This document shows, piece by piece, positions 1 to 64,000 of a DNA stretch of 64,000 nucleotides. The number at the start of each line of letters is the position of its first letter. Within the stretch, counting starts at the first letter, position 1. The translations under genes were made by a program, and so were the position numbers. The DNA comes from Gammaproteobacteria bacterium (lineage in GTDB: Bacteria > Pseudomonadota > Gammaproteobacteria > Xanthomonadales > SZUA-36), in contig JAJFLB010000056.1 of the NCBI GenBank assembly GCA_021772915.1, forward strand, positions 1-64,000, read 5' to 3'. A model generated the notes under the pieces. It saw only the letters and a program-made list of their open reading frames with translations, was not told where the DNA came from and did no database searches.

Positions 1-7
1 CCGTAGG

Positions 8-107
8 GCGTGACCTGAAGCACACATTTGCAGCGTTGCAGCCCTCGCCAAGGCAACCAGCCTTGGCCTTCGGTCTGCGCCTTGCACATGCGCGCTTCAG
101 GTCACGC
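8..107. repeat. Palindromic intergenic cassette A
   Basis: The ends form a perfect 14-bp inverted repeat: GCGTGACCTGAAGC at 8-21 and its reverse complement at 94-107. On the reverse strand the interior contains the words TGCAAGGCG, GGCTGGT and CAACGCTGCA in that order. The same ordered words occur in the cassette at 43343-43436, which has different outer arms. It is probably a REP/MITE-like non-autonomous repeat. No coding capacity is seen. Confidence 0.6.
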
Positions 108-289
108 AGAGGCATCGTATACTTGTTCAGAGGCTCCCTAGATGTCTGAGCCGCGCCGTTGGGTTGTCCTGTTACCCGTAAACCCGCATCAGCAGTGTTT
201 CCAAGCAAACTGTATAAAAAAAATATATACCTACACCTTGCCTCTATCTTATTGAAAAGTAGGGTATAAATTTTTTTCACAAATTTTTG

Positions 290-318
290 TGTACAAATTA
301 ATTGTACTTCAGGGTCAA
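290..318 (+). promoter_or_regulatory. Upstream activator-type element of receiver pair 1
   Basis: Two TGTAC words begin 13 bp apart (290 and 303), followed by TT and then GTCAA ending at 318. The same arrangement, with the same 13-bp offset, occurs in reverse orientation at 12700-12729 before the paralogous operon. The 3' end lies 147 bp from the start codon in both cases. The position about 98 bp upstream of a sigma-54 promoter fits an enhancer-binding-protein site. The cognate activator is not in the window. Confidence 0.55.
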
Positions 319-415
319 GTTCGAAGACATCAGAACAAACCTGAATAACCGACATACCAGGTTAAGTGTATGTATTTAGGGGCTAAAAATATCTAAACTC
401 TCGTTAAAGTTTATG

Positions 416-431
416 TGGCATGTTAATTGCA
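416..431 (+). promoter_or_regulatory. Sigma-54 (-24/-12) promoter
   Basis: TGGCATGTTAATTGCA matches the RpoN consensus, with GG and GC separated by exactly 10 bp. Transcription would start near 442. That puts the upstream in-frame ATG at 420 inside the promoter and favours the start at 465. An equivalent promoter precedes the paralogous pair at 12588-12603. Confidence 0.8.
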
Positions 432-464
432 TCATCTATAGTGAAACAAATGCGAGGTGATCAC

Positions 465-929
465 ATGAACGAAAAAATCAAAATCCTCATCGTTGACGAT
501 GAAGAAGTGGTACGCCTCAGTCATTTAAGGAGCCTTGCGGACACGGACTGCCACGCCGAGTCGGCCCAGGACGGTAAAGAGGCTTTAAGGTTCATGGAGC
601 AACATCCGTTTGACGTCATTCTGCTCGATCTCAGTATGCCAGACCTGAATGGAATGGATGTTCTCAAGATCATCAAACAACGTTGGCCGGCGAGCGAGGT
701 TGTCGTTATTACGGGCTACCCGAGTATCGAATCTGCCAAGGAAGCCGTCAGACTGGGCGCATACAACTACCTGGCCAAGCCGGTAGGCCCCGATGAAGTC
801 ATCAAGGCGGCCAACGATGCCATGACACAAAAACGCTGGGCATTGCGTGATCAGTTGGAGGACCGGAAAACAACCGTGTCTGCCACCAATCAGCCCCTTA
901 ATACACCAATCACACAAATTATGAGCTAG
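465..929 (+). CDS. Single-domain response regulator (receiver only)
   Basis: This 154-residue CheY-like receiver has no output domain. The acidic pair is at D11-D12, the phosphoacceptor is D55 in an LLDL strand, and the conserved lysine is about K105 in an AKP motif. The start at 465 is chosen because AGGTG lies just upstream and the longer in-frame start overlaps the sigma-54 promoter. It is followed 10 bp later by a second receiver gene, so the two are co-transcribed. A paralogue that looks about 80% identical by eye lies at 12098-12553 in inverted orientation. With no DNA-binding part it probably acts by phosphotransfer or protein contact. The partner kinase may be the heme-type kinase at 4658-6523, but that link is inference. 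Confidence 0.9.
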   Translation: MNEKIKILIVDDEEVVRLSHLRSLADTDCHAESAQDGKEALRFMEQHPFDVILLDLSMPDLNGMDVLKIIKQRWPASEVVVITGYPSIESAKEAVRLGAYNYLAKPVGPDEVIKAANDAMTQKRWALRDQLEDRKTTVSATNQPLNTPITQIMS

Positions 930-939
930 GAGGTAAGTC

Positions 940-1704
940 ATGAACACCAAGCTGCAAGTACTAGTTATTGACGATGATGCAGTAGTCGGTCGCAGTTTTG
1001 ATCGGGTTCTGACCAATAAAGGCTATGAGGTCGCCACCGCCCTGAGTGGTGAGGAAGGCCTGGAGACTATCGATAACAGAGATTTCGATGTCGTTTTTAC
1101 CGATATCAAGATGCCGGGTATGGATGGACTAGAAGTTACGGAGCGTATCAAGGCACGCTGCCCCTGGACACCCGTGGTTGTTATTACGGGCTATGGCACT
1201 GCTGAAAATGAAGCCAGAGCCTCGGTGCTCGGCGTCAGCGGTTTTGTTAACAAACCGCTATCACCGGAAATCATTGAGAGCATCACGCTAAAAGCGGTAA
1301 ACGAAGCAAAAGACCATACCGATTCGCACGTAGACATTGAACTGGATGTTGAAGTCCATACCGAGGCAACAGAGAAAGTCAGTTTTGCGACAAGAATACT
1401 TGCATTTGGCAAAACCACCGGGATGTTCCTGGCGACACCGTTCATCGCCTTGGGCTACGTTTTCGCACTGCCGTTGGTTGGCCTCTATCAGTTCGCAAAG
1501 CTGGCCCAGGAGGCTTTCAAAAAAGCACATCCAGGTGCAGCGGCCAAGGCTAAAAAAGCGGGTGTTCGTGCAAAAAACGTGGGTCTGTTTTTCGCGTCAC
1601 CCTTCATTGCCCTGGGCTATGTTATAGCACTGCCATTTGTCGGATTCTACATGTTCGCAAAACTGGGCCGCGAAGCCCATGATAAAAAGGTGTTGTCCAG
1701 GTGA
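940..1704 (+). CDS. Receiver protein with two C-terminal hydrophobic repeats
   Basis: Residues 5-120 are a receiver domain (acidic residues at 11-13, phosphoacceptor D55, lysine in NKP near 105). After a linker come two copies of a hydrophobic unit, at about 161-192 and 215-246. Each reads roughly F-A-(S/T)-P-F-I-A-L-G-Y-V-x-A-L-P-x-V-G and ends F-A-K-L. The repeats are long enough for membrane hairpins or embedded helices, so phosphorylation may move the protein to, or signal at, the membrane. AGGAGG precedes the ATG by a few bases. The paralogue at 11476-12078 has only one repeat. It is followed by a nine-heme cytochrome gene 82 bp downstream. The function of the repeats is unknown. Confidence 0.85.
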   Translation: MNTKLQVLVIDDDAVVGRSFDRVLTNKGYEVATALSGEEGLETIDNRDFDVVFTDIKMPGMDGLEVTERIKARCPWTPVVVITGYGTAENEARASVLGVSGFVNKPLSPEIIESITLKAVNEAKDHTDSHVDIELDVEVHTEATEKVSFATRILAFGKTTGMFLATPFIALGYVFALPLVGLYQFAKLAQEAFKKAHPGAAAKAKKAGVRAKNVGLFFASPFIALGYVIALPFVGFYMFAKLGREAHDKKVLSR

Positions 1705-1786
1705 GTTTTGCGGGTAACCGAATCAACCGGGGCTTATAATGAGCCCCGGTTTTCAGTCAAGATTTGCTCACAAGAGGAGATTTAAA

Positions 1787-3193
1787 ATGACGGCCTCGAC
1801 TAGGGTGAGTGGTGCAATGGGAAACACACGTCCCGTTTTGCCTTCGCTGATAATTTTTCTCATTTTCTGCGCAATTTTCAATGACAGATTGTATGCACAA
1901 CCCGTAGCAGACCCAGCTGCGGAGCTAGCCATTACCAAAAACACTCCGGCGGATTTAGGGACACAGCTTGAAGCCAATCTTAAACAGAACAACAAGTGCC
2001 TGAAATGCCACTCTCGGGAAAAAATCAAAACACTCGAAAGCGGCGAGGAACTCTCTCTGCAAGTACACCGCGACGATTTCACGAGTTCAGCGCATGGTGA
2101 AATCGCTTGTGTGAGTTGTCACGAGGCAATCGGTAGCAGAAGACACCCTTCAAAAAAGACCAATATCACTATCAGTAGCCGGCGTGATTACTCCGTTGAA
2201 ATGAATCAGAGTTGCCGTTCATGTCATGATAAAAAGTCCACTCAGTACGAAGGCAGCATACATTTTTCAATGGTCGGGCAAGGTTCTGAAAAAGCACCTG
2301 TGTGTACAGATTGTCATAGCGCCCACGCGGTCGAGACCATGACGGTGTACCAGCCGGAAACCGGATTTCCCTGTAAGAAATGCCACGAGAATATATTCAT
2401 CGCATATGCCGAAAGCGTACACGGAACGGCCAGGATTAGTGGGAATGTCATTCGGGACAAACACATCCAGGCACCGATCTGTTCAGATTGTCACAGGTCT
2501 CATGAGGTAACTGCGGTGGAAATAGGTGATACCTTACGATCCCAGTGCTTTGGTTGCCACGAGAATGTTCCTCTGTTGCACAGCCAATGGTTACCCAATG
2601 CAGGTACACATCTGGATATTGTTTCCTGTGCTGTTTGCCATGCCCCGTTTGCCAAGCACAGATTTGACCTTCATCTCTATGACAACATCGCTCAGGTTCC
2701 TGTCAATCAGCAAGAGAGTTACAAATTATTCCAGCAACAACTGCAAGATATTGAGGTGGGGGGCAATGTGGATCCGCTGGCAGTCTGGAAACTGATTGAG
2801 GAAAGTAATGAGACCAGTTTGCCTGCAAATATCTCCCTGCGTGGCCGCATGGAAGTAAGATCCGGTGTTTGGGCACACCAGATTGCATCCAAGAGTTTCG
2901 CGGTCAGAACTTGTGATAGTTGCCACCAGGCTGGTAACAGGCAGGCTCTGGATGTAACGGTTTCTGTCCCCCAGCAAGATGGACGAATACAGCGATTTGA
3001 AACCGACCGGGAAGAACTGGACTCTGTTGGTGCAATGAAGTCCATCAGTGAGTTCTTTGCAATTGGCGGTAACAAGAACAGATTGCTGGATATTCTGGTG
3101 TTACTTTCATTGATCATTGGGGTTGCGATTCCAGTTGGCCACTTCACGCTTGGCCAAATGATCAAGGAAAAACTGGACCGAGGAGAGCAATGA
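1787..3193 (+). CDS. Nine-heme periplasmic c-type cytochrome, membrane anchored
   Basis: The 468-residue protein has an N-terminal signal or anchor segment and nine CXXCH heme-c motifs: CLKCH, CVSCH, CRSCH, CTDCH, CKKCH, CSDCH, CFGCH, CAVCH and CDSCH. A C-terminal transmembrane helix (LLDILVLLSLIIGVAI) precedes a short basic tail. The start at 1787 is preceded by AGAGGAG; the longer in-frame extension lacks such a site. It overlaps the next gene, a b-type cytochrome, by 4 bp (ATGA). Together they have the composition of CbcL (nine c-hemes plus a HydC/FdnI-like cytochrome b) but as two polypeptides. The likely role is quinol oxidation with electron delivery to periplasmic carriers. Confidence 0.9.
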   Translation: MTASTRVSGAMGNTRPVLPSLIIFLIFCAIFNDRLYAQPVADPAAELAITKNTPADLGTQLEANLKQNNKCLKCHSREKIKTLESGEELSLQVHRDDFTSSAHGEIACVSCHEAIGSRRHPSKKTNITISSRRDYSVEMNQSCRSCHDKKSTQYEGSIHFSMVGQGSEKAPVCTDCHSAHAVETMTVYQPETGFPCKKCHENIFIAYAESVHGTARISGNVIRDKHIQAPICSDCHRSHEVTAVEIGDTLRSQCFGCHENVPLLHSQWLPNAGTHLDIVSCAVCHAPFAKHRFDLHLYDNIAQVPVNQQESYKLFQQQLQDIEVGGNVDPLAVWKLIEESNETSLPANISLRGRMEVRSGVWAHQIASKSFAVRTCDSCHQAGNRQALDVTVSVPQQDGRIQRFETDREELDSVGAMKSISEFFAIGGNKNRLLDILVLLSLIIGVAIPVGHFTLGQMIKEKLDRGEQ

Positions 3194-3870
3194 TGGCGAC
3201 GAAGAATCCAGAACAAGTTCAGCTCAAAAGTTGGAAAAAAACGAGTGACGGCGAGTTATACATTAATCCTCTGCCCGTGCGTATCTGGCACTGGTTACAT
3301 GCGATGGGTTTTGTGGTGTTGATCCTGACAGGCATTCAAATCAGGTACACAAACCTGTTCAATGTGCTGACCTTTGAAACCGCAGTCAAGACACACAACT
3401 GGGTCGCTTTCGCAGTTATCGCCAACTACTTTATCTGGCTGGGGTTTTATCTTTTCTCAGACAGAATCACGGTCTATCATCCTGAACTCAACCCACGGAA
3501 ATTTTTTGACAAGGCCTTCGAACAAGCAAGGTACTACAGCTATGGCATCTTCAAGGGCGAGCGCAGCCCACATAAGGTACAACCGTATGACAAGTTCAAT
3601 CCGATGCAGAGCATCACCTACCAGATCGTGATGCTGTTGGTTGTTCCTGTCCAGTTCATTACCGGCATTATGATGTGGGATATCAAACGTTTTGAAAGCT
3701 GGATAGCGATGTTCGGTGGAATACAGGTAATAGATACGGTGCACGTGCTGGTATTCATATTCTTCCTGTCCTTTACCATGATCCATGCTTACATGGGTGC
3801 ACTCGGACAGAAGCCATCAACCCACTTCAAAGAAATGTTCACCGGTTTTGAAGAGGAGTACGAAGAGTAG
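3190..3870 (+). CDS. Membrane b-type cytochrome (HydC/FdnI/thiosulfate-reductase type)
   Basis: The 226-residue integral membrane protein has about four transmembrane helices. Candidate heme-b ligands include the histidines in RIWHWLH (helix 1), the KTHNW segment, DTVHVL and MIHAYMG. This matches the di-heme cytochrome b subunit family of hydrogenases, formate dehydrogenases and thiosulfate reductases. It is translationally coupled to the nine-heme cytochrome through ATGA overlap (a second ATG lies at 3193). It should take electrons from menaquinol or ubiquinol and pass them to the c-hemes of its partner. It ends 2 bp from the convergent receiver-GcvH gene, with no room for a terminator between them. 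Confidence 0.88.
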   Translation: MMATKNPEQVQLKSWKKTSDGELYINPLPVRIWHWLHAMGFVVLILTGIQIRYTNLFNVLTFETAVKTHNWVAFAVIANYFIWLGFYLFSDRITVYHPELNPRKFFDKAFEQARYYSYGIFKGERSPHKVQPYDKFNPMQSITYQIVMLLVVPVQFITGIMMWDIKRFESWIAMFGGIQVIDTVHVLVFIFFLSFTMIHAYMGALGQKPSTHFKEMFTGFEEEYEE

Positions 3871-3872
3871 CA

Positions 3873-4661
3873 TCAAAAACTCAGCCATTGCAGGTCGCTC
3901 GCGGGATTTGACGGCAAAATCCGATACAACCATCCTCTGAAATAGGGGTCCTTCTCGACCAGCGAGGGATTCGATTGTGCGTGGGCATTGACCTCAAGAA
4001 TCCGGCCACTCAATGGGCACATAATGCCGTGTGTCGAGCCGTCCGGGGATGTCGCTTCCGCGCAGGGAACGCCCTGCAAAAGGTCTTCGCCAAGCGGCGA
4101 AAGCTTGAATTCCTTTATACCATCCGCCGCCTTTAGGAATAAATCACTCACCCCGATTTTTGCGATCCCCTGGTCTTCCATCAGAACCCAGCTGACATAC
4201 CCGAGCCGGTGGTAGTCTGTAGGACAAGGGACAAAGCTCATGGAGCCATTGCGCGGTAGACTGGCCGACTCGGCCTCGTCCAGAAGCATGCTACAACGGC
4301 GACTGCGCCGAATCACCGTGAGCAATTCATCGGCCGTGAAGGGTTTTGGGATATAGTCGACAGCACCGGTCGACGCCAGGCTTCTGATTGCGTTTTCCAC
4401 AGTGGAGTACCCGGTCATCATGACCACGGGTGTCCGGATACCCTTGCGGGCGAGCTCTTCGAGGAACTGAAAACCGTCGAGGTCGTGCATCATGATGTCG
4501 CAGAGCACCAGACGAAATTCATCTTGGGCCATACACCGAAGCGCCTCCACGGCATTATCTGCCGCGGTGACGGTCATCCCTTCTGCGCCACACACCTTTT
4601 CTACCGCCTGGTTGATCGTCGGTTCATCGTCGATGACCAGAATGTCCCGTACCTGGCTCAC
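3873..4661 (-). CDS. Response regulator fused to GcvH-like domain
   Basis: Residues 1-125 are a receiver (acidic pair in IDDE, phosphoacceptor Asp in LCDIMM, Lys in PKPF). Residues of about 145-255 resemble glycine cleavage H protein: the GYVSWVLMEDQGIAKIGVSD strand region, a CPLSGRILEVN segment, and a PYFRGWLYRI end like the H-protein C-terminus. The lipoylated ESVKA segment of true GcvH is replaced by sequence without the lysine, so it is not expected to carry lipoate. It overlaps the kinase gene at 4658 by 4 bp and is clearly its cognate regulator. With no DNA-binding domain, the H-like domain is presumably the output, binding a partner protein. A second such fusion is at 9859-11025. Confidence 0.85.
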   Translation of the reverse strand: MSQVRDILVIDDEPTINQAVEKVCGAEGMTVTAADNAVEALRCMAQDEFRLVLCDIMMHDLDGFQFLEELARKGIRTPVVMMTGYSTVENAIRSLASTGAVDYIPKPFTADELLTVIRRSRRCSMLLDEAESASLPRNGSMSFVPCPTDYHRLGYVSWVLMEDQGIAKIGVSDLFLKAADGIKEFKLSPLGEDLLQGVPCAEATSPDGSTHGIMCPLSGRILEVNAHAQSNPSLVEKDPYFRGWLYRILPSNPASDLQWLSF

Positions 4662-6523
4662 AATCCCACCGGAATACGGATGATAAAGGTCGTCCCTGCC
4701 CCAACCTCACTTTCCACCGAGATTGTTCCGTTGTGGTTGTCCACGATCCCCCAGGTCACGGCCAAACCCAGACCCGTCCCTTTTTGGCCCTTTGTCGTTG
4801 CAAACGGTTCGAAAAGTTTTGAAATCTGTGTCTTGGGAATGCCACAACCGTCGTCTGTCACCCGAATCTCCACGTATTTGTCGTTCCAGGCGGAATCTAT
4901 CTGTTCCCATTGATGCCAGCCGCATCCATCCCTTAAGCAGCCTTGTACAAGTCCTTTGAGGGGAACTTCGAACGCATAGATGGGGGCCTCGCAATGCGGA
5001 CAGAACTCACCCTCGGCCATGAGTGAGGTAGAGCAATCCGGGCATAGGAACTCGACACCCTCATCAAAGGCGGGCATACCGTTCAAATGATGCTCGGTTG
5101 AACCGTACATGGGATTGAGGTGAATGAGCCCAGTCTGCTTCTTCTTTCGGTAACGCATACTGATGGCAGGTTTTGCGTCAACCTGAATCTTTCTATCTAC
5201 CAGGTCATGCCGTTTCGGACAGAGGGCGCGCTTGATCTGGAGGACTCCCGTGGGACCAAGACTTATTGCCTTACTTGTCACGTTAATGGTTCCCCTGTTT
5301 TCCCCGATGGCGTCCGACGCGTTGACCATCAGGTTGATGAAGACCTGCTGTATCTGGTTGGCGTCCAACGTCACGTTCGGCAGCGTCGTGTCCAGGTCCA
5401 TAACCAGTTCCACCTGCCTCATGGAGAGTTGATTCTCGATTACGGTTGCCGCACGACCGATGATCTCATTAATGTCAGCCTTGCGTTTTTTAGGGACGGT
5501 CTGCCGGGCAAAATCCAACAGACTCTTGACGATCTCGCGGCAGCGGATGGTTTCGGATACTATGACCTGGAGGTCGTCAGCAGTTTCGGGTTGTCCCTGC
5601 GCCCGCTTCAACAGGTAACTACTGTTTGTGAGCACCGCCGTCAGCGGATTATTAATCTCGTGTGCCACCCCGGCAGCCAATCTCCCCAGCGAGGCGAGCT
5701 TGTCCGACTGGAAGAGTTGGAGTCGAGCCTCGGCCAGGTTGTCGGTCATATTATTGAAGGACCTAGCCAACATCCCGAGCTCGTCGTCTCCCTTCACCTC
5801 GACCCGATACCCAAGATTCCCACCGGCGACATGCCGTGTTGCGGTGAGAAGCGCCTGGACCGGTCGGTCAATCCACCATCGAACCAGCAAGCCGATGATC
5901 AGGCTCAGAATAATGATGGCACTGACGGCGAAAATGACAATTGCTAACTGGCTGTGGCGGATGTTCCGGTCAACTTCGGTGAGCGGCATGGTGACATCCA
6001 GTACCCCCAGTACGACCTGTGTTTCAGGGTGCGCATGACAGGCCGCACTCCAGCATGACTGCTCATTGTATATGGGGTTGATGATACCCAGCAGTCGCGA
6101 TGAATCCGGATAGGGTCGGAAAATTCGTGTGCGCTCTTTCTGTTCCAACTGCTCCAGAGGTTCACCCGCAGAGTGGCACCGGTAGCAGCTCTCTGCTTTC
6201 TTGTCGACCATCCTTCCGATCTCGGTGGCGACCGATGAGTAAATGATCTCTCCAGACTTGTTAAATACGCGGATACGGTCAATACTCACCTGCTTACCGA
6301 TGCGACGGATACTCTCATGAATCCCCTTTCGGTCGTTGTGCAACATGTCGTACTCGGTATCCGACTTGACGGCTTCGCTGAGTTGGTTCGCGTGCCGTTC
6401 CACCTCGGTGAGCAGACTCTTTTTTTCAGATTGAATATTGAAAAAGGCGAATACGCCAATCACCACCAGGACCGTCGATACCACTCCGAGGTTTAGCTTC
6501 AGGCTTATTTTGCTATTGAGCAT
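4658..6523 (-). CDS. Sensor histidine kinase with periplasmic heme motifs and Cys-rich insert in ATPase domain
   Basis: The 621-residue kinase begins with a transmembrane helix (about 10-30). The periplasmic domain carries CYRCH (113-117) and a CX4CH motif (157-163), both plausible covalent heme-c sites. A second transmembrane helix (about 191-215) leads to HAMP, then HisKA with VAHEINNP (phospho-His about H288). The ATPase domain has its N-box NASDAI at 401-406, but DDGCGIP (the G1 box) only follows at about 557. The intervening insert of roughly 120 residues holds C435, CPDC at 494-497, CPHC at 508-511, C529 and C534, like a zinc ribbon or rubredoxin knuckle. It probably senses periplasmic redox state or ligands through heme, with a second metal site in the cytoplasm. 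It is followed by its regulator with 4-bp overlap. Confidence 0.9.
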   Translation of the reverse strand: MLNSKISLKLNLGVVSTVLVVIGVFAFFNIQSEKKSLLTEVERHANQLSEAVKSDTEYDMLHNDRKGIHESIRRIGKQVSIDRIRVFNKSGEIIYSSVATEIGRMVDKKAESCYRCHSAGEPLEQLEQKERTRIFRPYPDSSRLLGIINPIYNEQSCWSAACHAHPETQVVLGVLDVTMPLTEVDRNIRHSQLAIVIFAVSAIIILSLIIGLLVRWWIDRPVQALLTATRHVAGGNLGYRVEVKGDDELGMLARSFNNMTDNLAEARLQLFQSDKLASLGRLAAGVAHEINNPLTAVLTNSSYLLKRAQGQPETADDLQVIVSETIRCREIVKSLLDFARQTVPKKRKADINEIIGRAATVIENQLSMRQVELVMDLDTTLPNVTLDANQIQQVFINLMVNASDAIGENRGTINVTSKAISLGPTGVLQIKRALCPKRHDLVDRKIQVDAKPAISMRYRKKKQTGLIHLNPMYGSTEHHLNGMPAFDEGVEFLCPDCSTSLMAEGEFCPHCEAPIYAFEVPLKGLVQGCLRDGCGWHQWEQIDSAWNDKYVEIRVTDDGCGIPKTQISKLFEPFATTKGQKGTGLGLAVTWGIVDNHNGTISVESEVGAGTTFIIRIPVGL

Positions 6524-6551
6524 GGATTACCCAAAAAGGTGCTTATCAAGC

Positions 6552-6683
6552 TTAATCCTTGCCTTTGTTTGCCGGAGACTTAAGATACAGCACCAAATAG
6601 ATGAACAAGCCCCAAAAGCACAACAAAAGCAGGTACTCGAGACCTTTGGTTTCAAAAATATTTACATAATAAAATGAGTCCAT
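6552..6683 (-). CDS. 43-residue single-pass membrane protein
   Basis: A 43-codon frame starts at 6683, 14 bp after the NrfD stop, with AGGAAG six bases upstream of the ATG. It begins MDSFYYVNIFETKGLEYLLL, continues as one transmembrane helix (roughly residues 17-34) and ends with a short Lys-rich tail. The FETKGLEYLL stretch before a single helix recalls, from memory, small subunits or N-termini near NrfD/Hmc-type complexes and GcvH-like proteins. I cannot verify that here. Its place between NrfD and the kinase, with a good ribosome site, argues for a small subunit or assembly factor of the membrane complex. Confidence 0.75.
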   Translation of the reverse strand: MDSFYYVNIFETKGLEYLLLLCFWGLFIYLVLYLKSPANKGKD

Positions 6684-6697
6684 TTTAGCTTCCTATT

Positions 6698-7909
6698 CTA
6701 CGTGTGCTGATGATTTGAACTTAATACTGGCATGCGGGTGACAACCCACCTGAATACCCAGATTTGAACGAAGACCACCGTCATCGACACGATAAATTCC
6801 TGCCAGGATGGGAAATAACGTACATCCGCGTACCAGTTGAAACAGATAATGGAAATGTTGAGCCGGTTGAGCAAGATGCCTATCAAGGCCATTACAGCGG
6901 CAATTTTAATGACTTTCACACTTTTGTGCTTGAAGCCAAAGGCAAACATCAAGGCCGGAATCAACACAAAACCAATCACTTCCAAGAGGAACCACAAGCC
7001 AAACCCGTCATTAAGCAACTCCCATTGTTTCTCATGAATGAAAAGTAGTGCTTTGAAAAAATAGTAGACAAACATGGTGATGGCAGCGCCTTTTGCCAGG
7101 CCCAGGACAATGTCTTCAAACGAGCGATGACTGTTGGGCTCCATAAAATTTTTGAACACCCGGTGACTAATCGTTCCCTCGACGATAATCATGGCCAAGC
7201 CTGCATAAACACTGGAGACAAAAAACTGGATCGGAATAAACTCCGACCACCACAGCGGATGAATTTTAGTTTTTGCCATCAGGTATAAGGCCCCAAGGCC
7301 TGATTGATGAAGCAACGACAATGTGATCCCCAAAATAACCGTGGCGAGCGTAAGGCTGGCGAGAAACTTGCGGGCCTTCTCCCAGTGCATCCATTCCGCG
7401 ACAGCTGGAGAAAATTCGATGAATGCTGCAAGCATGTAAAGCAAAAAATGCCAGCAAATCAAGAATAAAATGGAACTGAATCCAAACGAGTTGCCAATGT
7501 AGGGATTATAACCAAACCATGGTCGTCCCAGGTCAAGTAACAGGGCGCCAGCGTAAAAAGTGTAGGCCATGAATCCGTTTAAGACCGTGATGCGTACAAT
7601 GGAGTGGTATTTGTCCACTTTCATCACATAAACCACAAATGTGATGACGTAGGCTCCGCCGGCAAGGGCGACACCGGTAACAACATTAAGACCCTTCCAA
7701 AGACCCCAGGGTACCTCCTGTGAGAGATTGACCACGGATCCGAGGCCGTAGACAAAGCGGAAATACAGGATGATCACGCCGATCAAAATGATCGGAATAG
7801 AGATAACATTAAACGGGGTGAACCATGGCCCGCGTGGCTTCATCTCCTGGATCAGGAATCTAAAGAAATTGCCAAATGAGGCGTAAACAACAGCTTCTTT
7901 ATTCATCAT
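6698..7909 (-). CDS. NrfD/HmcC-type integral membrane quinol subunit
   Basis: The protein is about 403 residues with roughly ten hydrophobic helices (for example GVIILYFRFVYGLG and GGAYVITFVVYVM). It matches the NrfD/PsrC family, in which a conserved helix bundle binds quinol at the periplasmic face without cofactors. The start at 7909, or ATG at 7906, is preferred over the longer frame. AAGGGG lies just upstream and the overlap with the preceding Fe-S gene becomes only 8-11 bp. It follows the Fe-S protein gene and precedes the 43-residue peptide gene. It should exchange electrons between the quinone pool and the periplasmic Fe-S protein and nine-heme cytochrome of the same operon. Confidence 0.88.
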   Translation of the reverse strand: MMNKEAVVYASFGNFFRFLIQEMKPRGPWFTPFNVISIPIILIGVIILYFRFVYGLGSVVNLSQEVPWGLWKGLNVVTGVALAGGAYVITFVVYVMKVDKYHSIVRITVLNGFMAYTFYAGALLLDLGRPWFGYNPYIGNSFGFSSILFLICWHFLLYMLAAFIEFSPAVAEWMHWEKARKFLASLTLATVILGITLSLLHQSGLGALYLMAKTKIHPLWWSEFIPIQFFVSSVYAGLAMIIVEGTISHRVFKNFMEPNSHRSFEDIVLGLAKGAAITMFVYYFFKALLFIHEKQWELLNDGFGLWFLLEVIGFVLIPALMFAFGFKHKSVKVIKIAAVMALIGILLNRLNISIICFNWYADVRYFPSWQEFIVSMTVVFVQIWVFRWVVTRMPVLSSNHQHT

Positions 7910-8789
7910 TCGCCCCTTCATTATTCGTATCAAACTCTCCCTCTATGGATGGCTTGTTGTTGCCTGCAAGTGCATTGAGCCCCAACAAAAAGGCTGGTGC
8001 ACCAAACAAAACCATGGGGACACTGTAAAGGAACTCTTTTGTATACTCCGGATAAGGGGTATTGCCGACGTCATTTGGGAACCCTAGTTGATCAAAAGGC
8101 ACCGCCGACAGATAAATATATCCGGTTCCGCCAACTTCGTTTTCACCATAAATATGGTGTACGTATTTATCTGGATGACTATAGATGCGATGCCTGGCAA
8201 TTTTCAAATTGTTTAACCGGGTGCCGAACATGAGCGCATCCGAAGGACAGGCTTTGACACACGCTGGTTTCTTGCCCTCTTCGAGGCGTTCAAAACACAG
8301 GCTGCATTTCTGGATTTTCGGATTCCATTCATTGAACTCAAATTTCACCAAGTTAAAGGGGCAGGAAATCATGCAGATACGGCAACCGATACACTTATTT
8401 CCCCTCCAAATGACCGGGCCCCCTTCCATTTGCTTCATCGCCTCGGTGGGACAAGCGGTCGCACAGGCCGCCTGGTAGCAATGCATACATTGTCTTTTGA
8501 CAAACACATCGCCCTTTCCCGTCTCAAATTTATTAACCACCGTCCATTGCTTATCACTTGTTTTCCGGTGCTCATCAAGCGCCCCATCGTTAACGACATC
8601 CGGAACAAACATATCGTGTTCATCAGAACACGCAACTTCGCATGCCCTGCAGCCAATACAACGGGTTGTGTCTACCAAAACGCCAACGAACTCTTCTGAG
8701 TTTCGCTGCTCCTGGGCACATGCTTTTTTGCTTGTTAAGGCGGTACCAGCGACGACAAGTGATGTTTTTAGAAAACCTCGTCTATCCAT
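7899..8789 (-). CDS. Tat-exported 4x[4Fe-4S] ferredoxin subunit (NrfC/HmcB/DmsB type)
   Basis: The 296-residue protein starts with a twin-arginine signal (MDRRGFLKTS, then a hydrophobic stretch ending CAQ). Four cysteine clusters follow: CIGCRACEVAC, CMHCYQAAC with CP, CIGCRICMISCP, and CSLCFE with CVKACP. This is the usual pattern for four [4Fe-4S] clusters. A C-terminal hydrophobic segment (VPMVLFGAPAFLLGLNAL) may anchor it next to NrfD. The start follows AAGGAG. It should relay electrons between the NrfD quinol site and the nine-heme cytochrome encoded just upstream. No molybdopterin catalytic subunit is present, so the complex looks like an electron-transfer module rather than a substrate reductase. 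Confidence 0.9.
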   Translation of the reverse strand: MDRRGFLKTSLVVAGTALTSKKACAQEQRNSEEFVGVLVDTTRCIGCRACEVACSDEHDMFVPDVVNDGALDEHRKTSDKQWTVVNKFETGKGDVFVKRQCMHCYQAACATACPTEAMKQMEGGPVIWRGNKCIGCRICMISCPFNLVKFEFNEWNPKIQKCSLCFERLEEGKKPACVKACPSDALMFGTRLNNLKIARHRIYSHPDKYVHHIYGENEVGGTGYIYLSAVPFDQLGFPNDVGNTPYPEYTKEFLYSVPMVLFGAPAFLLGLNALAGNNKPSIEGEFDTNNEGANDE

Positions 8790-8841
8790 TATGTCTCCTT
8801 AGCTCTGGCTGGGTCGACAGCCCCGTCTGAGATTCAGTGTT

Positions 8842-9807
8842 TCAAGGATTACTCTGTTTTTGTTCCTTCACATGACAGTCAACGCACCCTCTACTTGCTT
8901 CAGCACCAATGCCTGATTCATGACATGCCCAGCAATTTTTGTGGGTGACGACTTTAGAACTGAGTGTCTCGTCTGCAATATTATTCGGGTCTGATTGATG
9001 ACAGTCCCGGCACTTGTAGTACTTTGTACCGGTCGCTGTATCCGGGTTATGGCAGATTTGGCAACTAATCCAGGAAGACGTCAGATAGTCCGGATGAGGG
9101 GTAGCCAACTCCATTGCATGGATCTGGTGGTGACATTCAGCGCACTCCATTTTTACTTCTTCAACATGGGCGCGGTGTGGGAAAAGCACCTTCCCCACAG
9201 ATGACTCAAAAATGATCTCATCCGGCACACCGGGTTTGCTTGGCGGCGCGTTGGGTTGTGCCTCATTCCTGGTCGGAACGGGATGGGCAACTTCAGCCCA
9301 GCGTTTTTGGAAATCAAAACCCTCGAATGTAGGACTTTCCTCGTTGTGGCAGACGGTACAGCCGTCTGCTGTCGCGTTCATAATCAAGCCGGCCGTACGG
9401 GCGGCTTCAGAATCCTTCATAATCTTCTGCGATTTGTAGTCAGAGCCGGGGCCATGACAGGATTCGCAGCCTACACCCTCGCCATCGGTGTACTTGCCCT
9501 TCTCGCTTACAGCCACCCCGCCACCCAGGCTGGCCCGGGTAGTGTGGCACTTGAGGCAGGCGTCTTCCTGCTGGGGGTCGCCTAACCCCAAATCGGCAAC
9601 AATCTTCCTGGCTTCTTCAGTTGCCAGGGTTTCGAAGGCCCTGGCGTGTGCTGACTCAGTCCAGATTCTCCATTGATCCCCGGTCTTGGCCTTATGACAC
9701 GCCTTGCATTTGGGGGCACCAGTGATTTCATGCGCAGCGATCGCTTCATGCGCCGCACTGAACACCAGTCCACCAATAACGAGCAGAGAAACAAAAGACT
9801 TAAACAT
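8842..9807 (-). CDS. Nine-heme c-type cytochrome with c554-like N-terminal part
   Basis: The protein has 321 residues from the ATG at 9807, preceded by GAGG. The longer in-frame start lacks a site. A Sec signal peptide (FVSLLVIGGLVFSAAHEAIA) is followed by nine CXXCH motifs: CKACH, CLKCH, CESCH, CTVCH, CAECH, CQICH, CRDCH, CWACH and CVDCH. The early part, with WTESAHARAF between hemes 1 and 2, resembles the cytochrome c554 family. The later CAECHHQ and CWACH part resembles c7/c3-type modules. It is the first gene of the cytochrome/Fe-S/NrfD set and is probably its periplasmic electron acceptor. Confidence 0.9.
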   Translation of the reverse strand: MFKSFVSLLVIGGLVFSAAHEAIAAHEITGAPKCKACHKAKTGDQWRIWTESAHARAFETLATEEARKIVADLGLGDPQQEDACLKCHTTRASLGGGVAVSEKGKYTDGEGVGCESCHGPGSDYKSQKIMKDSEAARTAGLIMNATADGCTVCHNEESPTFEGFDFQKRWAEVAHPVPTRNEAQPNAPPSKPGVPDEIIFESSVGKVLFPHRAHVEEVKMECAECHHQIHAMELATPHPDYLTSSWISCQICHNPDTATGTKYYKCRDCHQSDPNNIADETLSSKVVTHKNCWACHESGIGAEASRGCVDCHVKEQKQSNP

Positions 9808-9858
9808 AAGCGCCTCACTAATAATCAAAAGGGCTATCAGCAGGTATTAACCAGTATT

Positions 9859-11025
9859 TCAACCCTGCAGAAATGGCTTCGAAAATTCGGCCAGCAGGTT
9901 TTTGTATTCTGCATTCCTGTTTTGCTCGCTCTCCTCTGTTTCATTCGACTCGTGTTGGGAAGTTTCCTCCAGGTATTTATTTGCAAGCTCTTGGTATCTG
10001 TCTACCTCCTGTTGATACCACTGAACCGAATCATGCCCAAATCTAAGTTCAGGCAACTCGCCTGCAAGGTTTGAGGGCTCAATTCCACACATCCAGCTAA
10101 GCCCAAATGGCTTTATCGTCAACCATTCAGGATGTTCGGCATGTTCAGAATTCACGGCAATGACTCTACCGCTGAGCGGGGCGGGTATTTTCAAACTGTA
10201 ATCTTCATATTTTAAAGAAAACAGTATTTCTCCTTTTACAATTTTTTGCTCTATTTTCGGTAACTCAACATGATCAACTTTCTGAAATATCTTTCTAATC
10301 AGATCATCTGGTCCAATCCGCACCGTACCGCTGGAGAGGATCCTTGCCCACGCGTGCTGTGGAGAAACGAAAACACCGGCCGGCACATTAAGTTCGAACT
10401 TGGACTCTGATTCACTGGTACCCGGTTTGATCAAGCGGATTTTGTGACGCATGTGCTTTTCTAAATTGGCCTGCCGCTTTATCAATGCGGTTTTTACAAA
10501 TGCAAGCAATTCATCTTCGGTAAATGGTTTTTCCACATAATCCATCGCACCGAATTTAACGGTTTCCACCGCGGTTTCGATTGATGCATATCCGGTAATT
10601 ACAACCACATCGATGTCGGGACGCAAGTGTTTGACAGCTTTGGTTACCTCGACCCCATCCATCTCCGGCATTTTTAGATCGGTAAACACAAAATCATAGT
10701 CATACTTGTGGATTAGTCCCAGAGCTTCGGAACCCTTTTCCACGGTGTCGATGCTATACCCTTCAAGTACAAGCATTTTACGAAAACTATCCAGAATTGG
10801 TTTTTCGTCATCCACAGCCAGTATTCGAGCCTTCGGATCAGCGACTTCCACACGTTTCAAGGTTAACGCTTCCTCGCTCACGTCCAGCCTCAAACCAATG
10901 TTCAGAGCAGCTTCTCTTTCGTTTCGCAGTCGTTCTTCCCGTGCCCTTTTCAGGAGCACGCGGAGTGCGAGGTCTACCAGGACAAAAGCAACGATTGTCA
11001 CCACTACAATTAAAGCTACAATCAT
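9859..11025 (-). CDS. Membrane-anchored response regulator with GcvH-like domain
   Basis: The start at 11025 is chosen because GGAGGA lies upstream; the longer GTG start contains that site. The 388-residue protein begins with a transmembrane helix (MIVALIVVVTIVAFVLVDLA), then a charged linker. A receiver domain follows at about 65-185 (VDDEKP, FTDLKMP, EKPF). A GcvH-like domain follows at about 210-310 (HAWARILSSGTVRIGPDDL, PLSGRVIAVNSE). The segment aligned with the lipoylation site has Asp where GcvH has Lys. The tail is long, acidic and polar. It overlaps a small upstream Cys-rich frame by 4 bp and is followed 51 bp later by the cytochrome gene. It may be a membrane-held phospho-switch acting directly on the respiratory complex; that is inference. 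Confidence 0.82.
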   Translation of the reverse strand: MIVALIVVVTIVAFVLVDLALRVLLKRAREERLRNEREAALNIGLRLDVSEEALTLKRVEVADPKARILAVDDEKPILDSFRKMLVLEGYSIDTVEKGSEALGLIHKYDYDFVFTDLKMPEMDGVEVTKAVKHLRPDIDVVVITGYASIETAVETVKFGAMDYVEKPFTEDELLAFVKTALIKRQANLEKHMRHKIRLIKPGTSESESKFELNVPAGVFVSPQHAWARILSSGTVRIGPDDLIRKIFQKVDHVELPKIEQKIVKGEILFSLKYEDYSLKIPAPLSGRVIAVNSEHAEHPEWLTIKPFGLSWMCGIEPSNLAGELPELRFGHDSVQWYQQEVDRYQELANKYLEETSQHESNETEESEQNRNAEYKNLLAEFSKPFLQG

Positions 11026-11180
11026 TTTACTAATCCTCCGATATGACACAAACAGCTGTGCTTGTCATGGCATGTCCAAACAACACGCTTTGCTGCTTTG
11101 ATCCAGAAAACGATCGTCTCATTTGAATCCACGGCGCAGACCGGGTCACAACTACTGCATATTTTCTGCAGGGCACTCAT
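11022..11180 (-). CDS. Small Cys-rich protein, coupled to the membrane receiver
   Basis: This 52-codon frame starts with MSALQKICSSCDPVC and contains TCHDKHSCLCH near its C-terminus. The Cys/His spacing would suit a small metal-binding knuckle. Its TGA overlaps the ATG of the receiver gene (ATGA), and that gene's ribosome site lies inside it; this is typical of real coupled genes. The ribosome site of this frame itself is weak, and a longer in-frame start exists at 11246. No family is recognised. It may be the first gene of the operon controlled by the palindrome at 11381-11394. Confidence 0.5.
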   Translation of the reverse strand: MSALQKICSSCDPVCAVDSNETIVFWIKAAKRVVWTCHDKHSCLCHIGGLVK

Positions 11181-11380
11181 ATTCTCATCGCAGAAAAATG
11201 ATTTGAAATCTGCTTCAAACAGATTTGTACGTGCGGATTTGCACACCTGGTTAACAGTATTGAGTAGATATTTTGTCCGTAAATTCGGACCAAAAACTGA
11301 TGGTTAGGCTTCATGGATAACGGTGTGCTCCAGGCGCATAAACCTATGGAAAGTAATAGCAAATATTCAAGGGGGACGCA

Positions 11381-11394
11381 TTGACCTAGGTCAT
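11381..11394. promoter_or_regulatory. Crp/Fnr-family (FNR/DNR-like) binding site
   Basis: TTGACCTAGGTCAT matches the TTGAN6TCAA-type palindrome of FNR/DNR/NNR regulators with one terminal mismatch. It lies in the 295-bp gap upstream of the minus-strand cytochrome/NrfD/kinase operon and is the only such box there. It is about 200 bp upstream of the first start codon. No regulator gene is in the window. Confidence 0.6.
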
Positions 11395-11475
11395 GTAAAG
11401 AACAGCAAAATCTGGTGCCACTTTACCCTTTAAAAAACTGCCCGGACCTGTCAATGTTCACGGTAGTGATAGCCG

Positions 11476-12078
11476 TCATGTGGAGTTACGTTTTTTCTGA
11501 TAAGCCTCGAAACCCAGTTTTGCGAACATATAAAATCCGACCAGCGGTAAGGCAATGACATAGCCCAGGGCAATGAACGGTGATGCGAAAAACAGGCCAA
11601 TGTTTTTTGCAAATTTACTCACTTTCCGCAATGTTCTCATTTCCTCCACTACCGAGACTTCGGCTTCAATTGCAGTCGCGGTGTTGATGGACCGCTCTTG
11701 GACCTTTTCCGAGTCATCCAGTGCTTTCAGTGTGACGCTCTCAATGATTTCAGGCGTGAGCGGTTTGTGTACAAAACCATTGACACCGAGTACGGAAGCC
11801 CTGGCTTCATTATCTGGAGTTCCGTAGCCCGTTATTACCACCACGGGAGTCCAGGGGCAGCGTGCCTTGATGCGTTCAGCCACTTCAAGACCATCCATAC
11901 CCGGCATCCTGATATCGGTAAAAACGACATCAAACTCCGCGTTATTGATTGTTTCCAGCGCTTCTTCACCGCTCCGTACAGTGCTGACCTCATAGCCTTT
12001 CTCGGTCAGAACCCGGTCGAAACTGCGGCCTACGACCGCATCGTCATCAATGACTAATACTTGTGGTTTGGTATTCAT
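11476..12078 (-). CDS. Receiver protein with one C-terminal hydrophobic repeat
   Basis: The protein has 200 residues from the ATG at 12078, preceded by CAGGAGG; the longer in-frame extension runs back through the end of the upstream gene. The receiver (phosphoacceptor D55 in FTDIRMPG) is nearly identical to that of the protein at 940-1704. After a coiled, charged linker it has a single copy of the hydrophobic unit (FFASPFIALGYVIALPLVG to FAKLG), where the paralogue has two. It is the second gene of an inverted duplicate of the 465-1704 pair. A membrane-associated output is likely; the partner is unknown. Confidence 0.87.
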   Translation of the reverse strand: MNTKPQVLVIDDDAVVGRSFDRVLTEKGYEVSTVRSGEEALETINNAEFDVVFTDIRMPGMDGLEVAERIKARCPWTPVVVITGYGTPDNEARASVLGVNGFVHKPLTPEIIESVTLKALDDSEKVQERSINTATAIEAEVSVVEEMRTLRKVSKFAKNIGLFFASPFIALGYVIALPLVGFYMFAKLGFEAYQKKRNST

Positions 12079-12097
12079 AATGTACCTCCTGGTCCGT

Positions 12098-12553
12098 TTA
12101 ATGGGTAACTGGCTTGTAAAAGGGTTTATAAGTAACCGTTTCCACTGATTGGCAACGCTTCCGGACACTACGCATCGCCCAACGCTTCTGTGTCATGGCA
12201 TCATTGGCTGCCTTGATAATCTCATCCGGCCCTACCGGTTTGGTCAAATAATTGAAAGCCCCCAACCTGACCGCTTGTTTGGCTGACTCGATACTCGGAT
12301 AGCCGGTGATAACGACCACTTCACTGTCGGGCCAGCGCTGTTTAATGGTTTTAAGAACATCCATGCCATCCAGACCCGGCATGCGAAGATCAAGCAGAAT
12401 GACGTCAAAGGGATGCTGTTCCATTACCTGTAACGCTTCCTTGCCATCTTCGGCTGCCCTGGCATTGCAATCAGTGCTTTCAAGACTCCTGAGGTGGCTG
12501 TGACGTACCACTTCTTCATCATCTACGATGAGGATATTGGCCTTGTCATTCAT
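12098..12553 (-). CDS. Single-domain response regulator (paralogue of 465-929)
   Basis: The protein has 151 residues from the ATG at 12553, preceded by AAGGTG. It is a CheY-like receiver with DD at the N-terminal acidic pocket, phosphoacceptor D55 (LLDLRMPG) and lysine in TKPV. Most of its length matches the protein at 465-929 residue for residue. The two diverge after the MTQKRWA segment. It lies 19 bp upstream of its membrane-repeat partner, so the whole two-gene cassette was duplicated in inverted orientation around the respiratory operon. The sigma-54 promoter at 12588-12603 drives it. Confidence 0.9.
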   Translation of the reverse strand: MNDKANILIVDDEEVVRHSHLRSLESTDCNARAAEDGKEALQVMEQHPFDVILLDLRMPGLDGMDVLKTIKQRWPDSEVVVITGYPSIESAKQAVRLGAFNYLTKPVGPDEIIKAANDAMTQKRWAMRSVRKRCQSVETVTYKPFYKPVTH

Positions 12554-12587
12554 GGGATCACCTTTCATTTTGTTTCACTACAGGAGA

Positions 12588-12603
12588 TGCAACTTGCGTG
12601 CCA
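12588..12603 (-). promoter_or_regulatory. Sigma-54 (-24/-12) promoter
   Basis: On the minus strand the sequence is TGGCACGCAAGTTGCA, an essentially perfect RpoN consensus with GG-N10-GC spacing. It lies 35 bp upstream of the ATG at 12553. With the promoter at 416-431, both paralogous receiver pairs depend on RpoN and an enhancer-binding protein. Confidence 0.85.
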
Positions 12604-12699
12604 GAAGATCACTCCAATTCTTACCAAGGTGTTTCCTGAATGAATTTAGTAACTTACGGTTTCAACTATGGATGACGGGCGATGTTTCAGCGCTTAAAA

Positions 12700-12729
12700 T
12701 TGACGGCTCAAGTACATTGTTTGTGTACA
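12700..12729 (-). promoter_or_regulatory. Upstream activator-type element of receiver pair 2
   Basis: On the minus strand two TGTAC words start 13 bp apart and are followed by TT and GTCAA, as at 290-318. The distance to the start codon (147 bp) equals that of the first copy. The distance to the sigma-54 promoter (97 bp) is within one base of it. The surrounding DNA is not conserved, so these matched words look like a protein-binding site. Confidence 0.55.
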
Positions 12730-12766
12730 ACCCCATAGGAAATAGGGATATTAGATAAATTTTTCA

Positions 12767-12780
12767 GTGACTTATATCAA
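12767..12780. promoter_or_regulatory. Possible FNR-type site
   Basis: GTGACTTATATCAA has a good TATCAA half and a degenerate first half. It lies between the divergent receiver pair and the CbcL-like gene. It is weaker than the other boxes. Confidence 0.35.
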
Positions 12781-12879
12781 GAGTGGGTATGTATATTTTA
12801 AATGTACAGAGTGCTACGATTGACGAAATTCGCCGTCGGTCACCAATCTGAAAAAGGACTTCCATTTTTTTAACAAAAT

Positions 12880-12893
12880 GTGATCTAGGTCAA
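12880..12893. promoter_or_regulatory. Crp/Fnr-family (FNR/DNR-like) binding site
   Basis: GTGATCTAGGTCAA differs from the perfect TTGAYCTAGGTCAA palindrome only in its first base. Its centre is about 137 bp upstream of the start of the CbcL-like gene. It would let oxygen or nitric-oxide status control that gene. Confidence 0.6.
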
Positions 12894-13023
12894 TTCCAGG
12901 GTGACCAAGCGGCCCTATATTGTGCTTGGAATCAGTGTTGCGTGAGACTGGTTTCACACACGCACCACGTATGGCTGCCGGGAACCCTGATGCTCGAAGC
13001 CCGACAGGAAAGAAGGACCAAGA

Positions 13024-15009
13024 ATGATGCTGGTGAGTAGGTTAAAAAAAGTCACTCCACCCCACACAATAAGTACCGGTCTGACGTTTCAATCAAAGGC
13101 TTTGGTCATCATGGCACTGCTGGCGGTCATGCAGTTTGCCGTCAGTAACACCGCGTTTGCCGAGCCATCGGACCCCAAGCTCAAAAATGAAAGATGTCTG
13201 CGTTGCCATGGTAGAGAAAATTTTTCCAGGAAGGCGGCCAATGGAGAAGCCAGACAGTTGCACGTTGCGGCTGAAGAATTCAAGCAAAGTGTTCACGGTG
13301 GCCGCGATTGTGTGAACTGCCACAAAGACATTACCAAGGCGCCCCACAGGAAGGGCATCGATCGCAAGGTCGGCTGTGTTCAATGTCACCAGAATCTTTG
13401 GGCAGAGGCACAACAAAGCGGCCAGAATGGTGAAAACGCACGCCTGGGTGTGGTGGTTGAACAGATCGAGAGCTACATGGGTTCCATTCACGCCAGACCC
13501 AGTATTGAGGACCAGTCACGCACTAACGCGACCTGCTATAACTGCCATGACGCACATTATGTTGCGCCAATTGACAGTCACATCGGCGCAAATGGCCGCC
13601 TGAAGATCCCCGAAGTCTGCGGTCAATGTCATGCCGAAATTCTCGCGACCTACATGACCTCAGTACATGGCATGCAGGTCAGCAATGGAAATGCCGGCGC
13701 GGCCGTTTGTAGTGACTGCCATACGACCCATGATATTGAAAAACCGCATGAAGTTTCCGGCAAGTTGGTCATTACAGAAAATTGTGGAAACTGTCATCAT
13801 GACAACCTGGAATCCTATACCGAAACCTATCATGGCAAAGTGACCCGTCTTGGTTATGGAGAAACAGCCAAATGTTACGATTGCCATGGCTCCCACGGCA
13901 TAAAACGAACCCACGACGCCACTTCGATGGTTCATAACGGCAACCGACTGGAAACCTGCCAGACCTGTCACGAAGACGCAACCGAGGGTTATGTCACATT
14001 CCAGCCACATGGTACGACAGACGATTTCAAGAATTACCCCGAAATGTGGTTAGCCTCCAAGGGAATGATTGGTTTGTTGTTGGGCACATTTGCATTTTTC
14101 TGGCTCCACTCCGCGCTGTGGTTTTACCGCGAATATCAGGACCGCAAGCACGGCAAGGACCGGCCCCACATCATGCTGGAAGATCTGCCAGCGGGTAAAA
14201 CCCACTTCAGCCGCTTCACACGCTGGTGGCGACTGGCACACCTGGTGGGGGCACTTTCCATCATGTTGCTGGCGCTGACAGGACTGACGGTATTGTTCTC
14301 TGGCAGTGCCTGGGCACCACTCGTGATGAAACTGCTGGGTGGTCCTGTCGTGGCGGGTATTCTTCACCGAATCGGTGCCGTCGGATTTATGAGCGTGTTT
14401 TTCATACACCTTATTTATTTCGCCTTCCATATTGGCCGAACCTGGAGGACATTCGAATGGTTCGGACCCAACTCCCTGATCCCCAACTGGGATGATCTCA
14501 AAGACGCCATCGCGATGTTCCGGTGGTTCTTTGGACTGGCACGACGTCCGATTCTTGATCACTTCAGCTACTGGGAGAAATTTGATTACTGGGCTCCGTT
14601 CTGGGGCATGACGATAATTGGTGTCAGCGGTATGATGATGTGGTACCCCGCCGTGACGGCCTCGCTGCTACCCGGATGGGTATTCAACGTTGCCGCCATT
14701 GTGCATGGTGAGGAAGCAATCCTGGCTGTGGTGTTCCTGTTCACGGTGCACTTTTTCAACAATCACTTCCGGCCGGACAAGTTCCCGCTGGATACCACCA
14801 TGTTCACCGGCAGTGTCCCGCTGGAACACTACAGACATGAGCACCGGCGTGAATATGACCGCCTGGTTGCCAGCGGTGAACTGGATAAGTATTTAGTGGA
14901 TGCGCCATCGCAGCCAATGGCCCTTGGGTCAAAGATCCTGGGCACAGTATTGGTCATTATCGGCCTGAGTTTGCTGACGCTGGTCCTGCTCGGCTTTTTG
15001 GGTATTTAA
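13024..15009 (+). CDS. CbcL-like fusion: nine-heme cytochrome c plus membrane cytochrome b
   Basis: The 661-residue protein has a signal/anchor segment and a periplasmic domain to about residue 330 with nine CXXCH motifs: CLRCH, CVNCH, CVQCH, CYNCH, CGQCH, CSDCH, CGNCH, CYDCH and CQTCH. The C-terminal half has about six transmembrane helices with candidate heme-b histidines in RLAHLVG, ILHRIGA, IVHGEEA and TVHFFNNH. Nine c-hemes fused to a HydC/FdnI-like cytochrome b is the layout of Geobacter CbcL, an inner-membrane quinol oxidase for extracellular electron transfer. The same parts are two genes at 1787-3870. It is probably transcribed with the tetraheme lipoprotein downstream, which could accept its electrons. 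AAGGA precedes the start. Confidence 0.88.
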   Translation: MMLVSRLKKVTPPHTISTGLTFQSKALVIMALLAVMQFAVSNTAFAEPSDPKLKNERCLRCHGRENFSRKAANGEARQLHVAAEEFKQSVHGGRDCVNCHKDITKAPHRKGIDRKVGCVQCHQNLWAEAQQSGQNGENARLGVVVEQIESYMGSIHARPSIEDQSRTNATCYNCHDAHYVAPIDSHIGANGRLKIPEVCGQCHAEILATYMTSVHGMQVSNGNAGAAVCSDCHTTHDIEKPHEVSGKLVITENCGNCHHDNLESYTETYHGKVTRLGYGETAKCYDCHGSHGIKRTHDATSMVHNGNRLETCQTCHEDATEGYVTFQPHGTTDDFKNYPEMWLASKGMIGLLLGTFAFFWLHSALWFYREYQDRKHGKDRPHIMLEDLPAGKTHFSRFTRWWRLAHLVGALSIMLLALTGLTVLFSGSAWAPLVMKLLGGPVVAGILHRIGAVGFMSVFFIHLIYFAFHIGRTWRTFEWFGPNSLIPNWDDLKDAIAMFRWFFGLARRPILDHFSYWEKFDYWAPFWGMTIIGVSGMMMWYPAVTASLLPGWVFNVAAIVHGEEAILAVVFLFTVHFFNNHFRPDKFPLDTTMFTGSVPLEHYRHEHRREYDRLVASGELDKYLVDAPSQPMALGSKILGTVLVIIGLSLLTLVLLGFLGI

Positions 15010-15137
15010 TACGGTGCTACACATAAACATTGGGGATAGAGCAGCTTATAGTTTGTATAATGTTTTAACGGGTTTTGAGGTGTAGATTCAATGCTCCCGG
15101 ACGCGGACAACGGAATTATCCGTTATCGAGGTTTCCT

Positions 15138-16250
15138 ATGAAAATTTACCTGTATGTGCTACTGACACTCACGCTCCTTGCGGCCTGCGCCAAAGAACCT
15201 GACCCAGCAAAGCGGGCGGTTGATATTGCCGCCGGCAAACAAATTGCCGAGACCAGTTGTTCCGGTTGTCACGGCATGGATGGACGTGGTGAAACAGCTG
15301 AAATCCCCAACTTGGCAGCTCAGCCCGATGAATACCTGGTTGAAGCCTTGCACGCCTACCGTGACGGCAAACGGATACACGCTGCCTTGCAGAATCTGAC
15401 CTTGAATATGAGCGAAGCCGATATCGCCAATATTGCCGGTTACTATGCCGGCATGCCTCCGCTGGAATCCCTCGTCGACACACCAACCGGCCAGGATGAA
15501 GCCGTCTACCAGGAAGGTGCTGTCGTAGCTGAAGTTTGCACCACGTGCCACGGTGAGAACGGTGTCAGTACCACGGCGGGAATTCCAAACTTGGCCGGCC
15601 AACAACCCATCTACCTGATTGTCTCGACGCAGGAATATAAGAACGGCAACCGTGGTCATGCGGAAAAAGCAGCCATGCTAAGTGGTCTCGAACGCGTTGA
15701 TATCGAGAAAATGGCCATGTACTTCGCCGCCCAGACCCCGCCCGTCCGTGAAGCACCGCCATTCGGTGATCCAGCGGCCGGAGAGCCCCTCTCCGCCAGT
15801 TGTGGTGGCTGCCACGGCGCACGGGGTGTCAGCCACGACCCCATGGTGCCCAGCCTGGCGAGCCAGGAACCCGGCTACCTGGTAACCGCCATCAAGGCCT
15901 ATCGCGACCAACAACGTGCACACGAGGATATGGTCACGGACAAGAGCGACCAGGAAATCAATGACATTGCCGTATTTTATGCGGTACAACAAGCCGAGGC
16001 AGCAATCGATCAGCAAAGCACGGTGCAGGAACTGGCGGCCACCTGTGATCGCTGCCACGGGACCTCGGTGGGTAACAAAACCCTGATGTTCCCCTCACTG
16101 CACGGCCAGAACCGCGATTACCTGATCAACGCCATGAAGGAGTACCGCGATGGTGCTCGCGGCAGTTCCATGATGCACAAGATGAGTTCCAACTACAGTG
16201 ATGAAATGATAACGGCCATTGCCGGCTACTACGCGGCACAACCTAATTGA
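15138..16250 (+). CDS. Tetraheme c4-like cytochrome lipoprotein
   Basis: The protein has 370 residues from the ATG at 15138, preceded by GAGG; the longer frame lacks a signal peptide at its N-terminus. The lipobox LAAC places the mature N-terminus on a lipid anchor. Four class I cytochrome c modules follow, each with CXXCH (CSGCH, CTTCH, CGGCH, CDRCH) and a GYYA- or FYAV-type C-terminal helix with a distal Met-type segment. It is an internally duplicated c4-like protein. It follows the CbcL-like gene by 128 bp and may shuttle electrons across the periplasm or to the outer membrane. A paralogue without a lipobox is at 20526-21767. Confidence 0.88.
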   Translation: MKIYLYVLLTLTLLAACAKEPDPAKRAVDIAAGKQIAETSCSGCHGMDGRGETAEIPNLAAQPDEYLVEALHAYRDGKRIHAALQNLTLNMSEADIANIAGYYAGMPPLESLVDTPTGQDEAVYQEGAVVAEVCTTCHGENGVSTTAGIPNLAGQQPIYLIVSTQEYKNGNRGHAEKAAMLSGLERVDIEKMAMYFAAQTPPVREAPPFGDPAAGEPLSASCGGCHGARGVSHDPMVPSLASQEPGYLVTAIKAYRDQQRAHEDMVTDKSDQEINDIAVFYAVQQAEAAIDQQSTVQELAATCDRCHGTSVGNKTLMFPSLHGQNRDYLINAMKEYRDGARGSSMMHKMSSNYSDEMITAIAGYYAAQPN

Positions 16251-16358
16251 ATTCATTGAATTGAAGCCTGGGCCACGGAACTGACCGGGACTTCAAAAAG
16301 GAATCAGTCAATCGGCAAGGCCCGCATTAACGCGCTTGGTCTGGTCTGGATTTTAACA

Positions 16359-16383
16359 GCGCCAGCAAAACGAATGCTGGCGC
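16359..16383. terminator. Hairpin between convergent genes
   Basis: GCGCCAGCA at 16359-16367 pairs perfectly with TGCTGGCGC at 16375-16383. An AT-rich stretch (TTTTAA) lies on the left side, which on the minus strand reads as an imperfect downstream A/T run. It lies between the convergent cytochrome genes and could terminate either. Confidence 0.45.
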
Positions 16384-16404
16384 CGTATCTAGCTTCGATA
16401 TGAA

Positions 16405-16728
16405 CTAACCGTCACACGGAAGCGTTGCATAATACGCTGCCAGATCAGTCATATCCTGGGTGCTCAGTTCTTCCGTGAACATCAGCATGATTTCATCCTC
16501 ATCGGTACGCTCACCGGATTTGTACGCTTCGAGCATTGCCAAGTGCTCCTTCGCATCCAGACCGGCAATCGATGGATTCTCTTCATCCCCTTTGCCATCC
16601 TCACCATGACAATCCACACAATCAGCAGCCAATTCCTGGCCCCTGGCCACATCTCCACCCGCCTGCGCAACTCCGACCGACAGTAACATTATGAACAGGA
16701 TCGCAACTAGCAGTTTTATACTTGACAT
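16405..16728 (-). CDS. Small periplasmic monoheme cytochrome c
   Basis: The 107-residue protein has a Sec signal peptide (ending VAQA before GGD), one CVDCH heme site followed by GEDGKG, and a C-terminal helix ending DLAAYYATLP. The internal YKSGERTDEDEI segment carries acidic residues and a Met (IMLMF) in the region of the distal ligand. This is a class I c553/c5-like carrier. AGGAGA precedes the start. Two close paralogues are at 20125-20445 and 29950-30270. The FNR-like box at 16820-16833 is about 98 bp upstream of its start. Confidence 0.9.
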   Translation of the reverse strand: MSSIKLLVAILFIMLLSVGVAQAGGDVARGQELAADCVDCHGEDGKGDEENPSIAGLDAKEHLAMLEAYKSGERTDEDEIMLMFTEELSTQDMTDLAAYYATLPCDG

Positions 16729-16819
16729 TTTGTGTCTCCTTTTAAGACCTACACACTAAAACTCATATTGTGTAGCTTCCGCTTTTTAGACAGGAGTTCA
16801 AGACTTATCGTTCAAGTAT

Positions 16820-16833
16820 TTGACCTAGGTCAA
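16820..16833. promoter_or_regulatory. Perfect Crp/Fnr-family palindrome
   Basis: TTGACCTAGGTCAA is a perfect 14-bp palindrome. Its centre is 98 bp from the minus-strand cytochrome start at 16728, while the second box (16872-16885) has its centre about 98 bp from the plus-strand start at 16976. Each divergent gene therefore has its own box at the same distance. Confidence 0.7.
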
Positions 16834-16871
16834 TTTGCCGAAAAACCCGCCCAAATTATTTGGAGCTATAA

Positions 16872-16885
16872 TTGATATAGGTCAT
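16872..16885. promoter_or_regulatory. Crp/Fnr-family binding site
   Basis: TTGATATAGGTCAT matches the FNR/DNR pattern with one terminal mismatch. It lies upstream of the multiheme cytochrome at 16976. Confidence 0.6.
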
Positions 16886-16975
16886 TTTGCTAATACAAAA
16901 ATAGGCACAGTATGCTAAATGGGAATGTGAAAATCACAGCGCCCAGACAATTGAAAAATCGATGAGGATAGTGCA

Positions 16976-18520
16976 ATGAAAAGAAATGTAATTTATCTGT
17001 ATGATAGGCGTTTCTCAGTAAGCTTCGTTGCTATTGTAGCGTGCGTGTTAGCGGTCCTCTCACCCGACATTGTGTTCGCCCAGACGTACGAGGGTGCCGA
17101 GTTCTGCCAGGACTGCCATGAGTCTCAGTACAGCGAATGGAGAGCTTCCGGCCACCCATTTAAGCTCATGAAGGGTACGGAAGCCCGGAACCGGCCCATA
17201 CCCCTGCCACAGGGATTCAAATGGGATGATATTTCTTACGTGATTGGCGGTTACCAGTGGAAATCGCGCTACGTGGACAATGACGGATACGTTATTACGA
17301 CAACCTTTGATAAAGATGGTAACGAGGTACCCGGTCACAATCAGTATAATTACCTGACCGGAACGTGGTCCGATTACCACGCCGGTGAGGTAGACAAGCC
17401 CTACAACTGTGGAAAATGTCACACCACAGGCTGGATAGCAGACGAAGACCATGCAACCGACAACGACCTTAGCGACAACCAGGACGGTCTGCCGGGGATG
17501 CATGGTACATTTGAGGCAGGTGGTGTTGAGTGCGAGGCATGCCACGGTCCCGGCTTTGAAATGGAAATTGACCGGTCCTCCGAACTCTGCGGAAGCTGTC
17601 ACATTCGCGGTGATAAGAATACCATTCCAGCCAAGGGCGGCTTCATACGTCACCACGAGCAATACAACGAAATTTTGGCGAGCCCGCATGAATTCGGCAG
17701 TTGTGTCATCTGCCACGACCCACACAAACGGGCTGAATTCTCCATCAAGGTTGATTGCGCAGGTTGCCACGAAACCGTTGCCCTATCTTATGCAAAAAAC
17801 GCCATGTCAGACTACGGCGTTGAATGCATAGATTGTCATATGCCCTACGCCACCAAATCCGCGCAAGCACTCGGTGACCACCAGGGAGATCTTAAAACCC
17901 ACCTGTTTTCAATTAACACGGACCCGACCGCCAACATGTTTACACCAGACGGTGGTTTTGTAGCCCTTGATTCCAAAGGGAAAGGCGCCGTAACACTTGA
18001 TTTCGCCTGCAAGCGCTGCCACAAAACTGCAGAGCTGGCAGAATTGGCCAAGTTTGCGAAGAATTTCCACAACCAAAACCTGGATGAAATCGGTCTTAAC
18101 CCGGGACTTACAGGCATTTGGGGGGCTGGCAAGTCACGCGATGGTGAGGGCTTCAATGTGGAAGTCGCTTACTCGAACGGCGTGTTGACCCTGATCGTTT
18201 TCTTCTACACCTATGACAATTTTGGTAACCAGGTGTTTTTGATGGCAACCGGACCGGTCACCACGGGCACGAGCACTGAGGTAACCGTGTATATCACCGA
18301 GGGACCGATGTGGGGTGATGATTTTGATCCAGCCGCTGTGGTAAGGACATTATGGGGTACGGGAACGTTTGACTTCCCGAAATGTACACTTGGCAATGCT
18401 TCTATGCGACCAAACCAGGCGATGAAAAACAAGGGCTTCACCGATTACCTGCAAACCCTTGTGCGTGACCTGACAGTGTCCGGTATTCAATGCCCGACAT
18501 TCGTCAATAATCCAAACTAG
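16976..18520 (+). CDS. Octaheme c-type cytochrome with C-terminal beta domain
   Basis: The 514-residue protein has a signal peptide (cleavage near VFAQ) and eight CXXCH motifs: CQDCH, CGKCH, CEACH, CGSCH, CVICH, CAGCH, CIDCH and CKRCH. The opening FCQDCHESQYSEWRASGH resembles c554 and octaheme oxidoreductase families. Residues of about 380-514 are not cytochrome. They carry GIWGAGKSRDGEGFNVEV, then FFYTYDNFGNQVFLMATG, a pattern also present at the C-terminus of the protein at 25523-26851. That part may be a beta-rich binding domain. No CXXCK site is seen, so a classical nitrite reductase role is unlikely; the substrate is unknown. A strong terminator follows. Confidence 0.87.
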   Translation: MKRNVIYLYDRRFSVSFVAIVACVLAVLSPDIVFAQTYEGAEFCQDCHESQYSEWRASGHPFKLMKGTEARNRPIPLPQGFKWDDISYVIGGYQWKSRYVDNDGYVITTTFDKDGNEVPGHNQYNYLTGTWSDYHAGEVDKPYNCGKCHTTGWIADEDHATDNDLSDNQDGLPGMHGTFEAGGVECEACHGPGFEMEIDRSSELCGSCHIRGDKNTIPAKGGFIRHHEQYNEILASPHEFGSCVICHDPHKRAEFSIKVDCAGCHETVALSYAKNAMSDYGVECIDCHMPYATKSAQALGDHQGDLKTHLFSINTDPTANMFTPDGGFVALDSKGKGAVTLDFACKRCHKTAELAELAKFAKNFHNQNLDEIGLNPGLTGIWGAGKSRDGEGFNVEVAYSNGVLTLIVFFYTYDNFGNQVFLMATGPVTTGTSTEVTVYITEGPMWGDDFDPAAVVRTLWGTGTFDFPKCTLGNASMRPNQAMKNKGFTDYLQTLVRDLTVSGIQCPTFVNNPN

Positions 18521-18540
18521 ATTTGCACTTTAGCAACGCA

Positions 18541-18574
18541 AAAAAAGCGCCGCCCGTTCCGGGCGGCGCTTTTT
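18541..18574 (+). terminator. Rho-independent terminator
   Basis: An A-run precedes a 10-bp perfect GC stem (GCGCCGCCCG pairing with CGGGCGGCGC) with a three-base loop, followed by a T-run at 18570-18574. It ends the octaheme cytochrome transcript. The flanking A-run would also make it work on the minus strand. Confidence 0.9.
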
Positions 18575-18740
18575 GTATCTGGCCCAGCAAGAGCATAGTT
18601 ATCAGCCCATGATGCTTACCGGACCAATCAGTTGGACTCAGAAATTGGTCAATAGCAGGTTTATCTTTTGGTCATCGTAAAGCCGTGTGGGTCGTGTGCT
18701 TGGTAGATGACGCGAGACGAGTATCAATATCTATACGTGA

Positions 18741-19181
18741 TCATCCTCGGTACCTGGAAATGTACTTTTCAAGAATACGAAGACTGTCCGAGAATCTTGT
18801 AACCGACAAGGCCCACGCCAACAACACCCCCAGACCATTGGCCAGCATGTCACTTACCTCAAAAAAACGCACACCGGTCAAATCCTGCAGAAACTCCAGA
18901 CCGATACCCATCCCGATGAAAAACAGTGCCCAGTAGAACTTCTGGCGTTTGCCGTGATAAATCTGTACGAACCATCCCATGAGTACGAAATAGCCCACGG
19001 TGTGTATAAGCTTGTCTGATATATCAAAGCCGGTACTAACGGGACTAGCGGCTAGTGTTTGATAGACAACCCATGTGATGAGCATATAGCCGATGACCAG
19101 CCACAGATGTCTATATTCCAGATGAGTATGCCTGGTCACTGTTGGAGTTTGTGACAACGGACACCCCTGCGCAAGCAGCAC
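18741..19181 (-). CDS. VanZ-like membrane protein
   Basis: The 146-residue protein has about four hydrophobic helices. It shows the VanZ-family pattern: DKLIHTVGYFVLMGWF near the middle, then GLEFLQDLTGVRFFEVSDMLANGLG. The start is a GTG at 19181 with GGTG upstream and is uncertain; the N-terminal 20 residues are polar. It lies 53 bp after the membrane cytochrome gene on the same strand and may be the last gene of that operon. The function of VanZ-like proteins of this size is generally unclear, and nothing here points to glycopeptide resistance. Confidence 0.75.
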   Translation of the reverse strand: MLLAQGCPLSQTPTVTRHTHLEYRHLWLVIGYMLITWVVYQTLAASPVSTGFDISDKLIHTVGYFVLMGWFVQIYHGKRQKFYWALFFIGMGIGLEFLQDLTGVRFFEVSDMLANGLGVLLAWALSVTRFSDSLRILEKYISRYRG

Positions 19182-19234
19182 ACCACCTTACCGGTGACGT
19201 TGGGGCTTAGACGTCGCTGAACACGCCTATCCAC

Positions 19235-20005
19235 TTATAGGGTATCTGTACCTTTGACAAACTCGGGTGGCTTGTAAAACCACATCTGGTACATGGAAAC
19301 CACCCACATTAAGGCAAAGCACAATCCCATCAAACCACCCGCTATCAGCACAACCCACGCAAACGGCGCAAAAAGTTTGGTGAAATACCAGGAGCTTACA
19401 TCCGCAGCAATACAAATAAACGGGGTAAACACCACCAGGCTCTTGAACCAGATTGGCCGCACATAGGCATGACTGAAAATAAAGCCCATGATAAAGAAAA
19501 TAAAGGTCACGCCAAACAGGTGTATGTGCGAAACCCGCACCAGCGTGTATAAATCGGTGCCCGTGTCCTGCTCGATCACGGTTTTGATATTGTCGAAACC
19601 ATCCAGGTTGCTTAAATGTGGATTGCTGCCGTCATGGCAGTCCAGGCAGTTTTTCGCAACGATGGGTTCAATCAGTGATTCGTACACTGCCTTGCCGGCA
19701 CCATCTTTAATCCAGCCCATAATTGCCTGGCTGTTGTCCGCAGGAAGCATGGCCGACATGGGGCCCCGCAGGGCGGCCTCCAGTTGTGTGCCCTCGGATG
19801 AACCACGGTAGGAAATCACGATATCCTCCACAGTTAGAGCAGGATTTCCGTCCTTGCCCGCATCGGAGGCATAAACATAGATCAGGGCAAACATATAACC
19901 CATACCAATCGCCAGCAGGGTTCCGGTAAACAGCGTGCGCATGCTGACCGGCAATTCCTGGAAATGCCGGTAAAGACGATGAATACGAACGGGAGACTCG
20001 CTCAT
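19235..20005 (-). CDS. Polytopic membrane protein with one heme-c motif
   Basis: The protein has 256 residues from the ATG at 20005, preceded by AGGAG. One helix (TLLAIGMGYMFALIYVYA) is followed by a periplasmic stretch of about 110 residues with a single CLDCHD motif (NCLDCHDGSNPH). Three or more helices follow (VTFIFFIMGFIFSHAYV, SLVVFTPFICIAADVSSWYF, AGGLMGLCFALMWVVSMYQM). It is probably a membrane-bound cytochrome subunit of the upstream NrfD-type complex. It lies 119 bp after the small cytochrome c gene. I do not recognise a named family. Confidence 0.75.
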   Translation of the reverse strand: MSESPVRIHRLYRHFQELPVSMRTLFTGTLLAIGMGYMFALIYVYASDAGKDGNPALTVEDIVISYRGSSEGTQLEAALRGPMSAMLPADNSQAIMGWIKDGAGKAVYESLIEPIVAKNCLDCHDGSNPHLSNLDGFDNIKTVIEQDTGTDLYTLVRVSHIHLFGVTFIFFIMGFIFSHAYVRPIWFKSLVVFTPFICIAADVSSWYFTKLFAPFAWVVLIAGGLMGLCFALMWVVSMYQMWFYKPPEFVKGTDTL

Positions 20006-20124
20006 ATTGTATTGCTCCTGATGGTGATCGGGCACACCTGTGCCTCGCCACCCTGATGCCGGCAAGCCATCCTCGGATCGATTATCCGGGCATCAAGGGT
20101 GGAGGTTATTATTATATACGGCTG

Positions 20125-20445
20125 TTACTCGGCCGGAAGCGTGGCGAAATAGGCCGCAATATCGGCCATATCCTTGTCACTGAGATCGACGACATAATCC
20201 ACCATCATTTCGTCTTCGTCGGGCCGCTCACCTGACTTGAACGCCTTGAGTTGGTCGAAGTGATAGCTCTTTTCAAGCCCGGCAATCCTGGGGATATCGT
20301 CATCGCCCAAACCATCATCACCATGGCAGTCGGCACAATCTACTGCCAGTTCTGCACCCCTGGCGGCGTCTCCGCCAGCCTGGAGATTTCCGGCCATCAG
20401 CAACAATACAAACATGGCAGCGATTATCAGTCTCTTGGTCAACAT
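20125..20445 (-). CDS. Small periplasmic monoheme cytochrome c
   Basis: The 106-residue protein has a Sec signal peptide (cleavage near LQAGGD), one CADCHGDDGLGDD heme site and a C-terminal DMADIAAYFATLP helix. AAGGAG precedes the start. It closely matches the proteins at 16405-16728 and 29950-30270, including the FKSGERPDEDEMM segment. It lies directly downstream of the tetraheme cytochrome in the second NrfD operon, so it probably carries electrons away from that complex. Confidence 0.9.
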   Translation of the reverse strand: MLTKRLIIAAMFVLLLMAGNLQAGGDAARGAELAVDCADCHGDDGLGDDDIPRIAGLEKSYHFDQLKAFKSGERPDEDEMMVDYVVDLSDKDMADIAAYFATLPAE

Positions 20446-20525
20446 GTCTTACTCCTTCTACTTAGATTGGGTGTTTATTCGTTGGTTCCACCGGGTTCGG
20501 CGTCTTGCCCTGTATGCCCGGCAAG

Positions 20526-21767
20526 CTATTCTTCAACGGTCTCCTGACAAGGTAATTCAATATAAACAACAGACTTGGGATCCTGTGCCGCATAGTAGGT
20601 AACAATGCGCTCAACATCGGCTGTGCTCAGGGGTTCGGTCATTGCATGCATCACCGTTCTGGTCCGGGTTTCATTCAAGTAGGCTTGCATGACTGTTCTC
20701 AGGTAGTCTTCATTTTGTCCCGCCAGCATGGGAAACCGGGGATCGGTACTGTTGCCATTGGCGCCGTGGCAGCGCTCACAGCGTGCGATCCACTGGGAGG
20801 TCTTCAGTGGTGTGCGTACGTTTCTCTGTACAGGTTTCTGGACGGCATAAAACGTTGCCAGGTTGACAAAGTCCTGCTCACTGAGCCCCTCGACAGCTTT
20901 AAGCATGGCATCGTGCTCACGCTTACTGCCCTTGTAGGCCTTCATTGCCTTGACGAAATAGCGTGCATCCTGACCCGCCAGGGTCGGTGTGATGCTGCCA
21001 CCGGCATTGCCGTCGGCGCCATGGCAAACCCCACACTCCGCTGCCAGCTGACGTCCCGTTTCAACGTCGCCATCACCCTGGGTCTGAGTGCCGGCGGGTT
21101 CCTGCACGGCGTAGAAAACACCCATCTGCCTGATTGTTGGTTCATCCAGTGCCCCCGCAAATTTCTTCATTAACCTGTGTTTGCGGCTGCCGTCGATATA
21201 GGCATGCATGGAAGTGACGAAGTACTCAGGATCCTGCCCGGTCAGGTTTGACATACCCGATGCCGTGCTGTTACCCGTTTCGCCGTGGCACTTAACACAC
21301 TTCCCTATCGCTTGACGGATACCCGAGAATGGGTCATCTCCCAATACGCCGGGTTCTTGGCCCTGTGCGGTCGTATCCGCTTTTCGTGCAGGTGTCAGGC
21401 TGGCGTAATAAGCCGCCACGGAAAGCATCGCCTCGTCATTGAGAAAGCGGCTGACTTTTTGCATGGAATCGTCTTCTCGATCACCTTCGTGATAGGCCAG
21501 CAATACGCGGTACAGGTACACAGCACGCTGACCAGCCAGGTAAGGTTGCCCCTCCCCGCTCTTCATGCCATCCATACCGTGGCAGTTTGCACAGGCTGTT
21601 CCAGCGACGGTTCGGCCCAACTCGATCATGTCTGTTGAAGGAAACAGGGCCGCTTGTTCGGCTTGCTGAACCGGTTGGGTCAAAACCGAGGCGGCCAGCA
21701 GCAGGCTTGAGACCGACCCAAGCAGTACTGCGGTGATACCCGGTAAAAGAGAAATGTGTATTCTCAT
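20526..21767 (-). CDS. Tetraheme c4-like cytochrome, secreted
   Basis: The protein has about 413 residues. The ATG at 21767 is used; the frame can begin at a TTG six bases earlier. The signal peptide (SSLLLAASVLTQPVQQA) lacks an obvious lipobox. Four class I modules carry CANCH, CVKCH, CGVCH and CERCH, each followed about 70 residues later by a YYAS- or FYAV-type helix. It has the same tandem architecture as 15138-16250. Its position between the CBS-domain gene and the monoheme cytochrome makes it the likely periplasmic wire of the second NrfD module. Confidence 0.88.
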   Translation of the reverse strand: MRIHISLLPGITAVLLGSVSSLLLAASVLTQPVQQAEQAALFPSTDMIELGRTVAGTACANCHGMDGMKSGEGQPYLAGQRAVYLYRVLLAYHEGDREDDSMQKVSRFLNDEAMLSVAAYYASLTPARKADTTAQGQEPGVLGDDPFSGIRQAIGKCVKCHGETGNSTASGMSNLTGQDPEYFVTSMHAYIDGSRKHRLMKKFAGALDEPTIRQMGVFYAVQEPAGTQTQGDGDVETGRQLAAECGVCHGADGNAGGSITPTLAGQDARYFVKAMKAYKGSKREHDAMLKAVEGLSEQDFVNLATFYAVQKPVQRNVRTPLKTSQWIARCERCHGANGNSTDPRFPMLAGQNEDYLRTVMQAYLNETRTRTVMHAMTEPLSTADVERIVTYYAAQDPKSVVYIELPCQETVEE

Positions 21768-21796
21768 ATTCAAATTATCTCACATGGCTATGTGGC

Positions 21797-22420
21797 TTAG
21801 CGAGATGCCCTTCTGCGGCCCGCGATATCTACCAGATCCTGGACCTCCAGGGTGTGGGGTTCCACCAAGCGGTGGGTAAGATCACCGCTGGATACCATAC
21901 CCAGCACCTTGCCATCCTCTACCACCGGCAGGTGACGGATACGTTGCGTGGTCACGATACCCAGCGCCTCGTCAAGGGTGGTTGCGGTTGTGATGCAGAT
22001 TGGGTCTCTTGTCATCACCGCAGATATCTTTGTGTTGGACTGCTCCATCCCCCCGCCCAGCACCTTGGTGATGGCATCTCTTTCCGTAAATATTCCCAGC
22101 AACTCTTCCTTGTCGATCACCAGCATTGCACCAATTCTGTGCTCGTTCATCTGGCTCACACAATCGGCCACCAAAACATCCGGACTGACCGAGTGAACCG
22201 ACGCGTCTTTGTCCGAGATCAAATTACCTACGGATTCGTGTTTTCCGGTCTTCCCTTTGCTGAAAAAGAAAATACCAAAACCCACACAGACAGCAAAGAT
22301 AAGTAATATGTAGAAAGACCATTCGAGCACCGGGGCCGGCAGGTCTACCTCCGCCGCAAAACTCACACCTGGCAGGAGCAATAGAAGAGCTGCTGTGGTG
22401 ATTGTGTCAGGTGGTCGCAT
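21797..22420 (-). CDS. Membrane-anchored tandem CBS-domain protein
   Basis: The protein has 207 residues from the ATG at 22420, preceded by GAGGAG. The longer frame would run into the upstream NrfD gene. A signal peptide (LLLLLPGVSFAAE) is followed by a transmembrane helix (WSFYILLIFAVCVGFGIFFF) and a cytoplasmic pair of CBS motifs, with DCVSQMNEHRIGAMLVID and TRDPICITTATTLDEALGIV, then RHLPVVEDGKVLGMVSSGDL. CBS pairs bind adenine nucleotides, so this may adjust the adjacent NrfD complex to energy state. That link rests on operon position (29 bp after NrfD). Confidence 0.85.
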   Translation of the reverse strand: MRPPDTITTAALLLLLPGVSFAAEVDLPAPVLEWSFYILLIFAVCVGFGIFFFSKGKTGKHESVGNLISDKDASVHSVSPDVLVADCVSQMNEHRIGAMLVIDKEELLGIFTERDAITKVLGGGMEQSNTKISAVMTRDPICITTATTLDEALGIVTTQRIRHLPVVEDGKVLGMVSSGDLTHRLVEPHTLEVQDLVDIAGRRRASR

Positions 22421-22449
22421 AACAATTTCTCCTCTTTTCCAGACCGACG

Positions 22450-23619
22450 TCACGTTTTTCCAGATCGCTCGACCCAAGGCGGGAACAAGCGCGTCAGCAA
22501 CCAGAGCAATAAAAATGGGATAATTAACAAAATGGAGGCAGAAGCAATGCTCTCGTGCCCCCAAAAAGGCATGGGATAAGTCAGTAAACCTTTACCCGTC
22601 TTGGCAATTTCCTGGCCACCGATAACCACGTTCCAACGCATCAGGAGCACGTTCATCAGTACCAGCAATGCACTGGTCGTGGCGCCAATGACAAAAATTC
22701 TACCACGCGTATTGAACGCAATCATGAGACCCATTATCGCCACCGGCAGCAGTGCGCCGAAACCAAATTGCAACACGAAATAGCGCCAGAACAAGGGTCC
22801 CTGCACATACTCCATGATCATCTCTACGCCCTCCTTTCCCTTGTATACCAGGTTGGCGAATTCCAGCCCCTCCAGGATGACGGTAAACATCAGGAAACCC
22901 CACAGTGCGTAGGTCAATCCCTTCAGACAGGCCTGGTCGATAACAACCCGGCGCAATTTTGACACCAACACATAAAGCACCATCAGCAGGGCAATACCCG
23001 AGACAATGGCCGAGAACAGGAAAATAATCGGCATCAAGTCAGACTCCCACCACTGACGGGCCTTGAGTGAGCCGTAAACAAAACCGATATAGCCGTGCAG
23101 TCCATGTGCGGAGGGAATACCCACAATGGCAAGCGTCAACAACCACTTGGCGTCGATCCTGCGGGCTCTGGGCGATACATCATCGGACCACAGGGTCACC
23201 GCCCGGTAAAAAATTCGCGCCAGACCGGTCGAGTTCTGGGCACGCTTTACATTATCTGCACGAAATACAAACCAGACCTCCAGAATCAACAGGATGGTGT
23301 AGAACGCAGCAAAAAACCCAAACATCGCAAATGCTGATGTCAGGTGTGGCGTAATCATGGAGTAATAGGACCGCTCCGCATGCCCCAGATGCAACAACAG
23401 GGGTGCGGGTACAAAGATCATGACACTCAGGGAGGTCAACAGGGCCAGGCGTGCAACCGGTTTAAACTGTTGCATGCCAAACACATGGTAAAAACTGGAG
23501 ACCGTAAATGCACCCGCCACCAGACCGGTCAGGTAGGGATAAATAACGATCAACACTCCCCACTGAATGATCGTCTCATTCGGGTAAACATAGCCAATAA
23601 AGGGGGCAACTTCAGTCAT
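22450..23619 (-). CDS. NrfD-type integral membrane quinol subunit
   Basis: The 389-residue protein has about ten hydrophobic helices, including LVAGAFTVSSFYHVFGM, MFGFFAAFYTILLILEVWFVF, and FWRYFVLQFGFGALLPVAIMG. It belongs to the NrfD/PsrC family and is only distantly similar to the protein at 6698-7909. It overlaps the Fe-S gene by 4 bp. It should oxidise or reduce quinone and connect to the Tat-exported Fe-S protein and to the membrane-anchored cytochrome at 24489. No catalytic molybdenum subunit is encoded nearby, so its electron partners are probably the cytochromes of this operon. Confidence 0.88.
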   Translation of the reverse strand: MTEVAPFIGYVYPNETIIQWGVLIVIYPYLTGLVAGAFTVSSFYHVFGMQQFKPVARLALLTSLSVMIFVPAPLLLHLGHAERSYYSMITPHLTSAFAMFGFFAAFYTILLILEVWFVFRADNVKRAQNSTGLARIFYRAVTLWSDDVSPRARRIDAKWLLTLAIVGIPSAHGLHGYIGFVYGSLKARQWWESDLMPIIFLFSAIVSGIALLMVLYVLVSKLRRVVIDQACLKGLTYALWGFLMFTVILEGLEFANLVYKGKEGVEMIMEYVQGPLFWRYFVLQFGFGALLPVAIMGLMIAFNTRGRIFVIGATTSALLVLMNVLLMRWNVVIGGQEIAKTGKGLLTYPMPFWGHESIASASILLIIPFLLLWLLTRLFPPWVERSGKT

Positions 23620-24449
23620 GACACGTCCTTATCAATACCGATGTAGAAACACATGGGCGCATTGCCGCTCTCCGGCTTGAGCACCTGCACCGGGTTGTTT
23701 CGAATAAACTCACTGACCGGGCTGGACGTGTCGTTCAAATCTCCGAACACACGCGTACCGGTCGGACAGACTTCCACACAAGCGGGCATCAAGCCCTTGG
23801 TGATACGGTGATAACACCAGGTACACTTATCGGAAACACCTTTTTCCTCCATGAAAAACCGCGCACCATAAGGGCAGGCCTGAACACAGTAACGACAACC
23901 GATACAGTAGTCGTGGTCAATCAGCACTGTTCCATCTTCCGCCCTGAAGGTTGCCCCGACCGGACAGACCTGGACACAGGCAGGATGCGCACAGTGGTTG
24001 CACATCTTCGGTACAAAGAACGCCTTGGTGACCTTTTTGTCTTTGTAACGGTTGTCGAAGCGATACTCGGATTCAGAACCCGAGGCCGCAATGTTTTGCT
24101 CATCCGCATGGCTGTCGACATGAACCTTTTCGTCACCTTCGAGATAAACATAGCGCTCAACCCAGGTGCGGAAATGCTGGGCATCACCTACCACATCGTT
24201 TTCGGCTTTGCAGGCCTCAACGCAACGCAGACAACCGATACACTTGGTGGCGTCAATTCCATATGCCCAGCGATGCTTGGTCCAGTCGTAGTCATCGGTG
24301 GGGAAAGATTTTGACCCCTCGCTGCCCGCCTCCTGCGTGTCTTGTGCAAGCAGGCTGCCACCGCCCGCCGCAATACCCAACCCAGTGAGCGCCTTTCCGG
24401 TTGAGGACAGGAACTGTCGTCGCTCCATTTTCTTCTTGTCATTTTTCAT
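23616..24449 (-). CDS. Tat-exported 4x[4Fe-4S] ferredoxin subunit
   Basis: The 277-residue protein has a twin-arginine signal (ERRQFLSSTGKALTGLGIAA). Cysteine clusters are CIGCLRCVEAC, CNHCAHPACVQVCP, CIGCRYCVQACP and CTWCYHR with CVEVCP, predicting four [4Fe-4S] clusters as in NrfC/HybA/PsrB-type subunits. GAGGAG precedes the ATG by seven bases. An insertion of about 50 residues between clusters I and II (ERYVYLEGDEKVHVDSHAD) is longer than in the region-1 homologue. It overlaps NrfD by 4 bp, so the two form a coupled electron-transfer pair. Confidence 0.9.
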   Translation of the reverse strand: MKNDKKKMERRQFLSSTGKALTGLGIAAGGGSLLAQDTQEAGSEGSKSFPTDDYDWTKHRWAYGIDATKCIGCLRCVEACKAENDVVGDAQHFRTWVERYVYLEGDEKVHVDSHADEQNIAASGSESEYRFDNRYKDKKVTKAFFVPKMCNHCAHPACVQVCPVGATFRAEDGTVLIDHDYCIGCRYCVQACPYGARFFMEEKGVSDKCTWCYHRITKGLMPACVEVCPTGTRVFGDLNDTSSPVSEFIRNNPVQVLKPESGNAPMCFYIGIDKDVS

Positions 24450-24488
24450 CGCATGTCTCCTCTTACACGACGCTCTAATCGATTTGCG

Positions 24489-25250
24489 CTACTCATCACT
24501 TGCTGCCCGCAAGCTCGCGTAGTACTCGGCCAGTTCTTCGATTTCCTGTTCATTCAGGGCCCTGGCAAGTCTTTCCATTATCTTGCTGTCACGGTCTCCG
24601 TATATATACATATCCATCCGTTCGACGAAAACAGAGGGTTCGAGACCTGCGATCGGTGGATTCTTCCCACGTCCCTGCCCTTGCTTGCCGTGACACTTCG
24701 CACACTTTGATACCGCAGCGGGTGCCTTAACAGGTGTTTCTTCGGTGACTGTTTCCTGTGGATCTGCACTTGTATCTATCGCGCCCGCCACCCAATTTTC
24801 CGGTGAGTGCGGATCGTGGCAAGTGGTGCACCGGGGTGTTTCCTCGCCGGGGAATGGATGGTCTCCGAGTACGATCTGGGGCTGGCGCGCTGGTCGTGCC
24901 GGCATTTCCAGGTGACAGGTCGTGCACAGCCTGATGGTATCGGCTGGTTTTGGCATTGCTCCGTCTTCAGCACATTGCACAGTTGCACCGTGACACACTT
25001 GGCACGCAACCGTTTTGTGGTTGCCGGTTGGCCAATCCGCCTGTCTCTCGGGATGGCACTCCAGCCAATAGCCTGCCCCTTTGTAGAGGGGTTCCCCACT
25101 GGCAATCTCAGGCACAGCATCAGCCCGGTAATAGCCATACTTATAGTAAGACGGGTCCGTCAGGTAGATCTTGGCAAGATAGGCCACAAGCAGGAAGCCA
25201 CCCAACAACAACAGCAGATTTCTAATGTGTTTTGGCATGATTATTTGCAT
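24489..25250 (-). CDS. Membrane-anchored multiheme cytochrome with one altered heme site
   Basis: The protein has about 253 residues; an alternative ATG at 25238 is equally possible. An N-terminal helix (NLLLLLGGFLLVAYLAKIYL) anchors it. The first expected heme site reads GYWLECH: Trp stands where the first Cys of CXXCH should be. Canonical motifs follow: CQVCH, CTTCH, CTTCH and CAKCH. The last lies in a separate C-terminal class I module (GKQGQGRGKNPPIAGLE to LAEYYASLRA). It is the first gene of the second NrfD operon. It probably accepts electrons from the Fe-S/NrfD pair. Confidence 0.85.
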   Translation of the reverse strand: MQIIMPKHIRNLLLLLGGFLLVAYLAKIYLTDPSYYKYGYYRADAVPEIASGEPLYKGAGYWLECHPERQADWPTGNHKTVACQVCHGATVQCAEDGAMPKPADTIRLCTTCHLEMPARPARQPQIVLGDHPFPGEETPRCTTCHDPHSPENWVAGAIDTSADPQETVTEETPVKAPAAVSKCAKCHGKQGQGRGKNPPIAGLEPSVFVERMDMYIYGDRDSKIMERLARALNEQEIEELAEYYASLRAASDE

Positions 25251-25302
25251 CTTTTTAGAAACATTTCGCTGCGAAGTCTAGTTGATGCGATGCTCCCGGC
25301 AG

Positions 25303-25316
25303 TTGACCTACATCAA
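25303..25316. promoter_or_regulatory. Crp/Fnr-family binding site
   Basis: TTGACCTACATCAA has two perfect half-sites (TTGA and TCAA, six bases apart). Its centre is about 60 bp upstream of the minus-strand operon start at 25250, a good distance for activation of that operon. Confidence 0.65.
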
Positions 25317-25382
25317 CAAAATAAATACTGGCTGGCTAAGCCAAGGTCTGTAGACGGTTAGCAGAACCAAATCGCACTTTTC

Positions 25383-25396
25383 TTGATCTATGTCAA
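25383..25396. promoter_or_regulatory. Crp/Fnr-family binding site
   Basis: TTGATCTATGTCAA has both half-sites intact. It lies in the divergent gap, about 133 bp (centre) upstream of the plus-strand gene at 25523. Confidence 0.65.
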
Positions 25397-25423
25397 CTAA
25401 ACCAACGCAAACCAATTTGAATT

Positions 25424-25437
25424 CTGACTTGTGTCAA
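25424..25437. promoter_or_regulatory. Possible Crp/Fnr-family site
   Basis: CTGACTTGTGTCAA has one good half-site (GTCAA) and a degenerate first half. Its centre is about 92 bp upstream of the gene at 25523, close to the 98-bp distance seen at 16976. Confidence 0.4.
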
Positions 25438-25522
25438 CTTGAAGACTGCTTCGTTTGATTAGTATGAGTCGCGATTTAAGTAGAAGTACTAAATCAACAC
25501 AATAAGCAACGAGGAGGTTGTC

Positions 25523-26851
25523 ATGTGTAACAGAGTTTTCAAATTGGTAGTTTCAACAACGAGTATGTTCTTGTTCCTGCTTTTTTCGGGGATGGCACTG
25601 GCCGAGGTTCCACCCACTGATGAAATAGTCATCGGTGGTCAAATGTGGAATAACTGGACCAAAACCTCAGCAGGTGGTTCGGGCGCGCCTACTGGCGAAA
25701 CCAGTGGCGACTATTACCGCTGCAAAGCCTGCCATGGCTGGGAAGGCAAAGGTACGGAAGGCGGCTATGTCAGACGCTCGCGCAAAGACTCCCGTCCCAA
25801 TGCGGGCGCCGGTGACGGTAATGCCACCAGCAGGGTAATCCCCTGGGGTACCGTGACCGCAGCCATGATTACACGTACTGGTACCGGCAGACCGATTACA
25901 CGGGGTAGTGCCAGTTGGGTAGCTCTGGACGCAGAAGCTTCCTCTGCAAATACTGCGGCACACCACAGTGGTTATACCGAGGGTAACCTGCATCCTGATT
26001 ATTCAGCGGCTGCGGCAACCCAGGCAGCAGGTGGTGGAAACATGCCCAATGCCGCAATGACAGCAGCACAGGTGGCCAACGTGGTTGCCTACCTCAACTC
26101 TGGATTAGCGGGTCCGACACCGTTTTTTGACTTTATTTTCCCGGCTTACAATCCCGTCCTTTACGTCATGAAGGCCAATGCAGACGCGGACGCCGGTGAG
26201 ACTTATTACAACACCTTTTGTATGGGCTGCCACGGCGACCCGGCAACGGATCACAACGGTGCCAACGGTGGTGCCCCTGGTGGAGGCATACTGGCTTACC
26301 TGGCTAAAGATGGAAAATTCAGCGAATTCGCCCACAAGGCGATGTGGGGTTCTCCCGATTCAATCATGACCCGTGCTGCCATGGGTTCGCCAACCACGCA
26401 GAATATTACCGACGTAATGAGATATCTGCAGATTCTGGGTAAAACCGGTTTCCCCATGGACGCTTGTCTTGATGGTACCTGGTGGGGCGGCGTGGCCAAA
26501 AGTGGTGAGGGCTTCAATGTTGAGGTTTCTCTCAATGGCGAAGGCAAGAAAATTTTTAATATCTTCTTTTATACCTCTGACCCTGCAGGTGGCAACGTGT
26601 ACCTGATGGCAACGGGTTTGGTAGATGGTAACGCTGCCGACGTGGTAGTGAGCATCGCTGCTGGTGGCACGTGGGATGATCCCACTGGCGTGGCCACTGC
26701 TGATTGGGGCGCGGGAAGGTTCGTTGTGAACGACCGGGGAACGGTAATCGGTATGACAGTGACTCCGAATGCCACACAAGTAGCTGCCGGATACACCGCC
26801 GTAACTTATGACCTGATTCGTACAACGACCCCAGTAAACGCCTGTTCGTAA
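25523..26851 (+). CDS. Secreted diheme cytochrome c with C-terminal beta domain
   Basis: The 442-residue protein has a signal peptide (cleavage near ALAE) and two heme sites, CKACHGWEGKG and CMGCHGDPATD, in two class I-like modules separated by a Gly/Ala-rich stretch. From about residue 315 a second domain begins: DGTWWGGVAKSGEGFNVEV, then FFYTSDPAGGNVYLMATG and a GGTWDDP segment. The same pattern ends the octaheme protein at 16976-18520, although the cytochrome parts are unrelated. The gene is divergent from the second NrfD operon and shares its FNR-box region. It has GAGGAGG upstream of the start and a strong terminator after it. Confidence 0.85.
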   Translation: MCNRVFKLVVSTTSMFLFLLFSGMALAEVPPTDEIVIGGQMWNNWTKTSAGGSGAPTGETSGDYYRCKACHGWEGKGTEGGYVRRSRKDSRPNAGAGDGNATSRVIPWGTVTAAMITRTGTGRPITRGSASWVALDAEASSANTAAHHSGYTEGNLHPDYSAAAATQAAGGGNMPNAAMTAAQVANVVAYLNSGLAGPTPFFDFIFPAYNPVLYVMKANADADAGETYYNTFCMGCHGDPATDHNGANGGAPGGGILAYLAKDGKFSEFAHKAMWGSPDSIMTRAAMGSPTTQNITDVMRYLQILGKTGFPMDACLDGTWWGGVAKSGEGFNVEVSLNGEGKKIFNIFFYTSDPAGGNVYLMATGLVDGNAADVVVSIAAGGTWDDPTGVATADWGAGRFVVNDRGTVIGMTVTPNATQVAAGYTAVTYDLIRTTTPVNACS

Positions 26852-26933
26852 GGGCAAGTTAGGGTTAGTTAAGGTCAGATATCGACGAGGTTATCAAGAC
26901 TGACGGCTATTAAGCCAGCGTCAGGAACCCCGG

Positions 26934-26963
26934 AAAAACGCCGCCTTTCGAGGCGGCGTTTTT
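26934..26963. terminator. Bidirectional rho-independent terminator
   Basis: A 13-bp perfect stem (AAAAACGCCGCCT pairing with AGGCGGCGTTTTT) closes a TTCG tetraloop. A and T runs on both sides make it functional on both strands, and it sits between convergent genes. It overlaps the last two bases of the minus-strand gene at 26962. Confidence 0.92.
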
Positions 26964-27717
26964 ATGGGTCACTGCCGTAGAAATCCCGCTCCCAGCGCGC
27001 ATGGTTCCGCTGTGCGTCTTTTATCAATGGGCTAAAGCGGGCCACGAACACCACAAAACGGTTCAGCCATTCGATCGGCCATCGGCAGGGACGCAGAAAA
27101 TCCACGAATAGCACCACCCGCTCACCATCAGTGTCGTTGTGTACTTCATGGTCAAGGGCATCATCAAAAATTAACACTTCTCCCGGTAGCCAGTAACGCC
27201 GCTGCGATGCCACCCGTATCCAACAGCGTTCTGCAGGCTCAGGAATAACCAGCCCCAGATGCAACCGTAATACACCGTTGTACGGACCCCGGTGCGGTGG
27301 CAACTTCTTACCCGCCTGCAGGATTGAAAAAAACGCGGTACGCACACCCGGGATGTAACTCAGTGCCTTGGCCGTGGCCGGACATTGCTGCAGATTCCGC
27401 TCACAGCGAAAGCCGTATCCCAACAGCATAAAGGTCTTCCACTGGTTATCCTTGCTGATATACCCGACTTCCTCTGAGATGTCCTGAAAGGCCGGCAGCC
27501 GTTCCCGCATAGCCCGTACGTCGTCGGCCTCCGCGCACACTGCCTGCCAATCGGACTTCAACTCCTTCAGCCAGGGGAAATACGCCTCGTCAAAAAACGG
27601 CGTGGCACCCACACGTGAGTTTGCCGCCACCCGTCGTTCCATCCAGTTGATCAACGCAAAAACAGCTTTGCCGGCCAGGCTGACCGGTTGATTAAAGGGG
27701 CGTTCCTGGGCGCTCAT
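26962..27717 (-). CDS. Aspartyl/asparaginyl beta-hydroxylase family protein (LpxO/OlsC-like)
   Basis: The protein has 251 residues from the ATG at 27717; the longer frame starts with a TTG. The family signature is clear: PPHRGPYNGVLRLHLGLVIP with the first iron-binding His, then GEVLIFDDALDHEVHNDTDGERVVLFVDF with the second His and the 2-oxoglutarate-binding Arg. Such Fe(II)/2-oxoglutarate enzymes include LpxO (lipid A) and OlsC (ornithine-lipid hydroxylase). The upstream gene, 78 bp away on the same strand, looks like an ornithine-lipid synthase, so a lipid hydroxylase role is the best guess. Its 3' end runs into the shared terminator. Confidence 0.82.
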   Translation of the reverse strand: MSAQERPFNQPVSLAGKAVFALINWMERRVAANSRVGATPFFDEAYFPWLKELKSDWQAVCAEADDVRAMRERLPAFQDISEEVGYISKDNQWKTFMLLGYGFRCERNLQQCPATAKALSYIPGVRTAFFSILQAGKKLPPHRGPYNGVLRLHLGLVIPEPAERCWIRVASQRRYWLPGEVLIFDDALDHEVHNDTDGERVVLFVDFLRPCRWPIEWLNRFVVFVARFSPLIKDAQRNHARWERDFYGSDP

Positions 27718-27794
27718 ATAGCAAACCCCGCAAGTACACAGGTTAGGCAACAGGTTCTTGCCTGGTTACAAGGCATCGACCTTTACCCTTGTGT

Positions 27795-29564
27795 TTATTT
27801 GCATGTCTGGTTTCTGATCTGAGTTTCTGCGTCGGGCGTGTAGGCAAGATAAGCCTCCGCATCCTGGCCAAGAAAAGTAGACAAGGTCTTACTCGAGACC
27901 TCTTCCATATCGACCATCAACAATAGCCCCGGTGTATCGTTGAAGTTGGGGTCAACGGCAACACAGTGGAATTTGGCGCCGATCTTGTAATAGTGTTTAA
28001 GCAAAACGGGCACGTCCTTGCCTTCATTATCCAGACCGCGAACCAGGCTGGATAGCGTCTTGAGATTCAGTTCTTTTTTCTCTTGCCTGTAGCTTTGCCA
28101 TTCAGCATTAGCCAGCTGCGGCAATGCGTGACGCGGTCGTACCTGTGGCAATGGCTCGATCAAGCTGTCACACATCAACGCAACGGCACGATCGTCGTAC
28201 TGGCGGGACAGGGAAACCGTACCGTAAAGACGACGATAACGAGGATGGGCAACCAGGAAACGACCAATGCCTCTCCACAAAAGGTACAGCGCATGGAAGC
28301 TTTTTTGCTGTTCGGGCACAACAAATGAACGACCCAGCTCGAGAGCGGGTGGCATATTGTCATAAAACGCGTCGTCAAACTGAAACATTTGAGTCAGGTA
28401 AACAGATTCCGCTCCCTGGCGGCGCAATTGATCAGTTTTACCCATTCGATAGGCACCAACCAGCGAGTGCGTCTGGTTGTCCCACACAAAAAGCTGCACG
28501 TAGGTGGCATCAAAGTCGTCACCGTCCCGCGGCTGGCCACTGCCCTCGTCGTACAGACGAAACACCCTTTCGCGCTCACGGGCGATATCGTCTACCAGGT
28601 GCGGTATTTGACTGGCTTGGGCGTAGAACACAGAATATTGTTTGAAGTCCAGCAATCGCTGTTTGTCGGGGAGCAGACTCAATTCAGTTTCGATCAATGC
28701 CGGGTCACTGAGCGCCGCCAGCGGCGCGAGCTCGGTTTCCAGAGCGGATACAGGTGGAATTTGTGGTTCCTGCAGATAGGTCATCAAGCGGGCGTAACGG
28801 GTAAGCTCCCTGGCATCCATATGACGCCAGACCTCGGTAGCAATCGGATGACCAATATTGAATCTGATGGTCCTTCCTTGTTGACGCAGCAACTCCCGGG
28901 GCAACAGCAACATCTTGGAACGATCCCACAACTTACCGAGGGTTTGAAACAAGGGACTGTTGGTACCCCTGAAAAACACCGGCAACAGGGTTGCACCGGT
29001 TTTCTTCGCCAGGTGCCCAACGATACGGTTCCAGTCCCCGTCTCTGATTCGATCGCTGCCGTGCGGAGAGAATGAAACCCGCCCTGCGGGAAAAATCACC
29101 AGCACACCCCCTGCTTTAAGATGCGCTTCGCAGTGACGAATAGAGGAAAGATTTTGCTGGGTAACCTTGAGTGGATTGGTCGCAACAAAGAGCGGCTGCA
29201 ATTCATGAAAAACCTGTAAGCCCGTGTTGGCAAGAAACTTGATGTCTGTACGCACACTCTTGAGCACTTGCGCCAGTGCCAACATCTCGACCCCCCCAAA
29301 AGGGTGGTTGCTTGTTACCAGCAGTGGCCCCTCTGCGGGAATAAGATTCCGGATCCCCTCAGGTGTAGATTTCACGCTGATATTCAGTACTTCCAGACCA
29401 CGTCTGACAAATTCGTAGGATGGTAATCCATGGAGCTGACGATAGACCCGATTAACTGCCTTCAAGCCAAGCAACCGATCAAGAACCGGTGCTGATAAAG
29501 TCAGCCAGGCTGGTGCACCGCGCTCTGCGAGCGCACGCAATCCAATTTCGGGGCTAGCCCGCAT
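27795..29564 (-). CDS. olsF: Bifunctional acyltransferase, OlsF-like ornithine-lipid synthase
   Basis: The protein has about 589 residues from the ATG at 29564. Upstream in-frame ATGs exist, but that stretch contains a hairpin. The N-terminal half is a PlsC-type acyltransferase with SNHPFGGVE (catalytic His-x4-Asp variant) and FPAGRVS. The C-terminal half is a GNAT-like domain of the OlsB/hemolysin type (ALELGRSFVV, SFHALYLLWRGIGRFLVAHP, LYGTVSLSRQY). This order, O-acyltransferase then N-acyltransferase, is that of OlsF, which makes ornithine lipids in one polypeptide. The tail contains a DPNFNDTPGLLLMVD segment typical of the family. Its partner is the hydroxylase-like gene downstream. Confidence 0.8.
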   Translation of the reverse strand: MRASPEIGLRALAERGAPAWLTLSAPVLDRLLGLKAVNRVYRQLHGLPSYEFVRRGLEVLNISVKSTPEGIRNLIPAEGPLLVTSNHPFGGVEMLALAQVLKSVRTDIKFLANTGLQVFHELQPLFVATNPLKVTQQNLSSIRHCEAHLKAGGVLVIFPAGRVSFSPHGSDRIRDGDWNRIVGHLAKKTGATLLPVFFRGTNSPLFQTLGKLWDRSKMLLLPRELLRQQGRTIRFNIGHPIATEVWRHMDARELTRYARLMTYLQEPQIPPVSALETELAPLAALSDPALIETELSLLPDKQRLLDFKQYSVFYAQASQIPHLVDDIARERERVFRLYDEGSGQPRDGDDFDATYVQLFVWDNQTHSLVGAYRMGKTDQLRRQGAESVYLTQMFQFDDAFYDNMPPALELGRSFVVPEQQKSFHALYLLWRGIGRFLVAHPRYRRLYGTVSLSRQYDDRAVALMCDSLIEPLPQVRPRHALPQLANAEWQSYRQEKKELNLKTLSSLVRGLDNEGKDVPVLLKHYYKIGAKFHCVAVDPNFNDTPGLLLMVDMEEVSSKTLSTFLGQDAEAYLAYTPDAETQIRNQTCK

Positions 29565-29626
29565 ATTGCACCAGTATCCGTGTTGATGGCATCGGACAGA
29601 TACGGTTGGACGCCGGGATGGACTGA

Positions 29627-29650
29627 AGGCCATAGCCGTAGCTATGGCCT
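29627..29650. repeat. Intergenic hairpin
   Basis: AGGCCATAGC pairs perfectly with GCTATGGCCT around a CGTA loop. It lies within the 5' region of the olsF-like gene and argues that the coding start is downstream. The 29565-29949 gap holds no other gene that I can see. Confidence 0.45.
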
Positions 29651-29949
29651 GAGGGAAGCTCAAGTCCAGTCGTATATGGCCAAGCCAGGACCGGGATAGG
29701 TATTGGGCCGGGTACCTTGTGTAACTCGGAACTAGTCAATAAATACGCCATTCAATTCAACAGATTCACATAAATGAAGTGAGGCCCTATACCGGCTGGT
29801 GCAAATATGCGGGCTCGTGTTCATCGGTACGCATCTGTTCCTAAGATCGAAATATCAAACAGTTTCTTTCAGGAAACCATCAAACCCGCCTGAACGTCGC
29901 GAAAATGGGATATGCCACCTTGCGCAGGCGGCCTGGCTGAGTTTACCTG

Positions 29950-30270
29950 TCAGTCAGCGCTCAGGCTGGCCCAGTAGGCTGCCAAATCGGCCAGGTCCTG
30001 CTCACCCAGGTTTTCTGTATACAGATGCATTATGCCATCCACGGAGGGGCGTTCCCCACTTTCAAAGGCCTTGAGCTGGTTGTAGATATGAGCTTCACCG
30101 AGACCTGCAATCCTCGGTGACTCAAAACTTCCCTTGCCGTCAGAACCGTGGCAACTGATACAATCATTGGTCAGCGTTTTACCCCTGACCGGGTCACCAC
30201 CCGCCTGGACCTCACCGGCCGTCAATAACAAAACGAATAAGGCTGTGACGATTGGATTTCTGATCAGCAT
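29950..30270 (-). CDS. Small periplasmic monoheme cytochrome c
   Basis: The 106-residue protein has a signal peptide (cleavage near VQAGGD), a single CISCHGSDGKGS heme site and a C-terminal DLADLAAYWASLS helix. AGGAGG precedes the start. It is the third copy of the small carrier family in the window (others at 16405 and 20125) but lies apart from any respiratory operon. No FNR-like box is seen upstream. The 245-bp gap to the divergent DUF1538 gene holds no further gene. Confidence 0.88.
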   Translation of the reverse strand: MLIRNPIVTALFVLLLTAGEVQAGGDPVRGKTLTNDCISCHGSDGKGSFESPRIAGLGEAHIYNQLKAFESGERPSVDGIMHLYTENLGEQDLADLAAYWASLSAD

Positions 30271-30515
30271 TGAACGGTCCTCCTGTGATAACTGGTGGCT
30301 GGATAACGCGACCCATTATATCTTTTATTACATCCGGAAGCCCAAGTTGTGGGGATAGTGCCTTCAGGCTTCAGGCCCACGGCTCCATGGCATTGCAGTG
30401 CTTTAATCCCCACAGTAATTGTCCGCCACCGTTGCGCTGGATGATTGTATGGTCAGCAGTGCTGCAGCCTCTTATATCTGTGATAATAACGACCTGTTTC
30501 GCTGAAAATTACAAA

Positions 30516-31310
30516 ATGCACCCGGCTGATAACCCGCTCCTTCCTAACCAAAACAAAAAGAGACCGTTGGGAGTCCTATGGGCCATCTTGCGCAAAGCGG
30601 CTAAGCCATTAATCGAAAGCGCCTTCGCTCTGTTGCCTATCATACTGGTGATCGCATTCTTTCAGTTGATCGTGCTACGCCAACCCATTCCCAATATGGG
30701 TCAGATGTTATGGGGCAGTTTGTTGGTGCTCACCGGCCTAGCGCTGTTTGTGCAAGGCCTGCAAATGGCATTGTTTCCCCTGGGTGAGGAGATGGCTTAC
30801 AACTTTGTCCGTAAGGGCAATCTATGGTGGTTGTTGGTGTTTGCATTTGCCCTGGGTTTCGGAACTACGGTGGCTGAGCCTGCATTAATCGCCATATCGC
30901 AGGAAGCGGCTCGCATCGCCGCCTCCGGGCGCCTCATCCATGACTCTGCCGAGGCATTGAACAACTACGCCATTGGTCTGCGACTGACAGTAGCACTTGC
31001 GGTTGGAGTTGCTCTCGTGCTGGGTGTATTCAGAATTCTTAAAGGCTGGCCGGTGCAATACCTGATTATCGGAGGGTATTTTGCCGTGGTGATCATGACC
31101 TATTTCGCCCCCCCCGAGATTATCGGCATAGCCTATGATTCAGGTGGCGTGACAACATCAACTGTCACGGTACCGCTGGTCGCGGCACTGGGTATCGGTT
31201 TGGCCAAAACCATTCACGGCCGTGATCCGTTAATAGACGGGTTTGGTTTGATCGCCTTTGCCTCACTGACACCCATGATTTTTGTCATGGCCTACGGGAT
31301 GCTGTTCTGA
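30516..31310 (+). CDS. DUF1538 membrane protein, first copy
   Basis: The protein has 264 residues from the ATG at 30516. The long upstream in-frame extension is not protein-like and lacks a ribosome site. About seven helices include the family signature FGTTVAEPALIAIS and the repeated YDSGGVTTSTVTVPLVAALG segment. It is translationally coupled (TGATG) to the second DUF1538 gene, followed by PII-like and CBS genes. This gene order is, from memory, a recurrent cassette. A transporter regulated by nucleotide-binding partners is plausible, but the substrate is unknown. Confidence 0.8.
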   Translation: MHPADNPLLPNQNKKRPLGVLWAILRKAAKPLIESAFALLPIILVIAFFQLIVLRQPIPNMGQMLWGSLLVLTGLALFVQGLQMALFPLGEEMAYNFVRKGNLWWLLVFAFALGFGTTVAEPALIAISQEAARIAASGRLIHDSAEALNNYAIGLRLTVALAVGVALVLGVFRILKGWPVQYLIIGGYFAVVIMTYFAPPEIIGIAYDSGGVTTSTVTVPLVAALGIGLAKTIHGRDPLIDGFGLIAFASLTPMIFVMAYGMLF

Positions 31311-32098
31311 TGGATGGCCTGGTCAGTTTCGGTTACACCCAGCTTGCCATGTTAAGAGATGTGGTGCCCATTGCAGCCATCCTGATCGGCTTTCAGATCC
31401 TGGTTCTGCGCCAACCCATCAAAAGCCCCGCACAAGTCACAATCGGCATGGTCCTGGTTCTACTGGGGCTCGCCATGTTTTTGCAAGGTCTGCAAATGGC
31501 GCTGTTTCCCTTGGGACGTTTGATGGCCGCACAACTTACTGCAGCGGATTTCATTTATGGCAGCGAAACCGGGACGCCATTGCAGGTACATTGGCTGGAC
31601 TACCTGTGGGTCTATGTCTTCGCCGCAGCCATAGGTTTTGCCACCACCATTGCAGAACCCGCGCTACTGGCGGTCGCCATTAAGGCCAACCACGTATCCG
31701 GCGGTACGATCACCGTGCGAGGGCTGCGACTCGCGGTCGCTGTTGGTGCCTCAATGGGTGTGACGCTTGGTGTGTTGCGTATTGTTACCGGCACGCCCCT
31801 GCATTGGTACATCATCAGTGGCTATGTTGTGGTGATAATCCAGACTACACTGACACCAAAACGAATTATTCCGTTGGCCTATGACTCCGGTGGTGTAACC
31901 ACCTCAACAGTGACCGTGCCGCTGGTGGCGGCGCTGGGTCTTGGACTGGCCGAGACCATTCCGGGTCGCAGCCCGCTACTTGACGGCTTCGGCTTGATCG
32001 CGTTTACCTGCCTGTTTCCCATCATGTCCGTCATGGGCTACGCACAACTGGTTGAATTCAAAGCACGGTGGCTGGCACGCCGTAACAGACAGGATTAA
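31310..32098 (+). CDS. DUF1538 membrane protein, second copy
   Basis: The 262-residue integral membrane protein is homologous to the preceding one throughout: LRQPIKSPAQ, LQMALFPLGRLM, TTIAEPALLAVA, and YDSGGVTTSTVTVPLVAALG. The repeated Ser/Thr-Gly-rich loop next to a helix could be a substrate or ion site. It overlaps the first copy by one base (stop TGA shares its last base with the ATG). The pair may form a heterodimer like other inverted-repeat transporters. It is followed 25 bp later by the PII-like gene. Confidence 0.82.
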   Translation: MDGLVSFGYTQLAMLRDVVPIAAILIGFQILVLRQPIKSPAQVTIGMVLVLLGLAMFLQGLQMALFPLGRLMAAQLTAADFIYGSETGTPLQVHWLDYLWVYVFAAAIGFATTIAEPALLAVAIKANHVSGGTITVRGLRLAVAVGASMGVTLGVLRIVTGTPLHWYIISGYVVVIIQTTLTPKRIIPLAYDSGGVTTSTVTVPLVAALGLGLAETIPGRSPLLDGFGLIAFTCLFPIMSVMGYAQLVEFKARWLARRNRQD

Positions 32099-32123
32099 AA
32101 TTACTGCTTAACGAGGTATAGAT

Positions 32124-32474
32124 ATGCATTTTAAATTGATTATTATTATGGCCGAAGACAAGCGCACACAGGACATCCTCGAGGCCGCACGCAAGGCCGG
32201 AACAACTGGCTGCACCGTACTGAATCAGGCTCGTGGTGAAGGTGTTAGCCCGGCCAAGACGTTTCTGGGTCTCAGTATTGACAGCCAGGTCGATGTGATC
32301 ATGTTGCTGGCTGAAGAACATATGAGCAGGGAAATCATGGAAAAGGTGGCGACAGCAGGGCAATTCGAAGAAACCCCCGGCAGCGGTATCGCCATTCAAA
32401 TCGATGTCGAGGATGCCATTGGGGTACGTCACCAGATTGCAGCGCTGGCCGAGGCCGTGGAGGACAAGCTATGA
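32124..32474 (+). CDS. PII-like signalling protein
   Basis: The 116-residue protein has the PII ferredoxin-like fold pattern: MHFKLIIIMAEDKRTQDILEA for strand 1 and helix 1, AGTTGCTVLNQARGEG for strand 2 and start of the T-loop region, and SIDSQVDVIMLLAE for strand 3. The T-loop differs from GlnB/GlnK, and the uridylylated Tyr is not visible. It probably senses a nucleotide or metabolite and docks on the DUF1538 pair. It overlaps the CBS gene by 4 bp. Confidence 0.78.
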   Translation: MHFKLIIIMAEDKRTQDILEAARKAGTTGCTVLNQARGEGVSPAKTFLGLSIDSQVDVIMLLAEEHMSREIMEKVATAGQFEETPGSGIAIQIDVEDAIGVRHQIAALAEAVEDKL

Positions 32475-32902
32475 AAAGTAAAAGAAATGTCATACGTGTA
32501 AGTGACGTCATGAAAACAGATGTAGACGTGATGGACGGCATGCTGACGGTGGACGAGGCATTGAAAACGATGAAATTCCCGGAAACACGCACCCTGATCG
32601 TTGACAAGCGGCATCCGGATGACGAGTACGGTGTGGTCATGTTCCGAGACATGGCCAAGAAGGTACTTGCCCGTAACCATGCGCCCAACCGTGTTAATGT
32701 CTACGAAATCATGTCCAAGCCCGTGATCTCCGTGCACCCGGAGATGGACATACGCTATTGCACACGTTTGTTTGACCACTTTGGAATATCGCGGGCCCCC
32801 GTTTTGAAAGACGGCGAAATCATTGGTCTGGTCAGCTATACGGACATTGTGCTTAAGGGTCTGATAAGCATTATGGAAGGAACCGGTGATGGCACCTTGT
32901 AA
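32471..32902 (+). CDS. Soluble tandem CBS-domain protein
   Basis: The 143-residue protein has two CBS motifs: VSDVMKTDVDVMDGMLTVDE with TRTLIVDKRHPDDEYGVV, and YEIMSKPVISVHPEMDIRYC with SRAPVLKDGEIIGLVSYTDI. It lacks any membrane segment, unlike the CBS protein at 21797. Translational coupling to the PII-like gene suggests that both regulate the DUF1538 proteins according to adenylate charge. The next 274 bp hold no gene I can support. Confidence 0.82.
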   Translation: MKSKRNVIRVSDVMKTDVDVMDGMLTVDEALKTMKFPETRTLIVDKRHPDDEYGVVMFRDMAKKVLARNHAPNRVNVYEIMSKPVISVHPEMDIRYCTRLFDHFGISRAPVLKDGEIIGLVSYTDIVLKGLISIMEGTGDGTL

Positions 32903-33176
32903 CCATCAGTAGCCGCCCGGGAGAACACTGGCTATTGCATTAATTGTGAAAATGTCGTTCAATCGCCCACCTTTATAAGTTTTTGAATTGACATCGTTTC
33001 GCCCGCTGCCGATGAAGAGGGACGGTAGTTTGTGTGAAAACTGCCCGCAACCCGGTCTAGTACTGGATCTGCGAGTTTTTTGTGCTGGTACATAAGTTTT
33101 GTGCCGGCATTTGCATGAATTTTATAACTGCAAATCAATCCCAAATCTGTAACAAAGACGCTGAGGACAATGCGCC

Positions 33177-34934
33177 ATGTACCCAACGCCAATCAACACA
33201 TCCCTGGTCTTGAAGACGGAAGGTTTTACCAACCTGGTGGACGCACTGGAATACGCGGCAAAAGGTGACACCGGGTTCAACTTCTATGACCATCGTGGTG
33301 AGCTGAATTGTGTCTTGTCCTATAGCGAACTGCGTGACCAGGCCAGGGTTCTGGCGATGCGTTTGCTGGGTCTGGGCTGCAAGCGTGGAGACCGGGTCGG
33401 CATTGTTGCTTCCACCGATCCAATGTTCCACCGTTTCTTTTTTGCCTGCCAGTATGCTGGGTTAATTCCACTCGCTCTGCCCGCGGAAATGCAGCTTGGT
33501 GCCCACAAAGCGTACGTGGAACAGACCCGGCGAATGTTACAAAGTTGTGGTGCGGTTATCGCTGTCGCTCCCAACTCGCATTCTAGCTGTCTGGAGGAAA
33601 TTGCCGAGGGTCTCGACCTGCTGATGTTCGGTACAGAGGAAGATTTCATTTCATTGCCAGCGAAGCAAGTGGAACTGAACGCTCCCGATAAAGAAGATAT
33701 TGCGTACCTCCAGTACACTTCCGGCAGTACGCGATTTCCACGGGGTGTGGAAATCGATCACGCAGCAGTACTTAACAATGCCCGCGAGATCTCCGCCCAC
33801 GGGCTTAAACTGACAAATGCAGATCGTTTCGTATCGTGGCTGCCCTTTTATCACGACATGGGCCTGATCGGATTCATCCTGCTACCGTTGATTACCCAGT
33901 TGTCTGCCGATTATCTGTCACCCCGGACCTTTGCCATGCGCCCGAGGCTGTGGCTGAAACTCATTTCTAATAACGGTGGTACGATTTCATCGAGCCCGAC
34001 ATTTGGTTATGCGCTGTGCGCGCGCCGTCTCCGGGCATCTGACTGCGACCATTATGACCTGAGTTCCTGGCGTGCCGCCTGTGTGGGCGCCGAACAGATC
34101 AACCCGTCACCCCTGAAAGCATTTGCGGACGCCCTGGCGCCCTGTGGTTTTAATGAAAAGGCCTTCGTCGCGTGTTACGGCATGGCTGAGTGTGTGCTGG
34201 CGATCAGTTTTGCGCCATTGGACCTTGGTTTAAGTATCGATTACGTAGACCAGGATATGATGACAAAAACAGGTCAAGCCGTTCCAATTGATCCGTCGGC
34301 TGATAACGTCGCCGCCTACGCCGACTGCGGTGTGCTTTTGCCTGGCTTCGAGTACTCAATCCGCAATGACCAAAATGATGAAGTTGGACCCCGCCAGTGC
34401 GGTGAAATCTACCTCAAGGGTCCAAGTGTCATGAGTGGCTACTTTCAGGATGAGGAGTCCACACGCGCCGTGCTGGACAAGGACGGCTGGCTGGACACGG
34501 GTGACATTGGATACCACGTCAACAACCACATTTTTATAACCGCACGCAGCAAAGACGTCATTATCATCAAGGGACGCAATATCTGGCCATATGATATGGA
34601 GGTTGTAACCCAGTACGTTGAAGGGGTTCGCCCCGGAGGCGTTGCAGCATTTTCGGTCACTGGGCCGCATAGCGAGGAAATCGCCGTAATGGTTGTAGAG
34701 ACGAGGTTGAGAGATTCACAACTGCGTGACAGGCTGATCCAGCAGGTAACGGCTTTGGTACACGAGCATTTCGGTATCAATGTCATTATCGACCTGGTAA
34801 AAACAGGATCCCTCCCACGTACCACGTCAGGCAAACTGTCCAGATTTCAGTCACGCCAGGCTTTCATCGATCGCCGTCAGTGGCCGGCATTGCAGTTAGC
34901 GGAGACGACGGATATCTATCGTAAAATCGCCTGA
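33177..34934 (+). CDS. Fatty acyl-AMP ligase (FAAL)
   Basis: The 585-residue adenylate-forming enzyme shows the P-loop-like YTSGSTRFPRGVEI, a VACYGMAE motif and the A8-region WLDTGDIGYH, followed by KDVIIIKGRNIWPYDME. Similarity is to FAAL/FadD32-type enzymes that activate fatty acids as acyl-adenylates for transfer to an acyl carrier protein. No ACP, polyketide synthase or peptide synthetase gene is adjacent, so the acceptor is unknown. GAGGA lies upstream of the start. It stands alone between intergenic gaps. A plain acyl-CoA synthetase cannot be excluded without alignment of the FAAL insertion. Confidence 0.85.
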   Translation: MYPTPINTSLVLKTEGFTNLVDALEYAAKGDTGFNFYDHRGELNCVLSYSELRDQARVLAMRLLGLGCKRGDRVGIVASTDPMFHRFFFACQYAGLIPLALPAEMQLGAHKAYVEQTRRMLQSCGAVIAVAPNSHSSCLEEIAEGLDLLMFGTEEDFISLPAKQVELNAPDKEDIAYLQYTSGSTRFPRGVEIDHAAVLNNAREISAHGLKLTNADRFVSWLPFYHDMGLIGFILLPLITQLSADYLSPRTFAMRPRLWLKLISNNGGTISSSPTFGYALCARRLRASDCDHYDLSSWRAACVGAEQINPSPLKAFADALAPCGFNEKAFVACYGMAECVLAISFAPLDLGLSIDYVDQDMMTKTGQAVPIDPSADNVAAYADCGVLLPGFEYSIRNDQNDEVGPRQCGEIYLKGPSVMSGYFQDEESTRAVLDKDGWLDTGDIGYHVNNHIFITARSKDVIIIKGRNIWPYDMEVVTQYVEGVRPGGVAAFSVTGPHSEEIAVMVVETRLRDSQLRDRLIQQVTALVHEHFGINVIIDLVKTGSLPRTTSGKLSRFQSRQAFIDRRQWPALQLAETTDIYRKIA

Positions 34935-34955
34935 CGCAAAAGTCGCCACGCACAA

Positions 34956-34995
34956 AGGGAGCAGGAACGCCTGTGGCGCACACCTCCTGTTCCCT
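34956..34995 (+). terminator. Possible terminator hairpin
   Basis: AGGGAGCAGGA at 34956-34966 pairs with TCCTGTTCCCT at 34985-34995 (10 of 11). A small inner CGC/GCG pair lies in the loop. There is no clear T-run, so termination is only possible. Confidence 0.35.
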
Positions 34996-35094
34996 GAAAA
35001 ATTAGAATTACCATCTATACTTTAAATACTGCCCATCGTAGGCCAATGATGCCGGATGGGTATTTTTTTAACCTGTAGATTGGAGAGACTAGAC

Positions 35095-35868
35095 ATGCAG
35101 ATCAAGAAAGTTTTAAGCCTGGTCACGTCACTGCTTATGCTGGTAACTGTGTCAACAGTGATTGCCCAGGATAGCGAAGAAAATGACGGATTGGCCCAAA
35201 TCGTTCGAGTAACCGCGAAAGCCGGCCATGAAAAAGCACTGGAAGATGCCATCACCAACTACCACCACTACATGGGAGACAAAGAAGGTGCCTGGCGTTA
35301 TCAATGGTATTCAATAACCACAGGCCCCGATACCGGTAGTTATATAGCACGCAGTGGCAGTCATAACTGGGAAGACTTTGATGCCGAAAATGACTGGGGG
35401 GAAGCCGCCGGTGACAAATTTGCGGCAGATGTTCAGCCACATATCAGCACATTGGTTGCCTCGATCGCAAGAACCGACCCGGACCTCGGCTCCTGGCCAG
35501 AGAGTATGGAAGGCTACAAGTACTTTCAACTTACCAACTGGCACATTAGGCAGGGTCAGGGAAATGCTTTCAATGAAGGGCTTAAGAAGATTGACGGGAT
35601 TCTTCAAAGTGGTGGCTTCCCGAGCCACTATGCATTTGTTCGCACCGTATCCGGTGGTCATGGAAACCCCATTCTCCTGGTCCTCCCTCGCAAGAGTTAT
35701 GCCGACATGGCACCCAAGGAGCCAAGTTTTATCGATATCATGAACAAGGCGCTGGGTGAGGAAGATGCCCAGACCTTTTTGGCCGAGTGGAGTCAGACCT
35801 ATAAGGCTGGGGACAATTACTTGCTGCAGTACCGACCAAAGTTGAGCGATTACGGACAGACCAAGTAA
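35095..35868 (+). CDS. Secreted protein with tandem dimeric alpha/beta-barrel-like repeats
   Basis: The protein has 257 residues from the ATG at 35095, preceded by GGAGAG. A Sec signal peptide (LVTSLLMLVTVSTVIAQ) is followed by two halves with the same order. Each has a strand (AQIVRVTAKAG, YFQLTNWHIRQG), a helix (ALEDAITNYHHYMG, NEGLKKIDGILQ) and an aromatic strand pair (WRYQWYSITTG, SHYAFVRTVSGG). This resembles a duplicated ABM/dimeric alpha-beta barrel fold. Catalytic residues are not identifiable and the role is unknown. It has its own terminator and appears monocistronic. Confidence 0.7.
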   Translation: MQIKKVLSLVTSLLMLVTVSTVIAQDSEENDGLAQIVRVTAKAGHEKALEDAITNYHHYMGDKEGAWRYQWYSITTGPDTGSYIARSGSHNWEDFDAENDWGEAAGDKFAADVQPHISTLVASIARTDPDLGSWPESMEGYKYFQLTNWHIRQGQGNAFNEGLKKIDGILQSGGFPSHYAFVRTVSGGHGNPILLVLPRKSYADMAPKEPSFIDIMNKALGEEDAQTFLAEWSQTYKAGDNYLLQYRPKLSDYGQTK

Positions 35869-35892
35869 ACGCAACACGTAGTTATGGTATTG

Positions 35893-35921
35893 AGCCCCGG
35901 TCTGTGAGGCCGGGGTTTTTT
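35893..35921 (+). terminator. Rho-independent terminator
   Basis: CCCCGG pairs with CCGGGG across a short loop and is followed by a run of six T. It lies about 25 bp after the stop of the secreted protein gene. Confidence 0.85.
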
Positions 35922-36088
35922 CTTCCCGGCACTAAATGATGTCCGGATATCCACTGATTTCCGTGATCGATTGTCATGCGTTCTACGACCAACGGAGTCA
36001 CCGAAAAGCCGTAATGGATATTATGTTGGTCCGGTCATATGTATAGTTAACAATTGAAAACAGGTTTTTAGCCGACAAGTCTGTGAAT

Positions 36089-37429
36089 ATGTATCGAAAA
36101 GTTTGTTCTTGGGATCACTCAGTTACCCGACCTCGGATGCGAAATCTCGCATTGCCCCATAACATCTGTGCACTATTGCTCTGCCTGGCTTTTAGTAGCC
36201 CATCCCAGGCTGATGATGGAACTCCAATCCCGGTTCAGCCCGCAGACTCAGTGGGGCGTTATACCGACGCCATAGATCTCGCGGAAGCGGAATTCAGTGC
36301 TTATTCCATGGAATTGGCTGATCTTTACCTGGGTTTGGGTCAATCATTGATGGACCTCGAGAAGTACGACGAATCACGCAAAGCATTTCAGCACGGCATG
36401 CAAATCGTGCGGGTAAATTTTGGCTTAAACAGCCCGGACCAAACGAATTACCTGTTCTCCCTCGCGGATATTGAAGACCAGGTAGGAGACCTGGCACTGG
36501 CGGACAAAATATTACAAAATGTTTACCTCATCAACGCCCGTACCTTTGGTGAAGATCATCCGGACATGCTGCCGGTGCTCGACAAGATGCTGAGCTGGTA
36601 CCTGAAAAGCATCGCAACGCATCCAGCGGACCGACCCTACGGCGGGCTCGCAAAAGCAGAGCGAATCACCAATAAAATGGCCGAGATTGTCGAACTGGAC
36701 AAAGGCCTCAGTCACCCGGACACAGCCAACCTTTACCGTCGGGTCGGCGAACTGAATTACCACCTGGCACACCTGTGGTCCAGTGCTGAGCTCCCGGCGA
36801 GTTCTGGCTTCACGTTTTCGACCGAAGGGTCGACATCCAGCAACCGGCCGCCCCAGCGCAGTACCATTGAACTGCACTTTAAAGAAGGCACCAATGCCTT
36901 CACAAAGCTTGCCGACTCAGTGAACCAGAACGAAGACCTCACGCCTTGGGCAAAAGCTGAGAGTGTTGCACAACTGGGTGACTGGTACCTTACGTTTGGC
37001 AGGACACATACCGCTGGCGAAATCTACCAGAGGGCCTACAGGTTTCTGGAAGCCAGCGACAGTGACGATCAACTGGCAAAGACTTTTTTTGAACGGCCAA
37101 CACCGGTACGTTTCCTGAACAACTCGCCACTCTCGCCCAACATACCGGAAAGTAGTGGTGAGAATGAACTCAATATCTCCATGACGATCACCAAAGGCGG
37201 CAAGGTCCAGGACGTCAAAATTCTCAATCCACCCGACCATGTGGGTAAACCCTGGTTAACAGAAATCAAGAAATCAGTAGTCAGTTTAAGGTTTCGTCCC
37301 AAAATGGTTGATGGGCGCGTGGTGAAATCGAAGGGATTCATTTTGCATTACACCATGCCGGAAACGGGGAGCACGCCTGGAACGGTGAGCACCCCGGAAA
37401 CAGTGCACACAACGGAAACGGGACGTTAG
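36089..37429 (+). CDS. TPR-like periplasmic protein with TonB-type C-terminal domain
   Basis: The protein has about 446 residues; an in-frame GTG lies six bases earlier. The signal peptide is long, with hydrophobic core ICALLLCLAFSSPSQA. Residues of about 50-200 look like kinesin-light-chain TPRs (LADLYLGLGQSLMDLEKYDESRKA and following). Residues of about 350-425 match the TonB C-terminal fold (LNISMTITKGGKVQDVKILN, VVSLRFRPKMVDGRVV, KGFILHYTMP). A Thr/Pro-rich tail follows. There is no TonB transmembrane anchor beyond the signal, so this is a periplasmic TonB-C carrier. It opens a run of thirteen co-directional envelope genes. Confidence 0.72.
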   Translation: MYRKVCSWDHSVTRPRMRNLALPHNICALLLCLAFSSPSQADDGTPIPVQPADSVGRYTDAIDLAEAEFSAYSMELADLYLGLGQSLMDLEKYDESRKAFQHGMQIVRVNFGLNSPDQTNYLFSLADIEDQVGDLALADKILQNVYLINARTFGEDHPDMLPVLDKMLSWYLKSIATHPADRPYGGLAKAERITNKMAEIVELDKGLSHPDTANLYRRVGELNYHLAHLWSSAELPASSGFTFSTEGSTSSNRPPQRSTIELHFKEGTNAFTKLADSVNQNEDLTPWAKAESVAQLGDWYLTFGRTHTAGEIYQRAYRFLEASDSDDQLAKTFFERPTPVRFLNNSPLSPNIPESSGENELNISMTITKGGKVQDVKILNPPDHVGKPWLTEIKKSVVSLRFRPKMVDGRVVKSKGFILHYTMPETGSTPGTVSTPETVHTTETGR

Positions 37430-37434
37430 ACGTG

Positions 37435-38223
37435 ATGGCTAACAGACTGACACTCGCTTTCTTCCTCGCCGGTCTGCTGGCGGCCTGCCAGATGCCCCAG
37501 CCGAGAGGGGGTCTGCCGCAGCCACCCATGCCCTCGATCCCGTCGAGTTCCCCAAGCTCCCCAAGTACTCCGAGCCTTCCAAGCCCCCCAAGTTCTCCGA
37601 GTGCTCCAACCCCGTCTGGCTCTCCACCTCCTTCAGAACAGTCCGGGTCGGAAGACTCGGGGGATTCCAGTGCCGGAGACAGTTCATCTGCCGGTGAGGG
37701 CAGCGAACAGCTTCCCATGCCGAGCGGTGCAGGTTCAGAGTCCGAGGAAGGCGGCGCCAGTGTTGAGGGACTGGATGAACAACTCGATGCAGCGTTGGAG
37801 GATTTTGATGAATCCGTAACCGGCGAAGGTGGAGGTGCCACTGAGGACACCATCGACATCCTCAGCCCAACGGGCGGAGGTAGCTCCTCCAGTGCGGCCA
37901 GTGATGAGCCTCTGTACGAAGAAGGCAGCCCCGAAGAGGGCGGCGGACCTGTTGAAAACGATGAATTGGCCAGGCGGGCGGAAGAAGGCGGTGGTGCAGG
38001 GGCTGAAGCTGAAGGACAGCAAGCGGGGAACGGCAACTTTGAGGGTGGAGAGAGCAGTGAGGCAAGCTCAGAGCCCATTGTTCCCATCCCCGAGGACATT
38101 GGCGACGGACGTAATGATGATATAGTCCTCAGGCAAGTGCGTGACGCGGCCATGAAAGAACGTAATGCAGAGCTCAGGGAGAAACTGTGGGATGAGTATC
38201 GACGCATAAGAGACCAAAGGTAG
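37435..38223 (+). CDS. Low-complexity Pro/Ser/Glu/Gly-rich lipoprotein
   Basis: The protein has about 262 residues from the ATG at 37435 (a GTG three bases earlier is possible). A lipoprotein signal ends in LLAAC. The mature protein is almost entirely low complexity: SPSSPSTPSLPSPPSSPSAP near the N-terminus, then acidic Ser/Glu/Gly-rich stretches. It ends in a more ordered basic segment (DDIVLRQVRDAAMKERNAEL and following). It may be an extended spacer that spans the periplasm from a lipid anchor. It follows the TonB-C gene by 5 bp. No family is recognised. Confidence 0.75.
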   Translation: MANRLTLAFFLAGLLAACQMPQPRGGLPQPPMPSIPSSSPSSPSTPSLPSPPSSPSAPTPSGSPPPSEQSGSEDSGDSSAGDSSSAGEGSEQLPMPSGAGSESEEGGASVEGLDEQLDAALEDFDESVTGEGGGATEDTIDILSPTGGGSSSSAASDEPLYEEGSPEEGGGPVENDELARRAEEGGGAGAEAEGQQAGNGNFEGGESSEASSEPIVPIPEDIGDGRNDDIVLRQVRDAAMKERNAELREKLWDEYRRIRDQR

Positions 38224-38227
38224 TTTA

Positions 38228-39424
38228 ATGACGACTGACAACAGACAATCGATAATTACGCTGAAGACACTACTCCTGGTGGCGTCATTTTTTGTACTGC
38301 CCGCCCATGCTGCTATTGACAAGGTGACCTCTTCGACCTTGCAACCACTTAAGACACCATCCACTTCGATTCCCGTTAACGCACTGCTGGATGTCGCCAT
38401 CCCGCCGTTGAATGACGGTCTACATTTGACGGATGAGGACGACACCGTTTTTCCGGAAGTGCGCTACGCCGAAACCATTTATTTTTCCAATCAACTTGCC
38501 AAGACGATGGAAAAGAGTGGCGCCTGGGGTGCAATCCGCGTGACACCCAATGAAGACGTGGTGATGGACGTTTATGTCACGGGTACCGTTCTGCAGTCAG
38601 ACGGTGAAACCCTGGACCTGGAAATCCGGGTATACGACACCAGCGGTAAACAATGGATGAAAGAACGATACACCCAGGTCACTGGTAAGTACGCCTACGA
38701 CCGACGCATGAAAAAGCTCGGCGACCCATTTCAGAACCTGTTCACAAACATTGCAAACGATGTGCTCAGGATCCGTGAGAGTATGTCTGACAAGGAGGCT
38801 GCGGGGTTACGGCAAATCTCCGAACTCCGGTTCGCCCGGGATTTCTCGCCTGAGTCCTTCGATGCGCATATAGGTGAAGACCGCGGCGGTATCCTTAAGG
38901 TTAACCGTTTACCTGCCGAGAACGACAGCATCCTGCAACGCGTTAACAAAATCCGCGATCGGGATTATCTGTATATCGACACCATGCAGGACTATTACGA
39001 TGTTTTTTCACAGCGAATGCATTTGGCATACCAGGATTTTCGCAAGGCGTCCTTTGATTCAGTGGTCAAGGCCAGGCTGCTAAAGAAGCAGGGTAACCGG
39101 CGTATCATAGCGGGTATAGGTGCCATCCTTGTGGGCATTTACGGTCGTTACGAAGGTAGTAACCGCATCCAGAGTGACGCCGGAACTGCAACCGCAGCCG
39201 TAGGTGGGTACGTGATCAAGTCTGGACTGGAAAAGAAACAGGAAGCGGCTGAGCACACCGAGGCAGTTGCAGAAATGGGTTCGTCGCTGGAAGCTGAAAT
39301 TGCACCGCAGGTTATTGAATTGGAAGATCGCACGATCACGCTGAGTGGTTCCGTACAGGCGCAATACGTGCAATGGCGGGAACTACTACAGCAGATTAAC
39401 AAGCAGGAACGTGGCACACTTTGA
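38228..39424 (+). CDS. Secreted protein of unknown function
   Basis: The 398-residue protein has a Sec signal (TLLLVASFFVLPAHA). The first domain (about 50-170) holds VPVNALLDVAIPPLNDG-like and VVMDVYVTGTVLQSDGETLD strands followed by LEIRVYDTSGKQWMKERYTQ. This resembles periplasmic beta-sandwich domains that measure or assemble lipoproteins. The middle is helical and charged. At about 285-325 a Gly-rich stretch (AGIGAILVGIYGRYEGS, AVGGYVIKSG) could be a glycine zipper. I do not recognise the family. It lies 4 bp after the lipoprotein gene and belongs to the same operon. Confidence 0.75.
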   Translation: MTTDNRQSIITLKTLLLVASFFVLPAHAAIDKVTSSTLQPLKTPSTSIPVNALLDVAIPPLNDGLHLTDEDDTVFPEVRYAETIYFSNQLAKTMEKSGAWGAIRVTPNEDVVMDVYVTGTVLQSDGETLDLEIRVYDTSGKQWMKERYTQVTGKYAYDRRMKKLGDPFQNLFTNIANDVLRIRESMSDKEAAGLRQISELRFARDFSPESFDAHIGEDRGGILKVNRLPAENDSILQRVNKIRDRDYLYIDTMQDYYDVFSQRMHLAYQDFRKASFDSVVKARLLKKQGNRRIIAGIGAILVGIYGRYEGSNRIQSDAGTATAAVGGYVIKSGLEKKQEAAEHTEAVAEMGSSLEAEIAPQVIELEDRTITLSGSVQAQYVQWRELLQQINKQERGTL

Positions 39425-39469
39425 AAGGGCGTCGGGTAAGCCCGTTGCCGCAGCTACAAATGACATTTG

Positions 39470-40903
39470 ATGCCCCACAGTAACGGTCCAGGAATAGATT
39501 CCCCGCCCACGTCCAGGAAAATCACCATCCTGGTATTGTTGCTGCTCGCCTTGTTTATCATATTTGTGTTACCGCGCCACGTGTCCGAGCCCTGGATTGC
39601 AGGCAAGGTGGAGGACACAACCGAGAACAACAAGGCAGAACCTTCTTATGTCAGCCCTTCGACTGCTGCAGAAAAAACCAAGTATCGCCAGGATTCACAG
39701 GGTGTGTTGGCGCAGATTATTGCCATCAGGGACCGTCTCCACGAACAGCACGTGGAGGTGTGGGCTGAGATCGACTTCCGTCAGGCTTTACAGGAAGTAA
39801 AGGATGGCGACGAGCAATACAGCTATGGGGAGTACCGTAACTCTCTGGATAATTATGAACAGGCGTTAAGTGACCTGTCAGCGCTCGAAGAGCTTGGCCG
39901 TGAAAAACTCAAAACAGCACTTGCCGAAGGCTTTGAGGCCGTAGAAGCTTTAAACATCAACCTTGCAACAGCATCCGGTGAGTTGGCGTTGGCCATCGCG
40001 GCCGGTGAAAAGAATGTGCAAACACTCAACGCGCGACTGAGAGTGTTACCCGATCTTGTGGAGCAAATGAATTCGGGTGATCAACAGCGTACCGGCGGGC
40101 AATTGGCTGCGGCTGAACTTGCCTACCAGAATGCGGTTGACCTCGATCCCCGACACCTGCGTGCCGCTGCATCACTATCTGCCATCAAGACGGAAATTAC
40201 GGAGAGCAATTTCCGTCTGCACATGAGTCGTGGCTTCACGGCTCTCGATAATGACGAATTCGAACAGGCAGAAAGCGCCTTCAAGAAGGCCGGTCTGGTA
40301 TACCCAGGGAATACCGCAGTGGCACAGGCTCTAGCCCAGGTAGAAACTCGTGAGTCCCAAATGCTGGTGAGCCGGCAAATGGGACAGGCTGCCGATCTTG
40401 AAGCTCAAGAAGAATGGCAGCAGGCGTTGGATATGTACAGAGTGCTGTTGGAACAGGACAGCACACTCACTGAGGCCAGAGTCAGGCAGATACCCACCAA
40501 GGTTCGTGCCGAACTGGATACACGCATGAGTGACGTTTTCGAGGATCCACTCAAGCTCGCGAACCCGGCTGAGTATAGGACGGCCCGGGTATTACTGAAC
40601 GATGCCCGCAGCATCCCCAAGCCAGGCGAAAAACTCACTGGCCAGGTCGCCAGGCTTGAGCAGTTGCTCGTCGCGGCCGTGTTACCTGTCAAGGTGGAAT
40701 TTCAATCCGATAATCTGACCAGAGTAACCCTCTTTCGGGTTGCAGAACTGGGTTCGTTCGAGAAGACATCGCTGCAATTGAAACCGGGCAGATATGTCGC
40801 GGCAGGCACCCGTAAAGGGTTCCGTGACGTCAGAATTGAGTTCACCGTCGGCGATGGCCCGCTTACGGGCCCGGTTGTTGTTCGCTGCGTAGAGTCTATT
40901 TAA
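39470..40903 (+). CDS. Membrane-anchored TPR protein with C-terminal beta domain
   Basis: The protein has 477 residues from the ATG at 39470 (a TTG precedes it). One transmembrane helix (ITILVLLLLALFIIFVLP) makes it a bitopic protein with most of its mass in the periplasm. The body is helical with TPR-like repeats (QQRTGGQLAAAELAYQNAVDLDP, DNDEFEQAESAFKKAGLVYP, EEWQQALDMYRVLLEQD). The last 70 residues form a PEGA-like or Ig-like beta unit (LKPGRYVAAGTRKGFRDVRI). It probably scaffolds the assembly. The next gene starts 22 bp later and encodes a protein with true PEGA repeats. Confidence 0.75.
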   Translation: MPHSNGPGIDSPPTSRKITILVLLLLALFIIFVLPRHVSEPWIAGKVEDTTENNKAEPSYVSPSTAAEKTKYRQDSQGVLAQIIAIRDRLHEQHVEVWAEIDFRQALQEVKDGDEQYSYGEYRNSLDNYEQALSDLSALEELGREKLKTALAEGFEAVEALNINLATASGELALAIAAGEKNVQTLNARLRVLPDLVEQMNSGDQQRTGGQLAAAELAYQNAVDLDPRHLRAAASLSAIKTEITESNFRLHMSRGFTALDNDEFEQAESAFKKAGLVYPGNTAVAQALAQVETRESQMLVSRQMGQAADLEAQEEWQQALDMYRVLLEQDSTLTEARVRQIPTKVRAELDTRMSDVFEDPLKLANPAEYRTARVLLNDARSIPKPGEKLTGQVARLEQLLVAAVLPVKVEFQSDNLTRVTLFRVAELGSFEKTSLQLKPGRYVAAGTRKGFRDVRIEFTVGDGPLTGPVVVRCVESI

Positions 40904-40925
40904 GTTTAGGGCCTGATGTACAAAC

Positions 40926-43013
40926 ATGGTTGCACACAACGACAATCCACCAATAGCGAAGCCGGTATTGACTGCAACGGAATTTACACCGTTGGGGTCC
41001 ACCAAAAAACGGCGAAAGACCAGGGTATCAGCCACTTATATTGCAGTGGGCAGTCTGGCGATAATTGCCGCGGTGATACTTACTTTACTGTTTACGGCCC
41101 GCTCGGTCATTTTTCACTCAGACCCGGAAGCCGCCAGACTCGACATCTCCGGGCTCTCGTTTAATATCGGCAACAATTTTCTGCTTTTTCCTGGTGATTA
41201 CCAGGTGTACGCGGAGGCAGAAGGTTACTTTCCTCTGGATCAAGCCATCACGGTAACAAGTGTCAAGTCGCAGGAGATCGAACTGACGCTTGCTCCACTG
41301 CCGGGCAAGCTTGAGCTCTCATCCGAACTGGATGAAATCGAAGTATCCATTGATGATGAACCGAGTGGCTCTGCACCCGGTCTTATCGAGGACATTGGCC
41401 GCGGCTCGCACAAAATCAGTTTCAACAAGCACCGCTACTTTACACTTGAACAAGAGATAGAAATTGAAGGTCTCGGCAAAACACAGTCCATGAGCGTTTC
41501 GCTGGAACCCGCCTGGGGACAAATGCAATTCAGCTCTGTTCCCACTGGCGTGGATGTCTATATTGACGACCAGATGATGGGGGTAACGCCACTAACGACG
41601 GAGGTCCTGGAAACTGGCAATGAGCTTAAATTGGTAGCACGCGGCTATAAAACCTGGAAGCAGGCGGTTTCGGTCCGTGCCGGAACAACCGAATCCTGGC
41701 CATCAATCGAACTGACGGTTGCTGACGGCAAGCTGCAGGTCAGCAGCTCACCGGGTGGCGCCAATATTACTATCGACAAGAAATTCAAAGGCACAACGCC
41801 ACTGACAGTGCCCTTGTCGCCACTCCACGCCCACCGGCTGGAACTGTTTCTGGAGGGTTACCAGAAAGCGGTTCGCACGGTTAATATTGAACCGGAGGAA
41901 CAGTTCTCAATGGTCGTGAATCTGTCTCCCATTATTGGCCGCATTCAACTCGCCCTTGATCCAGAGGACGCAGAAATCGTGGTGGATGGCAAGGTCAAGG
42001 GACAGGGGAGCCAAACCCTGGCACTTACCGCCAAGGAACACAACATCGTGTTTCGAAAAGACGGCTACGAAACACAAACCATGGATGTCACGCCCAGACC
42101 CGACCATCAACAGGCACTTGACATAAAACTGCTGACCCTTGAACAGGCCTACTGGGCGTCACGTCCGCCACGCATTAACAGTCCGGTGGGTTCCGTTTTG
42201 AAACTATTCCGCCCCGACAGCGCCTTCACCATGGGGGCACCGCGACGCCAACCAGGTCGACGCGCTAACGAGGTAGAACGCAATGTCCGCCTGCAGCGAC
42301 CTTTTTATATCAGTGTGCACGAAGTGACCAATGCCGAGTTCCGTCTGTGGCAGGAAGAACACAGCTCAAGGGCGGTCCGCGGACAGACACTGGATATGGA
42401 TGAGCAGCCAGTCGCCAACATATCCTGGCAGCAAGCGGCGCTGTTTTGCAACTGGTTGAGTCGTCGCGGAGGTTTGCCGTTGTTCTATATAGAGGAAAAC
42501 GGACTGATTACCGGGTTTGACGTCGACTCCCACGGTTATCGGCTGCCAACCGAAGCCGAATGGGCCTGGGCAGCAAGAATCAATACAGGGGAATCGCCCT
42601 CGATGTTTCCCTGGGGTAACGACTTATACCCGCCAGAAAATATCACCGCGAACTACGCCGATCAAAGTGTGGCGAAACTTCTCAACTTTACCTTGTCCAA
42701 CTATAACGACGGCTACGCGGTTTCCGCGACCGTTGGCAGTTTTGAGTCCAACACCAAAGGGCTGTACGACATGAGTGGCAACGTGGCGGAATGGATCAAT
42801 GATTACTACGACATTCGCCCAGTGCGTGGGGAACCCACGCCAGACCCCACGGGTCCCACCAATGGTAATCGCCATGTCATCCGTGGGGCAAGCTGGGCAC
42901 TGGCTTCTCGTTCGGAATTGCGTCTGAGTTACCGTGACGCAGGTGCCGACGGCCGTATGGACATTGGGTTCAGGATCGGTCGTTATGTTGACAAACTGGA
43001 TATCGAGCCATGA
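40926..43013 (+). CDS. PEGA-repeat protein with FGE/sulfatase-modifying-like domain
   Basis: The 695-residue protein has a transmembrane helix near 38-60 (TYIAVGSLAIIAAVILTLLF). About five PEGA-like repeats follow to residue 400; the clearest are VDVYIDDQMMGVTPLTTEVL and ANITIDKKFKGTTPLTVPL. Residues of about 430-690 are an FGE/EgtB-type C-lectin-like domain: EVTNAEFRLWQEEHSS, ANISWQQAALFCNWLSRR, YRLPTEAEWAWAAR, GLYDMSGNVAEWINDYY and VIRGASWALAS. The two catalytic cysteines of true formylglycine-generating enzymes are absent before the GFR end, so it is probably a binding or structural domain. A cytoplasmic N-terminus of about 35 residues faces the proteins encoded downstream. Confidence 0.85.
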   Translation: MVAHNDNPPIAKPVLTATEFTPLGSTKKRRKTRVSATYIAVGSLAIIAAVILTLLFTARSVIFHSDPEAARLDISGLSFNIGNNFLLFPGDYQVYAEAEGYFPLDQAITVTSVKSQEIELTLAPLPGKLELSSELDEIEVSIDDEPSGSAPGLIEDIGRGSHKISFNKHRYFTLEQEIEIEGLGKTQSMSVSLEPAWGQMQFSSVPTGVDVYIDDQMMGVTPLTTEVLETGNELKLVARGYKTWKQAVSVRAGTTESWPSIELTVADGKLQVSSSPGGANITIDKKFKGTTPLTVPLSPLHAHRLELFLEGYQKAVRTVNIEPEEQFSMVVNLSPIIGRIQLALDPEDAEIVVDGKVKGQGSQTLALTAKEHNIVFRKDGYETQTMDVTPRPDHQQALDIKLLTLEQAYWASRPPRINSPVGSVLKLFRPDSAFTMGAPRRQPGRRANEVERNVRLQRPFYISVHEVTNAEFRLWQEEHSSRAVRGQTLDMDEQPVANISWQQAALFCNWLSRRGGLPLFYIEENGLITGFDVDSHGYRLPTEAEWAWAARINTGESPSMFPWGNDLYPPENITANYADQSVAKLLNFTLSNYNDGYAVSATVGSFESNTKGLYDMSGNVAEWINDYYDIRPVRGEPTPDPTGPTNGNRHVIRGASWALASRSELRLSYRDAGADGRMDIGFRIGRYVDKLDIEP

Positions 43014-43246
43014 AACGAATACTGTTTTACTTCCTGTTGGTGGTTTCATTATCAGTCTTTGCGCAACAGCAATCCGAGCGTGCGGAAGAACCAAAGACAC
43101 AGACGGAGCGGACCACCAATACGGAACCGGACAACGCTGATGAAGGTGCTGATGAGTCGTCGGAAGCCAAGCCCGGAGACACTGATTTCAAACCGAAAGA
43201 AGAGATTTCTGAGGATTTTCCGGTATCTCTTCCATCCGACATTTAA
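43010..43246 (+). CDS. Small secreted acidic low-complexity protein
   Basis: The 78-residue protein overlaps the PEGA/FGE gene by 4 bp (ATGA). A signal peptide (ILFYFLLVVSLSVFAQQ) is followed by a Glu/Thr/Asp-rich disordered stretch ending EDFPVSLPSDI. The disorder and acidity resemble those of the lipoprotein at 37435, so it may be a periplasmic linker or a target of the M48 protease of the cluster. No family is recognised. Confidence 0.7.
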   Translation: MKRILFYFLLVVSLSVFAQQQSERAEEPKTQTERTTNTEPDNADEGADESSEAKPGDTDFKPKEEISEDFPVSLPSDI

Positions 43247-43285
43247 CGCACATGGATTGACCGATTTTGCATCTGACCGAATGTG

Positions 43286-43333
43286 CCATTAATTACCATG
43301 CAGGACACTGGTGTACTGCATGGTAATTAATGG
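43286..43333. repeat. Long hairpin, with a third half-copy at 43552-43569
   Basis: CCATTAATTACCATGCAG (43286-43303) pairs perfectly with its reverse complement at 43316-43333. The same 18 bases recur directly at 43552-43569. Over 24 bases (to ACACT) the two direct copies differ once, so the 340-bp gap between the small acidic gene and the ExbB-like gene is framed by a direct repeat. Confidence 0.75.
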
Positions 43334-43342
43334 TACTTTCAG

Positions 43343-43436
43343 AGGCTACCTGTGGCTGCAATGCAAGGCGGGGTTCGCAGGGAATGGCTGGTCCTTTTCA
43401 AGAAGCCCAACGCGGCAGTGCAGCCACAGGTAGCCT
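43343..43436. repeat. Palindromic intergenic cassette B
   Basis: AGGCTACCTGTGGCTGCA (43343-43360) pairs perfectly with 43419-43436. The interior words TGCAAGGCG, GGCTGGT and CAACGCGGCA occur in the same order as in cassette A at 8-107, whose arms are different. This implies a shared core within unrelated arms. Confidence 0.65.
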
Positions 43437-43445
43437 CCCTGCGGG

Positions 43446-43542
43446 CCAGTCGCAAAGCGGTCATCCGCGGTGTTATGTCCCCTTGCGGTAGAGTGGCTAC
43501 CCCGGCGGGAACATGCCTTGCGGCTAACCGCTTTGCAGCTGG
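43446..43542. repeat. Imperfect palindromic cassette
   Basis: CCAGTCGCAAAGCGGT (43446-43461) pairs with ACCGCTTTGCAGCTGG (43527-43542) at 14 of 16 positions. It abuts cassette B and ends just before the third copy of the 18-base hairpin arm. No coding capacity is seen in the whole 43247-43586 gap. Confidence 0.5.
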
Positions 43543-43586
43543 CTGAAAGGGCCATTAATTACCATGCAGTACACTAGAGCAACATT

Positions 43587-44381
43587 ATGAAAAGCAATAG
43601 CAATGAAATGTTTTACCAATTGGTCGCCCTGATCGTTTCGGTAATCATAGTCCACACGGTTTATGTCACCGTGGTTCGGCCGAATGCAGATGCACAGATT
43701 CGCCGGGCAGCCGAACAGTCTGCTGCCGGTGAACAATATGTTGTACCCCGCTCGTTTTTCATCGTGATCAAGGATTTTGAGCAGGAAGCCTGTTTTGTCC
43801 TGGCATTCTGGGCACTTGCCATCATGGGATACAAGTCCCGCACTTCATTGCGGGAAAAACGCATGCTGGACACGCCTCTGGTATCGATTGCAGAAGGAAC
43901 CCGGATTTTGCCAGATGATGCGGGACAACTGACAAGGCCATTGCAGTCCCTGCCCGCGGAACAGCAGAATTACCTATTGCCGCGTGCCTTACAAACCGCG
44001 TTATCCCGTTTCCAGACCACGGCTTCGATACAGTCCGCCACCGAGGCGGTGAACACCATCTGTGAGCGGGAGGACAGCCGGCTGGATTCAGAGCTGTCCA
44101 TGGTTCGCTACATTACCTGGGCCATTCCTTCCATTGGGTTTATTGGTACCGTACGGGGTATTGGCGCGGCGCTGGGACAGGCACACGAGGCCATGGAGGG
44201 TAATATCGCCGGCGTGACCGCCAACCTTGGTGTCGCCTTCAACTCAACCTTCATCGCGCTGTTGCTCAGTATCGTCGTCATGTTTTTCATCCACCAGCTG
44301 CAACTGATCCAGGAACGGCTGGTTCTGGATTCCAACTCCTACTGTGAAAACCGCCTGCTGCGATTTCTCAAATCTGATTAG
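43587..44381 (+). CDS. ExbB/TolQ/MotA-family proton channel protein
   Basis: The 264-residue protein has an N-terminal helix (LVALIVSVIIVHTVYVTVV), a second helix (ACFVLAFWALAIMGY), a cytoplasmic stretch, and then the family core. SMVRYITWAIPSIGFIGTVRGIGAALGQA is the helix pair typical of TolQ/ExbB/MotA, followed by VTANLGVAFNSTFIALLLSIVVMFFIHQL. The TVRGIG and AFNSTFIAL segments carry the usual Thr/Gly residues along the ion path. Its partner is expected to be a bitopic protein with a proton-binding Asp in its single helix. No ExbD or MotB gene is present, but the two vWA proteins downstream have an N-terminal helix with a FLD motif. Confidence 0.88.
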   Translation: MKSNSNEMFYQLVALIVSVIIVHTVYVTVVRPNADAQIRRAAEQSAAGEQYVVPRSFFIVIKDFEQEACFVLAFWALAIMGYKSRTSLREKRMLDTPLVSIAEGTRILPDDAGQLTRPLQSLPAEQQNYLLPRALQTALSRFQTTASIQSATEAVNTICEREDSRLDSELSMVRYITWAIPSIGFIGTVRGIGAALGQAHEAMEGNIAGVTANLGVAFNSTFIALLLSIVVMFFIHQLQLIQERLVLDSNSYCENRLLRFLKSD

Positions 44382-44383
44382 AT

Positions 44384-45652
44384 ATGACACTGGCCGCACT
44401 GGAATTGAATGACCAGCTCTTGCTGATACAGGCGGAGGGGGAAGACCTACACGCGGAACCCGGCTATGCCCACCTGACACCCACGGGTGTGGAGACCGGG
44501 GAGCATGCACGTGCCGTGGCCTGGCGCGAGCCCCAGCATAGCTACAACCAGTACTGGTGCCACCTGAACCAGTCGTCACTGCCCGCAAAACAAGACCATG
44601 CACGTCACCACGCGGACATTGCCTATGTCCAGCTCCAGCACCTTTGGCAACAGGCTGGATCACCGGAATCCCTGATCGTAATGGTGCCCGGCAGTTTTAG
44701 TGATGACCAGGTCTCTTTACTGCTGGGTATGATCAGCGCCCTGGGGTGCGAAACAAAGGCGGTGATCGACAGCGCGCTTGCGGCGTGTGTTCAGATTACG
44801 AGGAACACCTTACTCATCGACATGCAACTGCACCAAACGGTTTTGACCGTTTGCCACCCGGGAGCATCGGCACTCAGCATAGTCGACCAGGAAGTCATTC
44901 CAGACCTTGGCATACAGCAGTTACATAATTCAGTGGCACGGCACATCAGTAATATGCTGATCGACTCTTACCGCTATGATCCCCTGCATACTTCCGCGCA
45001 CGAGCAGGCCATTTTCAATGAAATGCCGGCATGGCTCACACGTTTGCGCTGGGACAATGAAGTCTCCGGCACCTTGTCTTCGGATCAGGGTGAACTGACC
45101 TTTATTCTACGCCGCGAGGATGTTCGTAATCTTATCTACGAACGTTTGGCCAACCTGCGTTCTTTTGTTGCAAAGCATTCCGATTCTGAGGTGCTTCTCT
45201 CCCATGCTGCTGGTCTGCTGGCAGGTCTGGCGGCTGATTTTTCAGCAGCAAGTGTGGCGGGGCAAGCGGCTGTAGTCGATAACATGCTTTTATCCCACCT
45301 ACAGACGCTGGAGCAGACAGACGACCTGCACCGGCTGCGCTCGCTGGCACGCGTTGCAACAGGACCTACCCAAACCGACTCTACACACGGGTTAGCCACT
45401 CACGTGCTGTATCGAGACCAGGCACTGACATTGCACAAACCGGTCAGCATCCAGTTTGAAAACGATGGTATTCGGCTCAGCAACGAAATTGACAATGATG
45501 CTGAGCTCATCATCGTCATCAAGAATCAATCCCTGGAGATCCTGCACACCGCCCCGGGAACGGACACCATCATGCCTGGATCATGCCGGTCAGGCGAGTC
45601 GATCAAGGTGGGCGATCACCAGCTGACGCTGATTGAGGTCCGGGATGCCTAG
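44384..45652 (+). CDS. Actin/Hsp70-fold-like cytoplasmic protein
   Basis: The 422-residue protein lacks a signal or membrane segment. Two features suggest an actin-like ATPase fold: SLIVMVPGSFSDDQVSLLLG followed by a small-residue helix, as in Hsp70-like proteins, and a second subdomain opening NTLLIDMQLHQTVLTVCH like the phosphate-2 strand pair. A later SEVLLSHAAGLLAGLAADF helix resembles the adenosine-binding end. The last 75 residues (LTLHKPVSIQFENDGIRLSN to IKVGDHQLTLIEV) are beta-rich, perhaps FHA-like. It lies 2 bp after the channel gene. The fold assignment comes from pattern alone. Confidence 0.6.
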   Translation: MTLAALELNDQLLLIQAEGEDLHAEPGYAHLTPTGVETGEHARAVAWREPQHSYNQYWCHLNQSSLPAKQDHARHHADIAYVQLQHLWQQAGSPESLIVMVPGSFSDDQVSLLLGMISALGCETKAVIDSALAACVQITRNTLLIDMQLHQTVLTVCHPGASALSIVDQEVIPDLGIQQLHNSVARHISNMLIDSYRYDPLHTSAHEQAIFNEMPAWLTRLRWDNEVSGTLSSDQGELTFILRREDVRNLIYERLANLRSFVAKHSDSEVLLSHAAGLLAGLAADFSAASVAGQAAVVDNMLLSHLQTLEQTDDLHRLRSLARVATGPTQTDSTHGLATHVLYRDQALTLHKPVSIQFENDGIRLSNEIDNDAELIIVIKNQSLEILHTAPGTDTIMPGSCRSGESIKVGDHQLTLIEVRDA

Positions 45653-46703
45653 AAAACGACGCAACACAGCGTTCAGCCTGTCCTTTCTCGACATTATGGC
45701 CTGTGGCTTTGGTGCCGTGACGCTGTTGTTCCTGATCCTGCGTCACGATGCGGTCAAAGTGGAAGTGCCGGACGTTCGTTTGTCAGCCGAGGTCGACCTT
45801 TTGCGTCAGGATGTAAGCCAGGCCGAAAGTGAGAAGACCGAATTGCTCAACAGCCTGGATGAACTGAAGTTGCAACTGGTGGACGCACAAGGACTTTCGA
45901 GACGTATCGTGACACAGTTAGAAGAAGCCGAGAAAAGCATCCAGGCAGACCCCGAGAGTGAAATTGCCATGTTGCGCCGGCAGGTCGAAGAACTCGAACG
46001 TGAAACGGCCAGCATGGAGGAAGTTGAATTTGGCGACAAGGTGCGCCAATTTCTGGGTGAAGGTAACCGGCAATACCTCACCGGCCTCAATCTTGGTGGT
46101 GAGCGTGTGCTGATCCTGGTGGATGGTTCCGCGAGCATGCTCGCGGACTCGGTGGTCAATATCATTCGCCGCAGGAATATGCAGGATGAGCAGAAAAAGA
46201 ACTCGTCAAAGTGGCAATGGACCTTGCGCACAGTGGACTGGTTACTGGCCCAATTGCCACCCAGCAGCCGCTTTCAACTCTATATTTTCAATACCGGTGT
46301 ATATCCGGCGCTTGTTGGCAGTGAGGGTGAGTGGCTGGACGCTGCTGACTCGCTGAAACTGGAGCAGGTGGCAGAAGGCCTGCATGATTTCTCGCCAGGT
46401 GGTGGCACGAGTCTCGAAAACGCCTTCACAGCACTTACCGATTTTGCAGACAGACCGGATAACGTGTTCCTGTTGACGGACGGCTTGCCCACCCAGGGCA
46501 AGGATCCACCCAAGAAATACATGGTTACCGGCGAACAACGCCGACGACATTTTGTCTCTGCCATCGAAAAACTTCCGCGTGGTGTTCCCGTGAATACGAT
46601 CCTGTTTCCAATGGAAGGGGACCCTGAAGCGGCCGCGCTGTTCTGGCAATTTGCAATGATTACAAGGGGCGCGTTTATCGCGCCTTCGAGGGACTGGCCA
46701 TGA
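45645..46703 (+). CDS. Membrane-anchored coiled-coil vWA protein 1
   Basis: The protein has 352 residues from the ATG at 45645, preceded by GAGG and overlapping the previous stop. The N-terminal motif SLSFLDIMACGFGAVTLLFLIL forms a single helix containing an Asp. A coiled coil follows (about 40-130, many Glu/Leu/Arg heptads). The vWA domain starts at ERVLILVDGSASM with a DxSxS MIDAS, and has GGGTSLENAF for the MIDAS Thr and FLLTDGLPTQG for the distal Asp. The layout (one helix, coiled coil, periplasmic ligand-binding domain) parallels ExbD/MotB/TolR, with vWA replacing the usual periplasmic domain. Confidence 0.82.
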   Translation: MPRKRRNTAFSLSFLDIMACGFGAVTLLFLILRHDAVKVEVPDVRLSAEVDLLRQDVSQAESEKTELLNSLDELKLQLVDAQGLSRRIVTQLEEAEKSIQADPESEIAMLRRQVEELERETASMEEVEFGDKVRQFLGEGNRQYLTGLNLGGERVLILVDGSASMLADSVVNIIRRRNMQDEQKKNSSKWQWTLRTVDWLLAQLPPSSRFQLYIFNTGVYPALVGSEGEWLDAADSLKLEQVAEGLHDFSPGGGTSLENAFTALTDFADRPDNVFLLTDGLPTQGKDPPKKYMVTGEQRRRHFVSAIEKLPRGVPVNTILFPMEGDPEAAALFWQFAMITRGAFIAPSRDWP

Positions 46704-47689
46704 AACGGTTACGCCGGAGTGAGTTGAAGGAAGCAAGCCTGTCTTTTCTGGATGTCATCAGTTGTGGCTTTGGCGCAATCGTGTTGTTGCTCATTATCGC
46801 CCGGGTCGGTGATCCCTCCGCATTGGAGGAAGCCGAGAGCCAATTGCAGGGTGCGGTCAAGCAACTCCAGGAGCGATTGTTCGATATACGTGGTGAGTCC
46901 GTGGTACTCAACGAGGACTTTAAATCCCGCAAGGAACAGATTTCAGAATTGCTTGAAAGAGTAGCAAGATTGCAAAAACGTATGGCCAGCGTGGAAAAAC
47001 AATCGAAAGAAGTTTCCAATTCTCAGGTCTTAGAAAAGGAAAAGCTAAAACTTGCCCTACAGGTATTAAGTGAAGAAATGGAACGTCTGCAACCCCAAGC
47101 CCAATCCCAAAACCAGCTCATTGGCGGCGTGCCTGTAGATAGTGAGTACATTATTTTTGTCATCGACACTTCCGGCAGTATGCAGGTCGCAGCCTGGCAA
47201 AAAGTTCAAAAGGAGATGCTTAATATCCTGAACATCTACCCCACCGTGAAGGGTATTCAGATTCTCAACGACATGGGCCAATACATGTTTCCTTCGTACA
47301 AGGGCCGTTGGATCCCGGATAGCGAAGACATGCGTAAGAACATCATAAGAACGCTTTCCAATTGGTCACCGTTCAGCAATTCCAGCCCGGTGGAAGGAAT
47401 TACTGCGGCCATCAAGACTTTTTATCAGCAAGACCGTAAAATCAGTGTCTACGCACTGGGTGATGATTTCCAAGGACGCTCAATCCGGCGCGTCGTAAAA
47501 GTCGTGGATACGCTGAACCAGGCCCATCGTGGCGGCGAACGGTTGGTCCGCGTCCATACCATTGGGTTTCCGGTACACTTTCCCGTCGGCAGGACTCCAC
47601 CGGCTTCAGCAGTCAGGTTTGCAGCATTGATGAGGGAACTGAGCTATAACAACGGCGGGACCTTCATCGGTCTGACCGAACTTCAATAA
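46700..47689 (+). CDS. Membrane-anchored coiled-coil vWA protein 2
   Basis: The 329-residue paralogue of the preceding protein overlaps it by 4 bp. The N-terminal SLSFLDVISCGFGAIVLLLIIA helix again carries the FLD..CGFGA pattern. A coiled coil spans about 40-130 (EEAESQLQGAVKQLQERLF, KLKLALQVLSEEMERL). The vWA domain has FVIDTSGSMQVA (MIDAS DxSxS), and SPVEGITAAIKTF and YALGDDF in the places of the later MIDAS residues. Two such proteins in tandem suggest a hetero-oligomeric stator-like pair with the ExbB-like channel. Confidence 0.82.
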   Translation: MKRLRRSELKEASLSFLDVISCGFGAIVLLLIIARVGDPSALEEAESQLQGAVKQLQERLFDIRGESVVLNEDFKSRKEQISELLERVARLQKRMASVEKQSKEVSNSQVLEKEKLKLALQVLSEEMERLQPQAQSQNQLIGGVPVDSEYIIFVIDTSGSMQVAAWQKVQKEMLNILNIYPTVKGIQILNDMGQYMFPSYKGRWIPDSEDMRKNIIRTLSNWSPFSNSSPVEGITAAIKTFYQQDRKISVYALGDDFQGRSIRRVVKVVDTLNQAHRGGERLVRVHTIGFPVHFPVGRTPPASAVRFAALMRELSYNNGGTFIGLTELQ

Positions 47690-47697
47690 GGAGATTT

Positions 47698-48312
47698 ATG
47701 CGATTCGGAATAACACAAACCAGTAGTGCGCTAGCACTCACAATTTTCCTCTCCGGTTGTGGTTCGACGGCCCAGGTCAAGGTTGCAGCGCAGTTCCCGT
47801 CTGTCCTGGCCGAACCCCGAGATATCAAGACTGCGTTGGTCATCAATGATGAGTTTCGGACTTATGTGGCCAAGCCCACTGCGAAAACCAGCATTGAACT
47901 GGGTAACGCCCAGTCAGACTTGCTGGGCAAGGCCTTTCTTGGTCTGTTCAGCCAGGTCGAGACCATCGCATCCAAAGACCAGGTCAGCCCTGGCACCGAG
48001 CTTGTAATCACACCTTCGGTGCGTGAAGTCCAGATGTCGACGCCCTCGGACTCCTATCTCAATGTTTACGAAGTATGGATCAAGTACAACCTGGATATTG
48101 AGACCTTTGATGGCGATATGATCGACAGCTGGTTCATGCCTGCCTACGGCAAAACACCGGATTCATTCATGCTTTCGCGAAGCAAAGCCATCAATGAAGC
48201 CACCGTCGTTGCTATTCGTGACGCAGGAGCCAAGTTGTTATTGGATTTCTACCGTATCCCTTCGGTAAACGGCTGGTTCAAGCAACGTCAGCAACCCGAG
48301 GTGACACCATGA
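47698..48312 (+). CDS. Lipoprotein of unknown function
   Basis: The 204-residue protein has a strong AAGGAG ribosome site and a lipobox LSGC. The mature part has a mixed alpha/beta pattern (RDIKTALVINDEFRTYVAKP, GTELVITPSVREVQMSTPSD, VYEVWIKYNLDIETFDGDMI). This resembles periplasmic lipoproteins of the YajG or DUF799 type, but I cannot assign a family. It overlaps the next lipoprotein gene by 4 bp. Its place after the vWA pair suggests an outer-membrane partner of the machine. Confidence 0.75.
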   Translation: MRFGITQTSSALALTIFLSGCGSTAQVKVAAQFPSVLAEPRDIKTALVINDEFRTYVAKPTAKTSIELGNAQSDLLGKAFLGLFSQVETIASKDQVSPGTELVITPSVREVQMSTPSDSYLNVYEVWIKYNLDIETFDGDMIDSWFMPAYGKTPDSFMLSRSKAINEATVVAIRDAGAKLLLDFYRIPSVNGWFKQRQQPEVTP

Positions 48313-48971
48313 ATTGGTACCGGTGGGCAGGTATTGCTACAACCGCATTACTCTGCGGCTGTTCCGCCACAACCACTATCGATGAGTTGCGGCCAACCCT
48401 AACCCCAACTGAAATTGCACCGGGAGAGAGAATTGTCATCCTGGGCAGGCGCGATGCCGGACACTATGAAACCGATCGCGATTTTGTCGACTGTGTCGGC
48501 AATAAACTCAAGGGTCTCGGTATCGGCATACTGCCCGAACAGGAATTCATTGACGCCATATACCCTTGGTTCGAGCCGCGTACTGCACCAAAAAGTCTGG
48601 GCCGGCTGACACGACTCCTGGAAGACCCTTTCGTCAAGGAAAAAGTTGACACAAAGGACCTTCACTACCTGGTATGGCTAGACGGTCGTACTGAAACCGA
48701 GGGTTCCGGGGGTTCAATGAGCTGTGCGATATCACCGGCAGGTGGCGGTTGTTTTGGTTTTGCACAATGGGACAAGGTTTCTGTCTACGAAGCCATTGTC
48801 TGGGATTTGACAGATCTGACGGAAAAGGGTCGAATCCGGGTGGATTCTTCCGGAACTTCCTACCTGATTGGCGTGGTCGCACCCATCCCACTTTTGTCGC
48901 CAGTGAAAAACGACGCTTGTAAGGGGCTGGGCAAGCAATTGAGATCTTATTTCGCCACTGAGGATGACTAA
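48309..48971 (+). CDS. Lipoprotein of unknown function
   Basis: The 220-residue protein has a lipobox LLCGC after a short signal. The mature part contains ERIVILGRRDAGHYETDRDF, then a domain with HYLVWLDGRTETEGSGG. A Cys-containing loop (SMSCAISPAGGGCFGFAQWD) is followed by a VYEAIVWDLTDL strand. The paired cysteines may form a disulfide. No family is recognised. It directly abuts the M48 protease gene, whose GTG start follows the stop codon without a gap. Confidence 0.75.
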   Translation: MNWYRWAGIATTALLCGCSATTTIDELRPTLTPTEIAPGERIVILGRRDAGHYETDRDFVDCVGNKLKGLGIGILPEQEFIDAIYPWFEPRTAPKSLGRLTRLLEDPFVKEKVDTKDLHYLVWLDGRTETEGSGGSMSCAISPAGGGCFGFAQWDKVSVYEAIVWDLTDLTEKGRIRVDSSGTSYLIGVVAPIPLLSPVKNDACKGLGKQLRSYFATEDD

Positions 48972-50384
48972 GTGATCGCCGGTGTCTGGAAAGTCCTTTC
49001 GATTGCACTTTTTCTCAGCGTGCTTTCTTCAACCGCGTTGGCAATACCCAGCGGGAAAGAAATCTACGAGGAGATGCTTGAGACAATGGGTGCTTACGAT
49101 GACCCTGAATTGTCCACCCACATAGAAGATCTCGGTCGGCAAATTGTTGCCGTATCCGAGATGTCTGAAGAGGAATTCACCTTCACCCTGCTCGATTCCC
49201 CCGCACTCAATGCTTTTGCGACGGATGATAATTATGTCTACATTAATCGCGGCCTGCTGAACTACATCAGCAACGACGCGCAGCTGGTATCGGTCCTGGC
49301 CCACGAAGTCGGCCATGTCACCAAGAATCACGTCAAGGGTACACAGACCAAGCAGGGGGGTGCGCAGGTCCTCGCGACGATTGCCGCCATATTGTCCGGC
49401 AGTAACGAAGTTTACGAAGCCGGCATGGCCTATGCCAATTCATTGATCCGTGGACACGGTCGCTCCAATGAGCTCGAGGCCGACGAGGCGGGCGCCCAAT
49501 ACATGGCAAGTCTGGGCTACGACCCGCAAGAGATGTTGAAGATGCTCTCGGTCATGAAAGACGTGGAATCACTGCAGAAACTGCGGGCGCGGGATAAGGG
49601 TGCACCGAGACAGACCTATCACGGGATATTTTCCACGCACCCGCGTAACGACGCCAGGTTACGTGGCGCAGTCGGCCGGGCTGGCACCGGCAAACCGGAA
49701 GACAAGCGTGACAACGGTGCCGCCCATTATCGCCAACTCACTGAAGGTCTGACCTGGGGGGAAAACTTCCTGGAAAAGGAAAAGAAACCCACACGCTGGT
49801 CCAATCTGCAACTGCGTGTGCGTTTTGACTTCCCGCAAGACTGGACCCATGACACAGACCCCCGGGGCCAGGTGGTCACCGGCAAACCGGAAGACGGCAC
49901 CGCGAGCCTGACCATGGAACCCAAGGCCCGTACCGCCCAGGACCCTGAAGAATACCTGTATAACTATCTCAACGCGCCGCAACTGCGCGAAGGCAAGACC
50001 ATTCAACCCGCCAGGCTGAAGGGGTTTACCGGCATCCTGACCGGCAAAGATGGCAAGCCGGACGTGCGTATCGCGGTGGTCTATTACAAACTCAATGCCT
50101 ACATTTTCACTGGCGAGGTAGACGACCCGAAAAAATTCAGCGAGTACGATGCGGCCTTCATGGAGTCCATTGCCACATTCCGCCCCATCTCCAGCCGTGA
50201 AATTGCGGGCCAGAAACCCAAGACCATACACTATGTCAAAGCCACCAAAGCCACCACCTTTAACGCCCTGGCCAAGTCAATGAAGCTCAGTGTCTCGGAA
50301 GCGCAGGACTTGCGTCTTATCAATGGATACTTCCCGACCGGTGAGCCAAAACCGGGCGAGTGGATCAAGATTTTCAAACAGTAA
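48972..50384 (+). CDS. Periplasmic M48 metalloprotease with LysM-like C-terminus
   Basis: The 470-residue protein starts with GTG directly after the previous stop. The signal peptide (LSIALFLSVLSSTALA) is followed by an M48 domain: LLDSPALNAFATDDNYVYINRGLL, the HEVGH zinc motif (about residue 114) and the ELEADEAGAQYMASLGYDP third-ligand helix. A middle beta domain contains LRVRFDFPQDWTHDTD. The last 60 residues (TIHYVKATKATTFNALAKSMKLS to IKIFKQ) look like LysM, fitting peptidoglycan binding. BepA and YcaL are related M48 proteases of envelope quality control. It closes the cluster and probably matures or clears its components. Confidence 0.88.
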   Translation: MIAGVWKVLSIALFLSVLSSTALAIPSGKEIYEEMLETMGAYDDPELSTHIEDLGRQIVAVSEMSEEEFTFTLLDSPALNAFATDDNYVYINRGLLNYISNDAQLVSVLAHEVGHVTKNHVKGTQTKQGGAQVLATIAAILSGSNEVYEAGMAYANSLIRGHGRSNELEADEAGAQYMASLGYDPQEMLKMLSVMKDVESLQKLRARDKGAPRQTYHGIFSTHPRNDARLRGAVGRAGTGKPEDKRDNGAAHYRQLTEGLTWGENFLEKEKKPTRWSNLQLRVRFDFPQDWTHDTDPRGQVVTGKPEDGTASLTMEPKARTAQDPEEYLYNYLNAPQLREGKTIQPARLKGFTGILTGKDGKPDVRIAVVYYKLNAYIFTGEVDDPKKFSEYDAAFMESIATFRPISSREIAGQKPKTIHYVKATKATTFNALAKSMKLSVSEAQDLRLINGYFPTGEPKPGEWIKIFKQ

Positions 50385-50509
50385 CTCATCGCAAGATAGG
50401 GAGCCTAAAAGGATTCAGGTTTCTGCTAATGCCGTACACGCCGGTGAAATGTTCGGGGGTCAGGCCAGGAAAATGAAATTTTTTCACAGCCTCACTGTTC
50501 TTATTCTTA

Positions 50510-51376
50510 ATGGTTAATAAAAATTCTAGCTGCATGCGTCTTTTGTACGGTGCTACCATCCTGGCACTGATTGGGATCCTTGTGCCCTGCGCACAAGCGG
50601 CACTCCGCAGCTCCTGCCACAAGGAGTGGGTCTGTGTCGAAGTCAACGAAACTCAATCAGGTGTGGATCTGTACCTCATAAACAAAAGTAATGCACCGGT
50701 CGCTGTCACGCTTTCTGCACGAACCAGTAACCTGGAAAGTCCCGTAGGCCGCACATTTTTGCAAACAGTTCCTGCCGGTAAGCGCATTCTTGCCGCCAAT
50801 TATGCGGCCATCGACGAAAGCCGCAGAACCCGCTTTCGCTACTGGTTTGACTGGGCCGTCGGTGACCACCGCGCCCTTCACGATAACAACCACCTCTACC
50901 ACCTGCCGTATGCGACTGGCCGTCGTTATCGGGTGCTGCAGGGGTTTGGCTCAAATTTCAGCCACAGGGGACGAGAAGAGTATGCCGTCGATTTCAACAT
51001 GGCGGTTGGAACACCGGTGCACGCTGCCCGCAAGGGGGTAGTTGCAGACATGGAAGAATCCAACAGCCGCGGCTGTTGGCAGAAGGGCTGTGGTAAGTAC
51101 GCCAATTTCATTGTAATCCTGCATGCCGACGGCACCACCGGGGAGTACTATCACCTGAACAAAAATGGTGTGGCGGTTGCCATCGGAGATGAGGTACGAC
51201 GTGGTCAGCTCATTGGCTATTCGGGTAACACCGGTCATACGACCATGCCACATCTGCACTTTGCCGTTTACCGCCCGGTTACCTGGGGCCGAACGCAATC
51301 CCTCCCATTCAGATTCGAAAGTGCAAACGGTGTGATCAGCCAACCCCGATCCGGCAAGTGGTACCGGGCAGATTGA
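50510..51376 (+). CDS. M23-family (LytM-like) secreted protein
   Basis: The 288-residue protein has a signal peptide (LALIGILVPCAQA). The M23 fold is evident from EEYAVDFNMAVGTPVHAARKGVV (metal Asp in AVDF) and GYSGNTGHTTMPHLHFAVYRP (HLH motif). The His that normally lies four residues before the metal Asp is Glu here; a His lies further upstream in FSHRGRE. This variant spacing occurs in some M23-like proteins and may alter activity. It lies 125 bp after the M48 gene and could be a late member of the cluster. ATG codons at 50510 and 50534 are both possible. Confidence 0.82.
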   Translation: MVNKNSSCMRLLYGATILALIGILVPCAQAALRSSCHKEWVCVEVNETQSGVDLYLINKSNAPVAVTLSARTSNLESPVGRTFLQTVPAGKRILAANYAAIDESRRTRFRYWFDWAVGDHRALHDNNHLYHLPYATGRRYRVLQGFGSNFSHRGREEYAVDFNMAVGTPVHAARKGVVADMEESNSRGCWQKGCGKYANFIVILHADGTTGEYYHLNKNGVAVAIGDEVRRGQLIGYSGNTGHTTMPHLHFAVYRPVTWGRTQSLPFRFESANGVISQPRSGKWYRAD

Positions 51377-51642
51377 CACCAACTAACCCTCGAAATGCCG
51401 CTTTCGCAGGCAAATTGCTACTCTCCCACCTATACTTGTAAAGTGCATCAGCTATAAGTGACAAGAGCAATCAGACATGGCATGGACCATCCGGGGAGAA
51501 TTCGTGGAGAGCTGCAGTTACAACACGTTGGCATGATCCAGGATTGCCACTGGCTTGGGAGGGTAAATTCGGGGCCGTCGGTAACTTTAGCTGGAACGCC
51601 TAACCGGCTTCACGTCAGCCCCATTCTGCCACGCACAAGGCC

Positions 51643-52419
51643 ATGACCAAAACATTCAATCGCGACCAGTTATTGGTACTGTTGTCCGTTTCAGTGCTAT
51701 CCGTGCTCGCTTGGGCATATTTGCTCCACCTGGCTGTGGTAATGCCCCCCATGGCACCGGACACATCAGCCATGAGCATGGCCATGCCTACCGGTCATAG
51801 CTGGTCTCTGCTGGATTTCATCACCATGTTTGCCATGTGGTCGGTGATGATGGTGGCGATGATGCTGCCCTCGGCGACCCCGCTGATCCTGCTGCATGGA
51901 AAGATCAACCAAAAGCGACAGTCCCAGGGTCGAGCCAAACAACCTGCCGCTTTCCTCATTGGTGGCTACTTACTGGTCTGGATCGGATTTTCGGTCCTGG
52001 CCACACTGCTCAACTGGGGGTTGCACACGGGTGGTTTGTTGACTTCCATGATGGGCCGGGTAACACCCTTTCTTGCGGGGGTCACATTGCTATTAGCAGG
52101 AATCTATCAGTGGACGCCACTAAAAAATGCCTGCCTTGCCCATTGCCGCTCGCCGATGGAGTTTTTGATGGCTCATTGGCGTAAAGGCCGTTGGGGGGGT
52201 GTCCAAATGGGTTTCCACCACGGACTTTATTGCCTGGGATGTTGCTGGCTGATAATGGCACTGCTGTTTGTGCTGGGGGTGATGAACCTGGTCTGGATTG
52301 CAGTGTTGACTACTTTTGTACTGGCGGAAAAGGTGGTCCCGCAGGGCCACCTACTGGGTCGTATTGCTGGCTTGGCCATGTTCGCCTGGGGTGGTTGGCT
52401 AATATTTTTTTCGGTATAA
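51643..52419 (+). CDS. DUF2182 predicted metal-binding membrane protein
   Basis: The 258-residue protein has about six helices. The Met/His-rich loop MAPDTSAMSMAMPTGHSWSL and the following FAMWSVMMVAMMLPSATPLIL match the DUF2182 family of predicted copper-binding membrane proteins. GLYCLGCCWLIMALLFVLGVMN holds the conserved Cys residues. The role in the family is unproven, with copper handling usually proposed. The 266-bp gap upstream holds no gene I can see. It precedes the RND genes by about 300 bp but need not be related to them. Confidence 0.85.
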   Translation: MTKTFNRDQLLVLLSVSVLSVLAWAYLLHLAVVMPPMAPDTSAMSMAMPTGHSWSLLDFITMFAMWSVMMVAMMLPSATPLILLHGKINQKRQSQGRAKQPAAFLIGGYLLVWIGFSVLATLLNWGLHTGGLLTSMMGRVTPFLAGVTLLLAGIYQWTPLKNACLAHCRSPMEFLMAHWRKGRWGGVQMGFHHGLYCLGCCWLIMALLFVLGVMNLVWIAVLTTFVLAEKVVPQGHLLGRIAGLAMFAWGGWLIFFSV

Positions 52420-52663
52420 GCACGCCAAATCGCGTCCCTACTGGTGGCATTTCAGGCCAAATTGTAGTGATCTGAACCACAGAACCAGAATTCCTTGTCC
52501 TGGACCGGCAACCCCGAAAATCTCCAACAAACAGTACCGATGACCCATGGCGATGAGTGCACATGCCTACAGCGCTTGTGCGAGACAGTCCATTACCACG
52601 GCCTGAATATTGCATTACTCGTTGACGGGCACTAACACATGACATTAGGCACATGGAGTTATT

Positions 52664-52699
52664 TTGAGACCGTGTTAGTGTTATACTAATATATAACAC
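52664..52699 (+). promoter_or_regulatory. Promoter with overlapping operator palindrome for the RND genes
   Basis: A -35-like TTGAGA (52664-52669) and -10-like TAATAT (52687-52692) are 17 bp apart. GTGTTAT at 52678-52684 and ATAACAC at 52693-52699 form an inverted repeat over the -10. A second 9-bp inverted repeat pairs CACTAACAC (52630-52638) with GTGTTAGTG (52672-52680). This looks like a repressor-controlled pump promoter; no regulator gene is adjacent. Confidence 0.5.
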
Positions 52700-52716
52700 C
52701 TCAGGGAGCTCTGTTG

Positions 52717-53814
52717 ATGAATACCAGGTCAGATAGCTTTATGAAATGGTCGGGTCTGCCTCTTTTACTACCTATGGCGTGCTTGCTTCTTCAGGGGTGT
52801 ATGGACCCCGCCAATGGTAACGCGGAAAATGAAGCGGAAGAGGAAGCCATTACCATACCCGTTGAGGTAACGGCCGTTATCAACGGAGACGTCGCGGCTT
52901 TTTACTCCGGAACGACCACCATTGAGTCCGATGAACAGGCTACCGTCGTCTCACAGATAACCGGTGTAGTCCTGGAAATCCATGCCGAAGAAGGCGAATT
53001 TGTCCAGGCCGGTACTTTGCTGGCCAAAGTGGAGACTGACCGCTACGAGCTGGAACTCAAGCGCGCCAATGCCACACTCATGCAACTTGAAACGGAATAT
53101 CAGCGCAAGCAAAAGCTGTTCGACAAACAGCTGGTCAGTGCGGATGATTTTGAACGTGTCAGCGCCGACTACCAGGCGCAGAAAGCTTCGGTAGGCTTGG
53201 CGCAGCTTAATCTGAAATACACCAGCATCAAGGCGCCAATTTCGGGCTATGTTTCGGAGCGTCTGGTCCGCGTGGGCAACCTCGTCGAGTTGTATAAACC
53301 GGTATACCGCATCAACAGTTACGATCCACTGCTTGCAGTACTACACGTCCCCGAGCGTGAACTTAGCGTGATCAGCAAGGGGCTTGAAGTGGCCGTTAAA
53401 CTGGCGGCGCTGCCAGGAACGGTTTTTACCGGCGAGGTGACCCGTATCAGTCCTGTCGTCGATCCCGCCACCGGAACATTCCGTGTCACGGCAGAAATCA
53501 GAGATCCGCAGCAAATACTTAAGCCGGGTTTGTTTGGTCGTGTAGATATCCTATACGACTTGCGTGAAAACGTTCCACTCATCCCACGCAAAGCGGTTAT
53601 CACCGAAGATGAAGCCAGCCATGTATTCGTGGTTGGAGAAGACGACAACGCGGTGCGCAGGGCAGTCAGACTGGGTTATGAACGCAACGGTCTGGTGGAG
53701 ATCATCGAAGGTGTTAACGCCGGTGACCGGGTCGTAACAGCAGGCAAAGGCAGCCTTAGCGATGGCACCCGTGTTGAAGTCGTCGGTTTGCCGACTGACA
53801 GTTCAAATACCTGA
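52717..53814 (+). CDS. RND efflux periplasmic adaptor (membrane fusion) lipoprotein
   Basis: The protein has about 365 residues from the ATG at 52717. A lipoprotein signal ends LLLQGC. The lipoyl half-motifs ATVVSQITGVVLEIHAEEGEFVQAGTLL and YTSIKAPISGYVSERLVRVGNLV flank an alpha-helical hairpin (LELKRANATLMQLETEYQRK). The beta-barrel and membrane-proximal parts follow (PGTVFTGEVTRISPVVDPATGTFRV). It is the HlyD/AcrA-type adaptor of the two RND proteins encoded 20 bp downstream. No outer-membrane factor gene is present, so a TolC-like protein from elsewhere must serve. The substrate is unknown. Confidence 0.9.
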   Translation: MNTRSDSFMKWSGLPLLLPMACLLLQGCMDPANGNAENEAEEEAITIPVEVTAVINGDVAAFYSGTTTIESDEQATVVSQITGVVLEIHAEEGEFVQAGTLLAKVETDRYELELKRANATLMQLETEYQRKQKLFDKQLVSADDFERVSADYQAQKASVGLAQLNLKYTSIKAPISGYVSERLVRVGNLVELYKPVYRINSYDPLLAVLHVPERELSVISKGLEVAVKLAALPGTVFTGEVTRISPVVDPATGTFRVTAEIRDPQQILKPGLFGRVDILYDLRENVPLIPRKAVITEDEASHVFVVGEDDNAVRRAVRLGYERNGLVEIIEGVNAGDRVVTAGKGSLSDGTRVEVVGLPTDSSNT

Positions 53815-53833
53815 ATAGTCCGAGACTCTCACC

Positions 53834-56800
53834 ATGAGCACGAAAACTCTCAAACTGGTGGAGGTCGCCACGCGACGTCATGTTGCGATCTCGATGGCGG
53901 CAGTCACCCTGGTTCTGTTCGGGCTGATCTCCCTGCAGGATTTGCAGGTCAACCTGTTACCCGATCTCTCCTACCCTACCCTGACCGTTCGAACCGAATA
54001 CCAGGGCTCGGCGCCGGAAGAGGTAGAAACACTGCTCACCCGTCCCGTAGAGGAAGCAGTCGGTGTCGTAAAGAATGTCATTGCCGTCAAATCGGTGTCA
54101 CGAACGGGACAATCCGATGTGATTCTTGAATTTGCCTGGGGTACCGACATGGACCGGGCCGGCTTGAACGTGCGGGAGAAACTGGAGTTGCTGCAGTTGC
54201 CGCTTGAGGTTTCACGCCCCTTGTTGTTGCGCTTCAATCCTGCTACTGATCCGATCATGCGTTATGGTCTGATGCTTGAGAATGATGAATCTGGCTCGGA
54301 AGAAACGAATCTCAAGGTACTGCGTCGTTTTGCCGACGAGGAAATCAAAAAAATACTGGAGCCCATTGAAGGGGTCGCGGCGGTCAAGGTGAGTGGTGGC
54401 CTGGAAGACGAAATCCAGATCGACATTGATCAGCACAAGATGGCGCAACTCAATCTGACCATTGAGACACTGAGCGCCAGGCTGGCGGCCGAGAATATTA
54501 ATTTTTCAGCCGGTCGGCTGGAAGAAGGCGAGCAACGTTATCTGGTCCGAACCATCAACCAGTTTGGCAGCGTGGATGAGATTGCGGCACTGATCGTGGC
54601 ACCCGGTGAAACGCGCCCGGTTTATTTGCGTGACATTGCCCAGATTGCAGCGGGTTACAGCGAGCGACAAGCCATTATCCGCATGAATGGCCGCGAGGCC
54701 GTAGAGGTGGCTGTTTACAAGGAGGGAGACGCCAATACCGTACACGTGGCCAAAGGCGTTGATACACGGGTCGAGGCATTGAACAAAAAACTACCCCCAG
54801 GTATTTCATTACAGAAGGTCGACGACCAGTCGATATTCATCAATCAAGCCATCAGCGAAGTGATCAATGCAGCACTGCTGGGTGGATTGTTGGCGGTATT
54901 GGTGATTTTCTTGTTCCTGCGAAACTGGTGGTTCACATTCACCATTGGCCTGTCGATCCCGGTTTCCATCATCGCAACCTTCTTCCTGATGGGGCAAGCC
55001 GGTATTTCACTCAACATCATGTCGCTGGGTGGTATTGCACTGGCTACCGGTTTACTGGTGGACAACGCCATCGTCGTGCTGGAGAACATTTCCCGATACC
55101 GGCAGTCAGGAGAGGGACTGCTCAGTGCGGCTCGAAAGGGTGCCAGCGAGGTCGGTGGTGCTGTCATTGCCTCCACGCTGACCACCGTAGCCGTGTTTTT
55201 GCCACTCGCGTTCGTTGACGGTGTGGCCGGGCAGCTGTTCCGCGACCAGGCGCTGACGGTCGCCTTTGCGCTGATTGTTTCACTGGGTGTCGCGATGACA
55301 TTGATCCCGATGATGGTTTCACTGCGTGGCCACAACGACAAGGTGGCCCAAACTGGATCCAACCGCGTCGGTCGCTGGTTCCAGGCCCGCTACGCATCGC
55401 TGTTGGCTGCAGCCCTCCGGCAACGTGCCCTGACGCTGGCCGTCGGATCCATAATGCTGGTTATGGCAACGGTGCTGCTACAAGGCCTGGGAACCGAACT
55501 GGTACCCAGGTTGGAGCAGGGCAGATTCGAAGTGACACTGGAAGCTGCACCCGGGACGCCGTTGGAGTCGACCGATCAGGTACAGGTGTCATTGCAGCAG
55601 GCAACTTCTGGCGACCCGGCAGTCGACCTTGTATATGGTGTGGCTGGTTCCGGTAACCGTATTGATGCTAACCCCACTGAAAGTGGAGAAAACATCGCCC
55701 GTATGCTGGTTGTAATGCAGTCGGGTAAGGGTGCTGTGGAGCAAGCCTCGTTGATTGATACCCTGCGTGGCCGTGTGCGTCAGTTTGCCGGGCTGGAAGC
55801 AACTTTCGCGGCACCGGAATTACTGAGCTTTGACAAACCCCTGGAGATCGAAATCCGGGGCTACGACCTGGCATCCTTGCGTAATACCAGCAATGCGGTG
55901 CTCGCGCTTTTAGGCAACTCAACCCGGTTTGCCGACGTAGAATCAAGCGTGGAACGCGGTCATCCGGAAATCCAAATCTACTTTGACCAGGAACGCGCTG
56001 CGGCGCTTGGCCTGACGGTTAAGCAAATATCTGACCAGGTGGTGGGTAAAATTCGCGGCCGGGTGGCAACACGATATAGTTGGCGGGATCGCAAGATTGA
56101 CGTACTTGTACGCATGGCAGAGGAAGAAAGACAATCCATTGACGCAGTGCGAGAGATGATTGTTAACCCGCAGAGTGAAAGACCCGTACCGCTTTCCTCG
56201 GTAGCCGAAATCCGCGTAGCCGAGGGTCCGGCCGAGATTCGCCGCAGTGGCCAGGAGCGTATTGCGTTGATCCAGGTGAACCTGGCCTATGGCGATCTGG
56301 GCTCAGCCGTGGCCGAGGCGGAACAGCTGTTGTCGGGTCTTGACCTGTCCTACGGCCAGTCATTGCTTATCACCGGACAAAGCGAAGAAATGGAGGCCTC
56401 ATTTAACTCTCTTTTGTTCGCGCTGGGGCTGGCCATCTTCCTGGTCTATCTGGTGATGGCTTCCCAGTTTGAGTCCTTGTTGCATCCCTTTGTAATCCTT
56501 TTTTCCATTCCACTGGCCGCCGTGGGTGTCGCCCTGGCACTGTGGCTTACGGACACACGTTTAAGCATTATTGTCTTCATTGGGCTGATCATGCTGGCTG
56601 GCATCGTGGTTAACAACGCCATTGTACTCGTCGACCTGATCAACAAACTGCGTGAGCGTGGTATGGAACGAATGGATGCGATACGTGAAGCCGCGCATTT
56701 GCGCTTGCGCCCCATTATGATGACAACACTGACAACGGTGCTGGGCTTGCTGCCGTTGGCGCTTGGTCTGGGCGAAGGATCCGAGATGCGCACACCGATG

Positions 56801-56983
56801 GCCATTACCGTGATTGGTGGTCTGCTTACCTCAACCCTGCTTACCCTGCTCGTGGTTCCCGTGATGTACGCATTGCTGGATCGCCGCCACGATGCGACAT
56901 TCGTGGTTGCAGAAGAAGCCTCGTCACCCGCCGACAATCCCGCGGGTGTTGCTCACACCCCCACACTCCCCACACAAGGCTGA
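53834..56983 (+). CDS. RND efflux pump inner-membrane protein 1
   Basis: The 1049-residue protein has the full HAE1-type RND architecture: TM1 near residues 17-37, a large porter domain, TM2-6, a second porter domain and TM8-12. MSLGGIALATGLLVDNAIVVLENI carries the TM4 acidic residues of the proton relay, and GIVVNNAIVLVDLINKL is the TM10 counterpart. It is followed 3 bp later by a second RND gene. Such pairs, like MdtBC, can form heterotrimers. Substrate specificity cannot be read from the sequence. Confidence 0.93.
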   Translation: MSTKTLKLVEVATRRHVAISMAAVTLVLFGLISLQDLQVNLLPDLSYPTLTVRTEYQGSAPEEVETLLTRPVEEAVGVVKNVIAVKSVSRTGQSDVILEFAWGTDMDRAGLNVREKLELLQLPLEVSRPLLLRFNPATDPIMRYGLMLENDESGSEETNLKVLRRFADEEIKKILEPIEGVAAVKVSGGLEDEIQIDIDQHKMAQLNLTIETLSARLAAENINFSAGRLEEGEQRYLVRTINQFGSVDEIAALIVAPGETRPVYLRDIAQIAAGYSERQAIIRMNGREAVEVAVYKEGDANTVHVAKGVDTRVEALNKKLPPGISLQKVDDQSIFINQAISEVINAALLGGLLAVLVIFLFLRNWWFTFTIGLSIPVSIIATFFLMGQAGISLNIMSLGGIALATGLLVDNAIVVLENISRYRQSGEGLLSAARKGASEVGGAVIASTLTTVAVFLPLAFVDGVAGQLFRDQALTVAFALIVSLGVAMTLIPMMVSLRGHNDKVAQTGSNRVGRWFQARYASLLAAALRQRALTLAVGSIMLVMATVLLQGLGTELVPRLEQGRFEVTLEAAPGTPLESTDQVQVSLQQATSGDPAVDLVYGVAGSGNRIDANPTESGENIARMLVVMQSGKGAVEQASLIDTLRGRVRQFAGLEATFAAPELLSFDKPLEIEIRGYDLASLRNTSNAVLALLGNSTRFADVESSVERGHPEIQIYFDQERAAALGLTVKQISDQVVGKIRGRVATRYSWRDRKIDVLVRMAEEERQSIDAVREMIVNPQSERPVPLSSVAEIRVAEGPAEIRRSGQERIALIQVNLAYGDLGSAVAEAEQLLSGLDLSYGQSLLITGQSEEMEASFNSLLFALGLAIFLVYLVMASQFESLLHPFVILFSIPLAAVGVALALWLTDTRLSIIVFIGLIMLAGIVVNNAIVLVDLINKLRERGMERMDAIREAAHLRLRPIMMTTLTTVLGLLPLALGLGEGSEMRTPMAITVIGGLLTSTLLTLLVVPVMYALLDRRHDATFVVAEEASSPADNPAGVAHTPTLPTQG

Positions 56984-56986
56984 GTC

Positions 56987-59900
56987 ATGGCACCTGCCCG
57001 CTTTGCACTTAAACGTCCGGTCACGATTGCGATGTTGTTCCTGTCAATGATCGCGATTGGAGTGATCTCCAGTCGCCTGTTGCCACTGGAATATTTTCCT
57101 GCAGTGGATGTACCGTTCATTCTGGTTGACATCCCCTACCCTGGCTCAACACCCAAGGAAGTGGAACGGGAGATCACCCGCCCGGTGGAAGAAGTTATTG
57201 CCACACTCAGCGGTATAAAGCGTCTTGAGACCAATTCCTCTGCAACCGGTGCACGCTTCGAAGTTCAATTCGACTGGGGCGCCGATGTGGCCGTCAAAGC
57301 GGTGGAAGCACGCGAGCGTGTCGAGGCGATCCGTAATCAGTTGCCCTCGGACATCCGGCGTATCAATGTCCTTAAGTTCAATTTCACCGACCAGCCACTG
57401 CTGACTCTGCGTATTTCCAGTGAACGCGATCTCTCAACCGCGTACGACATGCTCATGCGGCGATTGGTACGACCGCTGGAGCGAATTTCCGGTGTAGCTC
57501 GAGTCGACTTCCAGGGAATCGAACCACGGGAAATCCGTATCGACCTGGATGCGGACCGCGTTATCGGTCACGGCATCGACCTGATCGATCTACAAACACG
57601 CTTGCAACAGGTCAATTTTTCAGATTCGGCCGGCTTGATCCGCGACAATGAAACGCGCTACCGCGTAAATCCACGGGGTGAGTTTCGCAATGTTGAGGAA
57701 TTCCGTGAATTGGTAATCACTGATGGTGGATTACGACTAGGGGATATCGCCGAGATTAACTACACCAGCAAAAGACGTAACTATGCCCGTCACCTCGATC
57801 AAAAATATGCAATTGGTGTCAGTGTATTCAAGGAAAATGGAGCAAATCTGGTTGACGTCGGCACACGGGTTCTGGATGCGGTGAACCGCATATCCGAAAC
57901 TTCGGAAATGCGCGGGATCAACCTGTTTTTTCTGGAGAATCAGGCGGAAGGTGTAACAGAGTCGCTAAGTGCGTTGATGAAAGCCGGTCTGATTGGAGCC
58001 CTGCTGTCCCTGTTTGTTTTGTATTTCTTCCTGCGCAACATAGCCACGACGCTGATGGTGTCGCTGTCGGTACCGGTCGCGATCACGATTACACTGGGTG
58101 TGATGTATTTTCTCGGCTTGTCTTTGAACATTCTGTCCATGATGGGTCTGATGCTGGCGGTCGGAATGCTGGTTGACAACTCAGTAGTGGTTAGTGAAAG
58201 CATTCAAACTGAACGCAATAAAACACCGGACGATCCCCAGGGGGCTGCATTGCGTGGCGTCAGCAGCGTTGGCCTGGCCGTTGCCGCGGGCACCTTGACC
58301 AGCGCGGCTGTCTTTTTGCCCATCATATTTGGTGAGCAGGATCAGATATCAATCTTCCTGACCCATGTGGCTGCGGCCATTGTTGTGTCGTTGTCAATTT
58401 CGCTGGTAATCGCACAAACCGTTATCCCCCTGCTGGCTTCTCGTATGCCTGCACCGGCACGCACGCCCAACGGGGTGATCGAGCGACTCAAGGAACGCTA
58501 CGTGAGATTATTACGCTGGAACATGCGTCATCGTTGGCTGGCAGCGCTGGCAGTTGTGCTGGCGTTAGGTTCGGCTGCGATACCCATGAGTGTGGTGGAA
58601 ACTGATATGTTTCCACAGGACCAGACGCGTAACCTTTTCATGAACTATCACCTGGACAGCAGTTATCCGCTCGAGACCGTAAAACAAGCCGTGGACCAGG
58701 TAGAAAATTACCTGTACTCAAACCAGGACCGGTTCGAAATTCGGGCCGTTTACACCTATTACAACGAGGACGGCGTGGCCCAGGCCTCGGTCCTGCTTAC
58801 CGATGATGATAATGCAATCCGCTCCTCACAGGAGATCTCCAAAGAGATTCTGGAGGGTATGCCTAAACTTGCAATCGCCAACCCGAACTTCGATTTTGGG
58901 CGCGCCGGAGGCAACGAGAAACTGGGCATTACACTGACCGGGACCTCCAGCGAAGCACTCGAAAGTCTGGCGGAGGACGCAGTGCGAGTACTTGCCTCGG
59001 TGCCAGGCTTGACCGGCGTGGTATCGGCCGCAGCCCTTGGTGACGAGGAGTTACAGGTAAGGGTTAACCGTGACCGGGCAAACATGCTGGGTTTTTCGAC
59101 CCAGGATGTCGCACGTGCGGTTTCTATTGCGATGCGAGGTGTGGATTTACGTGAATTCAAGGGTGAGGAGGGCGAAATACCGGTGCGTCTGCAGTTTGGT
59201 GAAGCTGACCGTCAAAACACGGATGACCTGCGTGGTCTGAAGTTACGAAATGCAAACGGCGTCCAGGTTCCACTGATGGCGATGGTTGATGTCTCACAAC
59301 AATCCGGACCAACAAGCATCAAACGTATTAACAGGGAAACCGGAATGCGGGTAACAGCCCAACTCGACGACATCACAGCTGACCGGGCGAAAGAGTTGAT
59401 CAAGCAACGCATGGATATTCTGCAACTGCCCTCAGGGTACGAATGGCATTTTGGCAGTGGCTTCGACAATGACCAGGAGGCCATGAAGAAAATGGTCTTC
59501 AATATTATCCTGGCCATAGCGATCATCTATATCGTGCTATCGGCCCAGTTTGAGTCCCTGCTCTACCCGGCCAGTATGATCTGTACCATCCTGTTTTCCG
59601 TCGTTGGTGTTTACTGGTTCTTTCTGCTGACCGGCACCACATTCACGCTCATGAGTATGATTGGGATATTGATCCTGATAGGGGTGGTGGTGAATAACGG
59701 CATAGTCCTGATCGATCACGTCAACCAGCTCCGTCTGCAAGGGATGGAGCGCGATGATGCATTGGTCCAGGCAGGTCGCGACCGATTACGACCCATCCTG
59801 ATGACCGTGGGGACCACGGTGCTCGGTTTAGCGCCTCTGTGTTTCGGCACAACTCAAGTAGGTGGTGATGGCCCTCCCTATTTCCCGATGGCCCGTGCTA

Positions 59901-60094
59901 TCGTTGGTGGATTGTTGTTTTCAACGGTAGTCAGCCTGGTGTTCCTGCCAACCATTTACGCCGGTCTGGACGCAATGCGTGCCTGGCCAGGGAAAGTAAG
60001 CTCATGGATAAAACCTGGCTTGCGGGCATCCGGCCGATTTGTATCCTGGCCAGTGCGTCGTTTGTTTCAGTTTGTGAGACCCGCACGGCAATAA
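56987..60094 (+). CDS. RND efflux pump inner-membrane protein 2
   Basis: The 1035-residue RND transporter is of full length and clearly diverged from its neighbour. The TM4 segment MGLMLAVGMLVDNSVVVSESIQTERN has one Asp, and the TM10 region GVVVNNGIVLIDHVNQLRLQGMERDDA is intact. The C-terminus (PARQ) is basic. With the adaptor and RND protein 1 it forms a three-gene operon under the operator-like promoter at 52664-52699. Unequal acidic residues in the two pumps would allow one functional and one supporting subunit, as in MdtBC, but this is inference. Confidence 0.92.
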   Translation: MAPARFALKRPVTIAMLFLSMIAIGVISSRLLPLEYFPAVDVPFILVDIPYPGSTPKEVEREITRPVEEVIATLSGIKRLETNSSATGARFEVQFDWGADVAVKAVEARERVEAIRNQLPSDIRRINVLKFNFTDQPLLTLRISSERDLSTAYDMLMRRLVRPLERISGVARVDFQGIEPREIRIDLDADRVIGHGIDLIDLQTRLQQVNFSDSAGLIRDNETRYRVNPRGEFRNVEEFRELVITDGGLRLGDIAEINYTSKRRNYARHLDQKYAIGVSVFKENGANLVDVGTRVLDAVNRISETSEMRGINLFFLENQAEGVTESLSALMKAGLIGALLSLFVLYFFLRNIATTLMVSLSVPVAITITLGVMYFLGLSLNILSMMGLMLAVGMLVDNSVVVSESIQTERNKTPDDPQGAALRGVSSVGLAVAAGTLTSAAVFLPIIFGEQDQISIFLTHVAAAIVVSLSISLVIAQTVIPLLASRMPAPARTPNGVIERLKERYVRLLRWNMRHRWLAALAVVLALGSAAIPMSVVETDMFPQDQTRNLFMNYHLDSSYPLETVKQAVDQVENYLYSNQDRFEIRAVYTYYNEDGVAQASVLLTDDDNAIRSSQEISKEILEGMPKLAIANPNFDFGRAGGNEKLGITLTGTSSEALESLAEDAVRVLASVPGLTGVVSAAALGDEELQVRVNRDRANMLGFSTQDVARAVSIAMRGVDLREFKGEEGEIPVRLQFGEADRQNTDDLRGLKLRNANGVQVPLMAMVDVSQQSGPTSIKRINRETGMRVTAQLDDITADRAKELIKQRMDILQLPSGYEWHFGSGFDNDQEAMKKMVFNIILAIAIIYIVLSAQFESLLYPASMICTILFSVVGVYWFFLLTGTTFTLMSMIGILILIGVVVNNGIVLIDHVNQLRLQGMERDDALVQAGRDRLRPILMTVGTTVLGLAPLCFGTTQVGGDGPPYFPMARAIVGGLLFSTVVSLVFLPTIYAGLDAMRAWPGKVSSWIKPGLRASGRFVSWPVRRLFQFVRPARQ

Positions 60095-60181
60095 TTAGAT
60101 CGAAACCCTTCTACAAAGGCCTCCAATCCTGTAAGAAGGACTCTGACCCACTCATAAGCGTAATCATCAAAGAGCGACAAT

Positions 60182-61264
60182 ATGAGCACCAGACGTGAAT
60201 TCCTGGCCATGACGACGGTCACCCTGCTGGCCCAGGTGACCGGCTTGCGGGCCTCAATACCTGCCAGGCAGCCCCTGGATATCCTGGTTCTCGGGGGTAC
60301 CGGCTTCCTGGGACCACACGAGATTCATTACGCCATTGCGCGAGGACACCGCGTAACGATGTTCAACCGGGGGTCGAAAGCTGGATATTTCGGGTCCAGG
60401 GTAGAAGAACTACAGGGTAACCGCGACGGCAAGATTGATGCGGGTCTTTCAGTGCTTGAAGGCCGTCGTACCTGGGACGTCGTAATTGATAACTCGGGTT
60501 ACGTGCCACGACACGTCCGGGACAGCGCCAAACTGCTCAAGGGACGTTGTCGTCGTTATATTTATGTGTCTACCGTCTCAGTTTATGATTTTGTCAACGC
60601 AAAAGTTTTCCCTGAATCGGCAAAACTCGCAGAGCTCCACGACCCTTCTATTGAGAAAGTCACCGGAGCAACCTACGGGCCCCTCAAGGCCGAGTGCGAT
60701 CGCATTGTCAGGGATATTCTCGGCTCTGCCGCCACCGTTGTGCGCCCAACCTATGTGGTCGGTCCGGGGGATCACACTGACCGGTTTACTTACTGGGTCG
60801 AGCGTGTGTATCGCGGTGGCCATGTCCTGGCCCCCTCAGAGCCGGACGTGGTGGCCCAATGGGTAGATGCCCGGGACCTTTGTCCGTGGATCGTTTCGCT
60901 CGGAGAAAATCACACACCCGGGATATACAATGCAGCTGGACCGGCATCAACTGTGACGCGGTCCGGTCTGATGTGGGGTCTCAGGGCAATGACGGAAAAT
61001 CCGGTTCAATTCCACTGGCCCAGCGGAAAACTTCTGAGTGAGCTCAATATTGATTTACCGATGATGTCAACAGGCGGGGGATCTTTACGTTTTGGCAATG
61101 AAGCCTCGATGAAGGCCGGCATAAACTACCGTTCACTGGCAGATACTGCACGCGACACACACACCTGGTGGCAGAAACAGTCCACACAACGCAGGGATAA
61201 CCCGCGCGGCTGGCCCAGCGCTGAAACAGAACGTAAGGCCATCGACAGACTGAAGATCGGGTGA
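60182..61264 (+). CDS. Tat-exported NAD-dependent epimerase/dehydratase-like protein
   Basis: The 360-residue protein has a twin-arginine signal (TRREFLAMTTVTLLAQVTG). The mature part begins with a Rossmann motif ILVLGGTGFLGPHEIHYAI (GGTGFLG) and continues as an SDR/epimerase: WDVVIDNSGYVPRHV, YIYVSTVSVYDF, and VRPTYVVGPGDHTDRFTYW. The usual YxxxK is represented by TYGPLKAECDR. An exported Rossmann enzyme must carry its cofactor folded in, which fits Tat use. Substrate is unknown. It lies 88 bp after the pump genes. Confidence 0.85.
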   Translation: MSTRREFLAMTTVTLLAQVTGLRASIPARQPLDILVLGGTGFLGPHEIHYAIARGHRVTMFNRGSKAGYFGSRVEELQGNRDGKIDAGLSVLEGRRTWDVVIDNSGYVPRHVRDSAKLLKGRCRRYIYVSTVSVYDFVNAKVFPESAKLAELHDPSIEKVTGATYGPLKAECDRIVRDILGSAATVVRPTYVVGPGDHTDRFTYWVERVYRGGHVLAPSEPDVVAQWVDARDLCPWIVSLGENHTPGIYNAAGPASTVTRSGLMWGLRAMTENPVQFHWPSGKLLSELNIDLPMMSTGGGSLRFGNEASMKAGINYRSLADTARDTHTWWQKQSTQRRDNPRGWPSAETERKAIDRLKIG

Positions 61265-61594
61265 AGGCCTACCCGACTTCGATAGTCCAAACCTGCCACA
61301 CCTAAACCCGATTTTTCCCGGGGCTCATGCCCATGCATCTACTCATGCACTCCCACGGGAGTGGCAATCTGAGCTGAAAAAAGCCAAAGCGACTCATAAA
61401 AAGGTTGAACAGGCGGCGAGCGGTCAGGACAACTGCGCCCGGACAGGTATGCTATCCGGGAACACATAGCTGCCACGGTATGCCCGTTTGTTCACAAAAA
61501 AATAATAATCCTTGCATCACGCTGGCCAATCAAACCACCCAGGACCAGCGCTGCGTTACCAGGGACCATCACAGCAAACAAGAGGTAATAAGTT
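61265..61594. other. Gene-free stretch
   Basis: I see no supported gene in these 330 bp. A small perfect hairpin, CACTCCC with GGGAGTG around AC (61348-61363), is the only structure noticed. AGAGG just before 61595 serves the next gene. Confidence 0.5.
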
Positions 61595-62443
61595 ATGCAT
61601 GCATTGATCCTTAAAGGTACGCTACTACTACTGACACTGCTCCTTTCCACCACCACAACATTCGCCAAGTTTGATGCCAAAACCGCTGCGGCTGTAGATG
61701 CAGCGATTGCGGGTGAACACCGTGGTGCCGAAGACAAGGCCCGGGACAAGTACCGTCTTCCCAGGCAAACGCTTGAGTTCTTTGGCTTCCGTTCCGACAT
61801 GACCGTACTCGAAATATGGCCCGGTGGTGGGTGGTACACGCAGATTCTGGCAGATGCCTTGAGCGCTGATGGAAAACTCTACGCAGCCCAGTACGATGTC
61901 AATGGTCCTTTTGGCTTCCAACGCAGTCTGTTTGGCAAGTTCCTGTCAATGCTTGCCGCAACACCAAAAATTTATCGGGACGTGACGGTTACCTTTTTGG
62001 ACCTGCCCTATCAGCTTGAAGTGGCACCACCTGCAAGCATAGACATGGCCCTGACTTTTCGCAGTGTGCACAACTGGGTGGAAAGACCTTTCGGTGGTGG
62101 TAAATTCGCGGTTCTTCCGTTCAGTGCGATGTACGATTCCCTGAAACCCGGCGGCGTACTTGGTGTGGTTGATCACCGCTGGCCTGACCCGGAAACCGAA
62201 GATCCACTATCAATGAATGGTTATGTTTCCAAGGAGCGAACCATCAAACTGGCAGAGACCGCTGGCTTCGAGCTGATCGGTGAATCCAACATCCTGAGAA
62301 ACCCCAAAGATACACGGGATCACCCCAGTGGCGTTTGGACCCTGCCGCCCAGCTTTGCCTTGGGTGAGAAGGACAGGGAGAAATACGAGGCCATTGGAGA
62401 ATCCGACCGGTTTGTGCTGAAATTCAAGAAGCCGGCAAAATAG
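61595..62443 (+). CDS. Secreted class I SAM-methyltransferase-like protein
   Basis: The 282-residue protein has a Sec signal peptide (LKGTLLLLTLLLSTTTTFA). The mature part has the SAM-binding motif I as MTVLEIWPGGGWYTQILADAL (E-x-x-PGGGW) and a later SIDMALTFRSVHNWV strand. A KPGGVLGVVDHRW segment resembles post-motif II of UbiE-type enzymes. Export of a methyltransferase-like fold is unusual because SAM is cytoplasmic, though proteins of this kind with signal peptides recur in proteobacteria. AGAGG precedes the start. Function is unknown. Confidence 0.82.
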   Translation: MHALILKGTLLLLTLLLSTTTTFAKFDAKTAAAVDAAIAGEHRGAEDKARDKYRLPRQTLEFFGFRSDMTVLEIWPGGGWYTQILADALSADGKLYAAQYDVNGPFGFQRSLFGKFLSMLAATPKIYRDVTVTFLDLPYQLEVAPPASIDMALTFRSVHNWVERPFGGGKFAVLPFSAMYDSLKPGGVLGVVDHRWPDPETEDPLSMNGYVSKERTIKLAETAGFELIGESNILRNPKDTRDHPSGVWTLPPSFALGEKDREKYEAIGESDRFVLKFKKPAK

Positions 62444-62565
62444 TCCTGCATGGCTCCGGCCCTACGATATATCTGCTGATCCTGCCATCGGTCAACTCCA
62501 CCCAGCCGAAGAACTGCATGTTCGCGCCCGTGGCACCCACCACTGCGGCGCGAAATGCACCTTCA

Positions 62566-63057
62566 TTACCCTGGACAATGGCATGGGTGAAACGGTGACC
62601 CACCGAACGATGGCCAGGGCTTTGTGAACGGCCTGGCCACCCTGCAGCCCCTGGGTGGTCATGTGACCGGCCACAAAGGTTATTCGCTGGCAATCATAGC
62701 TGAGATCCTGGGTGGTATCGCAGGGGGTCTTATGGCCGGTGAGCATCAGCCCGAATGGTTCAGTAATGCAGCATTTTTTCTGTTTATACATCCTCAGAAA
62801 TACATAGCCCGCGAGGTACTCGGCCAACGTATTGCCGCATTGGGTGCTTACCTTGAGGAAGACGGTGCGCGTTTGCCGGGTGCGGGCTCAACAGAGGCAA
62901 AAAAAGACTCGCGGAGCAAGGCGTGGAAATCCGGGACCACGTTTGCAGTGACCTTCAATTATTAGCCAGGAAACTCAATCTGGAAGTACCTGCAGAACTT
63001 CCTGAACTGGCAAATGCGTTCGTCAATCCCGAATCAGGCACCACCCGGTCCTGGTAG
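62566..63057 (+). pseudogene. Decayed malate/L-lactate dehydrogenase (Ldh_2 family) remnant
   Basis: Only the C-terminal third is recognisable. TLDNGMGETVT matches the family's D-x-x-G-x-P-T-T-D region, then a frame change leads to DGQGFVNGLATLQPLGG and HKGYSLAIIAEILGGIAGG (family HKGYGLALLVE). NAAFFLFIHPQKY and RLPG (family PGE) follow in the frame from 62624. At the A7 run near 62900 the frame shifts to RLAEQGVEIRDHVCSDLQLL, ending at the TAG at 63055-63057. The 5' two thirds are missing. Nearby 62444-62565 may hold another degraded fragment. Confidence 0.75.
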
Positions 63058-63109
63058 AAAATGGGCTGGAACCACTGCTGTCCCATTTAATTCAAAGAAG
63101 GGTCGCGGC

Positions 63110-63205
63110 GGTGCGTATCTACTGTCAGGACACGCTGTGAACACGTCCATGTGCGCTCGGTCGCGACTTCCCTGTCGCTCACGGTCCTGACAGTAGATAC
63201 CCACC
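63110..63205. repeat. Palindromic intergenic cassette C
   Basis: The arms at 63110-63131 and 63184-63205 are 22 bp long and match as inverted repeats at 21 positions (core GTATCTACTGTCAGGAC). The interior differs from cassettes A and B. It lies about 50 bp after the dehydrogenase remnant. The remaining gap to 63339 shows nothing else. Confidence 0.65.
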
Positions 63206-63339
63206 ACAGCTTATGTCCGTGAAGCCGTAGAACCTACTGACATCGAAGTATCTGGCATGCAGTACAACCCGTCCCAGCCTCATTGCTGACAGATCTCTCA
63301 GATTATGTAGGACAGCAGTGGGCCGGAACCCTAACGCGA

Positions 63340-63999
63340 TTAACTACCTTGGCGTCGAATAACCTGACCCGGTAAGTTACCGGTGGCCGCTCCGCGGTCA
63401 TAAACCATCTCACCGTTAACCCATACTCGGGTAATACCGGTATTGGGTACTTGTGGCTCGGCCGGGGTTGCATTATCGATCACTGTGTCCGGATCAAAAA
63501 GCACGAGGTCGGCAGCCATACCCGGGCGAATCAGGCCCCGGTCACTGAATCCCATGTGTTTGGCAGCGAGCCCCGTCATCTTGTGGATCGCCTGTTCGAG
63601 GCTCATTAGTCCCTGCTCACGCACGTAGCGACCAAGCACACGTGGGTAGGAACCTGTCCCTCGCGGATGCAGATCGTTCAGGGATCCGTCGGTGCAGACA
63701 TTAGATTGCGGCCAGGCCAACATGGCCTTGATGTCGTCCTCTATCATACTGGTTCCGATCATCATGTCGGCGTTGCGCCCGTCCTCGGTCTTGTGCGCAA
63801 CCGACTCTGCTGTCAGCTGCATCATGGCGGTTACGGGATCGGTATTTCGTAACATTGCAATTTCGGTCAGTTTTTTTCCTACGTATTCGGGCTGTGGATC
63901 AAAGCGGGTCAGCCAGAAGCCCTCGGGTGGTGCCAACTCTTTCAGGGCAAATTCATATTCCTCTCGGGCCGTAAGATTCCTGGAGGGAATCAGCACCAT
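63340..63999 (-). CDS. N-acyl-D-amino-acid deacylase-type amidohydrolase (3' part)
   Basis: This is the C-terminal 219 residues of a gene that continues past the window edge. MIGTSMIEDDIKAMLAWPQSNVCTDGSLND carries the late metal-site Asp region. GTGSYPRVLGRYVREQGLMSLEQAIHKMTGLAAKHMGFSDRG is the typical D-aminoacylase helix. IRPGMAADLVLFDPDTVID and TRVWVNGEMVYDRG form the C-terminal beta-sandwich of the amidohydrolase superfamily. The N-terminal metal-binding HxH is outside the window, so activity cannot be judged. The true start is not visible. Confidence 0.88.
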   Translation of the reverse strand: MVLIPSRNLTAREEYEFALKELAPPEGFWLTRFDPQPEYVGKKLTEIAMLRNTDPVTAMMQLTAESVAHKTEDGRNADMMIGTSMIEDDIKAMLAWPQSNVCTDGSLNDLHPRGTGSYPRVLGRYVREQGLMSLEQAIHKMTGLAAKHMGFSDRGLIRPGMAADLVLFDPDTVIDNATPAEPQVPNTGITRVWVNGEMVYDRGAATGNLPGQVIRRQGS

Positions 64000-64000
64000 C

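Follow-up and report, generated by a model that had tools for sequence, protein, structure and literature searches.

The 43-residue membrane peptide encoded behind a NrfD-family gene in the window, by which we mean the whole stretch of 64,000 nucleotides analysed here, is best read as an accessory subunit, similar to HmcD, of a small complex of the Hmc/Nhc type that lacks HmcE and HmcF, and we put the probability of this reading, taken together with the mechanism proposed below, at about 0.78. In this complex the single helix of the peptide would join three other components: a cytochrome c with multiple haems, an HmcB-like iron-sulfur protein and a quinone-binding NrfD protein that is HmcC-like.

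The open reading frame of the peptide (MDSFYYVNIFETKGLEYLLLLCFWGLFIYLVLYLKSPANKGKD) starts with ATG and stops with TAA, is separated from the end of the NrfD-family gene by 14 nt, and carries an AGGAAG site 5 nt ahead of its ATG; the gene of a HAMP histidine kinase starts 28 nt past its stop codon (Table 1). A single hydrophobic stretch was found in the peptide (residues 14-32, mean Kyte-Doolittle value 2.07), and AlphaFold predicted one helix spanning residues 3-35 with a mean pLDDT of 76. The earlier note, which had described a 43-residue frame 14 bp after NrfD with an AGGAAG site and one transmembrane helix, was thus accurate as to coordinates, gap, site and hydrophobic stretch. Weak matches of the peptide to the photosynthetic reaction-centre H chain and to bacteriorhodopsin were rejected as sub-threshold helix matches. 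Scanning the window with Rfam at gathering thresholds gave no match, and promoter and terminator scans of the window returned sites no more numerous than in shuffles.

Table 1. Genes of the operon that contains the peptide, in order of position in the window.
Feature	Position	Strand	Basis or remark
Response regulator, C-terminal GcvH-like domain	3873..4661	minus	Pfam Response_reg E 2.4e-27, GCV_H E 1.4e-14
HAMP histidine kinase, CYRCH haem-type motif in presumed periplasmic part	4658..6523	minus	Pfam and motif
HmcD-like one-helix peptide, 43 aa	6552..6683	minus	ORF, family profile, synteny, pN/pS, AlphaFold
HmcC-like NrfD-family quinone-binding membrane subunit	6698..7912	minus	start codon uncertain; ORF 6698-7933
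HmcB-like iron-sulfur protein, 17 Cys	7899..8789	minus	NCBIfam HmcB NF045715
Multihaem cytochrome c, nine CxxCH	8842..9807	minus	start codon assigned inside ORF 8842-9828
Response regulator, hydrophobic N-terminal segment and C-terminal GcvH-like domain	9859..11049	minus	Pfam Response_reg E 4.6e-29, GCV_H E 1.7e-11

Along the operon the genes are ordered receiver-GcvH, cytochrome, HmcB-like, HmcC-like, peptide, kinase and second receiver-GcvH. The HmcC-like protein matched the NCBIfam HmcC model NF045714 (E 2.7e-114; 382 bits, below the cut-off of 550) and exceeded the cut-off of Pfam NrfD (E 3.3e-12; 47.1 bits against 25.8), so that the neighbour of the peptide is indeed of the NrfD type; a search of solved structures by sequence gave no match to this protein at E<=0.001. 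The HmcB-like protein likewise matched its NCBIfam model below the cut-off (E 9.1e-89; 298 bits against 420), and its N-terminus is Tat-like (Pfam TAT_signal below cut-off), with a hydrophobic C-terminal tail recognised by eye. The cytochrome reached only 30 bits with the HmcA model (E 1.8e-7, cut-off 400) and is thus not assigned to the 16-haem HmcA, and a search of the operon genes between 3873 and 11049 revealed neither hmcE nor hmcF.

Some further features of the window were recorded beside this operon. In the kinase, a four-cysteine stretch of the form CPDC...CPHC lies between the HisKA and HATPase_c matches. At 940-1704 (+) and 11476-12168 (-), response regulator sequences continue into hydrophobic segments (type F.ASPFIALGYV.ALP.VG.Y.FAKL), of which the former has two copies and the latter one. 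Two more nine-CxxCH cytochromes were found among the genes at 1787-3193 (+), 3190-3870 (+) and 13024-15009 (+); one has a cytochrome b561-type gene as its neighbour and the other includes a cytochrome b-like part, so that the operon may belong to a larger island of multihaem electron transfer.

Homologues of the peptide were sought in the family, that is, the genome of the window and its relatives, by a six-frame search of 61 genomes, which gave 15 copies at E<=1e-13 in 14 of them, its own genome included; eight further matches, all at E>=0.046, were treated as chance. The 15 copies are 65-84% identical to the window peptide in the alignment, and each has an HmcC-like NrfD gene on one side and the same histidine kinase on the other. 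A wider scan, in which each species was represented by one genome and the patterns YVNIFETK and LLL[CS]FW[VAG]LF were used, gave 55 loci, among which the invariance of YVNIFETK is partly built in by the search pattern; 14 are on contigs already found in the family search and 41 are additional. Their record labels include Gamma-, Beta- and Alphaproteobacteria, Acidobacteria, Thermoanaerobaculia, Bacteroidetes, Ignavibacteria, KSB1, Calditrichota, Spirochaetes and Deltaproteobacteria, besides others. HmcC lies directly upstream of the peptide in 52 of the 55, and in the other three (L063, L072 and L078) no more than about 140 nt of contig precede the peptide. The peptide is thus conserved in related operons, following an HmcC-type NrfD gene in 15/15 family places and 52/55 wider loci, and the lack of conservation by which the earlier note would have let itself be refuted was not what we found.

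The association was then examined from the opposite end, starting from HmcC. The HmcC-based search covered 39 family genomes, 247 genomes of the phylum of G065 (the genome of L044) and 296 of the phylum of G067 (L051), and, in the phylum of G076 (L072), 140 genomes were searched with an HmcC family model; these three genomes, chosen as search centres, carry the peptide themselves. The best places of each search, at most 30, were taken as test loci, 101 in all. Where HmcC was at least 53% identical, 26 of 27 of these best-placed loci gave a match to the peptide profile downstream (E<=4.1e-8), and the one miss, L117, stops at a contig end. Sixteen of these 27 belong to the own family, five (L127-L129, L157 and L158) lie on contigs of the 55-locus scan, and six (L089, L090 and L130-L133) are new. 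At 41-46% identity, where all ten loci are new, eight gave a weaker match to the peptide profile (E 3.1e-6 to 3.4e-3); of the other two, L088 has a peptide over the NCBIfam HmcD cut-off and L136 has an HmcD-type helix upstream instead. At 37% identity or less, the peptide was present in 0 of 64 loci, with no match below E 0.8 within 700 nt downstream on the same strand, these 64 being part of the distant loci found (the best 30 places per search). Altogether 16 of the 37 loci at 41% or more (L086-L090 and L130-L140) are on contigs absent from both peptide searches. Two HmcC places at this level fell outside the 101 loci, namely G075:C111 (54%), with a peptide match 40 nt beyond HmcC, and G445:C132 (41% over 221 residues). 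In the family, 37 genomes were searched for both genes: 14 have the peptide (E<=1e-13) together with an HmcC at 67% identity or more, and 23 have neither.

In an HmcC tree of 80 rows, the 64 helix-bearing rows (50 with a separate helix and 14 with a fused one) fell on one side of a branch with SH-aLRT support of 100 and 16 rows without the helix on the other. The tree is a quick one in which several long branches were flagged, and the tree program warned that the long branch leading to the 64 rows meets a long row (L092), a join that may be false; the helix-less HmcC were sampled by taking every fourth (16), and two labels were set by hand, L088 as standalone and L136 as fused with its gene upstream of HmcC. 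The helix thus tracks one HmcC clade.

The relation of the peptide to HmcD was analysed by profile comparison. The NCBIfam HmcD model NF045712 (cut-off 34 bits) matched the peptides that follow HmcC in L086, L087 and L088 with 47.8, 35.7 and 36.6 bits, respectively, and the HmcC of L086 is itself over the NCBIfam HmcC cut-off. These three peptides were taken to represent HmcD, standing in for that of D. vulgaris. The window peptide gave no match to NF045712 at E<=10 and, since it falls short of this cut-off, it is left outside the HmcD equivalog. Sixteen of 27 relatives of the window peptide match the model, the best at E 1.1e-6, and the peptides of L130 and L133 scored 26.9 and 25.8 bits, under the cut-off. 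When the alignment of the peptide family (A2) was compared by hhalign with the peptides of L086, L087 and L088, a probability of 97% and a score of 45-46 were obtained; control scores reached at most 13.2 for 150 three-row segments of the HmcC alignment and 14.7 when the columns of the HmcD alignment were shuffled 100 times, and after removal of the bridging sequences the probabilities were 94% and 92%. At the level of profile comparison, this shows the peptide family to be homologous to HmcD. Because HmcD is a small product of the hmc operon, this homology makes it most likely that the peptide is a subunit of the membrane complex; the suggestion to that effect in the earlier note is therefore supported by both HmcC synteny and HmcD homology, from which we infer membership in the complex. 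The note itself had made no connection with HmcD or GcvH.

The same helix also occurs as part of larger proteins. In L054, L057 and L061, from Bacteroidales and Marinilabiliales records, a protein with a length of about 236-240 residues begins with the peptide, and fusions of the helix to a GcvH-like domain follow HmcC in L089, L090, L131, L132, L134, L135 and L137-L140 and precede it in L136, so that the helix begins a GcvH-like-domain protein in 14 HmcC loci in total. On the HmcC tree, five changes are required to account for the fused state, and starred branches force three or more of them. All four fusions tested against Pfam matched GCV_H (E 3.6e-20 to 8.8e-24), and the fusion of L089 matches solved GcvH structures by sequence. 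An AlphaFold model of the HmcD-GcvH fusion of L057, built from three rows, was set aside, its mean pLDDT being 36.5.

At the position of the lipoyl lysine of E. coli GcvH, the aligned residue in L089 is Asp, and the aligned lipoyl column holds no lysine in any of 15 rows (13 fusions and the two regulators of the window). A lysine stands one column later in L054, L057, L061 and L089, so that a slip of one residue is not fully excluded in these four. Because the aligned column lacks lysine in all 15 rows, the GcvH-like domain is probably not a lipoyl carrier.

GcvH-like domains are also found near the standalone form of the peptide. Among standalone loci with at least 4 kb of upstream sequence, ten of which lie on contigs already found in the family search, 33 of 36 contain a GcvH-like ORF, and in 30 of these 33 the domain starts past residue 140 of the ORF, as in the receiver-GcvH proteins. 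The training set of the profile comprised 13 fusions and the two regulators of the window, whose matches are thus given by construction; the four fusions mentioned above were checked independently against Pfam. In the three misses (L055, L056 and L070) the standalone peptide occurs with HmcBC and no GcvH-like ORF was found in the DNA of the locus. Of the five GCV_H matches in the own genome (4.68 Mb), one stands far above the rest with 142 bits and is presumably gcvH itself; the two regulators that flank the operon rank second and third. Two observations concern the tails of these proteins: the peptides of L063, L067, L069 and L072 are 83-89 aa long and have a cysteine motif in the presumed cytoplasmic tail, with CP near its end, and a similar cysteine motif was seen by eye ahead of the GcvH-like stretch in L091.

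The C-tail was the more positive end in 51 of 56 peptides (four were opposite and one was a tie). By the positive-inside rule the helix would thus have its N-terminus outside and its C-terminus in the cytoplasm, and because the C-tail is placed inside by this rule, a fused GcvH-like domain would be cytoplasmic as well, like the receiver-GcvH proteins. In the literature, solved NrfD-type subunits are described with a quinol site at the P-side, and HmcC as possibly electrogenic (PMC8076601, PMC6303296); with the quinol site on that side, the conserved helix start [FY].TKG.EYL would sit near the quinone site and HmcB. We propose that this start binds HmcC close to the outer face, the side of the quinone sites in the NrfD family, and that the helix would stabilise a complex moving electrons between a periplasmic cytochrome c and the quinone pool. 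An accessory subunit role of this sort is likely. More tentatively, the cytoplasmic tail might mark the side at which a GcvH-like domain, either fused or, as in the window, carried on response regulators, meets the complex, and such a contact might link the state of the complex to the adjacent haem-kinase two-component system; contact of the inner end of the helix with the GcvH-like domain is speculative.

These last steps can be taken further, to a reading in which HmcD-type helices are docking anchors, a GcvH-like domain without lipoyl lysine being either fused to their cytoplasmic end or recruited by it, and in which the receiver-GcvH proteins of a haem-sensing two-component system directly read or gate a quinone/cytochrome c complex. 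We regard this extension as possible but doubtful. If true, it would provide a function for HmcD and would couple phosphorelay signalling physically to a respiratory complex, which would be new. The strongest rival to our explanation, to which we give somewhat less than an even chance, is a purely structural helix that stabilises HmcC, as do small subunits of other respiratory complexes, the nearby GcvH-like domains belonging to unrelated regulation of the same regulon. This alternative keeps the subunit part of our explanation and denies the docking part alone. It fits with the helix start being the most conserved part of the peptide, the tail varying in length from a few to about 50 residues, and with the HmcD peptides of L086, L087 and L088, which stand alone after HmcC; however, it does not account readily for the direct and repeated fusion to the GcvH-like domain, nor for the presence of a GcvH-like ORF near nearly all of the testable standalone genes.

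It could also be envisaged that the peptide acts on the neighbouring histidine kinase as a small membrane regulator and does not belong to the quinone complex, as the kinase gene comes directly after the peptide in all 15 places of the window and its family. In the wider scan, however, the nearest kinase match is at the far upstream end in L040, L045-L049, L055, L056, L059, L060, L068 and L074, and on the other strand in L065, and in these 13 loci the peptide is still found directly after HmcC, as are the HmcD peptides of L086-L088. The position of the kinase is not fixed and the HmcC neighbour is kept; the peptide therefore goes with HmcC, and a role as kinase regulator is improbable.

The coding nature of the gene was evident from its pattern of substitution. 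Over 38 codons and 17 sequences, pN/pS was 0.15 (pS 0.64, pN 0.096), and variable positions were concentrated at the third codon position (35/38, as against 18/38 at the first and 10/38 at the second). The peptide gene is a selected protein-coding gene. The tight spacing on either side, 14 and 28 nt, could suggest a leader peptide whose translation merely couples expression of NrfD and kinase and whose product has no role, but such strong selection on the amino-acid sequence, the retention of the peptide where the next gene differs and its occurrence as a domain of larger proteins make this very improbable. A chance reading frame can be dismissed: short frames are common, and a six-frame count over the window gives 335 ORFs of 35-60 aa, but the peptide alone among them has a 19-residue stretch so hydrophobic, and conservation, the HmcC-first test and pN/pS already refute it.

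The HmcD-like subunit proposed here can be set against several known systems. The hmc operon of D. vulgaris encodes HmcA-F, in which HmcD is a 'hydrophobic peptide' (PMC10924467). A proteome table lists HmcD at 5.8 kDa, and each of its three columns shows a dash for HmcD as well as for HmcE (PMC10920352). Like HmcD (NF045712, 'sulfate respiration complex protein HmcD'; D. vulgaris DVU_0533, P33391), the window peptide is encoded directly after an HmcC-type gene and has about 40-50 aa, one helix and a TKG..Y-type start. It differs in missing NF045712, in its own motif YVNIFETKGLEYLL and in an operon without hmcE and hmcF, and the complex as a whole differs from that encoded by hmcABCDEF in a cytochrome of nine rather than sixteen CxxCH. 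No stated function for HmcD was found in the available parts of the literature on the hmc operon; a helix that marks one HmcC clade across many phyla and repeatedly occurs fused to, or together with, GcvH-like domains offers a testable idea of that function, and the peptide profile allows the annotation of an easily missed gene.

The domain of the fusions and of the flanking response regulators matches GcvH, the glycine cleavage H-protein (Pfam PF01597), but differs from it in an aligned lipoyl column without lysine, and the peptide itself is not GcvH. In the open-licence PubMed Central literature, we found no report of an HmcD-GcvH fusion among the matches listed and no paper naming both GcvH and NrfD, and the available portion of PMC10564751 mentions neither Hmc nor GcvH.

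In a locus of cable bacteria with DsrOhPh and a tetrahaem cytochrome, a one-helix protein, TMH1, has been described as unique to cable bacteria (PMC13047784). It resembles the peptide, by description, as a single-helix protein beside an NrfD-family pair and a multihaem cytochrome, but its NrfD partner is DsrP-like (PMC13047784). A similar layout is that of Nhc, a simplified Hmc without E and F (PMC4215793), whose NhcD is included in a table of NrfD-type complexes and whose NhcC genes are reported from Deltaproteobacteria, Clostridia, Acidobacteria, Bacteroidetes, Chlorobi, Nitrospirae and Thermodesulfobacteria (PMC8076601). By description, NhcABCD of Desulfovibrio, the nine-haem cytochrome complex, shares with the operon of the window the arrangement of cytochrome c, FeS protein, NrfD-type protein and small D subunit with no E or F (PMC8076601, PMC4215793). 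The window cytochrome has nine CxxCH, but five were counted in 33 of 39 related loci with a complete 5' end (nine in the other six), and the regulators are different. The kind of protein, a HmcD-like subunit, is thus known; the variant without E and F, with receiver-GcvH regulators and with repeated fusion to a GcvH-like domain, looks new.

Follow-up and report, generated by a model that had tools for sequence, protein, structure and literature searches.

A conserved thirteen-gene cluster in Gammaproteobacteria encoding a probable proton-driven trans-envelope motor with a predicted vWA axle

Motors of the proton-driven 5:2 type supply power to flagella, gliding, secretion, the uptake of nutrients and defence against phages. 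Does a run of thirteen genes that combines a TolQ/ExbB-like channel with vWA, PEGA, TPR and lipoprotein parts encode a further motor of this type, and on what would it act? The run lies in the window, by which we mean the whole stretch of 64,000 nucleotides that was analysed. The ORF list of the window gives 13 ORFs at 36083-50384, all in one direction (+), and 11 of the 12 junctions measure −20 to +42 bp by the ORF coordinates. This agrees with a sequence-only reading of the same DNA, which had described thirteen co-directional genes mostly overlapping or separated by less than 50 bp. The same reading had started the cluster at 36089; in the ORF list the putative first start is a GTG at 36083. 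The features, with core genes as defined below, are the following.

36083..37429, + strand: g01, exported TPR protein (TPR_12, E 1.8e-16) with a TonB-C/AgmX-like C-terminus; gammaproteobacterial accessory
37432..38223, + strand: g02, acidic low-complexity lipoprotein (lipobox, conservation); core, present in another class
38228..39424, + strand: g03, exported protein with a FlgT/PelC/TolB-N/CsgG-like domain (residues ~46-191), then long helices; core
39467..40903, + strand: g04, N-terminally membrane-anchored TPR protein (TPR_2, E 9e-7); core, present in another class
40926..43013, + strand: g05, TM helix at the N-terminus, then five PEGA domains (4e-47) and an FGE-fold domain (FGE-sulfatase, 4e-39); core
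43010..43246, + strand: g06, acidic exported protein of 78 aa, present in 45 related loci
43280..43577, no strand: MITE-like repeat element with 35-nt inverted arms, between g06 and g07, outside the system
43587..44381, + strand: g07, TolQ/ExbB-like channel (Pfam MotA_ExbB, E 1e-14); core
44384..45652, + strand: g08, predicted cytoplasmic protein with an Hsp70 nucleotide-binding-domain fold and a C-terminal beta domain; accessory
45633..46703, + strand: g09 (vWA1), ExbD-like TM helix (Asp20), then a coiled coil and a vWA head; core
46700..47689, + strand: g10 (vWA2), ExbD-like TM helix (Asp18), then a coiled coil and a vWA head that has DxSxS; core
47698..48312, + strand: g11, lipoprotein of no known family, lipobox-like motif in 70/78; accessory
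48309..48971, + strand: g12, lipoprotein without a known family; lipobox LLCGC (by eye) and a lipobox-like motif in 66/75; accessory
48972..50384, + strand: g13, exported M48 metalloprotease (5e-31), LysM-like end by eye only; accessory

The sole long junction, that between g06 and g07 (340 bp), contains the repeat element of about 270 bp. Four other near-full-length copies (~270 bp, 89-90%) are present in the genome. The same gap has a median of 25 bp in relatives, and the insertion therefore appears to be a recent, local event. At 35892-35918, 3' of the upstream gene, there is a strong terminator-like hairpin; such scans alone are no functional evidence.

A scan of the GTDB representatives with vWA2 gave 434 relatives, of which the best 80 were used. 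The order of the thirteen families recurs in these best 80 of 434 loci, within the reach of each one, with the fast-evolving g01, g02 and g06 below threshold in some of them. The carriers among the best 80 of 434, marine bacteria and their relatives, belong to Porticoccaceae/SAR92, Halieaceae and Lysobacterales. Cultured carriers exist as well, such as Kineobactrum sediminis F02 and Sediminihaliea albiluteola F7430. The flanks of the related loci are unrelated to each other, being trpA/trpB-like downstream in one group and metallo-beta-lactamase-like in another (by eye), and neither the two genes upstream of the cluster nor the one downstream of it was found to adjoin it in the best 80 of 434 related loci. 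A chance gathering of genes is ruled out by the kept order together with the changing flanks. The sequence-only reading had proposed a search for co-occurrence across genomes, and the genes do occur together: of 274 genomes sampled from the class, 17 have both g03 and vWA2, 2 + 1 have one of them alone, and 254 have neither. The corresponding Fisher p of ~9e-23 (query genome excluded) overstates the evidence, because species are not independent.

Three divergent genomes of the same class, and likewise another class of the phylum, have a smaller cluster, in which g02, g03, g04, g05, g07, g09 and g10 are the genes that can be detected within contig reach. Since the cluster reduces to these seven genes in distant genomes, we regard them as the core. 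The order is altered in one genome, where g07 is placed behind vWA2, and g01 was found immediately upstream of g02 in four further genomes. Nine further genomes from the order to which the window belongs were searched for the cluster, and none has it (0/9), so its presence is patchy.

The assignment of g07 as an ExbB/TolQ-like channel, made before from the sequence, is confirmed by the Pfam match to MotA_ExbB. Both of its pore threonines, T188 and T221, are kept in 70/70 sequences. HMMER places GTVRGIG of g07 on GTVWGI of TolQ, and NSTFIAL on ATAIGL; the whole-protein E of this alignment is 0.07, and the family call rests on Pfam. In a small channel tree, the vWA-linked channels and the TolQ/ExbB proteins of the genome are split by a branch with support 100/99.

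The two vWA proteins each have a TM helix, a coiled coil and a vWA head, as the earlier description of two bitopic coiled-coil vWA proteins had it, with Pfam vWA matches that are weak and below cut-off. They are homologous along the whole length yet distinct from each other (hhalign 99.2%). The N-termini read LSFLD[IV][MI]xCGFGA and resemble the ExbD/TolR helix (the genome's own TolR has VPYIDVMLVLLVIF). The helix aspartate is invariant in the best 80 of 434 loci, both as Asp20 of vWA1 (80/80) and as Asp18 of vWA2 (80/80). It is also conserved in distant vWA homologs despite other flanking residues (AFLDIMASGLGA), and in a paralogue from the same genome (SAIDLFASALGA). Furthermore, vWA1 has a complete MIDAS of D164, S166, S168, T259 and D283, invariant in 80/80, and vWA2 keeps DxSxS in 80/80 (both among the best 80 of 434). 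The coiled coils are about 90-100 residues long and nearly proline-free, corresponding to ~14 nm if straight (estimated by eye with 0.15 nm for each residue).

No gene of the ExbD/TolR family was found in the window, and the five of the genome are all located on other contigs. All four Tol/Exb contigs have ExbD near the channel, and neither the channel on the window's contig nor that of the paralogue has one nearby. The sequence-only reading had noted the lack of ExbD, which is correct as gene content, but the axle is not missing, as the vWA helices carry the proton-binding aspartate. The ExbD-like helix with its invariant Asp, together with the lack of a nearby ExbD, suggests that the vWA1-vWA2 pair is probably the dimeric axle of the motor, in place of ExbD/TolR. 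Two homodimers, rather than vWA1 and vWA2 in one axle, are a possible arrangement.

A motor of this kind has been predicted before. TM-vWA pairs encoded with TolQ-like genes in the absence of tolR/exbD, mainly from Proteobacteria and Verrucomicrobia, were described from structure prediction alone (Mol Biol Evol 2025, msaf138, PMC12204202). In the AF3 models of that study the vWA Asp faces the Thr ring, and its main text terms the proteins putative force transducers awaiting study; its Fig. 4c-d presents a TPH-vWA/TolQ-like motor of Idiomarina loihiensis. The cluster shares with the motors in msaf138 the TolQ-like gene, the heterologous TM vWA pair, the conserved helix Asp and the lack of tolR/exbD, a likeness to the Idiomarina family at the level of gene features. 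Its channel gene has no adjoining tolR, exbD or motB, and the adjacent vWA genes differ from each other and both encode the helix Asp, as in TPH-vWA motors. The main text of msaf138 covers the motor genes only, and its figures and supplements may show more of the neighbourhood. The words 'PEGA', 'SUMF1' and 'formylglycine' are absent from that main text, which likewise does not mention the seven-gene core, the 13-gene set or the Hsp70-fold, FGE, FlgT/PelC-fold and M48 parts. A literature search for the whole composition returned nothing beyond msaf138, as far as its main text goes. The proposal that this is an undescribed machine is thus narrowed: the motor core had been predicted in msaf138, and the 13-gene composition is absent from the literature searched. 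New are the complete gene set with its boundaries, the pseudo-Hsp70, the FlgT/PelC/TolB-type protein, the cysteine-less GldK/PorK-like FGE domain and the kinase/FHA-linked paralogue. For a motor branch so far known, from the main text of msaf138, through structure predictions only, the cluster supplies a full, boundary-tested parts list.

We consider it probable that the cluster encodes a trans-envelope motor of the 5:2 type, driven by the proton motive force and belonging to the TPH-vWA branch. A force-transducing trans-envelope assembly had been put forward from the sequence; it is the best reading of the conserved parts, and its core is the one already predicted in the main text of msaf138. 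The analysis shows the gene content and order, the conservation of key residues and the predicted folds of g03 and g08; from these we infer, here and below, the stoichiometry and rotation of the motor, the contacts between its parts, where the lipoproteins lie and what the machine does for the cell. By homology and by the prediction given in the main text of msaf138, a pentamer of g07 would encircle the TM helices of a vWA1-vWA2 heterodimer, which would stand in for ExbD/TolR/MotB/GldM. Proton flow between the pore threonines and Asp20/Asp18 would turn the dimer. The coiled coils (~14 nm) may carry the metal-binding vWA heads into the outer half of the periplasm, close to the lipoproteins, directed to an outer-membrane-associated g03 and to the lipoproteins g02, g11 and g12. 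That proton transfer turns the axle is established for this motor family.

The housing of the motor may be formed by the periplasmic parts of g05 and g04, in the fashion of GldK for GldLM. The PEGA/TPR scaffolds and the FGE domain of the sequence-only reading were all recovered by Pfam (PEGA five times). PorK/GldK are the top PDB matches of the FGE domain (E 6.5e-16), which scores 103 bits against the GldK model with a cut-off of 350 and is thus a fold relative outside the family. The FGE catalytic cysteine pair was not found in g05; Cys508 is single and the FGE domain has no other Cys-bearing column. In the T9SS the FGE-fold protein GldK is a known case of this fold beside a 5:2 motor, and motor, periplasmic axle and FGE-fold protein occur together here as GldL, GldM and GldK do there. 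The cluster could accordingly be read as a T9SS-like secretion or gliding machine, in which analogues of GldL/M/K/N drive a surface adhesin or carry out protein export. This reading we hold to be unlikely. The cluster proteins scanned gave 0 matches to GldL, GldM and GldN (Pfam, NCBIfam), the axle is of vWA type and not GldM, the PEGA-FGE protein is TM-anchored, a translocon or barrel gene is missing from the cluster, and PorV and GldN were not recognised. A SprA search gave no match in the genome and none in the control genomes either, and so has no weight in this. The gliding machinery Agl-Glt of Myxococcus has a TolQ-like motor, TPR proteins and the vWA protein CglB. The cluster resembles it in these three respects and, weakly, in the AgmX/PglI-like C-terminus of g01, but its vWA domain is fused to the axle helix and barrel genes were not recognised. 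The C-terminus of g01 matches the AgmX/PglI C-terminal model with 15.4 bits (E 0.015), so that the TonB-C domain assigned to it before is weakly supported.

On the outer-membrane side, the AF2 model of g03 (pLDDT 78) has a domain at ~46-191 that resembles FlgT (VIA Z 11.2), PelC (10.6), TolB (9.6) and CsgG (9.5). The fold is widespread among outer-membrane lipoproteins, and several of these proteins form rings; the shared FlgT/TolB/CsgG fold in the model does not prove a ring or a function for g03. A lipobox is present in 28/59 of the g03 sequences and absent from the window copy. The C-terminus of g02 has the conserved motif PxDI..G..DD.V.RQ.R.AA. Family searches with g11 and g12 returned the lipid-attachment site only, and PDB sequence searches with the g03, g11 and g12 profiles gave no match. 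Of the M48-LysM protease claimed for g13, the M48 part stands (E 5e-31), and Pfam recognised no LysM. The protease domain is BepA-like (BepA model 3.7e-26, below the cut-off of the model), and HExxH and the third Glu are invariant, giving an intact HExxH...E site. It may clear faulty envelope proteins.

The BepA-like protease, and the TolQ-like channel beside a TolB-N-like fold in g03, would also suit a Tol-Pal-like system with outer-membrane stability as its sole task, perhaps in particular conditions. The cluster shares with Tol-Pal/Ton (TolQR, ExbBD) the channel family, the pore threonines and the axle helix with its Asp. It differs in having neither ExbD/TolR nor TolA/TonB nor Pal, and in an axle that bears a coiled coil and a vWA head. 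The genome has a separate TolQ-TolR pair, and the patchy presence, with nine other genomes of the order lacking the cluster, further speaks against this explanation, which we find improbable. The likeliest job of the proposed motor would be to exert force on an outer-membrane lipoprotein ring or on the ligand of such a ring. It would most likely serve to maintain or assemble the envelope or a surface structure, rather than flagellar motility; an outer-membrane barrel or secreted substrate was not recognised in the cluster.

The AlphaFold model of g08 (AF2, pLDDT 90) has the actin/Hsp70 fold (Foldseek E ~5e-16; VIA Z 29.1 over 310 residues to DnaK 2v7y), in line with the actin-fold-like cytoplasmic protein of the sequence-only reading. 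The phosphate motifs DLGTT, DxGGGT and GGxxR of Hsp70/actin were not found by eye, and g08 is therefore probably inactive. The window segments at these sites are ALELNDQL, LLIDMQLHQ and VLLSHAAGL, outside the conserved columns. By its modelled fold and these residues, g08 is probably an apparently non-ATPase pseudo-Hsp70, and its role on the cytoplasmic side may be to anchor the motor or to regulate it. An FHA identity of its C-terminal beta domain found no support: 0/27 members had a Pfam match and hhalign reached 25% at best.

The genome has a second, paralogous system on contig C19, where a channel related to g07 is encoded with a pair each of vWA and FHA proteins and with a fusion of a Ser/Thr kinase to an FGE domain. 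In profile comparisons with the window cluster the channel gave 99.3% and the FGE domain 99.5%, and the two vWA proteins gave 96 and 93%; no homology to g03 or g02 was found for its lipoprotein and acidic protein. This company of kinase and FHA proteins, and a cytoplasmic g08 apparently without ATPase activity, would fit a gated sensor or signalling complex, in which the vWA heads sense the state of the envelope and the channel and the Hsp70-fold protein relay it inwards. We judge this to be quite unlikely, as the pore threonines and both axle Asp are invariant, which a working proton-driven motor predicts, and the 13-gene cluster has no regulator. A Zorya-like phage defence system, which would share with ZorAB a MotA-family channel (weak ZorA similarity, 15 bits), is very improbable in view of the absence of ZorB, ZorC or ZorD matches among the ten proteins scanned, the predominance of exported and lipoprotein parts, and the lack of recognised defence genes beside the cluster, which is not a defence gene set. 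On the features tested, the cluster is not a member of the T9SS, Zorya or Tol-Pal/Ton systems.

Returning to the trans-envelope motor, the paralogue and the window cluster together show that channel, vWA and FGE recur in two settings. A more tentative and rather doubtful extension is that they represent a distinct envelope-spanning rotary machine with a heterodimeric vWA axle, a TolQ-like pentamer, a GldK-like FGE/PEGA housing and an outer-membrane ring of the FlgT/PelC type, which would be regulated in two ways (through the Hsp70-fold protein or through kinase/FHA proteins) and serve a process new to these bacteria, e.g. surface transport or secretion. In one other genome a channel and a vWA gene are located beside FHA-like and PP2C-like genes (the latter two by eye). 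FGE-fold proteins without catalytic cysteines recur beside such motors, as PEGA-FGE in the window and as kinase-FGE in the paralogue.

The operon is interrupted by a repeat element at the junction of g06, encoding a 78-aa acidic exported protein, and g07, encoding the TolQ/ExbB-like channel.

Window 43280-43577: MITE-like element, about 270 bp, between g06 and g07

The inverted arms of this element are 35 nt and additional inverted repeats are found internally; four near-full-length copies and many fragments are present elsewhere in the genome. In one family the gene order of the operon is not strictly constant, since the channel gene of a related locus (L130, genome G091) has been relocated behind vWA2.

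The genome of the window also encodes a second motor cluster, on another contig.

L140 (contig C19, 102600-122500), about 4957-12969 of L140, minus strand: second vWA-TolQ-like motor cluster

Besides a pair of vWA genes, this cluster contains two FHA proteins and a kinase-TPR-FGE fusion; it is possibly a phospho-regulated relative. A large lipoprotein gene flanks the cluster.

A homologue of g05, the PEGA-FGE protein, was found in genome G205.

L126 (G205), ORF 13131-15542, minus strand: PEGA-FGE homologue

It starts N-terminally with an apparent FHA-like domain, which g05 lacks.

Other genes in the window include the following.

Window 13024-18520 and 25523-26851: genes for multihaem cytochromes, with MtrC/MtrF-like and cytochrome c7/c3 matches
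Window 30270-32098: adjacent pair of genes for DUF1538 membrane proteins

The cytochromes may point to extracellular electron transfer.
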